Source: Cylindrodendrum hubeiense
Lineage: Eukaryota > Ascomycota > Sordariomycetes > Hypocreales > Nectriaceae
Assembly: GCA_014621425.1 (NCBI GenBank)
Contig: JAANBB010000013.1
Span: forward strand, 248,001 to 312,000
DNA length: 64,000 bases
Direction: 5' to 3'
In this document: positions 1 to 64,000 of the stretch, piece after piece
Numbering within the stretch: position 1 is the first letter of the stretch
Layout of the letters: every line of letters starts with the position of its first letter
Program-made: the position numbers and the translations under genes
Notes under the pieces: model-generated
Database searches by the model: none
The model's input: only the letters and a program-made list of their open reading frames with translations
Told to the model about the DNA's origin: nothing

Positions 1-1
1 A

Positions 2-1083
2 TTCGACATCATGGCCGGCGTGGACCGCTTTGACAATTCTACTTTCGACGCGCTTGGCCACTATCCAGAGGATGGCTACAGCGCCGAGGTTGTTGGTAAG
101 GATGCGCTGCGAGGCATGAAGCTGGGTCTGCCATGGAACCCGTACTGGTCGACTATTAGCGTAAGTTATCTGCGATCTACCAAGACGGACTGCTTACAAT
201 TAATTAGTCCATCAACTCCCCTGGTCAGCGAGACCAGTATGAGAAGCGTGTCAAGGAACTGAAGGCGGCCGGAGCAGAGATCTACAACATTACGGTATGC
301 CGCCTGACAATTCATACTTATTCCCGAACTCATGCTGACGCAATCTAGTACATTCCTGGCATTCAGAATGTCGCCAGCCGCTACGGATTCGGTCAGCCCT
401 CTGATGTTGCCGCAGAATACGGCCAGCTTGAAGCTTACAATACCCTCCTTGCTGTTGGATACGGCGAGTGGCTTAAGGGCTGGACATTTCCCAGAGGCGA
501 CAAGCGCCGTGGCATGTCTAGCCTCGCTCAGATGGCCGCCTGGAACGATGCCCACAACGACACTACGGGATCGCTAGGAAACGGCACCTGGTGGTATAAT
601 ACCGTTTCAGGACAGGACTTTTACGACAATGCCATCGCTACTAACGGCACAATGGGCGACAAGTTCTGGAAGGCGTTCGGCTGGGGACGTCGCACCGCCC
701 GTCAGGCAATTGATGGAGGCCACGCCGTCGTTCTTAAAAACGGCACCGTGATTGAGCTCGACGGACTTCTGGTACCCAATGACCCATCAGGTGGCTTCGA
801 CAACGCCTGCTCCTCAATCCCCTCCTATGCAGGCTACCCCATCGCCTCGGTACCCATTGGACAGAGCGGTTACAGTCTTCCGTGTGGAATCTGTATCTAC
901 GGACGGCAATACTCCGAGCCCAAGCTCATCAGGGTGGCTTCGGCCATGGAAGACCTATTCCGTTGGAACGCGAAACCAAAGTTTCACAACTACAAGACTG
1001 CCAAGGGACGCTGGGAGACACTGTGGCCTGGATATACCTGCACGGAGGACTCCTTAGATCATTATGGTTGCGCAAAAGCTTGA
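2..1083 (+). CDS. Amidase (amidase signature family), 3' part
   Basis: The C-terminal half of a fungal amidase; the 5' end lies outside the window. Such enzymes hydrolyse carboxamides with a Ser-Ser-Lys triad, but the catalytic core is upstream, so the substrate cannot be judged. Three exons join in frame at 2-160, 208-294 and 349-1083, with introns of 47 and 54 nt (GTAAGT..TTAG and GTATGC..CTAG). The downstream exon reads GYPIASVPIGQSGYSLP, the segment that normally closes the amidase fold, and the tail keeps the family's LFRWNAKPKFHNY region. Several N-x-S/T sequons (NDT, NGT, NIT) would fit a secreted or luminal protein. The stop is TGA at 1081-1083. Family assignment is good; the reaction specificity is unknown. 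Confidence 0.8.
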
Positions 1084-1674
1084 GGATACACCGCTAGGTC
1101 ATCGCCCACAAATATAGCATCATTAAGAGAAGTACAGGACCGCCTTAAGGGATAGTTAGAATAACATTCCAACCTACAATTCTTTACATTTTAGAGGCGT
1201 GCCTGATTTTAACTGAATATCTTGCTGAAAACAGGATCGTTCTTTTTGCCGAACCTATTAACCAACACCATCAGAACCAACTATTCTCTCCATACAATTT
1301 ACGCTTTATTTAAAACTTATCTTTACACTCGCCTTTGATTCCTATACTATTTGTTACTGGTCGCATCTGCACCACTAAGGCGGCTGCATAAGTCAAGGGG
1401 AGACAGGCTCGGACGGAGCGATTAGGAGGAAGCCCCTCTTGCCAGCTTGCTAGACAACAAGCCGCAGTTAGATGGCCACGTGTGATGCAGTTTGATATCT
1501 GTCGCTACCGATCTAGGAAACAGACTACCAGATATACGTTTCGTTTTCTACCTTGTTTTCGTCTATTCGCTGAGTGCTTCCCCCGGAAGACTGGCCATGT
1601 CAGACGCCACTAAGGGCAGGCATCAATGCGTCTTTTTAGTTAGAAGAGTCACATGACATGCTGACGTCCGCCAA
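1084..1674. other. Intergenic, amidase to HET gene
   Basis: I see no convincing gene. The first part is the AT-rich 3' flank of the amidase. An E-box CACGTG lies near 1479. The rest is the presumed promoter of the HET gene. Confidence 0.5.
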
Positions 1675-3866
1675 ATGCGAAATGGCTTCAATGATGGGTG
1701 TCAGATGGCGATTTATCTCTCAGCTTTCTCACAAATTCTCAATATGTCCTTGCCAACCACATTGTGCGAGTTTTGCGCCGATATACCACTTGACCCCGAC
1801 CTCCTCGATGACGATGCTCGTCACACATTCAACCTGGGTTCTGGCGCCCGGGTCAAGAGTAGCCCTTGTCCATTATGCCGGCTTGTCCTCCACGCATGTT
1901 TCGAGGGCGGTGGGGATGTAAGGGATGATGATGAGATGGAGATGCCATGGAGGTCTGGACCTGGCAACCGCCGGGCATTTCTAGCCCCGCATGGTGGTGT
2001 TGATTCTTGAATCGGCTTCAGTGCGCGGATGGAGCCGGAGGTTGATCATCACGTCCAACTGCGTGAGACCAGGTTAAAGTATTTCATCGAGCCAATAACG
2101 GGACCCGTTGTAGATACCGCCAGGGTTTTGCGGTGGATCTCTTCTTGCGAGCAGATGCATGGCTCTGCGTGCGCGCTTCCGACACCTCTAGCATTTGCCG
2201 ACGCGTTTCGAGGCCTGCATGTTCTCCGTTTGATCGACGTCGAGGCTAATTGCCTTGTGGAGAGGGTGACAGTTGAGAACTACGTCGCACTAAGCTACGT
2301 ATGGGGGTCTGTATCCAATTTTCGACTTACCAAGGCCAATAGGCCCGCGCTGCTTAAGCGAGATTCTCTTTCCCAGGTTTCATATCTAATTCCAAAGACA
2401 ATCAAAGATACCATTCTCTTCACTCAGCGCCTAGGATGTCGGTATCTGTGGGTGGATGCCCTTTGTCTGCTGCAGAATGATACTGAGGATCTGGAACGAG
2501 GCGTAAATGCGATGGACCTTATCTACGAGCGAGGCTGGCTGACTATCGTTGCGAGCTCTGGTCATGACGCAAACGCTGGATTGCCGGGTGTCAAAAACGG
2601 GTCCAGGCGAGCTTCCGAAAACACATTTCAAATCATACCTGGAGTTGAAATGGGAGTCCTAACTGGGTTGGATGGTTTGCTCAAGGCTTCAGTGTATGAC
2701 TCTAGAGCCTGGACGTATGAGCTTTAATTTACTTCCATGTCCTTGATAAATTGGATGAGCTGACATTGCATAGATTTCAAGAACGGGTACTGTCCCGGCG
2801 GGTGATCTACTTCATTGGTGAAAAGGTTTTCTATCGTTGCCGGGCGGCAGAGCATGCCGAACACTTCGCAGATATCTTGTCACAGCACCAAGAGGTTACG
2901 GCAACATTTGGATCTTTACTACCAGAGGCTATCCATATGTCAAATCCAGTATTTGACTACAGCGTCATGCTCTTCTATTACACCCAAAGAGCTTTGACTA
3001 GCCAAAGCGACGCACCTCGGGCTATGGCTGGAATTATTCGACGATTTACCGAGAGTATGGAATGCCGGTTCTTCCAAGGCATCCCAACAGCATTGTTCGA
3101 CCAATTCATTATATTTTATGCTCATCATGGCGTTCTGCATCGTCGCTCTTCATTTCCAAGCTACTCATGGATGGGGTGGCGAGGGGGAATAGATGTGGTG
3201 GACCCGGAATACGTTATAAATACCCACAACGATGACAAGCACTGGCTCAAAAACAGAACATGGATCATCTGGTATAAGAGAAGTCCCTCTGGTATTACCA
3301 GCCTTCTTTGTGATCCAAACGAAAACCACTCCTTTCCTTCCTGGGACATCTCCTACAGAGGGTATCGCAACAGGCTCCCTTTTTCCGATGGTCGGCGCGT
3401 CCCCAGCAGACTGAATACAAGGCGAACAATGCCAACCGAGCAGATGTCGTTCTCCCGAAAATTACCCCCCTATCCTATCTTGCAGTTCTGGACTGTGTCA
3501 TTGTTCTACTGGATCTCTGACATTGATGTTTTCATGGCCACTGCTTATCTTGCAGATTCAAACAATAATAAATGTGGCATTGTTTGGTTAGATGGCTTCG
3601 AAGAAACAACTTATTTTGAATCACCGGGTCCATTCGAGGTAATTCTTTTATCAGAATTAGACGGGCATCGCGCACTCAAGGATTTTGAAACCGGCCCTCA
3701 CGGGTCATATGCTCGCGTAGCGGGACAGTGGACATACTATAATGTCTTGCTTTTGGAATGGCAAGGTGGCATCGCTGAGAGACGGGGCTATGGTATGCTA
3801 TACCAAAGCGCCGTATATAATAGCCTAGCTCCTGGTTTCAAGTGGAAGGAAATCTTTCTAGCATAG
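1675..3866 (+). pseudogene. HET-domain (heterokaryon incompatibility) protein with in-frame stop
   Basis: HET proteins act in fungal non-self recognition and programmed cell death. The N-terminus has the Cys motif CPLCRLVLHAC. The HET core follows: YVALSYVWG near 2280, then GCRYLWVDALCLLQND, then LTIVASSG. The conserved SRAWT..QERVLSRRVIYF block is rebuilt by splicing a 59-nt intron at 2715-2773 (GTATGA..ATAG), which restores the family sequence exactly. Upstream and downstream halves are in one frame but are split by a single TGA at 2008-2010. I found no intron with good sites and correct length to remove it, so a nonsense mutation is likely, though an unrecognised intron remains possible. 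ATG 1744 is an alternative start. Without the TGA the protein would be about 710 aa. A product starting at ATG 2029 would keep the HET core but lose the Cys-rich N-terminus. Confidence 0.7.
2008..2010 (+). other. In-frame TGA interrupting the HET gene
   Basis: The codons on either side are in the same reading frame and both sides look like HET protein. A C-to-T change at a CpG (CGA to TGA) or a G-to-A change (TGG to TGA) would produce it. Confidence 0.6.
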
Positions 3867-4350
3867 ACGATTGACGTGTGCATCACCTTAGCCCAATATA
3901 GAATTAAATAAGGAGACCAACGTTCTTTATCTTGCCGAGTTTAAACCAGTTTAAGAAAAGACCTATTTCACTCTATATTATTCCCAGGATATTCATTACT
4001 ACCGGGCCTTGACATAATCGTGTTTCGCTATGTATTGATAGCTCAAGTAGAGCGCTTTTGTGATTGAACAGATTATGAAATAAGTTCGTTACGTCACCAA
4101 GTCTGTGTAGGTTAGTTAATGAATATCCACACGACGTAGCCTGGAGATTGCCACCGCTATGCTCCTTAAATGCGTAGGTGGGGGACTGAAGTCACCTGGA
4201 TCACATCGGCGGGCGTGTGCAGAAAAAAGAAACACAGTAGTGCAAGTTCGTCGATCTCATCGACCCACCCAACCAACCTCGTCAAGTCCGTTTGTCTTGC
4301 TGTGCAGTCTGAGCACACACATAGCGCAAGTATTTGCTCCGCACTAATTC
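3867..4350. other. Intergenic, convergent 3' ends
   Basis: Spacer between the HET gene and a minus-strand gene. Short reading frames here have no recognisable protein features. Confidence 0.5.
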
Positions 4351-5040
4351 CTAGAAGATACGTCTTACTTTGGCCTTTCGACTTTCGTCATCTTCCCCCC
4401 ATCGATCTTGCCACATGCCCTTTTTTACGTAGGACCATCCCATTGGGGCTCCCATTCCATATTTCTTTCTCATGTCATCTAGTGTGATGGGCTCGACAAG
4501 TTCGTAGAGTTCGAGAATTTGGTAGCCAAATTTGGACTCCATGACGCCAGAATTGAACTCGACATTGCCATTACCAGCAGGTTCCTCCGGTACTGTGCCC
4601 GGAATGCGTCTAACATCGGACGGAATGGTGGCGATATGTCTTCGAGAGTTAGCTACGAACACACAGTTGCTGTTAGGCTCTTACGTGATCGCCGCGCATC
4701 CTTTCATTGGCTGAGTTCCTCGTGCTTCGTAAAGCCACAGGCGTTCCACGCCATCGCGTAGACGGTAGTTTCTATACTCGTGGTTCTTGGTTTGAGCGGC
4801 AATGTTGGCAAGGTGAATGGCGTAAATAGCCAAGAGGACATCGCTCTCAACACGCTCCGTCGCAGCTGTGGAGGATACAGTGGACCGAGCCTTTGTCTTT
4901 GGTACTTTAGCGGCCTTTGCGTTTGCTAGGGCGCTAGATGGCGATGAAGTGGTTGCGCTGTGCTTGAACGAGGTACGCGAGATGGTGGTTTGCTTGAGCA
5001 CTGGTTTCGGTTGGGAGTTTGAGCTGCGTGTTCGTGCCAT
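4351..5040 (-). CDS. Small PUA/ASCH-like fungal protein
   Basis: A two-exon gene of about 214 aa: 4685-5040, then 4351-4639, around a 45-nt intron (GTAAGA..GAAG, branch GCTAAC). The first 60 residues are Ser/Ala/Lys-rich and probably disordered. The folded part begins at SDVLLAIYAIHLANIAAQ and continues with NHEYRNYRLRDGVERLWLYE, then AITHIAT after splicing, then ESKFGYQILELYELVEPI and a WxxRWG tail. The pattern of a small basic beta-barrel entered by a KNHEYRxY element and followed by an ITHIA strand is typical of PUA/ASCH/EVE-like modules, which bind modified nucleic acid bases or RNA (family knowledge; the binding role here is inference). A longer 75-nt intron ending at 4610 also keeps frame but removes the ITHIA strand, so I prefer the shorter one. 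Confidence 0.6.
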
Positions 5041-6078
5041 TTCCGGTCATTAAGAAGGTCGCTGCGAGAAATGTGCGTGCCTTTGTTTTCCTTTCACAAT
5101 AAGGCGTGAGTTACGCGTTTGTGTACGCGTCGTAACAGCATGGATTGTTCGCGAGCTACGTTCTTGATTGCGTGACGCACAATCACGTGACCACCATCAA
5201 GGCTGTACACAACAACCATGTCTCACTAAAGCCCATCTGGAAAGTCACAGTTTGAGATGCTGTTTTAAAAGCCTTATTATGTTAGGGTGGTATGGAAAGG
5301 GCGGTGTGCAGACAACTCGGTCCCTGCGTCTACGATCCTGATGATTGGTGCTGGTGCCTTCATATTGGAAAAGTGCCAGCTTCATTCATGCGCGTTCTAC
5401 CAAATCCGGATAAATTCTGCACATATGCAGGTCCAGGTCGACTAATCTATTGATAGAATTATTGACTTCATAACCTCGCCCAGAGCAATCCAGGGGTTAC
5501 GCATACGTAGATCCAACATCGGGCGTTGGTTGAGAGACGGCTTGAGATTGTCACTCCATCAATGGCCACCGAAGGTTGTTCTTGTGGGGGCCGATGGCGA
5601 TCTGAGCCTGCAATGATTCTCGTCTGTATGCAGCGACATGTCGGCAACTACTATTTGGTATCAGGGAAGGGGCGCGTCTAGCCCGGTGCTAATTAATTGC
5701 TGAAACGATAGGGTTTCCAGGTTTATTTTGCAATTTCGCTACAATTTTAAAATGAGAAGCGGATGCTCCGGATATACTTAAATATGTCAACTGCAATCAC
5801 CGGTCAAGGTCTCATCCAGTTCTGATCCCTGATTAATATCAATATGTTGGGCACTAAAAAGTTAAAAAGTACACTATAAGGGAACTTGATTTAATACGGA
5901 TGAAGCCTCGGCATATCGCAAAGGTGGGTCGTTTTCATCCTCGGCTGAAGAGGGGCCAGGGCGAAAGCGGAGTGTTTCAAGAGATCATATGAGGAGCTTC
6001 GAATAAGTAAATTGGCTTAATTGAAATCTGATGCTTCACAAATATTGTTTCTACTCTTACGTTATCCTCAACAACGCA
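5041..6078. other. Intergenic between divergent genes
   Basis: About 1 kb with no supportable gene. It should hold the promoters of the PUA-like gene (minus) and the thioesterase (plus). A CACGTG E-box lies near 5184. The right half is AT-rich. Confidence 0.5.
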
Positions 6079-6654
6079 ATGTCTACTACCGACTTACATC
6101 ACTTCCAATCCATTCTTTAGTGTGCCAAGGTCCTCAATGAACCCGGCGTTGCATTTCTCCACGACCATGCCAAATTTCAAGCCACCGTCATACACCAGGG
6201 ATTATTCGCCGATGGAATCTCAAGTCTTGAGGATGGCGTCAAGGCTGAGTTTGCCTTCTACCATGAACAGCCACAACGAGCGGCGGACCTCAAGGTCACT
6301 TTCCCAGAGTTGTCAGTAATGTACGACTTGGGAAACGGAGTTTCGGGGTGGCCTGGAATAAGTCATGGTGGTTTTGTCTCATATATCTTTGATACTGTGG
6401 CAGGTCGGTTGGCAACGTGTAACATTGACAACCCACCCGAGGAAAAGGTATCACCTTTTACCATGACAGCCAAATTGGAGATCAACTACCGGAAACCCAT
6501 TCAATTGAACCGAGTCCTGATAGTGACGGCAACGATTGAGAAATTTGAAGGACGCAAAATGTATATCAGTCTGAAGCTCGAGGATGAGTCTAGGGTGGTG
6601 TTGAGCGATGGCGCTGCTCTGTTCCTGTTCGCAAATGGGTCGCCTCGGCTCTAG
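6079..6654 (+). pseudogene. Hotdog-fold acyl-CoA thioesterase (PaaI/THEM4-like) with early TAG
   Basis: The reading frame from ATG 6079 runs MSTTDLHHFQSIL, meets TAG at 6118-6120, then continues CAKVLNEPGVAFL to TAG 6652. Fungal hotdog thioesterases of this group normally start with HFxSIPWCAxLL (family knowledge), so the TAG occupies the place of the conserved Trp codon TGG. The remaining domain is intact: GNGVSGWPGISHGGFVSYIFD holds the HGG element and Asp of the active-site helix, and FTMTAKLEINYRKPI gives the following strands. The next in-frame ATG is at 6319, which would delete the first third. An intron ending at TTCTTTAG (6120) is possible in principle, but I see no matching upstream exon. 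TGG to TAG is a CpA-to-TpA change on the other strand, which is the RIP signature. Confidence 0.7.
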
Positions 6655-6797
6655 GCTTGTGAGGCGATTATTCGGCTGTGAAGGTCCGCCAAAACTCTTT
6701 CAGAAATTAACTTCGCAGTTCTCGCCTGTATATAATATTAGTCAATATTCTGTAGTGAGGACAAGACGCGAAATCATCTCGAGTACCTACACACACA

Positions 6798-9651
6798 CTA
6801 TGATGGCATCTCCAGCGAAGATGGAGCAGGCCACTGTTGTGATGGAGAAGCCTGCTCCTCCAACCGGAAAAGGTCTTCATCTTGTGCCTCAGCCATCTCG
6901 AATAACATGCTCACAAACTCCTCTACTTGGTTGCCTTCCACAGTTGGAACAAGATGTGACACACCATCAATCGCATCTAAGGCCCCATCCGTGCCCAACA
7001 CGTCCCAGTCTACGTTATCTTCGCCTGGCGGCCCTTGGTCTTCAAGAACTGACGCAGGTATGGGTAAGTTCGCTGTAGCTTCTGTAGAAAGTTGTGTAGA
7101 AAGTTCGAACAAGAAGTCATCCGAGGACGGAGAATCGGAGTACACCTCGTTTTCATTTGCTGACGTTGACTCGGTCATTGCAGGAACGTTTCTGGCATCA
7201 AGCGACTCGCTCGGTTCCACCTGGTTTGGAACCGTGTCTTTTTCGAGACTTGCAGGTTCTGATGTATCAGGTTCATCAGCTGGGCTGGGCACGTTCCAGG
7301 GTAGGAATGCCGCTGTCCCCATTTGGTCGGATAGAAGGCGTTGGAGATTGCTGGGAAATTCGTATTTCTCTGGCAACTTTGCGTGAGTTAGGGTCAAGTC
7401 CATGATCAATGTAAGTCTGAGGTACTGGACTGGCCGATGACTGATAACGTCTGACCAGCCCATTCGAGCACCAGTGGAACGCAGGGCCGGATCGAGCTGC
7501 GCAAGGTCCACGACGTGATGAATTGTATGACTGATCAGGTCCACGCCATGGTACTGTAAATGATACTCATTCATCGCTTGGACCAGGGTGCGAAGGCAAT
7601 CCTGTCTTAAGCTTGTTTTTTCAGAGCTATGTCTCGGAGCTTGCATCTTGACGTCGAGGATGAGCAACAAAAGAGGCATGGCAATAAGGGCGACCCTGTC
7701 AAGGTCAGGATAAGGCTAATTATAAGAAAGGGCCGTTTGTACTCACACACTGATGGGAAAATACCGAACGAGTCCAAGTTGCATGCATTCCTTTAGACGA
7801 TCGGTGATTCTCATTGTTGCCTTTCGAACCTCTCGGCGTTTCTTGTGTATCGTGGCTGCGTCCATACTTGGTGTTGCCGATAAGCAAGTGCCAACGAGAA
7901 CTTCTTGGTGATGAAGCCCTAATTTTGTTGCACTATTTGGCAAAGTTATTAGATATTGCAGTTAAGACCGAAATTTGTCTACTCACTGATAGTAGATGTA
8001 CATCATGTTTGTGTGTACGATGACTGACTGATGTCGAAACGCATTGCCTTTCCTGGGAATAGGGAATTGCTTTCGCGTTGTCGCATACCAATGAGAAAGG
8101 GCATGTTCACAGTCAGTCAACTTGGACCTATTCTCTGCTTCGGCGATTTGATGTTCCTGGAGTGATTCATCTGACAAAGATAACAGAGGCAAGAGATCTG
8201 TTAATATGGTGCATAGTTCCGAGAAACGCAGGAGTATAGAAACAAGATGCCGTTTTGTGCTAGGTTCATGGACCAACGAGCAATTAATCTCGTCTTCAAA
8301 GTCCTCATTGTCTAACGGCGCATATTTCTTCGTGATTTGGATACTCCGTCGGAGGCCAAGTGACAAAATGCGGTCACGGAATATGCAGCACCACCACAGC
8401 CGCCGAAGTGTTTTCGTGAGCTTGTTCTGGAGTAATGTTCCTGGGGGAAGACTCGGCCGATTCAACATGCGATGCGCGTGTGCAGATTTCGCATGATGAA
8501 TTGCGATGCTGAGCCATATCGTGTTTGGCTTGGTTGGCCCTATTCCAACAGATGTCGGCCAATATGTGAGAAGGAGAGCCGACTGAGCCAGTGCAATTGG
8601 TGATGATTCGGTATTAAGATCAAACAGAAGCTGCTTTTGTTAGTCGATTAAACTCTGCATGCCATTCTTTAGCAGAGGGTCTACCTTGGCTCTCTTATAT
8701 AGTGAAGCGGATGCTACTCGTGGGCAGTCGAAACCCAAAGCGTCAGTGATATTTCGAGGAACAAACTTAGGTCTCAGTCAGCTTTGATATCGTGATGATA
8801 TGAATTTTCAACATACGCTGCAGGAGACAAAAAGCATTGCCTGAAACAACACTAAGGGGATCCTCTCGATCTCTGGACCATCGCCGAGCCTGTCGCAGTA
8901 TATGTCCCAAAAGTGGCGTTCATCGAGAAGCGGCACAACGGGGTGAACATATAGGAAATATTGCCGGACAAATTCATCGACAATCAGCCTCGGCGGCAGC
9001 TGCAGACATCCCTGGAGGCTGAGACAGTCAATATCCTCGGACGGCATTTTGGACAAGTCGGGCAGCCGAATAAATGGGTACTCGGAGACTTGAAGACAAT
9101 TTACGCGCGTTGGCCGATTCAGGCGCGTCAGGGAAGGCTTAGCAACGCCGCTCGATTGGAGGGGACTGATGATTGGGAATGCGCCGAGGCTGAATATTTT
9201 GTCCGGTGGTGCCGGCGACTTTTGTGCCGCGGGCGAAATGTCCAGGATTGTCTGGCTAGGACTGCTTTGGGCATCCGTAGAGTTGCTCGCAGTGCGGGCA
9301 GTCTCGTGAAGCTGGCTATCACTCATCGAATTGTCTGTCTGTGCCTGCCAAACGAGTTCAAATGGCGGTTGGGAGACTGCTTTGTCGGCTACTATCTGTG
9401 GTAGAGTCGTGCTGGTGGGACTTGTAGGATTGAGCTCATTGTTGGTGAGAAGTCGGCTGCGCGACGCATTAGCTGAAAGTGGCCACGAATCGTCGCTTGT
9501 TCACTGACCGCTTCGACGCGCGCTCTGCAACTGTGCATGCTAGGTGATCGAGGTCGCAGTTTCGACACGGAATGCCCGAGATTGAGACGTCGCATCGTAC
9601 TTTTCTCGCCCGGCAGCGAAGACATGCCTTTGGCGCGCGTGGTCTGGTCAT
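6798..9651 (-). CDS. Zn(II)2Cys6 transcription factor, CTF1-like
   Basis: Six exons reconstruct an uninterrupted protein of about 864 aa: 9509-9651, 8817-9456, 8685-8765, 7987-8633, 7747-7932, 6798-7695, with introns of 51-54 nt. The N-terminal binuclear zinc cluster is CLRCRARKVRC..CRNC..C at residues 10-39. The fungal-specific regulatory domain follows, with HPVVPLLDERHFW, then LLFDLNTESSPIALAQSALLL, YWPTS and SIAIHHAKSAHAHR. This middle region resembles the cutinase regulator CTF1/FarA group, which controls lipid and cutin genes (family knowledge). The C-terminus is acidic and Ser-rich and may activate transcription. The neighbours are an acyl-CoA-type thioesterase and a CoA ligase, which would suit a lipid or aromatic acid regulator (inference). 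Confidence 0.85.
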
Positions 9652-10081
9652 GGTGAGGCGGTCTTGAGCTTCGTGTTGCTAGAATGCGAAAAAGAGGGCA
9701 TGACAAGGGAGAGCTTGAGCCTAGAAATCCGGGGAGAGCGGCTTCAAATTATGAAAGTAGCGCAGCTGCATCCAACTCGAACTAGAATGGTCTCGGGGTA
9801 CATGAGATCAGCAATGCGGGGAGAAGGGGTGAATCCACCGAGTCAGGATATTCTGACATCACTGGACAGGGGTTCGTTCATGGGACCGGCAATTGGCTTC
9901 GATCTACGGTGGCTTGGGGGCTTTATCTAGCATCAGCTACCCCAATTATCCCAAGGTTGTTTCATTACAGCAAGATTTACGAGCATCCATTGTTCTTTCA
10001 GCATGCACTTGATGATATTTTCGGATTCGCTTGATGATGTGTACGGTATATGAAACGAACTCTAATACACAAATGACCCCA
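9652..10081. promoter_or_regulatory. Upstream region of the CTF1-like gene
   Basis: A 430-bp spacer between the regulator's start and the 3' end of the CoA ligase; both genes run leftward. It presumably holds the regulator's promoter. I see no clear motif. Confidence 0.4.
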
Positions 10082-11818
10082 TCACGCTAATTTGGCCCGG
10101 ATGCTCCGGACAGCCATCTCCTTTTCCGCCCGCTCTTTCAGGACCCGGCGGAGAATCTTGCCAGACTGGTTTCAGGTTAGCGTGATGTGTGCAGAAAGCG
10201 GTATTGATTCACTTACCGGAACACGAGGGATCATGTCGACGAATACGATTCCGCCCGTTATCCACTTGTATCTGGCCGTCGTTCCCTCCATCCACTTCGA
10301 GATCTCCTCGGCCGATGTCTTGGAGCCGGGGGCTTTGACAATGTATGCTCGGGGCGCCTCGTCTCCATTTATCACGACGCCAATCACGCCTGCATCGACG
10401 ATGTCGTCCCGTTCTAGGAGAAGAGCCTCAAGCTCTGCGGGGGCAACTTGGAAACCCTTCACTTTGATGAGTTCCTTCATTCGGTCGACGATATGGATCT
10501 TTGCTCCAGGCTTATAGGAATCGACAAAGGCAATGTCCCCGGTCTTAAGCCACCTAGTCCTGTCCGCGTAGGCGATGGTTTCGCTGGTCGCCTTGGGATT
10601 GCGCCAATATCCCTTCATGAGGGTCGGTCCGGTGAACCACAATTCGCCACGAACATTGGCTTCAAGAATCTCCTTGTCGCCATTCATGAGTTTGATAGCA
10701 GTATTGGGCGCCGCCTCTCCGACTGAATCGGTCCTCGTCTTTTGCAAAGGATCCGCGACCGTCCCGGTGCAAGTGATCTCCGTCATGCCCCAGGCTTGGC
10801 GCACATACACGTCGCCAGCAGGCCACAGCTTTTCAGCTCCGTCGGCCAAGTTGGGAGCGAGCGGTGCGGTGCCGCATCCGAGAAAGTTGACGCTGCTCAG
10901 GTCGTACTTGGAAGCCAGTGGGCTGGTAGCGAGCGCTCGAATGATGGGTGGCGCGGCCACGAGCCGTGTGATTTTCAACTTTTGAATGTGCTGCAGCATG
11001 TGCACGAAATTGAAGGCCGGCATAATGTAGACCGGCACGCCAAGTTTGGCCAAGTTGATGCCAAAGATGGTCTGAGCCGCGGCGTGGTATAGCGGCAGGA
11101 AGCAAAGCGCGCGATCGCCAGCTAACTTGGGTTTAACAGAAACGCGGTCTTCAAAAAGCGATGTCTCTCCATTTGCGACATAGGAGTAGTGAGTAATCTC
11201 AACTCCCTTTGGGGCACCCGTTGTTCCAGAGCTGTAGTTGAGGCAACATGTTGTGGAGCGAGGGTCCTTGGGCTCAACCCAGTCCCAGGCGGCGGCATCG
11301 GCGTCTGCTGCGACCAGGTCTGCCCAGCCTCGCACGCCTTGACGAGATGCTTCGGCATCCAGCTTGGCTGTTTCATCGAAGAGGAATATCTTGCTGGGAG
11401 GGAGACCAGCCAGCTTGGCACCTTCTATGGCGGTGTTGACAAACTGGGGTGCCACAATGAGGAATGTGGCTGCACTATCTCGAAGTTGATAGGCGACCTC
11501 CCTTGGTGTGAATGCAGGGCTAGCGCCAGTAAACACACCCCCAGCCATCAGCACACCAACGAAGAGAGACGGAAATAGCACGTGGTTTCCGCTCAACAAG
11601 AGCACTCTGTCTCCAACCTGCAGTCCTGCATTTTGGAGCCCTAACCCAATCTTTTTAGACCAGAGGCGAAAGCCGGAGAAGGTGACTATTTTGGAGTCGG
11701 GCTGATCAGCGTCGATGAACGTCGGCCGGTTTGGGAGAGGGTCAAAGGACGACTCAAAGAGCCATTTCTGCAGCGACGACTCGGGCAGTGGCGTGGTCCA
11801 TCGTGACTGGATAGGCAT
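10082..11818 (-). CDS. AMP-dependent CoA ligase (4-coumarate:CoA ligase-like)
   Basis: Two exons, 10217-11818 and 10082-10165, around a 51-nt intron at 10166-10216 (GTAAGT..CCAG), giving about 561 aa. The ANL-family signatures are present in order: the P-loop LNYSSGTTGAPKGV, the A5-type QAWGMTEITCTG, the ATP-binding WLKTGD, the hinge VDRMKELIKVKGFQVAP, and the catalytic lysine motif SGKILRR, which exists only after the intron is removed. This layout fits fungal 4CL-like ligases that activate aromatic or medium-chain acids as CoA thioesters. The C-terminal AKLA is not a canonical PTS1, so a cytosolic location is as likely as a peroxisomal one. There is no carrier domain, so it is not part of an NRPS. 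Confidence 0.88.
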
Positions 11819-12722
11819 TTTGCTGGATTTTGATGGTGTGAAATGTAGTGTATTGGTAAATTAACAGTAACATATTCATCAGGCTCGCAGATTTGAGGCG
11901 TCATGTCAGTTAAGTTGAATCACGATGCCGGAGACGAAAGTGGCCTCGGCATGAAGCGGGGTACAGCCAAGGGAATCACAAGAGCCAGGTCTCCTGGGCT
12001 ACGACTGTCTCAGTGCATCATTCACGCCTGTTGCGTGGCCTCGCTTCATGTACGTAGTCCACCAAGACGATCTCCTGGCTTGATCCAGCAAGCTCATGCG
12101 GCACAGACAAGAAATGTGCATACCCCGCCCACAGCTTCCAGGGGTCTGTTTGGTCCGGCGGCCAGCCAAGCAGCTGTAGCCAAGCCCTGCAGCTGCGCAG
12201 CTGAACGAGTTGCCAATATCCCGGTGTGGACTCGTTCGGGACTCGGGTTATGTGGACCCCAGAGACCAGAGATGCGGAGGTGGCGCTTCGGCAGAGGTGG
12301 GCCTGGGTTATGCCAAATCTGGAGAAGGCATGCCGAGGTAGATCTCCGAATTAGATCAACTGAGGCAAACCCCGCTCTTGAGATTAATCCCTGCTGCGTC
12401 TTGGTGCCCTGCACTGCTTGCCTACTTGACATCTGCTAGCTGGGTCAGGTTTGTGAGAACCAACATGGGCCCGAATTACACTACGCATTAGCGGAGTCTT
12501 CATTCCACTTTTGCCGTGGCCGGCAATGCAACAAAGTGGATGGTAGACAACAGCCTTTCGGTCTGTGAATAAGGTTCTCGTCTCAATGTCATTGCTCCCA
12601 TATCTTACAGCTAAGTGGTCGTCTATGGAACGAATCACGGTTTAAACATCGATTCCCCCTTTCTAACGGCGGCTCGACATGCAGTCGAACCAACCTCCAC
12701 ATTTTAGGAAGCTGAGCCCAAA
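11819..12722. other. Intergenic, CoA ligase promoter and spacer
   Basis: A 900-bp GC-richer spacer. Open frames occur on both strands, but they overlap each other, have no start context or domain, and I do not accept them. The CoA ligase promoter should be in the left part. Confidence 0.45.
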
Positions 12723-14470
12723 TTACAGGATCCCACGGGAATGGCTTCCTTCGATGGCGTCCAAATCATCATAGGAAATTTGGTACCCTATAGATCGATC
12801 GTAGTCGTTGATATTCCAACCAGTCGGTCTCGGGGGACCATATAAAGGAAGACCAAAGAACTGGTCCTCGATGTCCGCAAATGATGCTGCATCTAGATGC
12901 TCAGTAGATCGACCCGCAGATTCCATGCCGTGCTCCCAGGCGCCCATGCGTGGAGGCGGGGGTACAATGTCTAAAAAGATGGGTATTTCCTGGCGCAGCT
13001 CCGGAAAATAGCTGAAGAAATCTCTCTCCATTGTCCACGACCTCGCGTTGCGGATTGTCTCCTCAAAGACATTCGATATCTGGTATCGGCCTTGTTGGAC
13101 GTTCTGGGTGTAGCAGTCGCGAAATTCAAACGGCCAAACTATGCGCATGTGCTCCTTGAACAGATTCCAGAACATATTTTGGCAGTATCGATGGTGTGAG
13201 TGAATGAAACTCTCCCGGACATTCGGCCTTTGCACGTTGGGTTAGTATTGTGGAGTCGGGGGTGAGTATTTCTTACCAGGGGAGATATTCGGCGCCAGGG
13301 ACATGACGGCCATGATTCGACGTCCTAAAAGCTTGGTTAGAACCCTTCATCGACTCAAGAAGATAGTACCACTAACGTCTTCTTATACCACTTTGGCAGG
13401 GGAGTAGAGTTTGGGGGCTTCACATTGTGTTGGGATGGCATCAATAGATGCACGATCCACAAGATGCCCAATCGCTCTACTTGTCCACACCCCATGAAGC
13501 CGAGCTCATCTAGTTGGCGGATCTTTCTCCATAGCGGAGTCAACTGGTGAGATTTGGAGACACTCTCCCATCCGTGGAGGATGGCCCTCACGATAATATC
13601 GTCGCTGATCGAGTCGCACTCCCTATTGTCATCGAGGCGCTTGGCGGGCTTGCTCAGGATCTGGTTCGCCGCCCGCCATATGTTGAAGCTCACTTCCGTC
13701 CCATCGGATAGTCGGCGGGTTCTAGTTGAGTTACAGGGGCATGCAGATGACAGCGCGGGAGTGGCGACGGGCTGGCAATTCGTGATTTGTCCCTCGATGA
13801 CCGGGCGGGATGCCAACGACAGATTACTCTCATCGGCTTCGGGGCTGGATTCCAGTTGCTCGATTCGACTAACGGGATTGGCAGTGAGTTCCGGCAGCCT
13901 CTCCGCTTGGGTCGCACTGATATTTATGGAGCCGTCGATGGAGTAGTCCATGTCACTCCCAAAATCCAAGAGGGGTATATTGCTCTCAATCGGGGCTTCA
14001 ACCGGAGCTGTGATGGAGGAAGGCTCTAGAAGAGCCTGACTGATTGCGCACAGGGGCTCTTCTACGGGCTCATCGTGCTGAGTGATGCCTTGATCTCTCG
14101 GTCGGTTGGGTGGGTTCAATGCGACTGTGGCGGAGGTGCCAGCTAGGTGGCTCTTGATCGAGTCGTCCAGCGATTGAAGAAATCGTTTAAATCCATCTCT
14201 TTCGGCAGACACTCCTTCTAGCTGCTTGATGAGCGACGTATTCGCTCCATTTGCATCCTGGTCGCGGAATGTTTCCACCAGGCTCTCCAGGTACGCAATG
14301 CGATTTTTGGTCTTTACGCGAGCTGTGCGCTGAGCGCGACGGTCGAGCTCTCTTTTCCGGATGCGCTGCGCAGACAGGGTACTGTCCTTTTCACTCTTTG
14401 CGACGGATTCTCGCGTGACTGTCTCGTTGTCCGACATGACTTTTGCGACGACTTGGTTCGGATTGAGCAC
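12723..14470 (-). CDS. bZIP transcription factor with DUF3425
   Basis: Three exons, 13377-14470, 13277-13324 and 12723-13227, with introns of 52 and 49 nt, give about 548 aa (536 aa if ATG 14434, MSDNETV, is used). The basic region RKRELDRRAQRTARVKTKNR is followed by a short leucine-type zipper (IAYLESLVETF). Fungal bZIPs of this type carry a C-terminal DUF3425. It is seen here as LPKWYKKT, then YLPWPNVRESF created by the second splice, then WPFEFRDCYTQ and WTMERDFFSYFPELR. The 48-nt middle exon bridges the conserved region, which supports the model. The role is nuclear transcription control. It lies between the CoA ligase and the P450 on the same strand, so it may regulate them (inference). 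Confidence 0.85.
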
Positions 14471-14657
14471 AGCAGTTGATGGTCAAGCAGACTTGGACGT
14501 GGAAAATGCCAGGATTGCGGAGAGATCAATGACGCGCGTGTGATTGACAACACATTAGCCGATTACCCCGCAAATTGGCTTCTATTTTCATAGCGGTCAA
14601 CTAAGATGAAACAGGAATTCCGGATTGCCGTCAACCCGCTTGGATCTTCCCTGCAAG

Positions 14658-16653
14658 CTAAGCCTTTCGTGGCGTAAACACCATGTCCATCTTCGGGCAC
14701 ATGAGGGTGAAGCCATCTACCAATCCGTCCAGAAACGCCTCTGGCGTCTGGCCAGGCGCAAAACTAATGTCGTATCTATGGATGACCTGGCTTATGACAA
14801 ATCGGATTTCCATGAGTCCAAGCTGCTTTCCAACACACGAGTATTTTCCTACCGGTTGTCAGCCACTAACGAACACAACTCACCGCCGAGGCACTCACCC
14901 ATAGAGAAAGGAGCAAACGCAGAGCTATCTTTCACCAGCTCCGGCTGCGATGTCCATCTCTCAGGAATGAATTCATCTGGGCGCTCAAAACACCTCGGGT
15001 CTACGGTCATCGCATTAGTTGGGCCAGTTCTAGAAGCGCGGCAACTGCACTCACCACGGGCCACTGTGTATGTTGGAATCTGAACAATCATGTTCCCTGG
15101 GATAAATGTTTCATCAATTTGCATGCCCTGCGGGGGAGTCATTCGCTGAACACCTGAAGGGACGGCAGGGTGAAGGCGCATTCCCTCGTCGATCACCGCC
15201 TGGAGGTACTTGACCTTGGACAGCGCCATGTGCCCCGGTCCCTTATTCTGACTAAAGAAATCGTCCAATTCTTTCTGCAATTTTGCACAAATCTCAGGGT
15301 GTGTTGCAAGCTCGAATAAGATGCATGTCATGGTCGCCGAGGTCGTATCACTGTCACGCAAGTTAATCCCGTTCGGCCATAGAGTATGGCCAGCGTACCT
15401 TCCAGCCACGGTGATGAGGTTTGCATCGCCGATCAGATGCATCTCATCTTGCCACGAAGGTTGGCTCTTCTCTTTGTAAGGGTCCAGAACCACTGAGAAC
15501 ACGTCCGGTAGTTCCGGTTCCAGCTTCACACTCTGTCAGACGGGTACAATCACGCTTATGAGGAAACTATTACCTCAATCCTAGCCTTGACTCGCAGTTT
15601 GAGCCACTTTATAAACTTTTTGTATGCCATGTTCACAAACGGGATGTATTGGGTGAGGAGAAAGGCCCACGGAAATCGGCCAAGCGAGGTACCAAACACT
15701 GTCATTGTGTGCATCAGTTTCATGTAGTGGTGCGCGACTCCGCCGTTGAGCATGTTGAAGCTCTTGCCAAATGCAAGGTCTCCCATGACGTCGAATCCGT
15801 AAAAGTTCAACCAGAGGGTAGCATCCATTGGCTTGCCTGCACTGGCCTCGATTTTGCTCAGAAGTAGATCGGTGTATTTCGCCACTCTGGGCTCATAGTT
15901 TCGCAGCGCTGTTATGATTATTAGTAACTTGCTCATTATTGGCTATAGATTGCATACCTTTGGAGCTGAATCCCTTGTCCCATACTTTCCGTCGTTGCGA
16001 GTGCTCCTTGATGTCTCTTTCGGACTGTACGGATATCATAGGGTGGAAAATGTTGTACCACGGTCCCTTCAAACACGGCGACTGGGCCGAATGGATGGCA
16101 CGGAGAGCGCTGGTATTTGCAATTGACAATTCGGATGGACCTGAATCGTGTCAGCGGCCTGGCTGCGACCAACGTCAGAGATTATAGACCCACCTAGCCT
16201 GACAATATCGCCGTAGGTACGGTGTAGTTGTTGTACTTCTTCGTACATGTGTAGTTTTCTGAAAATGAGCCATACTGGGTAAACGCTAGACACGCTCGAA
16301 AGAAACGGCCCTGGAAACCGGCGCAGGGGATGGAGTAAGATTCTGTATGTGCCGATGCTGGTGTAAATGCCCCCGATGAGCATCAGCGACAGTTTGGAGG
16401 TAATAGAAATGGCAGCCCAAATGCTCTCCGAGCCCTGGGGTAGGTGGAATATGTAGCCGTAGATCAATAAAGAGTAGATGGTAGTGAAAATGAGCAAGAG
16501 CTGCGGGACCCAGAGATCCCACTCTCCTACGCGGAATAGCGTGACGTGGAGGAAAACTCCAACGAGAAACGCCGCTGTGTAGGTTAGGGGACTGTCGGGA
16601 TTGAAGATTAAGACATCCATTTTGTTGGACCCTGCAAGGAAGAAAGCAGGCAA
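14658..16653 (-). CDS. Cytochrome P450 monooxygenase with polytopic N-terminus
   Basis: Seven exons (16194-16653, 15958-16140, 15574-15908, 15399-15532, 15055-15350, 14899-15000, 14658-14848) give about 566 aa. Each of the six introns, 41-54 nt, restores a conserved P450 element. Three hydrophobic segments lie in the first 130 residues, followed by the Pro-rich hinge LRRFPGP. The I-helix AGSDTTS is created by splicing at 15351-15398. The K-helix is EGMR and the PERF-type motif is FIPERW. The haem loop FSMGKYSCVGK spans the 14849-14898 intron. The several N-terminal membrane segments resemble fungal P450s described as high-nitrogen-upregulated (family resemblance, not proven). It acts at the ER on an unknown substrate. 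ATG 16617 is an alternative start. Confidence 0.88.
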
Positions 16654-17222
16654 TTGAGTAGATTACCAACCGCAGAGGACTAGGCGTCCATGCTTAAATA
16701 CGAATTGTTGTATTTCTGTGCGGTACCAACACCACCCCGCTGTACTTCATTTCTGGTTTCAGATTCAGTGCTCTCCCGTACTCAAGGGTCAAGACAACCG
16801 GTGAGGCGTCATACCCTATGATTCAGTTCAGGACCACATGAGACGACCCGGTTGGGCAGCGTCGGCCGATGAGCCCATCCCTTGTCGAGTCAGAAAACGC
16901 TGATTCAAAACCTCGGATAGTTCCGGGTCGGCGCTAATAGCGGAGTTGGTAGTGTTGGGGACGTGTCTCAGCGGGGCTGTCTGTTGCACGGCTACCGGCA
17001 CAATTCCAACAGGTCAATTGAGCTGTTACGTAGTACTTGTTGTGGCTACTAGTAAAGGATGCTGGACAGAACTGAGCTTGAGCTCCTGGTTCGTGAAACA
17101 CGTCTATATGCGAAGCACTAATAAGCAGAGACCTAATTGGGCGATGGACGGAAAATGGGATCGTATGTTTCTCAAATTTAAGTAACTAAGTCTTTTGATT
17201 AGGTCGTGTCGATTCTCAAATA
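16654..17222. other. Intergenic, P450 promoter and GH43 3' flank
   Basis: A 570-bp spacer. No gene is supported. The P450 promoter should lie in the left part. Confidence 0.45.
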
Positions 17223-19502
17223 CTAAAACAACGACCGTCGGTGGCGACGTCGTTCTTCACTGCACCCCGGAATCACCGCAGCTGGCGGGCCCTCCAACGT
17301 CGGGCTGACCACATTAATCAAGCCGGTGGTCGCATCGAAGGTCAGCGCGTCAAGAGACGTCTCGCGGTGCGTGCCATCACCATCTGGAATGTGGAATCGG
17401 TGATACGCAATGTACCACTCATCCGTGCCAGGGACATTGACGATGGAGTTGTGGCCGGTCCCGAGAATACCCAGAGAAACGTCCTTCTGCAGGATGACGC
17501 CGCGATAGACCCATGGGCCATGGACGCTATCTGAAGTCGCATAGCCAACGCGGTAGTTTTCAGACCCAGTGTCGTCAATGGAGTAAGTGAGATGATACAG
17601 CCCGTCGCGGTAGTTGACAAAGGTTCCCTCGCGGAAAGTCTGGAGGCCGCTGACGGCTGCAACACTTGTCCAGTTGACCGATACCATGTCTTCATCAAGT
17701 TCGGCATACAACGGGATTCCATTGCCCCAGAAAATATAGTACTTGCCCGAGACAGGGTCGTGGAATGCGCAAGGGTCAATCGCTTGGTTCGTAGTAAGCG
17801 CTTCGTTGTTGACAATCATAGCCGCTTCTTGTGCCACAAATGGCCCGTCGGGAGAATCCGCCACAGCGACGCCGATGGTCTTTCGGTTGTATGTGGGATT
17901 ATTCCCGCTAAAGTAGAAGTAATACTTTCCATCGCGCTCGGCGATTGTTGGCGCCCAGGCATTCCCTGAGGCCCAAGGCACGTTGCCAGCGTCACCGTCA
18001 AGAGTGAGGAAGGGCTCATCGGAGCGAGTCCACGATACAAGGTCGGGGGATTTCCAGACATAGAAGTCCTTGCCACCCCAGCCGGAATAACCGTCTGTCG
18101 TCGCGTAGATGTAGTAGAAGCAATCGTATATGGCAATGTTGGGATCGGCGTAAAGGCCAGTCAGGATAGGGTTGGTGCGCTTCTCCAGGACACTTGTTGG
18201 GGATGCATCCCGCTTCGCCTTGGACAAGTTCTGTGTGAGTGCAGAGAGCTCGCTTGCTGTTATTGGGAGAACAGTTCCATGGCGAGGACTGGATGGAAGA
18301 TTGTACGAGCTTGAGACTGCCCAGTCGGGATTGGCAATATCCTCAGTTTCGAGGGGGATGTATCCACGGCCGGTATACTCGTCGACGAATAAGTAAAACT
18401 TTTCGCCATGGATGTCGTCGGGGTTCGACTTGAAGGCAGTAGGCCCCTCAACAGCACTTGTGCCAGCATTCTTGCCAATGCATGTTGCAACGATAGTCCA
18501 CGAGTCAAGAGTCGCGCGCAGCGCTGATGATCTTTCTTGGATAATGTCGCTACATCCTGTGCCGCTGGCACCTTCGTCCTTGGTGAAACGGTAGTAAACA
18601 TCGTCGGCCTTGAGAATAGTCGAGTCAATTCGCGACATGCCGGCATCTTGCCAAATGACGGGGTCGCTGAATGTGATGAAATCGCGCGTTGTGGCGTAGA
18701 GCATGCGGTGATACGTGGTTCCAGTGTGAGCGGTGTCATCCTCAGCGTATAGGGAAGATGCCCAAAAGACAATGTATGCGCCCAAGTCATCATCGTAGTA
18801 GGCTTCAGGCGCCCAGGTATTCCCTGCTGTGGCAGGAGAGACGAGAACATGGCGTTGGGCGGACCAGTTGATGAGGTCATTGGATTCCCAAACTTCTAAG
18901 TACCGACTTCCAGTGCGGACCGAACTTCCCCATGAAGTTCCACTACCAATTGACAAATCTGTGGCTAGAAGATAGAAAGTATCGCCTTCGTGAGACCGAA
19001 TGATGAACGGATCTCTCAAGCCTTTGGTTCCCAGGGTGGACGCAATGACAGGCTGGCCACCATTCAACTCGGTCCAGTCCAGAGCATCGTTTCCTTGACT
19101 AGCAGCAAAGTAGATCTTCTCGCCACTGAGTGTGCTTCCCGTAAAGTAGGCAAATGCGTAGCCTTCGAGTGCATCAAGAGCAAAAGCTGCTCGGACATTG
19201 GCCGTGAGCACCCGTGTGCGGGTTACATCATCTTGGCTAATCGAGGCAGTCAGATTGACCTCGGTATCGGTTGATTGCCTGGTCACACGACCATCTGCAG
19301 AGATGATGGATGAGTCGGAACTCTCCCAGGTGATATTCAGGCCGTCAGATGCGGTTTCGGGCAGGTATAAGTTGCCCCTGACGTCTTCAATGTTGTTAAC
19401 AATAACATCGGCCAGGGCTGAGTCGAGGAGCTCGACCGAGGTGTTTTGCGCCACAACGAAGCGCACACCCAACGCAATCAAGTTGATCCACAGAGAACGC
19501 AT
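17223..19502 (-). CDS. Secreted tandem GH43 glycoside hydrolase
   Basis: An intronless gene of about 759 aa from ATG 19502; I chose this start because it places the signal peptide MRSLWINLIALGVRFVVAQ at the N-terminus, whereas an upstream in-frame ATG at 19583 would bury it. Residues about 20-120 resemble an atrophied bacterial Ig-like domain (ITWESSDSSIISADGRVTR). The first GH43 five-bladed propeller follows, with candidate acidic residues in GLRDPFI, SRIDSTI and VEGPTAF. A second GH43 propeller starts at LYADPNIAIYD with AIDPCAF and FREGTFV. GH43 enzymes attack arabinan, arabinoxylan or xylo-oligosaccharides. Two catalytic-looking propellers in one chain are uncommon. A likely role is extracellular breakdown of plant cell-wall side chains. 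The tail ERRRHRRSLF is strongly basic. Confidence 0.87.
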   Translation of the reverse strand: MRSLWINLIALGVRFVVAQNTSVELLDSALADVIVNNIEDVRGNLYLPETASDGLNITWESSDSSIISADGRVTRQSTDTEVNLTASISQDDVTRTRVLTANVRAAFALDALEGYAFAYFTGSTLSGEKIYFAASQGNDALDWTELNGGQPVIASTLGTKGLRDPFIIRSHEGDTFYLLATDLSIGSGTSWGSSVRTGSRYLEVWESNDLINWSAQRHVLVSPATAGNTWAPEAYYDDDLGAYIVFWASSLYAEDDTAHTGTTYHRMLYATTRDFITFSDPVIWQDAGMSRIDSTILKADDVYYRFTKDEGASGTGCSDIIQERSSALRATLDSWTIVATCIGKNAGTSAVEGPTAFKSNPDDIHGEKFYLFVDEYTGRGYIPLETEDIANPDWAVSSSYNLPSSPRHGTVLPITASELSALTQNLSKAKRDASPTSVLEKRTNPILTGLYADPNIAIYDCFYYIYATTDGYSGWGGKDFYVWKSPDLVSWTRSDEPFLTLDGDAGNVPWASGNAWAPTIAERDGKYYFYFSGNNPTYNRKTIGVAVADSPDGPFVAQEAAMIVNNEALTTNQAIDPCAFHDPVSGKYYIFWGNGIPLYAELDEDMVSVNWTSVAAVSGLQTFREGTFVNYRDGLYHLTYSIDDTGSENYRVGYATSDSVHGPWVYRGVILQKDVSLGILGTGHNSIVNVPGTDEWYIAYHRFHIPDGDGTHRETSLDALTFDATTGLINVVSPTLEGPPAAVIPGCSEERRRHRRSLF

Positions 19503-20214
19503 CGTGAAGTAATTATTGTTGGCCCAACCTGACTTCAATATGGCAGACGGGAACATTTTATATCTATCTATTTTCGCCATCACGCGGTGTATAATACGAA
19601 CTACGAACTTAATACACTATGTTGCTCGGGGAAGCTCGGTCCGAGAGAACCTAATGGAGTATTGAGTTTACAAACGCCGATCCCTTCGGGCTCATGATGC
19701 CATTACGAGTGGGCCTCTATGCTTGCGCTCGAATGAACGATGTGCTTCCCCACAACCCCTCACCCCGGGGTCGCATTTCCCCGGATTTGGCACGGACTAG
19801 TTTCCCTGTTAAGACAGCTGAGCACAATAGTTACTTGCGACCCAATCATGAGATAAAGGCCGCTGATTAAGTGCCTACCGGGGTATAATTGTCTGGCTTG
19901 GTAGAGGGGCCGTCAGGAGAGCAGTCATGCCTCGACGACATTAACGGTCCTATTCAGGCACTAGTCCTTCACGGTGTCCACCAATCACCTCTTTACTGAG
20001 TGATAATATTGCGTACACGTCATATTCTTTGCTTAGGTGACAAAACGGCATGTGACGAGACTATGGCGGCACAAGGCGAGTTCGTTCTCAATTGCGGGAC
20101 TTTAAGTCATACACAAGAGAAGCAACCGAGGTTAAAAATATGGATAAATATAAAAACTAATATGCCAGGCACCTATTACTTCTACATACTCCACATTTAT
20201 AGGCCTATTTAAGC
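19503..20214. other. Intergenic, GH43 promoter
   Basis: About 700 bp with no supportable gene. It contains the presumed GH43 promoter and the 3' flank of the methyltransferase. Confidence 0.45.
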
Positions 20215-21082
20215 CTAGGCCTTGTTGCTTCCTGGCAGGTACACACTCATCTCGAACCCATTCGTGAAAGGCAGCGTCATGTTGTGAAAGCCGCTTCCTG
20301 GAGCTCGTAGGTATGCGAGCAAGTCCGCATAACCTTCTGCGCCCTTGATGGTATTGTCAACAAGGACCACGGCACCATGTCTAAGCCTCGGTTGAACGAT
20401 CTTGAGTGTTGGGAGGGAGACTGCTTGCCAAACTAGAGGTTACGGGTTCACTTTAGTACTCTGGATAGACTGTGCCACGTGACTGGTTTTTAATGCAGCA
20501 CTATAGCTCAGGCTTGAAACTGGGCCAATTGAAATTAACCATGGTGACATTAAACTTACTGTCGAGAAGAAGCATGTCTACTTCGGGTAGATCTTGCTTC
20601 AAGGTTTCGAGGAGGTCTCCAACTCTCAAGTCAATCTCCACCTCTACTGCCTCGCCGCACTGCTTCCAGAACTTTCTAGCAGTTGCTGCCTTTTGTGTCT
20701 CCCACTCTGTAGCGATGACTGTTCCCGGCTTTCCGGTTGCCGCTTTCGTCTTCGCAATCGCAAGGGCCATGTAGGTGGTGCTGACTCCGAAGCTAGTCCC
20801 AGCCTCCACAATGTTTGTGGCCCCCATGGATAGGATCAGCTGGTACATGAACTGGCATTTGTCTTCGTCAAGGGCAATGAATTTGTCAAGCATAAGATTA
20901 TTGAATGCGTCTTTTGGTGCCACGTCCGTTACGCTTTTGGTTACATCGTCAAGAGTTTCTGAAGAAATAAATCTGCCGGCGTTGTTGGACATAGCGGCTT
21001 CTTGGTCCAATGAGAGTCTGTGGACCTGAGATAAAAGCTGAAGTACATGCTCTGGGGCTTCGACTGGCGATGGGGAAGACAT
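20215..21082 (-). CDS. SAM-dependent O-methyltransferase (family 3, catechol-OMT-like)
   Basis: Two exons, 20560-21082 and 20215-20432, separated by a 127-nt intron (GTAAGT..CTAG), give about 246 aa, a usual length for this family. The SAM-binding motif I is NIVEAGTSFGVSTTYMA. The acidic VDMLLLDIWQ strand is formed across the splice. GAVVLVDNT is the conserved metal-site region. Such enzymes methylate catechol-like hydroxyls and need a divalent cation. It could act with the P450 upstream on the same strand (inference). No signal peptide is visible, so it is cytosolic. Confidence 0.85.
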
Positions 21083-23614
21083 GTTGTTGCTTTGGAATTG
21101 GATAAGTCTGAATAATTGAAAAGGCTGTGCAGACGGAGGAGAAGTTGAGAGTTAAAAGAAAACCAATACTAAGAAGAAATAGCATTGCAGTAGGTAGTAG
21201 TCTTTAATACCAGCCTCGTATCTTTCCGGCTTGCCGAGGTTGGCACACTTGGCAGCTCCGTATTCGCTTAGAGATAGGTCTCATTTCGAGCCTCTGATTT
21301 GCCTCATGCAGTGTCGTCGGGGGCGGCCCAATTGAATGTTGAACTAAATAAAATAGCAGCGGGTACAAGTCTCGTGGAACTTTTCTAGTTGTCCAACAGC
21401 AAGCCACGTCTATCCACAATGTGCCTAATCTGCCTCCCTGCAGGATCTACAATGTGTGATTTTCTTTTTTGTTGACAACGAATGAGAAAGGGACAGAGCA
21501 TCCACATCTTGTTCTTGCGTCTCCCTGGGCTAAGTACTCAGACGGATCCGAAAGTTCACTAGGCAAAACCAACCACACCCACCAGCCGCAAATTTTCTAG
21601 CTTTAGGGTAGCGGGATTGATCTCGACCAAAATCCAGGTAATAGAACCACAACAACCGCGCAAGCAATTGACGATCTGAAAGTGTAGGGTATATGATAAT
21701 ATAGTAGGAAGTGGAGTCATCAAAGAATAGGAAAAAACTGTTGAGGATGAAAGGCTGTAGTATCAGCTGGGTTGGGCCTAAGGAAGTAAAGAAAACTACG
21801 CGCAAAGACTATATGTAAAGTACGACATAGATTCCCTACAAAGGAGGGTCTAAGAGTGCGCAAAATATCTTTACCAGCTCTCTGAGCTCATGTGTCACCC
21901 TTGACCAGCAAGCCATATCCATCCAACACACTACGCATAGCTACTACATGTAGGTCTGATATCTCCTCGGACAATGTTTAACGTAAGCATACCAGCCAAG
22001 GCAATAGATCAGTCACAGCTAAGGCAAAATATGCATTAGTAATCCTAGTCACCGCACAACTGTCATCAGATGGATCGGGCCCGATCGGCGTACTTCGTAG
22101 TCTCTATTCTTCTATTGAAGACATGTTCAAGCCCGCCACTTATGTAGAACAACAAGAGCATCCATCGACGTCAATTGTACCCATCACCCTTCCTGTGGGA
22201 TATAACCGAAGCTATGTTACTGGTCAAGGTAAAATTGTGTCGTGGGTTCTGAGCACAGGCGCAATACGGGCGCCAAGATCTTTTATGTTTTGTGAGAGAC
22301 AATACATGGCATACAAGAACCCATACACGAGACTGAGAATTCTCCCTCACTTTGTCATAACTGACGGCTTGCTACTTTAGCCCAGGTTGATCTGGGCTTC
22401 AGTGAGCTGACCTGAACCGGGGACCCCACATTTGGTCCCACATAACTAGAGTGCTGGACACTAACGGCTGGACCAAGTTGTGAAGAACTCAGTTTCAGGA
22501 CCCTCTGTCTGAGGTATTCTCTCTTGCAGTTGTAATGCGAGATCGACACCACTTCTCAGCCCTCTCTTTCTGAACTCCCCTGCCCCGTTTGGTGCAGTTC
22601 ACCTTTGTATGTATTTTGAAAACCCAACCCTTTCGCCGATGTGCAAACTATGATGCCATCGAGGCCTAAACTGCAAGAGTAGGCGGTATATAGACAGCCA
22701 CAACAAATGCGGGGTAAGCAGAACCGTGAGTTTAATCTCCCACCAATCCAATTAACCTTCACGCCGCCCTCAAGGTCGGGTGAGGGAGGGGTGGATGACC
22801 TGTGGCTAAACGCGTCATACGGAGGATGCACTTGTGGGGACCAGAGCCCTGTATCCGATGTGACGTTAAGATGCGTTCAGCAAATGCAGTTATGTTGCAA
22901 TTATGTTGCAATTAAGGCTGTTGGAAGAGCAAAGGTGGTGTCAGCAGTGCTCATATTGGTCCCTCCGGCAACCAATCTTTCCTATTCCCAACCCACCACA
23001 CAGGTGAATTGGTGCAGCGCCCACTAGGCAGGCCTATCTGAATTTCCACATGACCTCTCAGCTCATGCAGTAATCCTTACCGAAGAGCATTCTGCCTTGC
23101 AGCGTACAGTGCGGTCATTCTTTGCAGAGCTTCACTTTGCCAGAAGTTTGAAAACATCGAGATCATGCAGCCAGATCCTCATCTCGCCCATAAATGGGTC
23201 TAAAGATCAATTCAGGACAAATTGTTTATCATGTAATCCTTCAGACGTGCATTTTCCATCATCATCTTCCTTGGATATTTAGTCGCGGCCTGTCTCGCCT
23301 CTTCAAACATTAGGTATGACTTTCCCGGCTGCTTCGTTGGCCACATTGCCTCCTCCTGGATTACCTATTCTGAGCTGAACAGCGAAGAAGAACACCCTTA
23401 AGCTTAAACCTTCCGCAAGATCTGCAGGAGTTGTCTATTATGCCGACCTCTGGGTGTTTGAAAAGCTCCTAACACAATATCCTCTTCCGGGTTGCACTCC
23501 TCTCGTCCGTTTGATGTACACTATTTTCCCTTGATTTATTCCCATTTAAGTCTATTATGAGACATTCACACTACGCTTTATGTCCAGTCAGCTTTTTGAG
23601 TCAGCACACACAAC
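21083..23614. other. Gene-free stretch of 2.5 kb
   Basis: No coding region is convincing on either strand. Minor structure includes a GCCCAGGTTGATCTGGGC hairpin near 22380 and a short tandem of TTATGTTGCAA units near 22890. I could not recognise transposase, reverse transcriptase or LTR sequence. The left end holds the methyltransferase promoter and the right end that of the next gene. Confidence 0.5.
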
Positions 23615-24645
23615 ATGTCTGTTACACCAAAACGTCGCACGCCTACGCCGCACCAGTTATCAGGACACGATAGCTTAGGTTTGATGTCGCCTCCCAACCC
23701 TAATCGAAGTATACCCCATCAAGACCGATCTTCCCAGCAGGTCATATTCAAGCCAGTGGCACTCTTGAAACAAACCATAAAGTTCTGGGAAGAGTTGCTC
23801 AAACTCGATGACAATCCTTTGCGGCTGGAGGTCGACCTGGCGTCAGGCGATCCAATGGCCACCAGTCGGCTCGTCTTGGAGTTGTCGGCTCTCCTTCCAG
23901 ATGTGGGAACGGCTGCGGAGGTGGAGCTAGCCGAGCCCCAAGTCAGTATTGGAGCAGACACAAGCCCAGTAGACCGCTGGACTAAACAGCGGTCGGTCTT
24001 GCAAAAGGAGCTGGCGCGGCTCAATATCTGGAAGTCGGACTTTGGGAGCAGAGATATGAAACTGCTACTCTCTGAGCCGAGTCCCTTGGATAGAACCATT
24101 TCAGAGACTATCATCGAACTAGGTGAATCTCTACTGTCGTGTGAGAGTCTCGATCTATAGGTATTCCCTTTATCATAGCATGCTAATTATCTATAGTGTT
24201 ACCGGGAGATTATAGTGGCAAATTCAAAATACTCCAGGCGGACGCCTTAAGCCTAAGACAGATGATTGAAAGGGGTAGATGTCACCCCTGGAAGGACCCA
24301 TATGACAATTCCATTTCGCCACATCTGGCTCTACAAGGTATCGCCACTGAAACAGGAGATGATTTTCTGGGTATTAATTGTCCTAACTCCATGACCGATG
24401 GCGATGGAGACTCGATTATGAGCGATGCGCAGACTACAATCACCCAGGCCACCACTATGTCGGCGAATGATACTGGCCACATGACTGACATTGAAAAGAT
24501 TAGACACTACATCAACTGCCTTCAGGATCTTGAGATCTCCATGCGAAGGGTGCTACCGCAATTGCGAGAACGAGAGACCTCTCTCTCTTGTGGGAAAAGA
24601 AGCAGTGTTGCGGCGCAACATCGTCGAGGCTTAGTAAGTCGTTGA
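23615..24645 (+). CDS. Uncharacterised helical fungal protein
   Basis: I do not recognise a named domain. Exons 23615-24122 and 24197-24645 are joined by a 74-nt intron (GTGAAT..ATAG), which bypasses an in-frame stop at 24158 and keeps frame, giving about 318 aa. The protein is rich in predicted helices (VALLKQTIKFWEELLKLDD, LVLELSALLPDVGTAAEVEL, SVLQKELARLNIWKSDF, FKILQADALSLRQMIERG, HYINCLQDLEISMRRVLP). Internal Ser/Thr/Asp-rich linkers separate them. The last codons run into a GTAAGT, so a further exon toward 24.8-24.9 kb is possible. It converges on the DUF7580-like gene. Helical proteins of this size next to such genes can be parts of fungal immune-like systems, but that is inference. 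Confidence 0.5.
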
Positions 24646-24953
24646 TCAATTATCATTGCGACTTCGAGCTAATACGTGACCTTGCAAGACTAGGTAGACT
24701 CCTTCTCACAACTTTCCAAGTATCTGAGGGTAACGTGCAATTGGGGGACAGGACATAGAAATCGAACTCCGAATTGGTGGCTTGGCCAACGACTCCTTCT
24801 TGGCTAAGGCGCTTCTTGAGTTTTGGGTGTGCAGCTACGGCAAATCTTCCTCTAGAATTCAAGGACTGCCTAATATACAAATACTAATTGCAGCACAAAC
24901 ATGAAATATCCCTACCCGTAATAGATACAATTCACACTAAAATGCCATGAACT

Positions 24954-27287
24954 CTAGCCCATCTCTAGATCGGTTAGCTCGCCGTCGTGGGACTTGTTCT
25001 GCAGCTCCCGGACAGTCTCCAGTATTTCCCCGCGGAAGTTTCGCATGGCCCTTTCATCATTTAATTGAGCGCTACCCTTCAAACACATTTCGATTACCTC
25101 ACGATATCTGGGTCCAACTTCCCTAGCTACTTGTTGTCCAAGGTCTGTCGTCCCATCGCAACATCTGCGGGCTTTGTCGCGTTTTTCAGGCCTCTGGAGT
25201 GCCTCCCAGTGGCCCTGCAAGTCGGGATCTGCAATCACAACTTCAAGGAGCATGATGCCGAGCCTGATGCACATATCATCATGCTCTGCTGGTGTAAAAT
25301 ATGGGTACCTATCACCATCGTTGAGGGGAGTTTCTTGTGTCTTTCCGGGGAACCGGGCTTTGAGGATTAGTTCGAGCACCAACTTCTTCGACTCGCCAGA
25401 CATGTTGCAAACAAACATGTTTTCAATATTCCAGCATTTTGGCATCCACCATGTAAAACTAAAGTCAAGGAACGACTGGATCATGACCCTAGCAATGTGC
25501 TGCTTCTGTGTTGCGTCGAAACCCAGCGCTAGAGGCGTGTCCTTGTTGCTGGGCTTGAATAGTTCGCGAAGTAACACAGGTGTTTTTAACACCTTGTTTG
25601 AGGCCGGATATAAGATTTCGTATTTCCAATTAGGCGTTCTAAGACGTGCAGCAAGCTTGTACCAATCGCTAAAGTGCTGCTTGTAAAGGCCGAGGCAGAA
25701 TTCGCGCTCTAGATTCTGGTTAAGGCTTCCCCACCGCTGCCCCGTCATAGGACTATCCGGCCAGGTCATAGGGGCTAGGGATTGATTCTTTGTGACACCC
25801 CCCCCTATAACATCATCATGCTTTTCCATATCTTGCTCCCGCCCACCTTTTGTAAGTCGCCTCTTTGGCTGGCGCCCGCTATGTTGAACCTGTCCGAGAG
25901 GGGTGAGGGGGAATTGCGTAGGAAGTTGAAGTGCTGCTGCTGTTGCAATTGGGGGTGGTGGTGCCGTTGATGGCAACGGCTCAGAGCCTGTGGGAGGCTC
26001 TTCAAGCACGGAATCAACTCGAAATGAAGTGCTTACGCCCTCTTCCTCGGGGCAGCCAAACGCGATGTGGAAAGTAGCAGTTGGCGAAGTCTCCTTGTCC
26101 CGTACTTTGGCGTCGAGGTCCAACCAGATGGTATGCTCATGGTGCGCCGAGCAAGTTGTGCTAATGCATTTCAGCATACTACTGGAAGCACTGGTTAAGA
26201 TCCCACGCTGCTCAAGTACTTTTTGAGCCGGCACCTGCTGTTCTTGCATAGGATCCATGTAGGGTGGTTTGATTGAGGCGTAAAGCTCCGAGAATTTATT
26301 GATATGGTTGCCGTCACTGATGGCACGCACCGCACGGTGGATCTCGTTTAGGATTCTTTCTCGAGGCAAATTTGACCATCGTTTGGAGCGGCCTTTTCTT
26401 TTCATTGGTGCAGGGTTGCTGTGTTTCTGTCGTCGTCGCGAAACGGGAGATTCCTGTTGATTCATAAGAATTCCTAGTGGATTGTTGACTTTGGAGCGGA
26501 TGGCTTGCAATTGTTCTAAAATGTCTTTGATGAGAGAATTATGGCCCAGAAATGGATTGAGATCAATGTTAAGTTGTTCCCCATTTTCGTTCGTTGTCGG
26601 GAAACGCTCGATGGACCGAACCAGATCCCTCAGATCAACATTCAGCTTTGCTTTTTGCATCAGCACACATGTGCTTAGAAACTGAATATCTTGTTGCATT
26701 CGAGTCCGTTTTCCTTTTTGACAGTCAAGCCATTTGCCAGCTAGCCTGTAAAACTCGCAGATTCGTCTCCCGAACAATTTTACGTCTTCATACTGTTTCT
26801 TGGATAGGACCTGGAAGGGACTGTAGTGATTATGTTAGTAACACTTGGCCTTTCACTTCTCCATTCGACAAAGGGTCTCTGAAAATGACTTACACGGGCC
26901 CCGACTTCACATTTTTGACGTCGGGAACACTTGGAAGGGCAGGTGTTGAGTTTTGACCCGATGGTGTCGGTGTTGGCCCAGGCGCATCCAGAGGATAGGC
27001 TCCCGAAGTTAGCTAGCGTGCAAAAGGAGCCAGTATAAAGATGACAAACTCGTTTCGGCCGTATCAGCGAATTGCGACATGAGCTGTCTCAGAAAACTCT
27101 TTTCATCCGGTTTGATTACAAACACGATGTTGCTGACGCTTTCAATATTCTTGATATTCACCCCGTTGTGGTCTTCGTTGACGTCGCTGGAGAGTATCGA
27201 GAGAGAATTAGGCCCCAGAGTGTTGCCCTTGACGGTTTTAGATGGCATGCTCTTTCCAGCCGTCTGTTGGAGGCTTTTCTTCGCCAT
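24954..27287 (-). CDS. DUF7580-like fungal protein
   Basis: My model has three exons: 27050-27287, 26894-26999 and 24954-26820, with introns of 50 and 73 nt, giving about 736 aa. Residues 1-80 are of unknown type and a Pro/Ser-rich linker follows. A helical region starts at SKKQYEDVKLFGRRICEFY. The basic stretch RRRQKHSNP..KRKGRSKRW looks like a nuclear localisation signal. The C-terminal 350 residues carry KCISTTCSAHHEHTIWLDLD, then VMIQSFLDFSFTWWMP, then LGIMLLEVVIADPDLQ and VGPRYREVIEMCL, an order that resembles the C-terminal DUF7580 of fungal proteins often linked to HET/NLR-like functions. The first intron uses GTTTGT..GGGAG and is the least secure part. The 5' part could also belong to a separate small gene. 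Confidence 0.6.
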
Positions 27288-27587
27288 GCTGTCGTCATGA
27301 ATATGCCACCCTGGTCAGTTACTGCGAGATTGAGGCTTGCTTTCTCGTCCGTGGTCTCTGAATAGACTGTTGTGAGGTCAATGAATGCGTCATGAATCAC
27401 ATCACTCGACGTCACGAGTGGAAATAGGATCTGATCCATATTTGGAGAAACTGCAACCACATGTACGCCGAGCCTTTTGATGATGACAGCCCTGGAATCC
27501 ACTTTGGCTCGAAGATGGTGGGCATGGCCACACGCAGTGCGAGCCTGATCTGTACACGCACGGCTCATCTGCATATTTCTGTAGTCT

Positions 27588-27780
27588 TGTGATTCTGCAG
27601 CATGTCAGCAACTTAGGGTGTAAAATATTGCTTTTGTGGGTGCCCATTGGTAGTCCTAGGGACTTATTAGCTCGTGGCATTATAATCGAATCTTGAGGTA
27701 TCGAAGACTACCCATGGGTACCCACAAAAGCAATATATTACACCCTAGTCAGCATTGTGATTCTGGAGGATGCTACAACT
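27588..27780. repeat. Imperfect 25-bp direct repeat flanking the MITE
   Basis: TGTGATTCTGCAGCATG.. at 27588-27613 ends exactly at the element. A similar copy, TGTGATTCTGGAGGATG.., lies at 27756-27780, eight bases beyond the other end. Both copies end in AACT or CAACT. Confidence 0.45.
27614..27747. mobile_element. MITE with 42-bp terminal inverted repeats
   Basis: The arms at 27614-27655 and 27706-27747 are reverse complements of each other at 39 of 42 positions, separated by about 50 bp. The outermost bases are TA on both sides, followed by GGGTGTAA inward, so the simplest reading is a TA target duplication flanking a 130-bp non-coding element at 27616-27745, as for Tc1/mariner-type MITEs. 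No transposase is encoded. The inner parts of the arms contain TGCTTTTGTGGGT, identical on both sides. Confidence 0.75.
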
Positions 27781-28077
27781 CGGACGAATGAACAGGCCTC
27801 AGGCAGTAGCACAACCGCTGCCAAATGATGATCATCTACATCACACTACAACTCATAGATAAGATGCGTGGTATATGTATTGAAACCCGATTTTTGGGTA
27901 TCATTGGGTTGGGCGAATGCAGGCGACGTTCATATAGCGGTTCACACTGAATATCTAAGTTCAGAATTCCGTGCTACACCGAGTTTCGAATTCGAGCTAC
28001 TTATATTTACTACTACCCTCCAGTTCCATTTAAATTTCAAAAATCAATGTCGAGAGACAATTTTCACCCATGCAGCA

Positions 28078-29157
28078 ATGACGGTTAGCATATAATTAGA
28101 ATTTACATCACTATTAGTAGCTTACTCATCCTAGGACATCATCGCAACTGCAAAATCTGTTCTACAAGTCCTAGACCGGGCTGCTCGGCTCATTAAGCGA
28201 GCCCGAGCGGCTGTTAAAGCCGCCAATAACCTCGCAGAATTAATGGAAAGATACGCCAATGAGGTGCAACAGACTCAGGATTGGATCAATAACATCATCC
28301 TGACCGAAGACCGCAAAATTCCACAAATGGAGCAAACGATACAGAAAATTCACAACATTGCTCTGCAGCTCAAGAAACACCTTGCAAAAATGATCCGCAA
28401 GCGGGGAAAGAGTAGGGAATTTTTGCACCAGTTTACATCGGGTGAAGATGAGAGGGTTACACTCGACAACATTATGCGCGATATCACTTATGCCAAGATC
28501 GATCTCATTGTCCGTGTCCAGCCCGTCCTCATTGGCATCAGCAAGAGCATCCAGAACACCGTCATACTCGGTGCCGAGGCTATCAAGGGGCTCGACGCGA
28601 AGCTGCCAGAAGGGCGGGACAATGGCGGAAGATATCCGAAGCTCTCGAAAATACTCCAAAAGCGCAAGCCAAATGGTAAGTGTCAATAATCGAGATATTT
28701 CCCCATTTATTCATCCCGATCGCCAAGGCATGAAGTGACTAACACCTATATTGTGCCTATAGTCGATGGTACCCTGACATTGAGTAAGGAGGACTTGGAC
28801 AATATAGAAGAAGAGGACCGCGCGGTTACCGAAACACCGGGTGAGACGAGATGGGATCCGAACCGGCCAACTAAAGAAATTTCTAGTAACCATGTGGGTA
28901 TGGGATGTTTTGTTGTTACCGGTCCGCAGGGTGAGGGCCACCAAGATCCATGGCGTGATGCCAACGTCCTAATTACGGGAAATGACATCAAGGACAACGT
29001 ATGTGCCTTATTAGGAGCCAATAACAGCATTGAAGCGCTCAAGATGCTGGTGGATCTCAGAAAAATGGAAATCCAACATGGATCTGGCAACAAAGACCGG
29101 GGGCTGGGGCCAGGGCCGGGGCCGGGGCCGGGGGCTCAAGGGAAAGCCACCTCCTGA
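28078..29157 (+). CDS. Helical protein, possible STAND/NLR-associated effector-like
   Basis: Exons 28078-28083 (only ATG ACG), 28135-28675 and 28763-29157 give about 313 aa; introns are 51 and 87 nt. The start exon is inferred from a phase-0 GTTAGC donor. The first 180 residues are helical and amphipathic (IIATAKSVLQVLDRAARLI, then AVKAANNLAELMERYANEV, then IQKIHNIALQLKKHLAKMI). This pattern recalls SesA/HeLo-like N-terminal domains of fungal NLRs, which form membrane-active bundles (family knowledge; my match is weak). The second part holds Gly-rich strands with GCFVVTGPQGEG and NVLITGND and ends in a GPGPGPG repeat encoded by GGGCCG units at 29101-29140. It is divergent from the DUF7580-like gene. 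Confidence 0.5.
29101..29140 (+). repeat. GGGCCG hexanucleotide repeat in coding sequence
   Basis: Four near-perfect GGGCCG/GGGCCA units encode a Gly-Pro run at the C-terminus of the helical protein. Length variation between strains would change only this tail. Confidence 0.6.
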
Positions 29158-29451
29158 GATAGAACCACCAGCGATTCTCAGAAATGATTTTTATGTCAGA
29201 TACACCCAACACCTTCCACACACTATCATATTTTTTCGAAAAGCTTAGGGTTTCCATCTTTGTGGCTGGAGAAAATATTGGCTACGTGGCTTATTTAGTG
29301 TATTAAGAATATTGACATTTTACCATGTGTTCTAGCAACAGGTGTGATGCTCAGTTCGTATTATTTACGTAAAATTACTGCACTGCTTTAATCAGTCAGA
29401 TGATATCAAATACGGTACGAAAAATGAATATCTTGATCAATTTTCGCATAT
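29158..29451. other. Short AT-rich convergent spacer
   Basis: No gene is seen. It separates the 3' ends of the helical protein gene and the ACMSD gene. Confidence 0.5.
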
Positions 29452-30696
29452 CTACAAGGAAGCGACGTGTATCTCAGAGACGGACTGCTCAAATCTATGC
29501 AGACGATCCTCAAACAAACTTTTCCAAGGCTCTTGATGTCTCATTTGCAAGATCTCCAGGGTATTTCCCGCCAGCATATTCGCCCTTTCCTTCCAATCTA
29601 GAAAGGTTTCCAGCCTCTCGTCCCGTGCAATCATTCTGCCAGCTTCGGGGACCTCCCCCAAAGGGAATGGATAATCACTACCCATCAGAATTCGACGCGT
29701 ACCGACTTTTCTTACCAGGAATTCCAGCATATCTACGTCATGTACAAGACTGTCGACCCAGATATTCTCTCCCAATGTTAAGTGCGCAGTCGGTGCAACA
29801 CCACCTGCATCAACAGCGACCAAGTCTGGCCTGCAATCGTATCCGTGTTGAATTCGGCCCAGCAGTGCGGGAAAAGCGCCCCCTGCATGTGCAAAGATCA
29901 GGCGAAGCTTTGGGTAACGCAAGAAAAGGCCACAGCAAACCAAAGAGTGAAGCGCCAGCGCTGTCTCGCAGGGCATTCCGACGAGCCATGAGGCCCAGTA
30001 TTTACCCCACCGGGTTGGGTCTTCAAGTTGCAAGGAATACCCTAATGGATGGACGAAGACGGGCATCTCGAGCTCCTCGCATGCAGCCCAAAATGGTTCC
30101 AGACTGGGGTCATCTAAATTCTTCCGATTTATCGTTGTGCCAATCTCAACCCCTTTCAACCCCAACTTGAACTTTGCGCGACGTAACTCTTCGATGGATG
30201 CATCTACATCTTGCAACGGCACTGTGGCCAGTCCAATAAAACGTGTTGGGTACTCAGCGCTCAAGTTGGCAATATGATCATTGAGATGCCTGGCAAGAAC
30301 CAGCACCGGTTCAGCTGGTTGGTCGTAGAAGAATAGAATGGGGATGGTGCTTAACACTTGTACGTCGATTGAGAAGGCATCCATATCTTTTAATCGAGTC
30401 TCGACATCGAAACAATTATCTTCGACAGTACGGAAAAACTCTCCGCCGGTCCACATGTCGACTTTGGCCGGGTTTTTTGGATTGGGTTTTAGTTGAATCC
30501 AGGGACTCTTGGAGTTTGGATTGGAGACAGGGAAACCGGAGAGGTCCGGCAATGAACGGGGCATGATATGAGTGTGCATATCGATCCGCAGCAAAGGCGG
30601 CCTGCTGCGGTGATTCGATGCCTTCGCTTCGCGGTGCGCTCCCTGGCAGCACTGCATGATTGATGTGGTTAAGATTGATCTTGTTGATAAGAGCAA
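29452..30696 (-). CDS. ACMSD-type amidohydrolase (2-amino-3-carboxymuconate-6-semialdehyde decarboxylase)
   Basis: An intronless gene of about 414 aa (about 401 aa from the inner ATG at 30657). It belongs to the amidohydrolase-2 superfamily. The zinc site is complete: DMHTHIMP gives the HxH pair, MPVFVHPLG a third His, [12 protein letters not shown] the fourth His, and GSDYPFPLG the catalytic Asp. The order, and the [18 protein letters not shown] and GVEIGT segments, match ACMSD. The reaction is non-oxidative decarboxylation of 2-amino-3-carboxymuconate semialdehyde, the dioxygenase product, to 2-aminomuconate semialdehyde. This diverts flux away from quinolinate and NAD. It shares a 359-bp promoter with the dioxygenase gene. 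The N-terminus before DMHTH is basic and poorly conserved. It is cytosolic. Confidence 0.88.
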
Positions 30697-31055
30697 ATAA
30701 TGCTAATGGTATGATATGCCGTACAAGAGAACGCTGCTATAGGAAATACTAAACAGAATTAATTTCCTCCATTAATTCAAGTGCATATATGAGCGATAGC
30801 GTGAGGAATTAAGCCGGGGCATGGAACGCTATCGCGGGAGCGGCTCGGAAGGGTCGGGTATCGTTCCGAGGGAGATAATGCTGGTAGGATTGATCAAGTG
30901 TGCGGGCCGCGACCCGACAAACTCAGCAAGGCAAGACATACTTCAGTGGGTCAGCTTCTTAATCTACGTTCGACATTTCAATTACAGTAAAGTTGAACTT
31001 TCAGTCCTGGCAAACTTAGTGGTTGAGGATATCCGCCAGAGGCGTCATACGAAAC
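30697..31055. promoter_or_regulatory. Bidirectional promoter of ACMSD and 3-HAO genes
   Basis: The 359 bp separate two divergent genes of one pathway. It holds a perfect 8-bp inverted repeat, GCGATAGC at 30793-30800 and GCTATCGC at 30828-30835, spaced 27 bp apart. This core recurs in the other promoters of the cluster. Confidence 0.6.
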
Positions 31056-31774
31056 ATGCTCCCACCCATATTCGCACTTGACCAGTGGGTGGCCGAAAAC
31101 GCCGATAAATTGCAGCCACCTGTCAACAATTACTGCTTATATGATGCCAAAGACTTCACACTGATGGTTGTTGGCGGTCCAAATGAGAGAAATGATTATC
31201 ATGGTAAGCCTCACATTGGTGTCATGCCTACCTTGAAGCGGTTGATGAGGTACTAATCTCAACGAATTGGCTACCAGTTAATGGAACGGAGGTATGTTAC
31301 GAATTGGCGCTATTTACTTGGTCTCTCACCTGTCGAACTAAGCAACTATTGAATACAGGAGTGGTTCTATCAGATTAAGGGCGACATGCTATTGAAGGTT
31401 GTGGAAAACAACACAACCTTCAAAGATATTGTGATAAAGCAGGGCGAAATGTTCCTTCTCCCAGGTAGGTCTAGTGCTTTTGAGAATAATTTCTACATTA
31501 CTGAACAGTTCACATAGGAAATGTACCCCATAATCCCGTGCGCTTCAAAAATACCATTGGGCTCGTCATGGAGCGCAAGCGTCCTGAGGGCATGCTAGAC
31601 CATCTGCAGTGGTATTGTAAGAAAGGAAACCACCCACTTCCGACTATTATCCGGAAAGATTCGTTCTATTGCGTCGATCTGGGTGTTCAGTTGAAGCCTG
31701 TGATTAAGAATTGGCAAGAGAATGAGCACTTGAGGGAATGTCCACATTGTGGGAGCGTGGAAGATCCGATGTAG
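31056..31774 (+). CDS. 3-hydroxyanthranilate 3,4-dioxygenase
   Basis: Four exons (31056-31203, 31278-31291, 31359-31464, 31518-31774) give 174 aa, the usual length for this cupin enzyme (yeast Bna1 is similar). The second exon is only 14 nt. Iron ligands are seen as DYH and EEWF after splicing and VPHNPVRF. The [15 protein letters not shown] strand and a C-terminal CPHC pair are typical. The enzyme opens the ring of 3-hydroxyanthranilate to 2-amino-3-carboxymuconate semialdehyde with O2 and Fe(II). In most fungi the single copy serves NAD synthesis (bna1). Here its place next to ACMSD, AMS dehydrogenase and a RidA-type deaminase suggests a catabolic paralogue. It is cytosolic and is probably co-expressed with ACMSD from the shared promoter. 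Confidence 0.9.
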
Positions 31775-32596
31775 TTCACTCCACTGCACACCACAAATCT
31801 CGTTTTTAATTTGGCATTTGACTGTATGAAATTCCATTTCAGCTGTATGCATTGCTTACCCATATGTTGCGGTTTGTTCATTCGCGTGTTGCTTGAAGTG
31901 AACCCTTGGTTAATTTTCACGGCATTTAATCGACGTATTTAACTATCCGATGTGCAACCGGTATTATAGGGTACTGCAGGCTTATAAATGGCCCAACTCA
32001 CCCTCTAGACTTTCTCGCTTTGCATCGACATAGACTTCCATGCCGTCCTTAATGGGTTGCCCGATCACTCGTACAGGCTGAATTCCGGCTTGTAGAAGTT
32101 AGATGAGAAAATTGAGAAATGAGCACGGATATGAGACGGAGCGATCAGGTGTCTTCCCATGGTTGCTCTAGAGGATGAGGACGTTTCTGGATGAGTAGTA
32201 TTGCTCAGATAAGAAGAACACATGAAAATTTGCTTGGGAACTTATCCGCCTGCGGCTAATGAGTCTCTGTGGATATATGGCTGCACCACCTAAATACGAT
32301 AGCTGATAGGACCGGCCCGCTAGCCGCAGTGCGACGAATCGGATCATCATTCTAATTGGGAAGCTCCATTAAATCACTGATCTCCATCACTAAATGATTG
32401 ATTTTCTCGGATACGGTCCGAAAGACATCGAGAGATCCGTCCCAATCTTGGTGTAGGTACTCCACAAACTGCCTAAGAAATTCCTCCAATCTACCTCTAT
32501 TGGTTCTCCAATTTTACAGTATCTCTCATCAATCAACTTCCCCTTTCGCGAGCCCTAAAACACGACGAAAGAAAGGTCAAAATAAACAGTACTAAG
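31775..32596. promoter_or_regulatory. Intergenic with promoter of the aldehyde dehydrogenase
   Basis: No gene is seen in 820 bp. A GATAGC copy lies at 32298-32303, about 300 bp upstream of the dehydrogenase start, followed by GATAGG and a GGCCCGCTAGCCGC element. Confidence 0.5.
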
Positions 32597-34282
32597 ATGT
32601 CTACTCTACGCGAGCCGTGGCATTTTGAGACAATCGAAGAGGTCAAGGAGCATCTAAGTGGTGACCACTTCACGCCATTCAAACTGGCCAATTTTGTCGA
32701 CGGCGATTTCAAGACCCACCTAGGCGACGACTGGATCGATACGGAAAATCCCCAGACAGGCAAACTCTTAGCCAGAATTCCCAGCAGCACCGAAGAAGAT
32801 GTTGAAAATGCTGTTCGCGCAGCTGAGCAGGCATTCCCTGCCTGGTCAAGGACCCCTAGATCCGAGCGCTCGCGATATCTACTGCAAATCGCTAAATTGA
32901 TTGAACAACGCAAGGAGCAGTTCGCCATATGGGAGAGCATCGACCAAGGCAAGACCTTAGCTCGAGCTCGCATTGAAATCGAGCGCGCAGTCTCTAATTT
33001 TTCGTACGTCGCATCAGGGCTGCAAGTAAAGGAGGAGACTGACTGACTGTGTGACTGGAACAGTTACTTTGCAACGTACAGCGTCCATGAAAAAAGTGCT
33101 GCTCGTTGGACAGATGACGACGTGCTCACATATGAGCACCGCTCACCAGTCGGACCATTCGCTTTAATCTCACCGTGGAACATGCCACTGTATCTTCTAA
33201 CGTGGAAGATTGCCCCCTGCTTGGCATTTGGCTGTACTGCGGTCGCTAAGCCAAGCGAAGTGACAAGCATGACCGCCTACTGTAGGTGTCCAGCCCAGCC
33301 CTGTTGATCATGTTCAATTAGTAACAAATGATCATCGGACAGTGCTTGGGCAAGTTTTCCAGGACGCTGGTCTACCCAAAGGTATCATTAATCTCGTTTT
33401 TGGTGCCGGTCTACCAACGGGTTCCGCGCTAGTTAAACATCCTCGGATCAAAGGAATCTCATTTACTGGAGGGACACAGACAGGACTGAAAATTCGCAAA
33501 GACATCGTTGAAGACATCGGCAAGCACACCTCACTTGAGCTTGGCGGCAAGAATCCCACATTAGTCTTTGATGATGTCGACCTAGATAAAGCAGTCGCAC
33601 TTGCAGCTAAGGCTGCATTTGAGAACCAAGGAGAGGCATGCTTGACCGTTTCGTGATGTCTTGTGACATTTATGATCGCTAACATTTTCGTTGATAGATC
33701 TGTCTCTGCGGCTCGCGAATTTACATACAACGCACTATCTACAAAGAATTCATCGCTAAATTCGTATCCCACGTTGCAAAGACTTACCAACTTGGCAAGA
33801 CCGTGGGTGCAGTGGCGTCACGGGGTCATTTCAACAAGGTTCGAGGGTTTCTCACAGAGGCGATGAAATATCCAGATTCCTACCTTCTTGGCTCCATACC
33901 TGAAGAAAACCCAACAAAAGGCTATTGGATTGAGCCAACCATTCTGGAGGTGCCTATCGACAGTTCAATTATGCGTGAGGAGATCTTTGGGCCAGTGGTG
34001 ACGGTTGCTCCGTTCGACACGGAGGAAGAAGCCCTCCGTCTCGCAAATGACAGCCAATATGGTCTTGCCAGCGTGCTACTGACCAACGACGCTAGAAGAA
34101 TACGGTATCTGGGTGAGAGACTTGAAGCCGGTATGGTCTGGGTTAACTGCTGGCTTGTGCGGGAGCTCGGAACGCCTTTCGGAGGCATGAAGGCGTCGGG
34201 TACGGGCCGCGAAGGTGGGGATTATAGCCGAGACGTGTTCACTAATGTGCGCACTGTACACATACCTCAACTTAGTATGTAG
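32597..34282 (+). CDS. Aldehyde dehydrogenase, 2-aminomuconate-6-semialdehyde dehydrogenase type
   Basis: Four exons (32597-33003, 33064-33281, 33343-33635, 33698-34282) give 500 aa. The Rossmann and active-site features are present: [46 protein letters not shown] and [13 protein letters not shown]. The catalytic Cys in the last motif lies just after the third splice. That intron (33636-33697) begins GC rather than GT and ends GATAG, and only this choice gives the family sequence. The EICLCGSR signature fits the ALDH8A1/AMSDH group, which oxidises 2-aminomuconate semialdehyde to 2-aminomuconate with NAD+, the step after ACMSD. The [15 protein letters not shown] block is created by the second splice. 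It is cytosolic. Confidence 0.9.
33636..33697 (+). other. GC-AG intron in the aldehyde dehydrogenase gene
   Basis: The donor is GAG|GCATGC, the branch region GCTAAC and the acceptor GATAG. A GT donor 12 nt downstream (GTTTCG) would also keep frame but would insert four residues into a strictly conserved active-site motif. Confidence 0.65.
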
Positions 34283-34624
34283 ATAGCAATATTTGCTGGC
34301 GATGCTGGTGCTAGTGCAACATACTTGTCAAGCGCAATTAGTGGCAGTCATAGCCGAGCCGGATCCTTTCCGGAAAGAAGTGATGAGAGGTTAGCCACTT
34401 GACCTTGGATCTACTCAGGTACCAAGAAAAAGCGAAGAAAATAAAATAAACTCAAATTTTACTCTTAAACATGATGGACAGTAAGTAACTATCAAAATTG
34501 TTCCTTTCTAACCACATCGTGCTTTATCAGGCGCCAAATAAACTAATAATGAAAGCCGTCGTTGTGTTGACAATGAGGAAGATCATCAAGCGGACCTTGC
34601 ACATGACGAGCATCCATCATTGTC
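34283..34624. other. Convergent spacer
   Basis: An AT-rich region between the 3' ends of the aldehyde dehydrogenase and RidA-like genes. No gene is seen. Confidence 0.5.
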
Positions 34625-35083
34625 TTAATAACTAATCATAGCAGTGCACTTTATCTCGACCAACAGCACCTTGTTTGGCAGCTCCCTGACCCCAATTGTT
34701 GTCCTTGCTGGGGCAGTGGCTCGATCTGGCCAGACTTTGTTCCACTCATCATTCATTCCAGAATAGCAGCCATCGACATCGGTCAAGAAGACGGTGGCGT
34801 CAACGACGTTGTGAATTCCACCTTTGCCCTCTGTAGCGCCCTGGAGAACAAGGTCGATGTTACGTAGAACTGCTGCCGTTTGTTCGCGGACATCTAGTGT
34901 CACATTTCCATCATCGTGTTTAGTCACGCCTTCGTGTGTTCCATCGCCACGTCGAGACGATATGCCGGATACGTGAATGATTTTTTGGGTTGCGGAGATG
35001 GGGATTATGCGGGCATGCGGGTAATTGGCGAGCCCTTGCGCCTTGTTTTGCTGAAGGAAGTAGGGTTGCCCGATGGAAGCCAT
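34625..35083 (-). CDS. RidA-family protein, probable 2-aminomuconate deaminase
   Basis: An intronless gene of 152 aa, from ATG 35083; longer in-frame starts upstream add a low-complexity extension without family similarity. The RidA/YjgF fold is clear: NYPHARIIPISATQKIIHVSGISSRRGDGT, REQTAAVLRNIDLVLQGA, VDATVFLTDVDGCYSGMN, and APARTTIGVRELPNKVLLVEI with the anion-binding Arg. Family members in bacterial 2-aminophenol and 3-hydroxyanthranilate pathways hydrolyse 2-aminomuconate to 4-oxalocrotonate and ammonia, and the gene order here supports that role over the general 2-iminopropanoate deaminase (inference). Its upstream region has two GATAGC cores and a CGG-rich tandem repeat. Confidence 0.8.
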   Translation of the reverse strand: MASIGQPYFLQQNKAQGLANYPHARIIPISATQKIIHVSGISSRRGDGTHEGVTKHDDGNVTLDVREQTAAVLRNIDLVLQGATEGKGGIHNVVDATVFLTDVDGCYSGMNDEWNKVWPDRATAPARTTIGVRELPNKVLLVEIKCTAMISY

Positions 35084-35340
35084 TCCGGGTAAAATGGATA
35101 AATGGTGTTGAATGGTGGGTATGATACGAGTGTCAAGACGAGGTTGTTGATACAATCTTTCTGCTGTCCTTCCTGTGCAGGGTCTTGGATTATCAACAGG
35201 TACTGAACCAGAGTCCCGCTCTCGCCTCAATATCCGAGTGGGACGGATCAATCCGAGCGTAGTTCTGGCTAGATACTTGCAGATTGGTCTGAGAAGACGT
35301 GCTCGTCTGTGAAATGCAATCGGATCAGAACACAGCACCC

Positions 35341-35432
35341 GCTATCGGACCGGATGCGGGTCGCGGTCCGGTCGGCGGCTACGGTCCGGTCGGAGGTTGC
35401 GGCCCGCTCCCTCCCAAGCCGCCACTGATAGC
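35341..35432. promoter_or_regulatory. CGG-rich repeat region upstream of the RidA-like gene
   Basis: An 18-bp tandem repeat occurs at 35364-35381 and 35382-35399 (15 of 18 identical), each unit starting CGGTCCGGTCGG. It is bracketed by GCTATC at 35341-35346 and GATAGC at 35427-35432. CGG triplets are the usual contacts of Zn2Cys6 proteins (family knowledge). The element lies about 260-350 bp upstream of the RidA-like start. Confidence 0.6.
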
Positions 35433-35932
35433 GGATGCTCGGATCTTTCCTTTACTAAGCGGTGGACTATCTCCATAATCTCGGTACGGTGTTCCCGGAA
35501 ACCATGTATCGCACTTACTCTGAGCGCTCAATCTCACCCCTTGTCCAGGCTAGTTCTGCATTTTTACAGCATTTAAAACATGAAGCTCTCCGTGAAAATT
35601 GTTTTCTGAGCTTGGCGGGGCCAGATCAACCAAGAAGTGGGGCATTCGACTCAAAGTGTTGACACTCCCCAAGAAGGGATAGCTCCGGCAAATGTATCGT
35701 CGAAGTCGTCATTGACCAGGTACGGCTCAATACGATTTCAGGCCAGGGCGGTGTACCTTGGGTGGTTACATGTGAGAGGTTATATGGCCCCACCCGGACC
35801 GAGGATGGTCATGATACTCAGTCGGTTCAATTGCACTTGAGCTTTAGTCTATGAGACGATTCTTAGTTCACATGAATCCTGGTCCAAAAACTTCATCCGA
35901 TCAGACAGAGCCGCGGTACCTACCCTGACACC

Positions 35933-36496
35933 ATGCTTCCAGCCTCAGAAAGAAAATTCGTTGGAGTTCATACACGTTTTTGGAACGCGCACGAGTCAGA
36001 GGTGGGACACCTTTCGAAACAAGGGCAAAGGATGCTCAAAAAGGGCCGGGACCTGAGACGTAGAGCGACACTCAACCGAAAACGAAACATGCCCAAGAGG
36101 AGACGAGACACAGAGATAAAGCACCTGGATAACATCCATGATAAGATCGATCAAACCCATATTTCATCACAACGGGCATATCAAAGTCCTCCTCAAGACT
36201 CAAGTTCCGATGATCTCTCAATATCTGACTTGTTGAAAACCAACCAGCTGGGCTCTGAGACGGAATTTCTTCACCACCTCGCAGCAACCGAAAGCGAACA
36301 AGACACTCTTCTCAATTTATTCTGCACAGCTGAAGAAGAACCTGGGACTCAAACTTCTCAGGACAAAGTCCAGTCATTGAACAAGCAATATTATGGAGCT
36401 GAGCACCAGGAATCGCTACATACACAGCCCAACGAGGGGGAAAATACTGAATTTGAGGATTGGGTCTGGGATGGTTTTTATCAACTTTACTGCTGA
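35933..36496 (+). CDS. Hypothetical basic/acidic protein, possibly regulator-derived
   Basis: A single frame of 187 aa on the opposite strand to its neighbours. Residues 25-65 are very basic (MLKKGRDLRRRATLNRKRNM followed by PKRRRDTEIKHL), weakly like a bZIP basic region followed by a helix. The rest is acidic and Gln/Ser-rich and ends EDWVWDGFYQLYC, like the activating tail of a transcription factor. I do not recognise a family. It converges on the pathway regulator, ending 90 bp from its stop. It could be a real short regulator, a remnant of one, or a chance frame. Confidence 0.35.
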   Translation: MLPASERKFVGVHTRFWNAHESEVGHLSKQGQRMLKKGRDLRRRATLNRKRNMPKRRRDTEIKHLDNIHDKIDQTHISSQRAYQSPPQDSSSDDLSISDLLKTNQLGSETEFLHHLAATESEQDTLLNLFCTAEEEPGTQTSQDKVQSLNKQYYGAEHQESLHTQPNEGENTEFEDWVWDGFYQLYC

Positions 36497-36586
36497 ATCC
36501 ATGTGTTTTCAAACCTTGACCACCAACTACAGACCATCGACGACCATTCTTTCCATTGAAATGTGTAGTGCGGGCAATTTCCAGTC

Positions 36587-39362
36587 TTAGTAAGATGGAC
36601 CTCCCCAAAAGGAAGTAGGCATGGCTGGCATGTCGAACAAATCATCAGAGACGAACATATCTCCTCCGAGACTCCCCTGAAGAAGTTGGTCAAAACCACT
36701 GCAGTGGTCAACAGCCTCTGCTAGATTTCCTTCCAGATCCCAATCCCTTTGCAAACTATTGCCACGGGACACTTTATCCTGAAATACTGATTGCTCCGTG
36801 CTCGGTAGTTTGGTGGCGGTCCCTGCCAGGCGGTCCCAATCACCAATCTCAGAATTCGCTTCCCCCTGCAATGAAGATCCTGCTTTCTCGCTCTCAGTTG
36901 TATCATTAGCCTGCCTTTGTCTTTTTAGCGGCCTAGGGTCCCCAGGCCAGCCTGCGTCGTCTATAGGAGGGTTATGCACCCTCTTAGTCGAGTTGTTTAG
37001 TTTGCTCATTGAGTGCGTAAAGGTATCCTCCACATGTGAAAAGTTGCAAACCCCCCTCTTGTAAAAGCCCTGGTGAACCAGGATGGCAAAGTCAATGTAC
37101 TCCTTTATTATTCTTTGGCACTTGATGGCTCCACTCCACGTTGCCTCGAGCTTCTCCAACCCCGCCAGAGCAAGCTTTGTGTTCTTCAATGCACTATCAA
37201 AACATGTGCTGTCGTCTGAGCCTCTACTGCGCTGCAACTGGATCATTGCGCAGACAAACAGACTCTGACCATGCAAGACGTGATAGTGCCCTCTAGGCAC
37301 AGATTCTAGAAATTTGGCCGAGCCTCGAATGCATAGGCTTGAGGCGTTTGCACATCTGGACATTGCTTCGGTGCAATCTATCGGCGATTTTCGGTGCGGA
37401 TGAGGCATAAATGACCGATAAAGCTCAACCATGGCTAGATGATAGGTTGAGAGACACAGTTGGGCACCAATCAGTAGCTTTCCGTGATTGGCTCTCTTAA
37501 CCACCTGTGGTACCTTCTCGGTGGCCCATGTTTGTAGTGAGAGATGTAGTTGACGGACCTTGTCGCGTAGTTCTTCAGCACTCGTGGATTTGCGCCAGCG
37601 TTTTGCGTTTCTGACCGAATTGACTACCTTGTGTATGTTGCCCATTATGTCATAGAGTTGGACAAGGGCAGGAAGTGCACTAGCCTCGGCTTCGGGTCCC
37701 TGGCTGATGGTGTTGACCTCTGAGGGGAGCTCAACGTCGCAGTCTTCCGGGTCAATCATTACTGGTCGTCCAAGGGCGAAGCTCAATTGCTTGTCGAGGA
37801 GGTACAAGCACCACCAAATCAAACGACGGTTGTTGCGCTCATTTGGTGGCAGTCTAAGACGTTCTGGAGACCTCTTGCATCAATGTTAGTCCTCTACTCA
37901 TAATTCATAAACCTGCGGAGTTGATTCTCACATGTAGCCCAATGTCTTGACCTGCTCTTATTGCTCTTCCCGTAAGTATCCAAGCCTCGGCTTGACTTCC
38001 AGTCGCTGAAAGGTACAAGCTTAGCAATACATCAGCGACGACGATGTCCTGTGGATCGCCTCTCTTGTAGCCTCGGGTATCTGGACCACAGCTGGCAAAC
38101 CATTGGCTTAGATTATAGAGGTCTGGCCCAGCAGTTGTGTCGGAGTATCGGCTGTCTCGGAAGTGCTGAGTTGAAGGCATCAGCGGCAAAGCAGCTGCGA
38201 GCGCTGCAAAGAATACTGCGGCATGGCCAGCATCGACAATACTAGCCTCACGAAGGCTGTTGTATATGGCCCGTAAGTCGGTAATTGATATGACAGGGAA
38301 GATCGTTTCCACCTCTTCAGCGAAGACTTTGAAAAGCACGTCAACCATTTCGGGGGACGGAAGCTCCCAATCTTTACTGCTCGGGATGGAAGAAGTAGTG
38401 ACATGATCAACGGTGGAGGTAGGGTCAGTACACAACTCGTTTTCCTCGACAAATCCTTTCATCCGTAAGCTTTCGGAAATATGGCGATGTAGCCCAGAGC
38501 ATCTATCAATAACAAAGCCTGTTGACCCGATGCCTACGTATCTTATCCTAGTAAGCTTCTGCAAGGCAACATGTCGGACGAAACTAACCTTAAGCCTTTC
38601 ACATCCTTGAGGAGCTGGCCATACTCGTCTGCGTAGCAGCATATGTGTGAAACATTTGTCACATTACTGCCTCCATAAATGACGTCGTCCTGTTGCTCGG
38701 GAATTTTGTGCTTCAATTTGGCGGTGCTTATAGCACTAGGTTCATTTAAAAATATCGCCTGCTGCGTGCTTTGGACGGGGGGTGATGCCAGGGTCTGGGT
38801 GTTTGCGACAATGTCGAGTTGTTCGGCCTCGGTCTCACTGACACAATTGGCTTGCCCATTCTCTTCTTCTCCATTTCCAGCGTCAGTGCCCTGCACCGTC
38901 TGGTGGCTTGTGCTAATCTGGTCAGAAAGCTTTTGTAGCATGAGCCAAATGGATTCTATAGCGCCTCCACATTTTTGCTCTATTGATGCAATTCGATGTT
39001 CGAGGCTTTGAACCCTATCATGATGCACTTAGCAATCATCACTGTCCAGATCATATAGTGTAGTCTCACGTGTTTCCCGTGTTTCCGGTCATTTGCAGGC
39101 TTTGATCGGCCTCGAAGTATTCACAGCCAACCCCAAAAGCTTTACATCTCTGACATGGATCTTCCCCACTGCATTTCAATTTCTTTTTTCGACAGCTTTC
39201 GCAAGCCTGCCGCACTCGCTGCCTCTCATTTGGCGGATGATGGATATCGGGCAGGGCGGGCATTGATGAACTGCTGCGGCAAATATTCTTGGGCATAGCT
39301 CTCTTGCTAGTATTTGCCATCATGACTTCGTGTTGATGACAGAAGACCCAATGACGCAACAA
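36587..39362 (-). CDS. Zn(II)2Cys6 transcription factor of the 3-hydroxyanthranilate cluster
   Basis: Four exons (39070-39362, 38589-39014, 37932-38547, 36587-37873) with introns of 55, 41 and 58 nt give up to 873 aa; ATG 39323 is an alternative start. The zinc cluster CESCRKKKLKCSGEDPCQRCKAFGVGC is followed by a coiled-coil linker (RVQSLEHRIASIEQKC). The fungal-specific middle homology domain includes FPVISITDLRAIYNSLREA, GRAIRAGQDIGLH and RRLIWWCLYLLDKQLSFALGRP, the last bridged by a splice. The C-terminus is Ser/Asp-rich. It is nuclear. Position beside the catabolic genes and shared GATAGC cores in its own promoter and theirs suggest it is the pathway regulator and autoregulated (inference). 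Confidence 0.85.
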
Positions 39363-39899
39363 TCAATTCAACTGACTGTATCTCGGAAGGTATTCAAGCT
39401 CTAACCGTCTTCCCATGTCATATTGGAGCTTATCAGTATTTTGATTCGTGGCGAGTGATCCGAAGGGAGATAGCCGACATCCGCAGCATCGGGCCGTCAT
39501 CCGGCGGAAGATAGCCGCAATCAGACGGAACTTCGGATATCAGATCGCCAACCGGCCCCACTCTTCCGTACCTTGCTTCCGCATAGTTCACAGTCAAATC
39601 GCTCTTTGGTTTGAACTTGGCATCCCTAGTTGACCAAATAGGGCACATCGATTAAACTCTGCTAAATGGAACTTGCGGGTTTACTGGCTCATTAAGCAGA
39701 CTGGGCTGTAATGCGGAGCAACTCGACTGTTGCATGAGATTCCCAAGTGTCTATGTATTAAAGCTACACAGCCAGCATCATATATCAGAGGGAGAACCTT
39801 GAGCAAGGTAACAAAGTATTAAAATTTGATGCAGTCACTAGCGTGATAGTTATCAGGACATAATTAGAATATGACTCCTTGCGAACAAATAACCTCCGG
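39363..39899. promoter_or_regulatory. Promoter of the cluster regulator
   Basis: It contains GATAGC at 39469-39474 and 39510-39515, each followed by CG, 41 bp apart, with CGG and CCG triplets between and after them (ATCCGGCGG, AGACGG). This lies about 110-150 bp upstream of the regulator's start. The right part is the 3' flank of the sulfotransferase-like gene. Confidence 0.55.
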
Positions 39900-40742
39900 T
39901 TATGACATATATCCCTTTGTTCGGGCAAGCCAAATGCCACCCATAAGCCCTGTTCCTGCTACTCCAACAGAAGTTGTTAGTTTGAGAGCTCCTCCTAGGA
40001 TTGCGAGAAAATGAAGCCTGCGGAACTCATTTCGAAAGACACGCCCCTCATTCAGACGTGGAAACGGCACGCTCGGAACTTCTTTGCCCAGGAATTTGCA
40101 GAGTGGTTCCCAGTCCAAGTCCTTCAGATGCAGCTCCAGTAGTCGTTCAGCGGGCACCATACGGCGTACGGCGTCGTAGTGGCGGTCATAGCCGGCGCGC
40201 ATAACTTGGCGATTGTTCGTCTTGCGCAGGTCGCAGACGCCCAAGAGTCCCATGTACAGCTTCCGTGTGATCTGACTGATATAAATCCCCAGCAGCGGCT
40301 CCATGAAGTTTCCGCTCAGCCAGGCGAGAAAACCATCAGATGAGGGGCGAACGAGCGTATTCAAGAAACTATCAGCCCAGCTATCAAAGTCTCGGTGGAC
40401 AAGAACGATGCGCGCCTCTGGATATGCCTTGAGCAGAGGTTCAGCAAACGGCGCGACGTCGGTTAGGGCCTCGCAAGGGCCAAAGTAAGCGTCCCAGTCC
40501 TCGCGTGCCCAGGTGTGGCCTGTGTATGAAGGCAAGCACGGAATGTTGGCATCAGCCGCAGCGCCAAGGCCTACCCATTTCTCTGGGGATCTTGCCATGG
40601 AGGACGAATGGAAGACATCGCGGTATCCAAGGATATTGAGGGCTTCTTGTAGGGAGTTTGAACCGGTACGGAAGAAGCCCAGAGAGATGACTTGCTTGGG
40701 GCGCACAGGCCCAGAAGTGAATGGGACGAAACTCATCGGCAT
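39900..40742 (-). CDS. P-loop sulfotransferase-like protein
   Basis: An intronless gene of 280 aa. The N-terminal P-loop is VISLGFFRTGSNSLQEALNILGY, the 5'-phosphosulfate-binding type of the Sulfotransfer_4 family; the downstream ARIVLVHRDFDSWADSF gives the conserved Arg/Ser region that binds the 3'-phosphate. These fungal proteins are common but their acceptors are unknown, and database names such as NAD-dependent epimerase are misleading. A hydrophobic C-terminal segment (FLAILGGALKLTTSVGVAG followed by TGLMGGIWLA) could anchor it in a membrane. It stands between two regulators and has no obvious pathway partner. Confidence 0.75.
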   Translation of the reverse strand: MPMSFVPFTSGPVRPKQVISLGFFRTGSNSLQEALNILGYRDVFHSSSMARSPEKWVGLGAAADANIPCLPSYTGHTWAREDWDAYFGPCEALTDVAPFAEPLLKAYPEARIVLVHRDFDSWADSFLNTLVRPSSDGFLAWLSGNFMEPLLGIYISQITRKLYMGLLGVCDLRKTNNRQVMRAGYDRHYDAVRRMVPAERLLELHLKDLDWEPLCKFLGKEVPSVPFPRLNEGRVFRNEFRRLHFLAILGGALKLTTSVGVAGTGLMGGIWLARTKGYMS

Positions 40743-41091
40743 ATCACTGAGATAGCGAAGAGTCTGGCCTCTATTGATACTGCATGTGTTTTATTGAACA
40801 CATCATCGCAGATTCAGCCCAACTAAAGACGGAATGTGCCTTTATATCTAGAAATGACACCGAGTCTGACGTCAGACCTAAGATACCTATTCCACTCAAA
40901 AGTAAGACAAACGATACGTATTTCAGCCCACGGCGGCATGATCCAAGCGGTCACCTGAGGCAGAATGTACTAAAATGTGGACGTGGCGCTCAGAGCTGAA
41001 CTTGTAGATGTCTCGCTTATACCAGAGGACAGGGACATGCCGACAAATAAGTAAGCAAAGGGGCTTGGTATTGTACATCCTACCCAAACAC
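40743..41091. other. Intergenic, sulfotransferase-like promoter
   Basis: No gene is seen. It is upstream of the sulfotransferase-like gene and downstream of the next regulator's stop. Confidence 0.4.
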
Positions 41092-43387
41092 CTATAAATC
41101 TGCCGGATTTCCAGGATTGAAAAATCTTTCGAAGCTGTTGAATGAATCCACCGACAGCGCCCAGTCCATAAACTGGCCGAACCCATCCTGTTGACTAGGG
41201 TCAAGCCAAGCCAGCCCGTCGCCGTTGCTATTGATGCTGTCCAAAACTAATGTGGCCGGTTGCACGTCATTCCCTCCCGCAGTAGATGTGATGCCACTGC
41301 CGAGCCGCCCGGCGAGAATATCCGCCTTGGCCATCAAGTCCCTCGTTATCGCAGCCGCGTCGGCACTGACGGCAAAGTTGGCCCCGAAGATGTCAAAGAC
41401 AGCAACGGCCTTGTCCAACGCCTGGCGCGCCTTGAGCGTGGCCTGGTGGATTGGATACGCAAGCACGAAGCCGACGAGCGTAATGGCCGTATTCCACTGC
41501 ATGCTGAAATACTCGGACCAGCCGCTCATCAGGTCCGACTCGGTGATGACTTGGTGCATTATCAGCGTAAAAGACACGGCGTGGTCGACGCAGGTGGCGG
41601 CGTGGCGCTCCCCAACGGGTGTGTAGGTGCCCGGGTGAGAATAAAAGGTGATGAAGGGGCGGGTGAGGTTGACGAGCACGTTGTGGTATGTCAGCTCGAG
41701 GCATACGCGCTGACGCTGGAGCCACGTTGGCGCGAGGGCGTCAATCTCGACAGCCAAGCAGCTCGTAGAAAAGGGCTGCCCGCCACCGCGACGCTGCATC
41801 TTCAACTCAACGGGGACCTTGTCGACCCAGGCCTTCATGGCAGGGATTGTAGTGGCCAAGAGCTTGGCACACACTTCGACTGCGTTGGGATCCGTGTAGA
41901 TGCACGAGAGGCCGTTTCGGCTTATCACCTCGCCGAACCGAGTCCACAGCGTGTCGTGGATGTTGATCATGGTTAGGAATAGCTGCTGGTTCTGAATGGC
42001 GTAGGTGAGCCACGTAACATTAGGCCCGTAAGACCCAAGAGTCGCGCCGTTGTAGGACGCGGCTTCGGCATCGTCGGAAAGCATCGTCACCGTCACCTGT
42101 GACCCATCGATCAGGAATGGACGTCCCAGCTTGGAGGAAATCTTGGCGTCCATGGTCCATAGCATCCACCAGATGCGCTTGCGCAGTTCGCGCTCGCCCC
42201 GAGGCATGTCCACGGGAGGCTCGACGTGCAGACCCAGGACTTGGGCGGTGCGAATGGCCTGGGCTGTGATGATGTGGCTCATGTTCTGGAACGATGCGCA
42301 GCATAGATAGACGGTGGCGAAGATGTAGCTTTGCACCGTCGTCATCGAGGGGCTCTCGAGGTCGGCCATGAGCAGAGACTGTGATCGTCGATAATACCAC
42401 CGTCCTGCAATAGTAGCGTCTTCTGGAGATGCGCCGCCGCTCGGCGAGTTGGTCGCAGCATGAGGAATGTACGCATACCCGTACTGCAAGCACAGCGCGA
42501 GGACAATGTCGACAAGAGGAGACTGCTTTCGGCATTGGCGGGAAGGCTCCCACAGCGAGGCATAGTGTTTCCGGAACTCAACTTCGTCGATGATGGGCAA
42601 GATGCAGTGGTAGCCTTCCCAGAATAGCCGGAGCAGAGACTCTTCCTGCGGGCGCGTCATGAACCGCGCGCGTTCGATACCGGCTGCCGTCGGATCTTCA
42701 ACGTCGTCCCTCGCGTCCGCGGCAAGATGAACCGTCTTGCTGGGGGCGCGAAGCTGCATCGAGTCGTCCGCACACGGTTGTTGAAGCGCCTTGCCGAGAA
42801 AGCCCCCGATGCGACTGACGAAGTAGAAGGATGAGGCGGCGCCGTAGTAAGAGGGCTGGTCGGACCGTGCCGTGTCGACGTAGATGCCCTTCCATTGGGG
42901 CTTCGACGTGGAGGAGAACGTCGGCAGTGATAAAATCTGCGATGAGGCGCCTTGCAGTGAGACTTGTGTATCAAATCCTGGGCTCGAAAAGTTGGACGTG
43001 TGATCGGGTGTGGGCATCGAGGCTCGGTCGGCCGACGAGAGCAGTTGGGCCTCCAGCTCTCTCACGCGCTGCTTCAATCTCTCAACCTCCCTGCGTAGAC
43101 GGCGTCTTAGAACACATCCTCGGTTTTAAATAGACCTCATACCTCAGCGCCTGCGGCAACGTCCTCGGCTCATCGTCAACCCCCTTGTGCGTGCACTGCG
43201 CATTTCGCTGGCGACAGGCCTTGCACGGCTGAGCGTTGTCGCATCTGATCTTTCTCGCCCGGCACCAGTCGCAAGCCCGTGAGACCTGTTTGCGAGCTCG
43301 TCGAATCGAAACCTGTGCCTCGTCTGTCCCCACCGGTGGAGGAGACAGCTGGGTATTAGGGGTCGTCATGACTCCGTTGATGCGCAT
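41092..43387 (-). CDS. Zn(II)2Cys6 transcription factor next to OYE and GFA genes
   Basis: Two exons, 43143-43387 and 41092-43090, around a 52-nt intron (GTATGA..GCAG), give 747 aa; ATG 43369 is an alternative start. The zinc cluster is CDWCRARKIRCDNAQPCKAC followed by RQRNAQC. The splice creates a leucine-rich dimerisation helix, REVERLKQRVRELEAQLL. The middle homology domain shows LLRLFWEGYHCILPIIDEVEF, ATVYLCCASFQNMSH and LRKRIWWMLWTMDAKISSKLGRP, as in xylanolytic/XlnR-like and other fungal regulators. Its upstream region carries six CGGAG copies, and the same pentamer is dense upstream of the OYE and GFA genes, which suggests auto- and cross-regulation (inference). Codon use is GC-rich. 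Confidence 0.85.
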
Positions 43388-43955
43388 TCAAAGCAGGCCG
43401 TTGCGGAGGACGGTGCGGAGCTTCGGCCCGGAGAATTGGAAGAGGGAAAAGCAAAAATGAGAGGGAAAATGCGGGGTGTCGGACGGAGTTGCGGAGTTGT
43501 CGCTTTATCAGCTGTGATTACGGAGTACGCAGAGACGCAAATAACACTGCAAAGACGTCATGTCAGACGTCACCTTTAGCGTACCACGCCACTGAAATCT
43601 CTACAGCCGGCCATTCCTCTTCCATCACATGTCATCTCACTGGCCGTGTGGTTACACTGATACAGACCGGCAGATCTACAGTCTGTATCAATGGTGGGGC
43701 GGCAATCATTTGAGTTCTCACTTCACCACGTTGTTCTAGCGCCGCACATCTTTGTTCCATCGTATTGCTTGCATTTCTCGCCATTCTGGGGGACTTGGCG
43801 AGACCAGCATCACAGACAAGGATCATAGTCAATAACACCGCGACATGGATTGTAATAAAAAAATTGTTGTATATCTATACGCCTTTTTCCTCTTGTCTAT
43901 GTATTGACCACATTAAATATCAACCTTATAAACTCCAAACTCAAGCCAGCCAGCC
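43388..43955. promoter_or_regulatory. Promoter of the Zn2Cys6 gene: CGGAG array, CRE-like pair, palindrome
   Basis: CGGAG occurs at 43404, 43416, 43429, 43484, 43492 and 43521, six times in 122 bp. Two AGACGTCA copies lie at 43553-43560 and 43565-43572, like bZIP CRE sites. A perfect 10-bp inverted repeat, TGATACAGAC at 43658-43667 and GTCTGTATCA at 43681-43690, has a 13-bp spacer. The far right is the 3' flank of the OYE gene. Confidence 0.6.
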
Positions 43956-45104
43956 TCATGCGTTCGCCTTCAAATACTCAGGGCTGAACGGGTAGTCGTT
44001 GTAGCCCACATTCGACATGGTGAGGTAGAAAGTAGCCCGGTTGTACTTGTTCAGCTCAATTCCATTCTTGACCCTGTAAACCAGATCAGGGTTGGCCAGG
44101 AAGTCACGGCCGAAGGCGATGAGCACATCCCACTTCTTGTAGTGCTCCTCCAACGCCCAGGCCGCAGTGTCTGGCTTGTAGCCTCCAGCGACGAGGACGG
44201 GTGACAGGTTATCCCAGGCCTCGAGAATGAAATCCAGTGTCTTGCCCTTGTTAATCTGCTCGGCGCCGAGAACAATCGCAGCGGGGTCACCCGTCGCCTC
44301 GACAAGAGAAAGGTAGGCGAATTTCACATTCAGCTTCTTGAGCTCGTCGACGAGGTACGTGTACAGCTCGTTGATATCAGACTTTTCGGCTCCTTGGAAG
44401 CCAGCGTAAGGGGAAAACCGGATCGCCACCTTCTCGGCGCCAATGGCGGCAACAACGGCCTTGACCACCTCAAGCGTCAGTCGCGATCGGTTCTCGATGG
44501 AACCACCCCACTTGTCGGTGCGAGTGTTGATGCTGTCCGAGAGGAATTGATCCAGGAGATAACCATGTGCTGAATGGATCTCAACACCGTCTCCTCCAGC
44601 TGCAACAACCCTCTTAGCGCTATCGACGAAGTTCTGGATAGTCTCGAGGATCTCCTCCTCCGTCATAGCTCGAGGTGCAACATCGGAGCCTGCCAGGGGT
44701 ACGTTGCTGCTGGACCTGTATGGGAAACCGCGCTCCGCGATATAGTCGGTTGTGGAAGCTCGGCCAAGAGCCCAAATCTGCTGGAAGAAGAACGAGCCCT
44801 TGGCGTGGACTGCATCGATAATCTTGCTCCAGGCCGCAACCTGGTTCTCGCTAACGAAACCGGGTACGTTGCGCTGGCCTTCCTCGGCATGCGAAACCGA
44901 AGTGGCCTCGGAAATGACCAATGTGCCGGGCGTAGAGGCACGGTCGGCGTAGTACTTCTCCATGATGGGGATAGGTGTGTGGTCGTTGTCATTGCGGTTG
45001 CGGGTCAGGGGAGGGAAGACGATGCGGTGCTGGAGGGTGAAGTTGCCGACTTTCAAGGGCTTGAAGAGCTTAGTCTCGGAGAGGGGGGTGATAGTTGAGC
45101 CCAT
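43956..45104 (-). CDS. NADH:flavin oxidoreductase, Old Yellow Enzyme family
   Basis: An intronless gene of 382 aa, normal for fungal OYEs. The FMN-binding TIM barrel starts LFKPLKVGNFTLQHRIVFPPLTR. The substrate-binding pair is in GVEIHSAHGYLLDQFLS, followed by INTRTDKWGGSIENRSR. Barrel strands at VAIRFSPYAGF and PVLVAGGY complete the fold, and FGRDFLANPDLVYRVKNG binds the FMN phosphate. OYEs reduce activated C=C bonds such as enones with NAD(P)H. The gene is divergent from the GFA-domain gene over 725 bp that carries seven CGGAG sites. A role in detoxifying electrophiles together with the GFA protein is inference. It is cytosolic. Confidence 0.9.
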   Translation of the reverse strand: MGSTITPLSETKLFKPLKVGNFTLQHRIVFPPLTRNRNDNDHTPIPIMEKYYADRASTPGTLVISEATSVSHAEEGQRNVPGFVSENQVAAWSKIIDAVHAKGSFFFQQIWALGRASTTDYIAERGFPYRSSSNVPLAGSDVAPRAMTEEEILETIQNFVDSAKRVVAAGGDGVEIHSAHGYLLDQFLSDSINTRTDKWGGSIENRSRLTLEVVKAVVAAIGAEKVAIRFSPYAGFQGAEKSDINELYTYLVDELKKLNVKFAYLSLVEATGDPAAIVLGAEQINKGKTLDFILEAWDNLSPVLVAGGYKPDTAAWALEEHYKKWDVLIAFGRDFLANPDLVYRVKNGIELNKYNRATFYLTMSNVGYNDYPFSPEYLKANA

Positions 45105-45829
45105 CTTGTCTGTGGGTGGTGTGTTGCGGGAAGTGATGAGAGATTATTGCTTGTTGAGCAAGGGTGCTATGAAACCTCAAGTATGCCAATTGGGTTGAGT
45201 GAAGAAGTCGCTTCAGGCTTGGTGACTGTGATGATGTTTGTTGTTCTGGATAGCCAATTTTTGAGATGAAGAAGAACCCAAGTCCTTTTATGTGTTGCGG
45301 TGTAGGTGTCTCGTAACGCGATCGGCGCTATGGGAATAGAGTGATGTGGATCCAATTGATGGCGTTGTGGAATACCATGGAATGCCTCATGCACCGTAGA
45401 CGCGGAGTCGCGGAGTCGGGCCGCCGCGGAATCACGGAGGGGTGAAACCTCCGGCCGTGTCTCTGTTTGTGTGTGAACACGAGGTGGCTGGCGGCACTAA
45501 CACGAACGCGAGTGCTGACGTCACTCCGAAACTCCGTCCCGCAGCTCCGTCTCCATCCCCGCGTTGTGATTATGCTTCACTTGCGCAAGCCCGAGACAAC
45601 ACCATCATCACCATGCCGGCAATTCAGAAAGTAAGCATAGTAAGAAGGCAATATCTACAAAAGAGAGCAAATGCGCACTCAAAATATAATATCCAACCCA
45701 TCATCACCGGTTCTTAGCTTCTTACCAGTCTAAGCATCGCACTTCATCATCACCAGTTCTTGGCTTCATTTACAACTCCAAGAATCCACTTTATCATCAC
45801 ACAGTAAAACAACCCAACCAACACACAAC
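45105..45829. promoter_or_regulatory. Divergent OYE/GFA promoter with CGGAG array
   Basis: CGGAG or its reverse CTCCG occurs at 45403, 45411, 45435, 45449, 45524, 45532 and 45545, seven copies in 147 bp. A palindromic CRE, TGACGTCA, is at 45516-45523. Close to the GFA start, a segment of about 23 bp (CATCATCACCxGTTCTTxGC..) is duplicated at about 45699-45721 and 45744-45766 with two transitions. Confidence 0.65.
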
Positions 45830-46471
45830 ATGGCCGCCTCCGCAGACAAATCCAAGCCTTACTTCCCCCTGGCTGGCTCCGCCAATAACGGCTGGTCCAC
45901 CGAGGATAAAGCAACAGCCACATGCTTCTGTGGCGCAGTCCAGCTGTCATTTGTAAGTCCAACACCACCTAAGCCTTGCCATTTGTCTCATGAGAGTCGA
46001 TTGTCTATTTCTATTTTCTCGAATTCGTCCATATCCTCTGTTCAGGCACTTACTCCAGATTTCTAGCCCACTCATGGCCCAGGCTTGGTTGATACCTTTC
46101 TCTGCCACTGCACCGACTGCCGCAAGCTCACCGCATCCATGTTCGCGTCCAACTTTACTATTGCCGACACGCACTTGGAGCATCTGCGCGGGCAGGAAAA
46201 CCTCAAGACCTTTGGACAGTCGCGCACGATCGCCTCGGGCAACAAGATGACCAACTACTTCTGTTCGACTTGTGGGACTCTCATGTATCGCGTCGGCGAA
46301 GCTTTCCCGGGCGTGAGTATCCTACGCATCGGCACTGTCGACGACTTTACTTTGCACGAGACAAAGTTGAAGGCCAGAGTCGAGCAGTTTACCAAGGACC
46401 GTGTCAGCTGGCTCTCTTGTGTGGAGGGGGTTGAGCAGGTTGAGGGGAGTGCGTATTCAGCAAAGTTATAA
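45830..46471 (+). CDS. GFA-domain (CENP-V/GFA) zinc protein
   Basis: Two exons, 45830-45952 and 46067-46471, with a 114-nt intron (GTAAGT..CTAG), give 175 aa. The GFA fold zinc ligands are complete: CFCGAVQLSF, then FLCHCTDCRKLTASMFASNF, then YFCSTCGTLMYR. The splice makes the FPTHGPGLVDTFLCHC run usual for the family. These proteins are named after glutathione-dependent formaldehyde-activating enzyme, but most fungal members have unproven activity; a carbon-sulfur or glutathione adduct role is often assumed. Shared upstream sequence with the OYE gene suggests co-expression under the neighbouring regulator (inference). Confidence 0.85.
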
Positions 46472-49200
46472 ATGTATCAGGAGATATGTAGGCTATGTTT
46501 TTGAATAGTGTAACATTAAGTTCAGTATCAAATCAGAGAGATCCAGAGAAATTTCCCAACTCATACTCTATATTATGCAATACGTTGGTTGCCATTTGTG
46601 AGGCATTCACAGCTCCAGTAAACCAAAAATGACCGTTTAAATTACCAGCATCTCCGAATGACCTATAAATTGCATTGGGGTATCTAATATGACGCATATT
46701 AAAAATCAGATGCTGCTAAATATAAAGAGAGATTTAAGGGAATATTAATTTGCATGAAAGGAGAGAAGCCGGGAAATGGGTTGTTGCTGTAGGGTAGCTC
46801 TGACAAACTGGGGGCATCTGAATGCCCAAACTAACTAGTGATGGTATTAAATTAAGAATACAATTTCTCGATACAATAACCCCGACAGGCAAGGCCGTCT
46901 TGGCGAACCGAATTACTTGCTCAATCGGGCGAGCGCGATAGAAAATTGGGGAATAGCGGCCCAGTAATCAATCAGTATGGGGCTTCTTTGACTCGCAGCT
47001 TGGCCGCGAGAACCCCTGCATGGAGATGGGAACCCCTGTATGAAGAGCCTTGGCGGGGTTATGACGGCAGTGGCGCTTGGCGTGGCATTAATTGCATTCG
47101 TAGTTCATTCGGCTCGTATCTAGTTGGTAAAATATAGGAAATGCAAGCTCAAAGTGGATTATGACAAGGCCGCAGCCTGTCATCAACCTCACCTTCTCTC
47201 TCGTTGCTATTGACTACTCTAGGTACTCACTCACTCGCCACCATCAAAGTTTCCAATAATCACGCTACGATGGTAAAAGTGGACATGGAGTGGATAGAAA
47301 ATCGGGACTGCCAAAAATCCCTTCGCGGTGCACGAGCAACGTCACATTCATCACAACGGCTGCCTCTTGGCGCGTCTGTGGCATGTCACTCGCACGGCGT
47401 CAGGTGAGCGTTAATGAGAGGATCATAGTTAGGTAATGTCGGCAACCGGCATCCGCAGCACCTGGTTCGTCAACGTCTTCCGCGCGTCTGCTATGTAATT
47501 AGTGGGGGTTCGCCGACGATTTGACCATCTGTGGCTCAATCGTGGGTATCCTCATGTGCGTTGTGGATATTTCAGCCCAGTCACCAGGCTGAGAACTGTT
47601 CTCTTGGCTTCATCCCTGGCTGTCATCGATTCCAACCGATGGGATGATGTGGGGGTCTTGGTGGACCAACGGTTCCTTGGGCTCTTTGGGCTCCTTGGGA
47701 TCCTTGGGTTCGGAGGAAAAAATGTGGATATTGCTTGGCTGCTGAGCTATTTGGACGGCATTCGTAATGTAAAATTTTGATGGTTTTCGTTGCTGGAATT
47801 GCGCCTCGGCGACTTGTTCTTGTCGAGCCAGTCATATACCTGCCCGACTCTCATGCCGGGAAGTGTACTATCACACCGCTACGCGAAGAAGACTGGAAAA
47901 ACAAAGGCATTCCCTGGTAAACCACCTGTACTGACATCCCTTTGGGCGATTTCGGACGTCTGCAAATAGCGGATGCGCTCCAGGAAGAACGATGCAGCCG
48001 AGCTATCACCCGACCGGCAGTCGGGCACGTGGCTGAATTTAGCTTAGCATCGGAATATATCGTACAGGAGCGAATTAAAGACGGGCAAGGACACACTGGA
48101 GTGTGAGATTTTGGGCCCTTGGGGGGCACGGGCTGCTCTGGTGTCCGGTCAAAACACCCCAGCTGGCCCGGTAATAACGGGTCAGGACAGGGGCCTTTTG
48201 ATGTATGGAGAACAATCTGACGAGGTTTTCAGGACTGGAGAGTGCGGCTTCAGAATGACTTCGGATTTCTCCGGACTCAACATTCCTTGTGATGCTCAAA
48301 GGCTCCCTAGTGGCATTTATATTGTATCCATAGTTTTCTTAGATTTTATATGGCTTTGTCATGGACAAGATCATCACCACAGGGTCACTGTCGCGAGAGT
48401 ACAGCACTGTAGATCAGGGAACGCCTCTTTCTTAAAGGCATTATTAAGCTCACCACGCCGTTGGTGCTCCATAGATTCATGGTGAATTGGGGACCCGATG
48501 CCGTGGTTCATGCGGCCTTGTCCCAGTTAGGGCTAAACACCCCCACGATTCGGTGGGTAGCTCTGTGGATATATGTCAAAGTACCGAATGTGCGAAGAGA
48601 GGGGACGCGTACACGTGTCCCTAGCTTGCAACTGGAAATTACGCCGAAACAGGCTTTCTCCAGGGTGGCATTGGTGTCTCTAGATGGATTAGACAACCAT
48701 ATCTTATGATCTGATAAGATAACAGCCCTAGTTGGCTCCAGTAAAGCACCCACCCCATCGCGGCCACCGTCGTACGTGCAGGTCCCACCGGCCGTAGGCC
48801 TACAAACAGCCGTTATAACCGTTTTGTGGGTGGTCTTGGCCGAGGAACACGACTGTTTCCATTCGTGCTGCGTAGGAGCAAGAGCCACTCGGTCATTCGT
48901 TGCCCCCGGCGTCTGCAGAGATTTCCCTCCACTGGGTGCAAGGGTTTAGCCTAGATTGTAAGACGTGGTGGGACCGGGGATGGTCTGTTTCTAGTTGGCC
49001 TCTCTGGTTGACAAGGTCTTTCCAGCCGGTAACGGCCGCGTACTACGTACTCATACCCGATCCGTCCATCCTTTCATGTATATATCACATCCCCTCTGTC
49101 GATCCTATCCAATTCCTCTCGTCCCTACCACCCATCAACCATTTGCGCCAGATTTGGTTGTGACAACTCTCGCCAGTTTACTTCACCTTCAGCCGCCGTC
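46472..49200. other. Gene-free stretch of 2.7 kb
   Basis: No convincing coding region on either strand. The left 500 bp are AT-rich. Near 46990-47045 the string GGGAACCCCTG or GAACCCCTG is repeated (AACCCCTGCATGGAG and AACCCCTGTATGAAG). Near 47668-47710 there is a degenerate repeat of CCTTGGG/CTTTGGG units. I found no transposon protein. The last part is the promoter of the MFS gene. Confidence 0.5.
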
Positions 49201-51044
49201 ATGAGATTCAGGCTTTCCGAAAAGGTGCCCAACCGGCCTGTCGTGGAGGACGACAAGACACCCCAGGATGTTGAAACCACCGTGGCCGACGACAAGGAGA
49301 CCAACCCGACGAAGGACAAGGACACCGACTCCAGCTCTGACCGCGATGACTCCAACGCCGACTTCCAGCGTGGTGACGAGGCCATCCGAGCCATGACCCA
49401 GATCTGGACCAAGCGAGACTTGGTCATCGCCTACATTCTGTATGTACCAGAATAACCCATCTGCTATCGGAACACGACTAACACGAGTGCGATAGTATCT
49501 GGCTCATTTCTTTCATCCAGGCTTTCTCGGCTGGTATCATTGGAACCATGACCCCCTACGTCACCAGCAGCTTCGGTGCCCATTCTCTGACCTCCACCAT
49601 GGGAATTGTCGCCAGTCTCGTCTCTGGTCTCATCAAGCTGCCCTATGCTAAGCTGCTGAACATCTGGGGTCGCCCCCAGTCTTTCGGCGTCGTCATCATC
49701 ATCATGACTCTCGGAATTGTCATGATGGCAGCTTGCAACAGCGTCTACGTCTACGCCGCCGCCCTGGTCTTCTACAACGTTGGCTACAGCACCATCAACT
49801 TCACCACCACCATCTTCATTGCCGATACCTCCTCGCTGAAGAGCCGAGCCTTCATGCTCGCCTTTGCTGGATCACCTTATTTGGCCACTGTCTGGGCCTA
49901 CGGTCCTGCTGCCGAGAGCGCCTTGGACGGAATCGGCTTCCGATGGGGACTGGGTGTCTGGGCCATCGTCTACCCCGTCGTCTGCACTCCTCTGTGGGCG
50001 CTGTTTTACTACTACCAGCGAAAGGCCGAGAAGGCTGGCTTGTACAAGAATGAGCCCAGCGGCCGCAACTTTACCGAGTCCCTCATGCACTGGGCAAAGG
50101 AGTTTGATGTCATTGGCCTCCTGCTCGTGGCCACCGGCCTCGCTCTGTTCCTGCTCTCCTTCTCCATTTACTCTTACCAGAAGGACGAGTGGAAGTCCCC
50201 GCTGATCATCTGCTTCTTCATCTTTGGTGGACTCCTCATCATTGCCTTTGCATTGTGGGAGAAGTATTGGGCGCCCGTCACCTTTATCCCTTGGCATTTG
50301 ATCAAGAACAGAACCGTCTTCTTCACCTACACCATGATGGCTAGCATCTACACTGCTTGGTACATCTGGGATAACTATTTCTACTCGTTCCTTATCGTTG
50401 TCTTCAACGAGAGCGTTACGAATGCCTCGTACATCAGCAACATCTACACCGTCGGCTCAACCTTCATTGCCCTCGTTATGGGAGTCGTTATCCGCATCAA
50501 CGGCCGTCTCAAGTGGCAGGCTCTCTACCTTGGCGTCCCTCTGACAATCCTTGGTGTGTCGCTGATGATCCATTTCCGTCAGCCTGACTCTCACATCGGA
50601 TACATTGTCATGTGCCAGATCTTCATCGCCTTTGGAGGTGGTATCCTCGTTATCTGCGAGCAAATGACCGTCATGGCCGTCTCTACCCAGCGAGATATCC
50701 CCGCTGTCCTCGCCATGGAGAGCATGATTGCCAACATGGGCGGCGCCATTGGTGGTGCTATCGCTGCGGCCATGTGGACAGGCATCTTCCCCAAGAAGCT
50801 CCTGGAGTACTTGCCTGCAAGCTCTCAGGCTGACTTTGCCACCATCTATGGCGACATTCTCGTCCAGTCCTCTTACGCGATTGGGTCGCCCACTCGAGAC
50901 GCCATCAACAAGGCTTACGGCGATACTCAGCGTCTGATGCTGATCGCCGCTACCTGCCTGTACTCCATTACGCTTGTGTCGGTTATTATGTGGAAGGACA
51001 TTAATGTCAAGAAGATTCACCAGGTGAAGGGTATGGTTTGGTGA
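49201..51044 (+). CDS. MFS transporter, siderophore-iron (SIT/MirB-like) type
   Basis: Exons 49201-49439 and 49496-51044 (56-nt intron, GTATGT..ATAG) give 595 aa, the normal size of 14-helix SIT carriers. An acidic cytosolic N-tail is followed by IWTKRDLVIAYILIWLISFIQ. The SIT hallmarks are GTMTPYVTSSFGAHSLTSTM and KLPYAKLLNIWGRPQSF, and the ADTSSLKSRAFMLAFAGSPY loop and IPWHLIKNRTVFF follow. The tail WKDINVKKIHQVKGMVW is typical. These plasma-membrane or vesicular proteins import ferric siderophores by proton symport (family knowledge). The substrate could differ here. The flavin monooxygenase follows on the same strand 800 bp away. Confidence 0.85.
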
Positions 51045-51846
51045 TGGAGGAATGGCGAACTAGAACAAACCAGTATAGCAGTGCGTTGGGTAGTCGACCT
51101 GACAAGGCGGTGTACCGGTTCTCTGATCTAGCTATTCTACCTCTTTATTTAACTCTATAATATTCTCTACCTCTTACTATTACCCCTCATTTCCACCCAC
51201 CTCGGCCATCCGTGCATCAGATATACGAATGGATGGCTGCCGTATTAGAGCTACTCCAGGAACAGTGGGGACATGAAACTGCTAGTTTGCCGAGACACGC
51301 ACCAAGATCGTCGCCCACGGCTGCGCGGGGTAGGAGAACAATGGTCCTGAGTGGTTTTCCCCGGCTTTAGATAAGTGACTGGCCACGAGACTACGGCCAT
51401 ATCGTCGGGCTAGCGACTTTCGTCGTAGAGTCGCATTGTAGACGCGACTGCGGGGCCTCGATTCCTGAAGATGGTGGAGGCGGCGGAGGTGGAGGAGGTG
51501 GAGGTGGCGGTGGAGGCGGCGCACATATCTCTTGGAGGTGTGGAGGAAATGTCCCGAGGTGTGGAGGAGCCCACGAGGACGAATCATGAAGCGACGGGGC
51601 CGGCATTGGCACAATCGCCTTTATCTTAGACAAGCCCGCTTTCAGGCTTGGAGCTCCACCAGCCGCCGGCTTCCAACTCATGCCCTCAAATACCATGTCC
51701 AAGACTGAACAAGCCAGTGCAATTCCAACTTCTCTCGTGTGCCTTATCTCTTCCAGTTCATCCCAATCAATTCCCGGTGATCGACCAAGAGCCACGCGCC
51801 CACGAACTGCAACAGAAGCTCATTCTTTCGCGCAATCACAGAAGCC
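51045..51846. other. Intergenic with GGN trinucleotide tract
   Basis: A purine-rich GGN repeat (GGTGGAGGCGGCGGAGG..) lies at about 51471-51523. A minus-strand frame across it would encode polyproline, but it has no other support. The right part is the promoter of the monooxygenase. Confidence 0.5.
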
Positions 51847-53991
51847 ATGGGTTCTCTTTCTTCCTGGCTAACGGGCCCCCCGGCCAAGCCTGCTTACGAA
51901 ATCATGGAGAAGCCCAGCCGAATCGGCCGAAAACTGCGCGTTATCTGCCTCGGAGCCGGCGCCAGCGCGCTCAACTTGGCCCACGAGATTGATGTCAGCA
52001 CACTGGATCTCGAACTAGTTTGCTACGAGAAGAACCCGTCGATTGGTGGCACGTGAGTTACGACTCCAAAGCATTTTTAAAGCAGTAAAAAAAGGCGGTG
52101 TCTGATTGAATTTAGCTGGTATGAAAACCGTTATCCTGGCTGTGGCTGTGACATTCCCTCGGTCAACTACCAATTCTCATGGGCGCCGTCCTCTGAGTGG
52201 TCATCTTTGTGAGTGCCTAACTTTATCTATGCAACCCAGCCTGAGAGAAATTGGACTAATTTGACTCGCAAAGTTATTCGGGAGCTCCCGAGATTCTGCA
52301 GTACTTTAAGGATGTTGCGGAAAAGTATGACCTGAACAAGTACATCCGACTTAGCCACACCGTGGTGGCTGCCACGTGGAATGAGGAGGAGAATATGTGG
52401 TACATCAAGATCCAAAGAGGCGATGACCCGAACGACGTCTTTGAGGACAAGGCCAACGTCTTTGTCAATGCCAGTGGTGTTCTGAAGTAGGTTGCCCCGC
52501 GTCCTATCGGGATTTGTATCATCGGAGCTGACTTTGTCTCTAGCAAGTGGAAGTGGCCCGCAATCAAGGGCAGAGAGTCCTTCCAGGGTAAAATGCTCCA
52601 CAGCGCAAACTGGGATGACAGCGTCGATCTCAAGGGAAAGCGCATCGGTGTCATTGGCGGCGGATCATCAGCCGTTCAGATCGTGCCCAACATTCAGCCC
52701 AGTGAGTTCACCTTCGTCATGATGCCGATTTGGAAAAGTCATGATGAATACTAACAACTTGAAAAGTTGTTGGCAACATGAAGTGTTTCATCCGCAGCGC
52801 GTCCTGGGTGACGGGCGGCTTTGGACAGCGGTTCGCCGGAAAGGCGGGCACCAACTTTGAGTGTGAGCATTTCAAGCACCTGGCGTTACCCGTGAATCTA
52901 ACACCTGGGTTCTAGATAATGCGAAGCAGCGAGAGATCTTCCGAAACGATCCTAATAAGTACTTGGCCTACCGCAAGAAGATTGAGTCTGAGCTCAACTC
53001 TCGCTTCCGCTTCATCCTCAACGGATCCAAGGAGCAGCAAGAAGCCCGAGATGTCAGTGACCAATACTGGGATCCCCTTGACTTAAATTAGCTAACGAAG
53101 GCTTCAGTATGCGGAAAACGATATGCGCACTAAGCTGGCAAACAAGCCCGAAGTTGCCGACATCATCGTCCCCAAAGACTTTGCCGTTGGCTGCAGGAGA
53201 CCTACACCGGGCAACGGATACCTTGAGGCGCTGTGCAAGGACAACGTCTCGGTGGTGTCGTCTGACATTCAGAACTTTACCTCTAAGGGAATCAAGACTG
53301 CAGACGGCGTTGAGCACGAGTTTGATGTCATCGTCTGTGCTACCGGTTTCGACGTTAGCTGGCGACCCGCATACCCCACGATTGGCCGTGGCGGCGTCGA
53401 CCTCGGCGAGTACTGGAAGGATGTTCCCAACACGTATCTCTCTATGACTATCGCCAACTTCCCTAACTACCTCAGTAAGTACATGTCCTGTAATTCCATC
53501 ATTCCCGTCTAACCTCGGTAGTCTTTAACGGACCCTATGGCCCGTACGGCCACGGAAGCTTCCTGCCCATCACCGAAACAGTCTCTCGATACTTGATGCA
53601 GATGCTCAAGAAGATGTCCGAGGAGGAGGTTGCCTCGTTCGCACCTAAGGAGGCCGCTGTCGCCGACTTCGCCGAGCACAGAGGCAAGTTCCTCCCTCGC
53701 ACCGCATGGACCTCGCCTTGCCGCTCGTGGTTTAAGCAGGGTACCGTCGATCGCGAGCCCATGATGTGGCCCGGATCGCGTATCCAGTTCTTTGAGACGA
53801 TTGCGACCCCTCGCTGGGAGGATTATGACTGGAAGTACACTACATCCAACCGGTTTGGCTACTTTGGTAACGGCTTTGCTGCCCGTGAGAACGACGGAAG
53901 TGATCTTACCTGGTACCTCGGCCTGTTGAATGGTAACGAAAAGCAACCCGAGCTTCTTGATGAAGAATTTGCGGACTTCTTTATGAACTGA
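51847..53991 (+). CDS. Baeyer-Villiger-type flavin monooxygenase
   Basis: Eight exons (51847-52052, 52116-52208, 52274-52486, 52544-52701, 52767-52862, 52916-53052, 53108-53474, 53522-53991) give 579 aa in one frame; introns are 47-65 nt. The FAD dinucleotide motif is VICLGAGASALNLA and the NADPH motif is GVIGGGSSAVQ. The BVMO fingerprint FxGxxxHxxxW(D/P) is FQGKMLHSANWD, and the second conserved ATG motif is VCATGFDVSW. Such enzymes insert oxygen next to ketones or oxidise heteroatoms using NADPH and O2. StcW-like fungal relatives act in secondary metabolism (family knowledge). Flanking transporters suggest uptake or export of substrate or product, which is inference. Confidence 0.9.
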
Positions 53992-54682
53992 TGGAAGACG
54001 CATGGGGATGTGTGTTTCTACACCATCCTATCAATGAATCGACTTATTTTGTCTCTACCCTGTTATTTGAGGGCCTAGGTCGATAAGAAGTTTATAAACA
54101 CACTATATGTAAATACAATGAATAAATGTCATGTTGGAATGTCTAGCTTGAATGATCGATCTTGCATTTGGCTTGGTAGCCTCACGGTTGATCTTGGTGC
54201 AGAGCATGATGTGGCCAATTTGACACCGTTAGAGGTGTATTTTTGGAACACTTTACGCATCATGATACTTGACTTATTCAATTTCCACAGAATTTTAATC
54301 TTTAAAGTGTAACAGACGGCATTTTATACGATACCAAAGATCAAAGTTCTTGAGTGACTGTGCTCATATTCTCGTATGGGCTTATTGAACCACAACTTTT
54401 TGTTCAACAAGAGCAAACGGACAAGGAGTCATTTAATCTATCTGTTTTCAGTTTTCCAGTACCACTTCACTCTGGGGCATGACACGCAGTTTAACAAAAT
54501 TATCCGTTGCATTGTTTGCAGAGTAGTTGGAAAATGAAGTACAAGAAAGATAATAATTGGTTCGAGTCTGAGGATACTGAGCTATCTAGATTCCCTAAAC
54601 AACCAGCCATGATTCACTGAGCCGAACCCAGGCCAAACCCACAACCAACCCGGTGTCCAGTCTGGACCCTAGATTTCTTCAA
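53992..54682. other. AT-rich convergent spacer
   Basis: About 690 bp between the stops of the monooxygenase and the Dal5-type transporter. No gene is seen. Confidence 0.5.
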
Positions 54683-56280
54683 TTAAAGGATATATCGGAA
54701 AGTCGGCTGTTGGAAATCGGTCAAATCCAAGAACTCGGTGCCTGTAACAACCTCCTCCGGATGCTCAGCTGCCTTCTTGTCGCGGCGCCTGTTCTCCAAG
54801 ATGTTGACGACGCGAAGGGCGATGAGGACAATAGCGGCAAGGCCGTACATGATAGCCACCATCATCTTTCCATGATAGTACTCGGGGGCTTCGTCTGCCC
54901 GGAAGGTTTGCGGGCCGATCCAGTTACCAGCGGCATAGGCGAGAATCTGAACGCCGTTGACGGTGGCCTTCTTGGTGTAACCCAGGGTGTTGTTCGAGAT
55001 CATGACCATGACCAAGCACCAGGCAGAACCAGCGGCTCCAATGAAGTAGTAGCCGATGAGCAGGCCAGCCTTGGCGGTAAGGGGGATGAAGATCATCATG
55101 ATGCCGCCAATCATGGGGATAAGGATGGCGATGAAGGCAAAGAGAGAGCGGTCCAGATACTTGTCAGAGAGATAAGTAAATGTCAGCTTGCAGGTGATGT
55201 CGACGATACCGGTAGGCATGTTGAGGAGGAGTGACAGTCGCTTGCTGAAGCCGAAAGAGTTGATGACGAGGGAGCCGAAGGAGGTGATGCCACCATTGGG
55301 AATGTTCATGAGCAGGGAGAAGAGGATGTAGAGATATGTGCGAGGATCGCGGAAAGCCTCGAAGAACTGATCCCACTTCCACTTGCGGCTGCCGATTCCC
55401 TGGAAGTTGCCTCGGATTCGCTCAATGGCAATGACCTTTTCGCGGTGGGTAAGGAACTTGGCGTTGGTCTGGTTGTCGGGCATGTAGAACCAGCAGTAGG
55501 CACCGGTGATGATGGTGGGCAATCCGAGGACGAGGTAGAGAATCTTCCAGGTCTCCAGGGCGCTGTTGCTGACGCCGGAGAGTCCGTATGCGATGGGGCC
55601 AAGAGTAAGCAGGGCGAGGCCGTTGCAGCTGAGCCAGTAGCCCATTCGCTTGGCCTGCTCATTCTGCTTGTACCAGGCGGAGACGAGGATGACGAAGGCG
55701 GGCGTGACGGTAGCCTCGAGGGCTCCGAGGAAGAAACGGACGCTCAGGAGACCGGCATAGTTGAAGACGAAGACGTGGCAGGTAAGGACACCGCCCCAGA
55801 GGATGATGTTGGCGGATGTGTACTTGCCAAGGGGAAGGGCTCGGAGCAGGTAGGTGGTAGGAAATCTGCGCTCAATCGTTAGTTTTCAATTGCTGATAGC
55901 GGCATATAGATCGTGACTTACTCCCACAAGATGTAACCTGCGTAGAAGATACTCGAGGCCCAACTGTACTGCTGGCTATCAGGGTCCAGCTTGGTATCCT
56001 CGCGGATGCCCATCAGTGACGCATAGTTGAGCGACGTCTTGTCGGCAAACTGCAGCGCGTAGATCCAGCACAGCAGCGGCATGAGAGCCCAGTCGATCTT
56101 GCTCAGGACGCTCTTCTCTTCCTCGGGAGTGAATTCGATGTCTTCGCCGCCGGTGAAGGCGAACGCAGGGTCGACATCTTTGGCGAGAGGCTTCTCGACG
56201 ATGCCCTCGGCGACGTCGGTCGGAGTCCGGATGACATCGCCGCCATCCTGTGGGACCATCTTGTCTTTGGCGGGCGACAT
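54683..56280 (-). CDS. MFS transporter, Dal5/anion:cation symporter type
   Basis: Two exons, 55922-56280 and 54683-55865 (56-nt intron), give 513 aa with 12 predicted membrane segments. The start of the fold reads VLSKIDWALMPLLCWIYALQFADKTSLNYA, a Dal5-family sequence, and GALEATVTPAFVILVSAWYKQNEQAKRMG is its conserved loop after helix 4. NNTLGYTKKATVNGVQILAYAAGNWIGPQTF is the family's helix-10 region. Members import allantoate, ureidosuccinate, nicotinate, biotin or related acids by proton symport (family knowledge). It faces the monooxygenase tail to tail. The substrate is unknown. Confidence 0.88.
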
Positions 56281-58532
56281 TGAGATGTTGTCCAGTGTGG
56301 TTCAAGGATCGAGATGTGTAGGCGGAGGAGGTGAGGAGAGAAGAGACAGTGATGACTCTGATGAGGGGAATAAACTCGAGGCGCGAAGACAGGGTTTTAA
56401 GTCTTGCTTCTCCAGGCCAGCTTAATCTTGAGTTGAGGCCAGTGCGTGTCTCGCCCGACGTAGCTATCGCATCTCTATCGGTGCGTAGATGACAGATGCA
56501 GTAGTGCCCCGGCTTATCTGCAGGCCCCCGCCCCCAGATTCCAAGATCCTGGTCTGCTCCCGACTCGCCGCGGTACACACGGAGCAGGCTTGTCAGGACC
56601 TGCATTCCGTGGCTGGAACACCTGAGCAGACTCGCGTAGAGACTCGTGTGGCGCTCCACCCCCGCTTCAGGGGACGGGCCATCGGCCTCCACCTCACCGC
56701 CGCGCCGGCTGCTCACCGAGCTGTCACTGACGTCGTGACCGAGATGCTGGCAGGGATGCATGTATGCAAAGCTAGGCTTCGGCTGGATGTTCCGTGAGGA
56801 GATAATCTCAATCTAAGTATACTAGCTGATTCAACCAAGCAAGGGCTGTTCTCGACGCTCTCAGCAGCAGCCAAGCCATGATCTAGACCATGTGGAGCTC
56901 CACCGATACGGGTGGAGGGCTATCGTGTCTTAGCCCCTGATTCGCTCCAGAAATCCACCATGTGGAGGTTGCCTGAGTAATGACACGACACGCGGTGATC
57001 AGATACACGTATTTTCTCGATTGCGGTGCAACACCGAGCTTTCAGCTAAACAGGTTCATGACCGCGTGTGGTATAGTCTTCCCCAGGACCAGGTTCCCTC
57101 TCCTCTCGGTTGCGACTTTAGGCTCCCCGACCCCGGATCTAACGGCCCAGGCCCCATGACGACCCATGACGGCTCCAGTTATGACGTGAAAGATGAGTTT
57201 GTTTGGTCAGAGTAGGTATATACGAAGATAACTATTATCAATCGGCTAGCTAGAATGGGTATTGGGAACTGCATCCCCAGGTATTGGGCTTACATGGGTT
57301 CACGGCCGTCTGGACAGACTCCATGATACCTTCGGCTTGTGTCGCCGAAGCTACCCTACAGATGCATGCTTCACCTGCCTCGGGCCTCGGTCATGAGTTG
57401 GACAAGGGCTTTTGTATTTTGTAGTAAAATTATGTACCAGGTCAATAGACCGGTGCCGGCGGGAAGGAAACACTGGATGCGGACCCGCGATAGGTGGTTC
57501 CATCATGACCGATCCTGCTCATGTTTCGCAAAGTTATCTTTCGCAGAGCCGTGAAGTGAAAATGAAATGGTGCCCAACACTAGAATCAATGTATATTCTG
57601 CTATCAATGCAATCAATGCAATCATAGACTGCCCCTTATCATTTATAATGAAGTGGAGCTCCATCAATGCCCGTCGACTCCAGATGACGAGCTTTGACAA
57701 TGGCGCCAGATGCGCGAGCTGCGGGTGCACGGCGGGCCAGATTGACGAGATAACTGATGCAGAGATACGGCGAAGCATTTTGCCACAGCAAACATAAGAG
57801 GCAGTTGAATTCCAAATCTATCATCTCTGTTTTTCCCAAATCAACCGCCCCTTGGACGCCTGCAAAAGGTACCATGATGCGGTCCGAGACATTGCTTATT
57901 GGCTACCCAGATTTGCCACTGCACTTGGCATACGCTGAGAAGTCCGACCATCGAAATTAAAGGCTTGGTCATCACGGCAACGAGTTCTTTGGGATGGCGA
58001 GTTGCGTTCCAGATGAGACCAAAGTTTGCCCCCGGAGGCACGAGTCACTATGGGCTCCCGCCCCGCTGGTATGAGAACAGCGTTCTCACAGAGGGCCAAG
58101 TAAAGCAAGACGATAGATCTTGTGGCATGAAGGGAATACTGGACTGAAAATTCCGCCAGGCACTGAAAGAAAGATCTGCCTTTTGAGCATCGGCTTGGCC
58201 GCGATTGCTGTGGAGCCACCACGAGAGATATTACTGCTATCCTTGGGCTGTTTATGATGCCCAGTGGCATGCATCCAGAATTCTCTGTGCATTGATCAGT
58301 TGGAGGTGACCAAGAAACTTCGTCAGATACACATGACTAGAGCGATTTGAGTCTTCGAAAGGAGGCGAGAGTATCCCTTAACCACTCCGTAACCGGGTAT
58401 GCTAGTCTAGAACCGGATGACTCAGCGCGCCACACGCGACTCAAGACCATCCACTCAATCGGGCCCCCCATTGACGCAGCTACGCAGAGCAAACTTCACT
58501 CGGGCTGCCTGATATCAAGACACCTGCGCAAG
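56281..58532. other. Gene-free stretch of 2.25 kb
   Basis: No coding region is supported. A perfect 7-bp inverted repeat CTCCACC/GGTGGAG lies at 56898-56904 and 56911-56917, near a CCATGTGGAG motif at 56888 that recurs near 56960. A short AATGCAATC microsatellite lies near 57605. The two ends hold the promoters of the transporter and of the C2H2 regulator. Confidence 0.5.
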
Positions 58533-60819
58533 ATGAGCTCGATACGGCCCTTTTCCTGCAGTGAATGCTCGCAGACCTTCACCCGGAACGAGAACTTGGA
58601 ACGCCACCGGCGCTCGAGTAAGCAAACCCGCCGGCCAGATAATCGCGGGGCCGGACTGACCTTGGCGCAGGACACGGAGATGACAGTCGCAGGCCGTTTG
58701 AGTGTCTTTACTGCCAGACTCGGTTTTCGAGGAGAGACGTGTGTAAGCGACACACGAGGAGATGCTCCGGCCGGATAGGCCGGCCGCCCACTTCGGCCGA
58801 CCGGGTTGACGGCGACCAGGGGATCGACAACGCCGCATCGCCGCCAACTCCTCCGATACCCTCCTTCAGCCCGCTGGCTCTCACAGACGTAATCATCGTC
58901 GATCCAACCCTTTCAGCAGAAAATGGCACCAGCCCGGTCGATGTTTTGAAGGGGCCCTCACCATCAGAGCACGCTTCAAGTACCCCGTACGCCCCCCGGT
59001 CGTCCTGCCCCTTGACCTCACTCGACTTTGCTCTAACTCATTTACAGCTCCTGGGAAGATCCTGGAACGCAATCCGCCCAAATTGCTGCGTATTTTGAGT
59101 ATTTCCACCCATCATTCCCGCTTCTTCACCGCCCTACCATTGGCGATGATACCCCGCGACTCCTACGAAACATCATCACCGCCATTGGGAGCCTGTACAC
59201 GGCCCAGTCACTCTCCGAAGAAGATGCTATCACTTGCGTTCAGTGGAGCCAAGGCCTTTGGGATGCCGGGCGCAAGGAACTAAGTCGTCTTGTGGGTCTT
59301 CACTATCCCTCTGCCGAGCCAACTCACTAACGCTCGCTATGCGTAGGTCGGCACAGACTGGAGAGAACTACGGAGAACCTGGATCATGCAAGCCTGGATT
59401 TTACATATCATATACGGCGCCTACATGGGTGGTGCCGCTCGGTATGGCAAGGCAAAGGTCATGCTGCGGTCACTTGTGGATGTAAGGATCGCCTCGGTCG
59501 CGGCGCTGCCAATGATTGGTTCCAATACTAATAAACCCGTGCAGGCTGCCCAAGACCTGGGCCTTCTCAAACAAACCGTCGCCACATCCGTGTCTCGAGT
59601 ATGGATCAAGGCTGGGGCGGAGGCGTCACAGTCAGGCGATGCACAAGCCCTTCACAACTCGTGGATGATGTACGTCAACGAAGAGTCAATGAAGCTGTCC
59701 ATGTACACTCTTCTTTTTCTCGACTTCCACATCCTAGCCCCTTGCAACGTCCGCCCTTTGATCTCCCCGATTGAGCTCGATTGGGAACTTCCGCTCCCCA
59801 GATCGCTCTGGGAATCAGATACAGCGCTGCTATGGCTGGATAGTCTCAAAGGAGAGTTCCAGTTCGCCTCGTTGCTGGAGCTTGACGAGTCACTTGGCTT
59901 CCCGTGTCCTGCGTCAAGGTCCCTGACACTAGCCACACAGTCGATCATGTCGGAAGTCGCCAGCCCCTCACTTCTAGCAGCTCTGGCGGCATCCCCAATT
60001 GCGACCCTCTTTGTCCTGACAAACATTGACTCGTTCGTAAGAGATCTAACGCGCTGTTACTATCAATTCCCGCCAGGTCTTGCGGACCCTTCCGCCTTTC
60101 ACATTTTTACGCAGTCACAAAACAAGCAGATAAGCGCGGCGTTGCGGCACATTTTAGGCGTCACCTCCAAAAGGGACATAAATTGCGACGAAACGGACCG
60201 ACCAATCTGGACTACTATCGAGCGTATGGCGCTGTCTGTCAAGATAGCGCTCTACAAACCGGACGACCTCTTGATCGGCGGCATTGTCGATAGCAGCATT
60301 GTTGCTGGGCTCGCAACTGCTACGCACCTGACCCTAGGTCTCTACGCCGGCGCCAGACGAGGGCAGCAGTGTATGTCGCGCCCGATTTCGGGAGACGATG
60401 CTATACTAGTCATCCTTGACGAGGCCATAGAAGCCCTGACCTCCATTCGGACTACCGATCGGCAAGCAGCCCTGCACGAGGCACCTTGGTCGATGGTGGC
60501 GTCATATAGAATTCTGCTAGCCATCTGGCGGTCACTGCGGTGGGCGGCAGGGGAGGTGCGCACAAGGCAGTTGTCACAAACGCACATACACAGGAGATTT
60601 GAGGCGTCAGTGGTGATATTTAATTCCATTATGGAGGTGCTCTGGCCCCAGCAAGAGCAAGAGATTGGCAATAACAAGGGAGGACTTCTCTGCTTGCCAG
60701 ACGAGGGTGAAACATATTTTACCAAATCAGTCTTGTGGTTCTGGAAAGAGAGGAATGTTTGGGCTGTGGGATCATGTATGGCTACTGTGCTGGATGAAGC
60801 CATCTCTGTTGGATACTAG
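58533..60819 (+). CDS. C2H2 zinc-finger plus fungal-specific domain regulator
   Basis: Five exons (58533-58617, 58671-58986, 59048-59291, 59347-59481, 59545-60819) give 684 aa. Finger one is FSCSECSQTFTRNENLERHRR. Finger two appears only after removing the 53-nt first intron: ECLYCQTRFSRRDVCKRHTRRC. The fungal middle homology region then starts YFEYFHPSFPLLHRPTI and continues with GAYMGGAARYGKAKVMLRSLVD joined to AAQDLGLLKQ across a 63-nt in-frame intron with an ACTAAT branch site. C2H2 pairs fused to this domain form a known fungal regulator class acting in the nucleus. Its targets are unknown. The neighbouring sequence gives no clear pathway partner. Confidence 0.85.
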
Positions 60820-61384
60820 TATGGGGCATCGTTAGGTACGGCTATATATCTACAGTAGAGTACATGGCAACAGCTGCATACGTTTTCCAACCACAGCGAC
60901 TGAAAGTAGGCCTGCGAATCTGATGCAATATCCGACAAGTACGGTGTTCCCACCGGTGTTCAACAGATAATATAATCGTGGGGGCTGATTCTTTAGATGA
61001 AACCTTTACCTCGTTCTCGCAAGAAAAATAGCTATCTAAGCAACATGACGAGTGTCAGTGTGTACTGTAGATGCTGGACACTTCATTCGTCACGCGGTGC
61101 CAAAGTATCTAGTGAATTGAAGACCAACCTTCCCACTTATATTAGTCCCGACAACTTGGGCTTACAGGTAAATATGCCATTATAAGTATTGTACATATGT
61201 GCGGGGTTTGATCTTTGGAAATTGGGCTGTTGCACTTTGACTTGCACTTTGACACGTGCCTAATTTGCGACGCATATATGAGTCGGAACAATCGGGCTGG
61301 CAAGGTCATCAAACTGTTTTCCTCTTTTCCCATAAACTAAATAAAATCCCATTTCAAGTCAATATACAACTAAATTTATTAGAA
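60820..61384. other. Intergenic
   Basis: About 560 bp with no gene seen. An E-box CACGTG is near 61254, about 130 bp before the next start. Confidence 0.4.
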
Positions 61385-62221
61385 ATGCCTTCTATGGTGT
61401 ACGATATTGAACGTCAGGCCGGTCTCGGTGTCCAGGCCTTGTCACAGGCGACCGAAAACATGTCAAACATTCGAGATCGAGCGGGACAAGGCTGCTTCCT
61501 CTGCCTGGAGGGTCCTCGACAGGGACAATATGCTGTCCTCGTGCCATGTCTTCGACCAACGAAGGCTCGCGGGGTGCGAAAACGCTAGGTGTCAACACGA
61601 TCTAAGAAAGAATCGAAAACGATATATTGGGAGACCAGTCCTTGGGATAATACCTGCGAGCCAGATAACGATATCTATCGGAGATTGGTGGACACATGCT
61701 ACCAGTATCTGGGCAGGTGGAAGAGATGGCTGCCTTACTACGGAATCACTGAGGTGCTAGAGGTCAAAGTAAAGTTGAATACCTCATGCAAGTGGACATG
61801 GCTGACGTTGAAAACGAAGTTTCAATTTGCCGGTGTTGTCGAACCGGATGGGTGCTATCCTATCTGGATGAATCCAGTGAAGCCCGATCGCGTTTTAGAC
61901 GAGTGCAAAAAGATTATAGCAAAGCATCCAACCGATCCATCCCTTGGTCCTCGCGATGTATGCTTGGCCGACTATCACCACAGTGACAAATGCTTCAATG
62001 GTATGGAGGAGCTGTCCCAACCATGTATCAGGATTGATGCAAAGGAGGCAGAACAGCGCCGCAGCCGGCTTCCATTCCTGTCGCTCCTGAGAGACTGCGC
62101 TCGAGACCCAGAAAGAGCCAGTGGGTTGTATACGTTGGAAGGTTTGGCACAAGAGAGTTGCATTTACGACACCCGGTATTTATTCGCGTCCTCTTCTCTT
62201 TCCACCTCTCCCCCCCTCTGA
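61385..62221 (+). pseudogene. RING-like fungal protein with apparent frame breaks
   Basis: From ATG 61385 the frame reads to GQGCFLCLEG and ends at TAG 61586-61588; the same frame continues with TRSKKESKTIYWETSPWDNT to TGA at 62219-62221. Between about 61540 and 61585 the next frame over encodes CHVFDQRRLAGCENARC, which looks like the centre of a RING finger (CxxC ... CHVFD ... CENARC). A one-frame hop in and back would restore a RING, so two small indels are likely, or a non-standard intron I cannot see. A 51-nt in-frame intron at 61769-61819 (GTAAAG..GAAG, branch GCTGAC) turns EVLEVK into EVLEVKFQFAGVVEPDG. The rest is rich in Asp/Arg and matches no domain I know. Confidence 0.4.
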
Positions 62222-63304
62222 AGATATATTATATTAGTGGTCGTATTCTGACCTAGTTAGGGGACCGAACCGAGTTGCGTTTCCTCTTCCGTATGAAAGA
62301 TTCCAGGGAACGGATCAGATGAGAGGTCTACACTTCGTTCTAAGATTTCAGAAGGATCGAATCAGGATAGAATTGCCTTTCAAAATCACATGTGCTTGGG
62401 CTGGAATTGTCTTCATTTGGCTTTGCCTAGCCATCTGGAAGGGAGGACGTGGGACTGGGAAACCGCACTTGCATTTGCGCAACTGATTGCAGCATGTATT
62501 TCCATCGTTATTGCCTCCGTCTTTAAATAATTTGACCTTGAAGAAGCTGTTGGCTATGAGATAGGTCGACATCGACGTTGAATCGAACTGTTGGTCTAGT
62601 CGGTCGTCGCTAAGCTAAACCGATTTATAAAGCCATCTTAAAGCTTAAGCACTGACGCCAGACTTGAACCGCACTGTGCCTTCATGTTCCTCCGCAACAA
62701 ATCCCCGCCCAATTGTTCGCCCACACTGCATTGCTACACATTCTTCTCGCATCTTGTTCGGCTTAAAACTGGGATAGATCCTACTTTCAGTCCTGGAGAA
62801 GGTGAGGTGTCTTGGTTAACCCGGTTGGCATGAAGCTAAGCTCTAAGGCATAGGTGAGCGCTACCAAATCATTGGGTACTGGCAGTAGTCACAGGCCCGT
62901 AGAGCAGAGAGGAAGGTAACATGATTACGAAATGGCATATAATTTCAAACAATATATGTACCTTCTTGATACATTATAAAGCTCCTGATCGATGCTAAAA
63001 GTATTAATAGCGCGGCTTTGTGTCTTCTATAGTTTGTAACAAAATTATTGACAACCTTTTGGTTTTACCAGGCCTGACCGCTGAAGTCAACCTGGACCGT
63101 GATAAAGTGAGGTTGTCCTAAGAGTTGCTAATCCGGCCAGGTGGCACGTGATGGCTTGAGGCATTTTGCCAACAAAGACCGCCGGGCCACAGGTCATGGC
63201 AATTCCGTTGCTTCTTCTCACTTACTTCGTATTTCCTGGATTTATTTTGTCTTGGTACTGTGAGCAGGTATACAGACCTGGAGAGAGATCGGTTCACGTC
63301 AAGT
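62222..63304. other. Intergenic, upstream of second HET gene
   Basis: About 1.1 kb with no supported gene. It likely includes the promoter of the HET gene that runs off the right edge. Confidence 0.45.
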
Positions 63305-64000
63305 ATGGTCCTGACCAGCCTGATGGAACTGTGCAATCACGACTCTTCTACATCTTGGGGTGGCGTGCTTTGCAAGCGCTGCCAGCAGGTCTTCGATGCA
63401 CTCATTGTCAACAGGAGTCCGGCCAAGGGTGTTCATTGTCAATGGTGGCATGATATAGACTCGATGAATCTGTGTGCAAGCCAAGGTTGTCAATTATGCG
63501 CCCTCGTCGCAGCAAATCTTCAGAAACACGCCCAAGATGCCGATATGGAAGAAGTGTATAATGACGCGGCTGCCGGTGGGTTTCCGATGACCGTGACGTT
63601 ACATCCTCTTCTCACAAAGGATCGACGTTTGAGTATATCAATACCCATCGATGATCCCCGACCTCTCGAACCGGTCCCTCTAGTCGATGCCTGCTCGCTT
63701 TTTCATGTGCAATTCCGCGGCATAAAGGGTAAGTGGCTGATTTTTTCCCTGAAGGTAATGCTGGCGACTAATTCAAACATCGTCTAGCCGAACATATCGA
63801 ATCTTCATATACTTTATCAAGCAGTAGTACGCAATCCAACGACACATTCACAAGGATGCGAACCTGGTTGAAGCAGTGTGACACACATCGCACTTGTTTG
63901 GATTGGCGTAAGAACATCACATCAACGCAATTACCGACCCGACTACTCAAAATAGGAAGTGGGAGTCATGAACCAAAAGTCCGCTTGGTGTTCGGAAAGC
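63305..64000 (+). CDS. HET-domain-type protein, N-terminal part
   Basis: Exons 63305-63728 and 63788-64000 (59-nt intron, GTAAGT..CTAG) read in one frame past the window end. The N-terminus has the Cys motifs CKRCQQVFDAL and GCQLCALVAANLQKH, and then RMRTWLKQCDTHRTCLDWR with LPTRLLKIGSG and VRLV, the standard lead-in to a HET domain in this family. The HET signature itself (A/V-LSYxWG) must lie beyond 64000. The start ATG 63305 is the first in frame; an upstream exon is possible. It acts in non-self recognition if complete (family knowledge). Nothing in the visible part is broken. Confidence 0.75.

What the first reader, a model, noticed from the sequence alone, without database searches (positions are those of the whole stretch)
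29452..39362. Clustered fungal 3-hydroxyanthranilate meta-cleavage pathway with its own regulator
Four adjacent genes encode consecutive steps: 3-hydroxyanthranilate dioxygenase, ACMS decarboxylase, 2-aminomuconate semialdehyde dehydrogenase and a RidA-type 2-aminomuconate deaminase; a Zn2Cys6 regulator is next to them. This set mirrors the bacterial nba/amn route for tryptophan, anthranilate or 2-nitrobenzoate breakdown. In fungi the dioxygenase is normally known for NAD synthesis, and I am not aware of a described fungal cluster of this content. It would turn kynurenine-derived 3-hydroxyanthranilate into a carbon and nitrogen source. Downstream enzymes (oxalocrotonate decarboxylase, hydratase, aldolase) and kynureninase are not in the window.
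Basis: partly seen in the sequence, partly recalled or inferred. Interest (0 to 1): 0.78.

Follow-up and report, generated by a model that had tools for sequence, protein, structure and literature searches.

The report
Fungal 3-hydroxyanthranilate breakdown gene cluster
A filamentous fungus carries, side by side, four genes predicted to take apart a tryptophan breakdown product, next to a likely control gene; the same kind of cluster was already described in 2021, so this is a good but not new example, with the linked control gene as its one fresh detail.

Summary
Induction could not be tested.

The novelty claim fails. Martins et al. 2021 (PMC7842363) described this cluster in Aspergillus, Fusarium, Metarhizium and Penicillium, upregulated on salicylate in A. 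terreus (which lacks the RidA gene in its cluster). The likeness to bacterial nba/amn clusters covers the upper steps only: no lower-pathway gene was found on this contig. A genome-wide aldolase search was inconclusive.

The paper's text names no regulator. CGGNCCG palindromes look enriched upstream of the genes, but the pattern was picked from 63. Verdict: new member of a known kind, modest interest.

The parts
29452..30657 (-). [quoted passage not shown]
   Evidence: Pfam Amidohydro_2 E 1.8e-36; best solved relatives are ACMSD entries 2wm1, 4ofc, 4igm, 4ign, E 1.5e-78 to 1.9e-77 (human by recall); only close copy in the genome; homologues named ACMSD in many ascomycetes
31056..31774 (+). 3HAO: 3-hydroxyanthranilate 3,4-dioxygenase, exons 31056-31203, 31278-31291, 31359-31464, 31518-31774, 174 aa
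   Evidence: gene model; TIGR03037 181 bits, above its cut-off 146; NF009763 197 bits, below its cut-off 220; best solved relative 1zvf, E 3.5e-51 (yeast by recall)
32597..34282 (+). AMSDH: 2-aminomuconate semialdehyde dehydrogenase, exons 32597-33003, 33064-33281, 33343-33635 (GC donor follows), 33698-34282, 500 aa
   Evidence: gene model; aldehyde dehydrogenase; full length matches AMSDH 4i1w at 4.7e-100, sixth row, with HpaE 2d4e first; for the C-terminal 232 aa the first six rows are AMSDH; no NCBIfam cut-off reached among the 25 of 40 models shown
34625..35083 (-). AMDA: RidA-type protein, predicted 2-aminomuconate deaminase, 152 aa
   Evidence: Pfam Ribonuc_L-PSP; best solved relative 2-aminomuconate deaminase 6izh, E 1.6e-12, next row 8.6e-9; 40.9 bits against the TIGR00004 cut-off of 106.25, which the C224 paralogue passes with 125.3
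36587..39320 (-). Zn2Cys6 transcription factor, introns 39069-39015, 38588-38542, 37931-37874, 857 aa; candidate pathway regulator
30903..30909 (.). CGGNCCG palindrome in the shared ACMSD/3HAO upstream region (candidate regulator site)
32313..32420 (.). two CGGNCCG palindromes (32313, 32414) upstream of AMSDH
35346..35406 (.). four CGGNCCG palindromes at exact 18-base spacing (35346, 35364, 35382, 35400), about 260-320 bases upstream of the RidA start; a fifth is at 35795
39490..39496 (.). one CGGNCCG palindrome upstream of the regulator

Best explanation
This is a catabolic cluster that drains 3-hydroxyanthranilate (from tryptophan through kynurenine, or another aromatic) away from NAD synthesis. 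3HAO opens the ring to ACMS; ACMSD removes the carboxyl before ACMS cyclises to quinolinate; AMSDH oxidises 2-aminomuconate semialdehyde before it cyclises to picolinate; the RidA-type protein releases ammonia from 2-aminomuconate, giving 2-hydroxymuconate / 2-oxo-3-hexenedioate, a carbon and nitrogen supply. The Zn2Cys6 protein most likely switches the genes on. Shown: gene content, intactness, family identity, separate NAD-route paralogues. Inferred: activities, flux, regulation and the lower route. [quoted passage not shown] 2021.
For: Enzyme identities. Second 3HAO on C351, 51% identical to the window copy and closer to yeast Bna1 (241.7 vs 177 bits). RidA best matches 2-aminomuconate deaminase, while a canonical Rid lies on C224. 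Co-location in other ascomycetes. Published cluster of the same content, upregulated in A. terreus on salicylate.
Against: No expression or metabolite data for this organism. In A. terreus none of the pathway intermediates could be definitely identified. The full-length AMSDH ranks HpaE and betaine/aminoaldehyde dehydrogenases above AMSDH in the PDB. No 4-hydroxy-2-oxovalerate aldolase reached its cut-off (43.6 of 286 bits), though none of the 14 control genomes did either, so that search is inconclusive; the end of the route is unknown. No upstream gene (IDO, KMO, kynureninase) lies in the cluster.
Confidence: 0.87

Rival explanations
1. The genes serve NAD and quinolinate balance: ACMSD and AMSDH act as an overflow valve (as ACMSD does in mammals, by recall), not as a growth pathway.
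For: The best ACMSD relatives in the PDB are entries that are human by recall. A de novo NAD route appears present.
Against: The cluster has its own second 3HAO and a deaminase closest to 2-aminomuconate deaminase, which an overflow valve would not need; a regulator gene adjoins.
Confidence: 0.15
2. The cluster works in breakdown of another aromatic compound (salicylate-, anthranilate- or nitrobenzoate-like) that enters through 3-hydroxyanthranilate, rather than in tryptophan breakdown.
For: In A. terreus the cluster responded to salicylate, and an aryl-CoA ligase is among its Aspergillus neighbours. An AMP-binding (ligase-type) gene lies in this window at 10172-11860, about 18 kb away. Kynureninases and IDO are on other contigs.
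Against: None of the ten frames scanned between 29452 and 39362 is a monooxygenase, short-chain dehydrogenase or ligase; the genome has the kynurenine supply enzymes.
Confidence: 0.25
3. The cluster makes picolinate-type or other secondary metabolites, with the genes as biosynthetic tailoring steps.
For: 2-aminomuconate semialdehyde can cyclise to picolinate. A sulfotransferase-like gene, a second transcription factor gene (Fungal_trans domain), an old-yellow-enzyme-type gene and transporters follow to the right.
Against: AMSDH and the deaminase would compete with picolinate formation. The four-gene set recurs in published clusters and ACMSD/RidA pairs recur elsewhere; none of the ten frames scanned in the block is a synthase.
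Confidence: 0.05

Closest known systems
3-hydroxyanthranilate catabolic gene cluster of Ascomycota (Martins et al. 2021, mSystems, PMC7842363; outline, passages, section 8 and term searches seen)
   Same: Same enzymes side by side (3HAO, ACMSD, AMSDH and, except in A. terreus, AMDA of the YjgF/RidA family); a separate second 3HAO elsewhere in the genome, as ATEG_00088 in A. terreus.
   Different: Here a Zn2Cys6 gene adjoins; the paper's text has 0 occurrences of 'Zn2Cys6' and 'transcription factor' (figures not held). The Baeyer-Villiger, SDR and amino acid transporter neighbours drawn for Aspergillus were not among the ten frames scanned in the block.
Bacterial nba / amn clusters for 2-nitrobenzoate or 2-aminophenol (recalled)
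   Same: Same chemistry from 3-hydroxyanthranilate to 2-aminomuconate and its deamination; RidA closest to a solved 2-aminomuconate deaminase (bacterial by recall).
   Different: No FAA_hydrolase or aldolase match on the window's contig; ACMSD scores higher with entries that are human by recall (about 268 bits) than with those that are bacterial by recall (about 184 bits).
Mammalian ACMSD / ALDH8A1 branch of the kynurenine pathway (recalled)
   Same: ACMSD closest to entries that are human by recall; the same two steps follow.
   Different: Clustered genes, with a deaminase of the RidA type among them.

Membership tests
3-hydroxyanthranilate catabolic cluster of Ascomycota | 3HAO, ACMSD and AMSDH genes adjacent | tested here: met
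   AMSDH substrate assignment is the least secure
3-hydroxyanthranilate catabolic cluster of Ascomycota | RidA-family gene (AMDA) in the cluster (recurrent, not universal) | tested here: met
3-hydroxyanthranilate catabolic cluster of Ascomycota | a second 3HAO elsewhere in the genome | tested here: met
   C351 copy, 51% identical, closer to yeast Bna1
3-hydroxyanthranilate catabolic cluster of Ascomycota | upregulation on an aromatic growth substrate | not testable with these tools
   no expression data for this genome
Bacterial nba/amn type operon | lower-pathway genes (decarboxylase, hydratase, aldolase) linked | tested here: not met
   none of 22 FAA_hydrolase matches and none of 4 aldolase-model matches lies on contig C35; the ten frames scanned in the block show none
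Bacterial nba/amn type operon | 4-hydroxy-2-oxovalerate aldolase anywhere in the genome | tested here: inconclusive
   best 43.6 of 286 bits, but 0 of 14 control genomes reached the cut-off either, E. coli included
Housekeeping Rid (RidA/Mmf1) deaminase, as a reading of the RidA gene | passes the NCBIfam TIGR00004 cut-off | tested here: not met
   40.9 vs 106.25 bits for the window protein; the C224 paralogue scores 125.3
Zn2Cys6 fungal transcription factor | Zn(II)2Cys6 domain plus fungal transcription factor domain in one gene | tested here: met
   domains on separate frames; joined in a predicted gene model that aligns with P0122 over both

The most novel reading that the evidence does not exclude
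The adjoining Zn2Cys6 protein is the so far unreported dedicated regulator of fungal 3-hydroxyanthranilate catabolism. It acts through CGGNCCG palindromes upstream of each cluster gene, including a four-site array before the deaminase, and perhaps also on the IDO/kynureninase pair on C564, whose intergenic stretch holds one such site; it has travelled with the cluster in a few lineages only.
Probability: 0.35. Interest if true: 0.45.

Novelty: new member of a known kind. Interest (0 to 1): 0.3.

Why it matters
It adds to the evidence that moulds can break down 3-hydroxyanthranilate by the route used in animals and some bacteria, instead of only making NAD from it. The linked regulator, if confirmed, would give a handle for switching the pathway on and for finding the lower steps, which Martins et al. 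left open.

Tried and rejected
Rejected: the window 3HAO as the only copy; RidA as the general deaminase; the cluster as undescribed; a second full cluster in this genome (no second close ACMSD). The FAA_hydrolase gene next to the second 3HAO on C351 was considered as a lower-pathway enzyme; it resembles FAHD1 by recall only, so it was set aside. Other paper searches showed, in the rows listed, no further paper on this fungal cluster beyond PMC7842363 and the FAMeDB paper PMC13094099 (passages seen); one search listed 20 of 37 papers, 12 of 13, and 15 of 101. The organism could not be named: the best named protein relatives are mixed (Aspergillus, Phaeosphaeriaceae, Xylariales). Synteny in other fungi could only be judged from contig lengths and locus tags. 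CGGNCCG was one of 63 patterns scanned. In a first-order Markov simulation, 2 of 4 upstream regions were clearly enriched and 2 borderline: ACMSD-3HAO p 0.057, 3HAO-AMSDH 0.004, 1 kb before RidA 0 of 2000, regulator 0.0655. The NAD-route 3HAO on C351 has no such site in the 2.7 kb before it, and the four sites near the second kynureninase on C555 are not directly upstream of it. 3HAO homologues were not searched, for lack of searches, so there is no 3HAO tree; no other tree was built.
Full report
What is there. The stretch 29452-39320 holds five intact genes. ACMSD (30657 to 29452, -) and 3HAO (31056-31774, +) diverge from a 398-base region; AMSDH (32597-34282, +) follows; the RidA-type gene (35083 to 34625, -) converges on AMSDH; the Zn2Cys6 gene (39320 to 36587, -) lies next. 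The gene models need only short introns. One AMSDH intron (33636-33697) uses a GC donor, which restores the expected sequence around the catalytic cysteine (the expectation is recalled). For the regulator 22 in-frame splice models were possible, and one was chosen by eye for agreement with homologues.

Identity of the enzymes. ACMSD: its four best solved relatives are ACMSD entries with E 1.5e-78 to 1.9e-77 (human by recall), followed by other ACMSD entries at about 1e-53 (bacterial by recall). 3HAO: 1zvf (yeast Bna1 by recall) is its best solved relative, and it passes TIGR03037, though not NF009763. AMSDH: the whole protein scores best with HpaE and betaine/aminoaldehyde dehydrogenases, AMSDH entries starting at the sixth row; for the C-terminal 232 residues the first six rows are all AMSDH. 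None of the 25 NCBIfam models shown (of 40 matched) reached its cut-off. The substrate of this enzyme is thus the least secure assignment and leans on the neighbours. RidA type: 2-aminomuconate deaminase 6izh is the best solved relative by a clear margin. The window protein is 89% identical to its closest homologue, from an unnamed source, and 74% to the closest named one.

Is it the housekeeping set? No. The genome has a second 3HAO on contig C351. Assembled by hand, it is 51% identical to the window copy and scores 241.7 bits against 1zvf where the window copy scores 177. A canonical Rid protein lies on C224 (125.3 bits against a cut-off of 106.25), where the window protein reaches only 40.9. 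The C224 protein matches YjgF-family, YabJ and Mmf1 structures better (100.5 bits for the best) than 2-aminomuconate deaminase (41.9 bits).

Supply and outlet. Four IDO loci were found (C269, C564, C174, C13). The one on C564 (11845-13114, -) diverges from a kynureninase (13779-15233, +), so the tryptophan end is partly clustered on another contig. For the outlet, Tautomerase_3 matches exist on C112 and C401 and there are 22 exon-level FAA_hydrolase matches, none on the window's contig C35. The 4-hydroxy-2-oxovalerate aldolase model gave at best 43.6 of 286 bits. None of the 14 control genomes reached that cut-off either, although E. coli carries such an enzyme by recall, so this search does not show absence. 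Whether the end of the route is bacterial-like, or runs through 2-oxoadipate as Martins et al. also consider, is open.

Prior description. Martins et al. 2021 (PMC7842363; outline, passages, section 8 and term searches seen) name and describe the '3-hydroxyanthranilate catabolic cluster', with 3HAO, AMSDH and ACMSD and, recurrently but not in A. terreus, a RidA-family gene proposed as 2-aminomuconate deaminase. They report it in some Aspergillus, Fusarium, Metarhizium and Penicillium, upregulated on salicylate in A. terreus, with no definite identification of the intermediates. A 2026 database paper (PMC13094099, passages seen) lists 3-hydroxyanthranilate among eight central ring-opening intermediates in fungi.

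Spread. Of 7982 ACMSD homologues passing (8000 scored) 120 were listed, and their named rows are largely ascomycetes. Of 295 RidA homologues passing, 120 were listed. Four of them have near-consecutive locus tags (Pestalotiopsis fici PFICI_02126/02122, Cercospora kikuchii CKM354_000588300/000588500, Penicillium malachiteum N7488_000509/000507, P. argentinense N7532_004059/004057). Four lie on contigs of 27-79 kb. The other six share contigs of 0.4-8.8 Mb, which is weaker. The remaining listed rows showed no shared contig in these lists; many are short pieces or cluster representatives, so this is not a rate.

The regulator. Of 7994 scored candidates, 14 passed; five are close (37-40% identity): two from Seiridium, one each from Xylariales sp. 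PMI_506 and Neopestalotiopsis, and one from an unnamed source. The other three show no such link in the lists, and no Aspergillus homologue was close. In its own genome the nearest paralogue match is 36% over about 200 residues. So the regulator may be linked to the cluster in some lineages only. Martins et al. do not mention one in the text (figures not held).

Candidate sites. CGGNCCG occurs 20 times in the window, 8 of them in the three upstream regions (2723 bases; 0.9 expected), with one more upstream of the regulator. Four stand at exact 18-base spacing at 35346-35400. In 21 other loci of this genome there were 23 in 97735 bases. The pattern was picked from 63, and four of the eight sites form one local repeat; two of four regions were only borderline in simulation. 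This is a lead and not a result. One site also lies between IDO and kynureninase (C564:13618).

Surroundings. To the right lie a sulfotransferase-like gene, a second gene with a Fungal_trans domain, an old-yellow-enzyme-type gene and MFS transporters; to the left a DUF7580 gene and a glycosyl hydrolase and, about 18 kb away, an AMP-binding enzyme. The last is worth noting, because an aryl-CoA ligase is among the Aspergillus neighbours in the paper. Not all open frames of the window were scanned.

Conclusion. A sound new example of a described fungal catabolic cluster. The adjoining regulator and its possible sites are the only fresh elements.

Noticed in passing
L046/L047, contig C564:11845-15233: An IDO gene and a kynureninase gene stand back to back, so the start of tryptophan breakdown is also partly clustered. 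A similar pair in A. fumigatus is recalled, not checked.
   Followed up: partly
L017, contig C350:14839-15279: A second RidA-type gene, 52% identical to the window one and also closest to 2-aminomuconate deaminase, lies near a luciferase-like monooxygenase gene and a weak Fungal_trans match (22.2 bits, below its cut-off of 23).
   Followed up: partly
L018, contig C351, about 6120-7990: The NAD-route 3HAO is convergent with an FAA_hydrolase gene that looks like FAHD1 by recall.
   Followed up: partly
contig C390:96701-102328: An ACMSD-like amidohydrolase (33%), an FAA_hydrolase and a match to the KMO query (29%) lie close together, perhaps another aromatic breakdown cluster.
   Followed up: no
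window 33636-33697: The third AMSDH intron appears to use a GC instead of a GT donor.
   Followed up: yes
window 39900-45143: A sulfotransferase-like gene, a second gene with a Fungal_trans domain and an old-yellow-enzyme-type gene, with no evident tie to the pathway.
   Followed up: no
window 10172-11860: An AMP-binding (ligase-type) enzyme gene lies about 18 kb from the cluster; an aryl-CoA ligase is among the cluster's Aspergillus neighbours in Martins et al..
   Followed up: no
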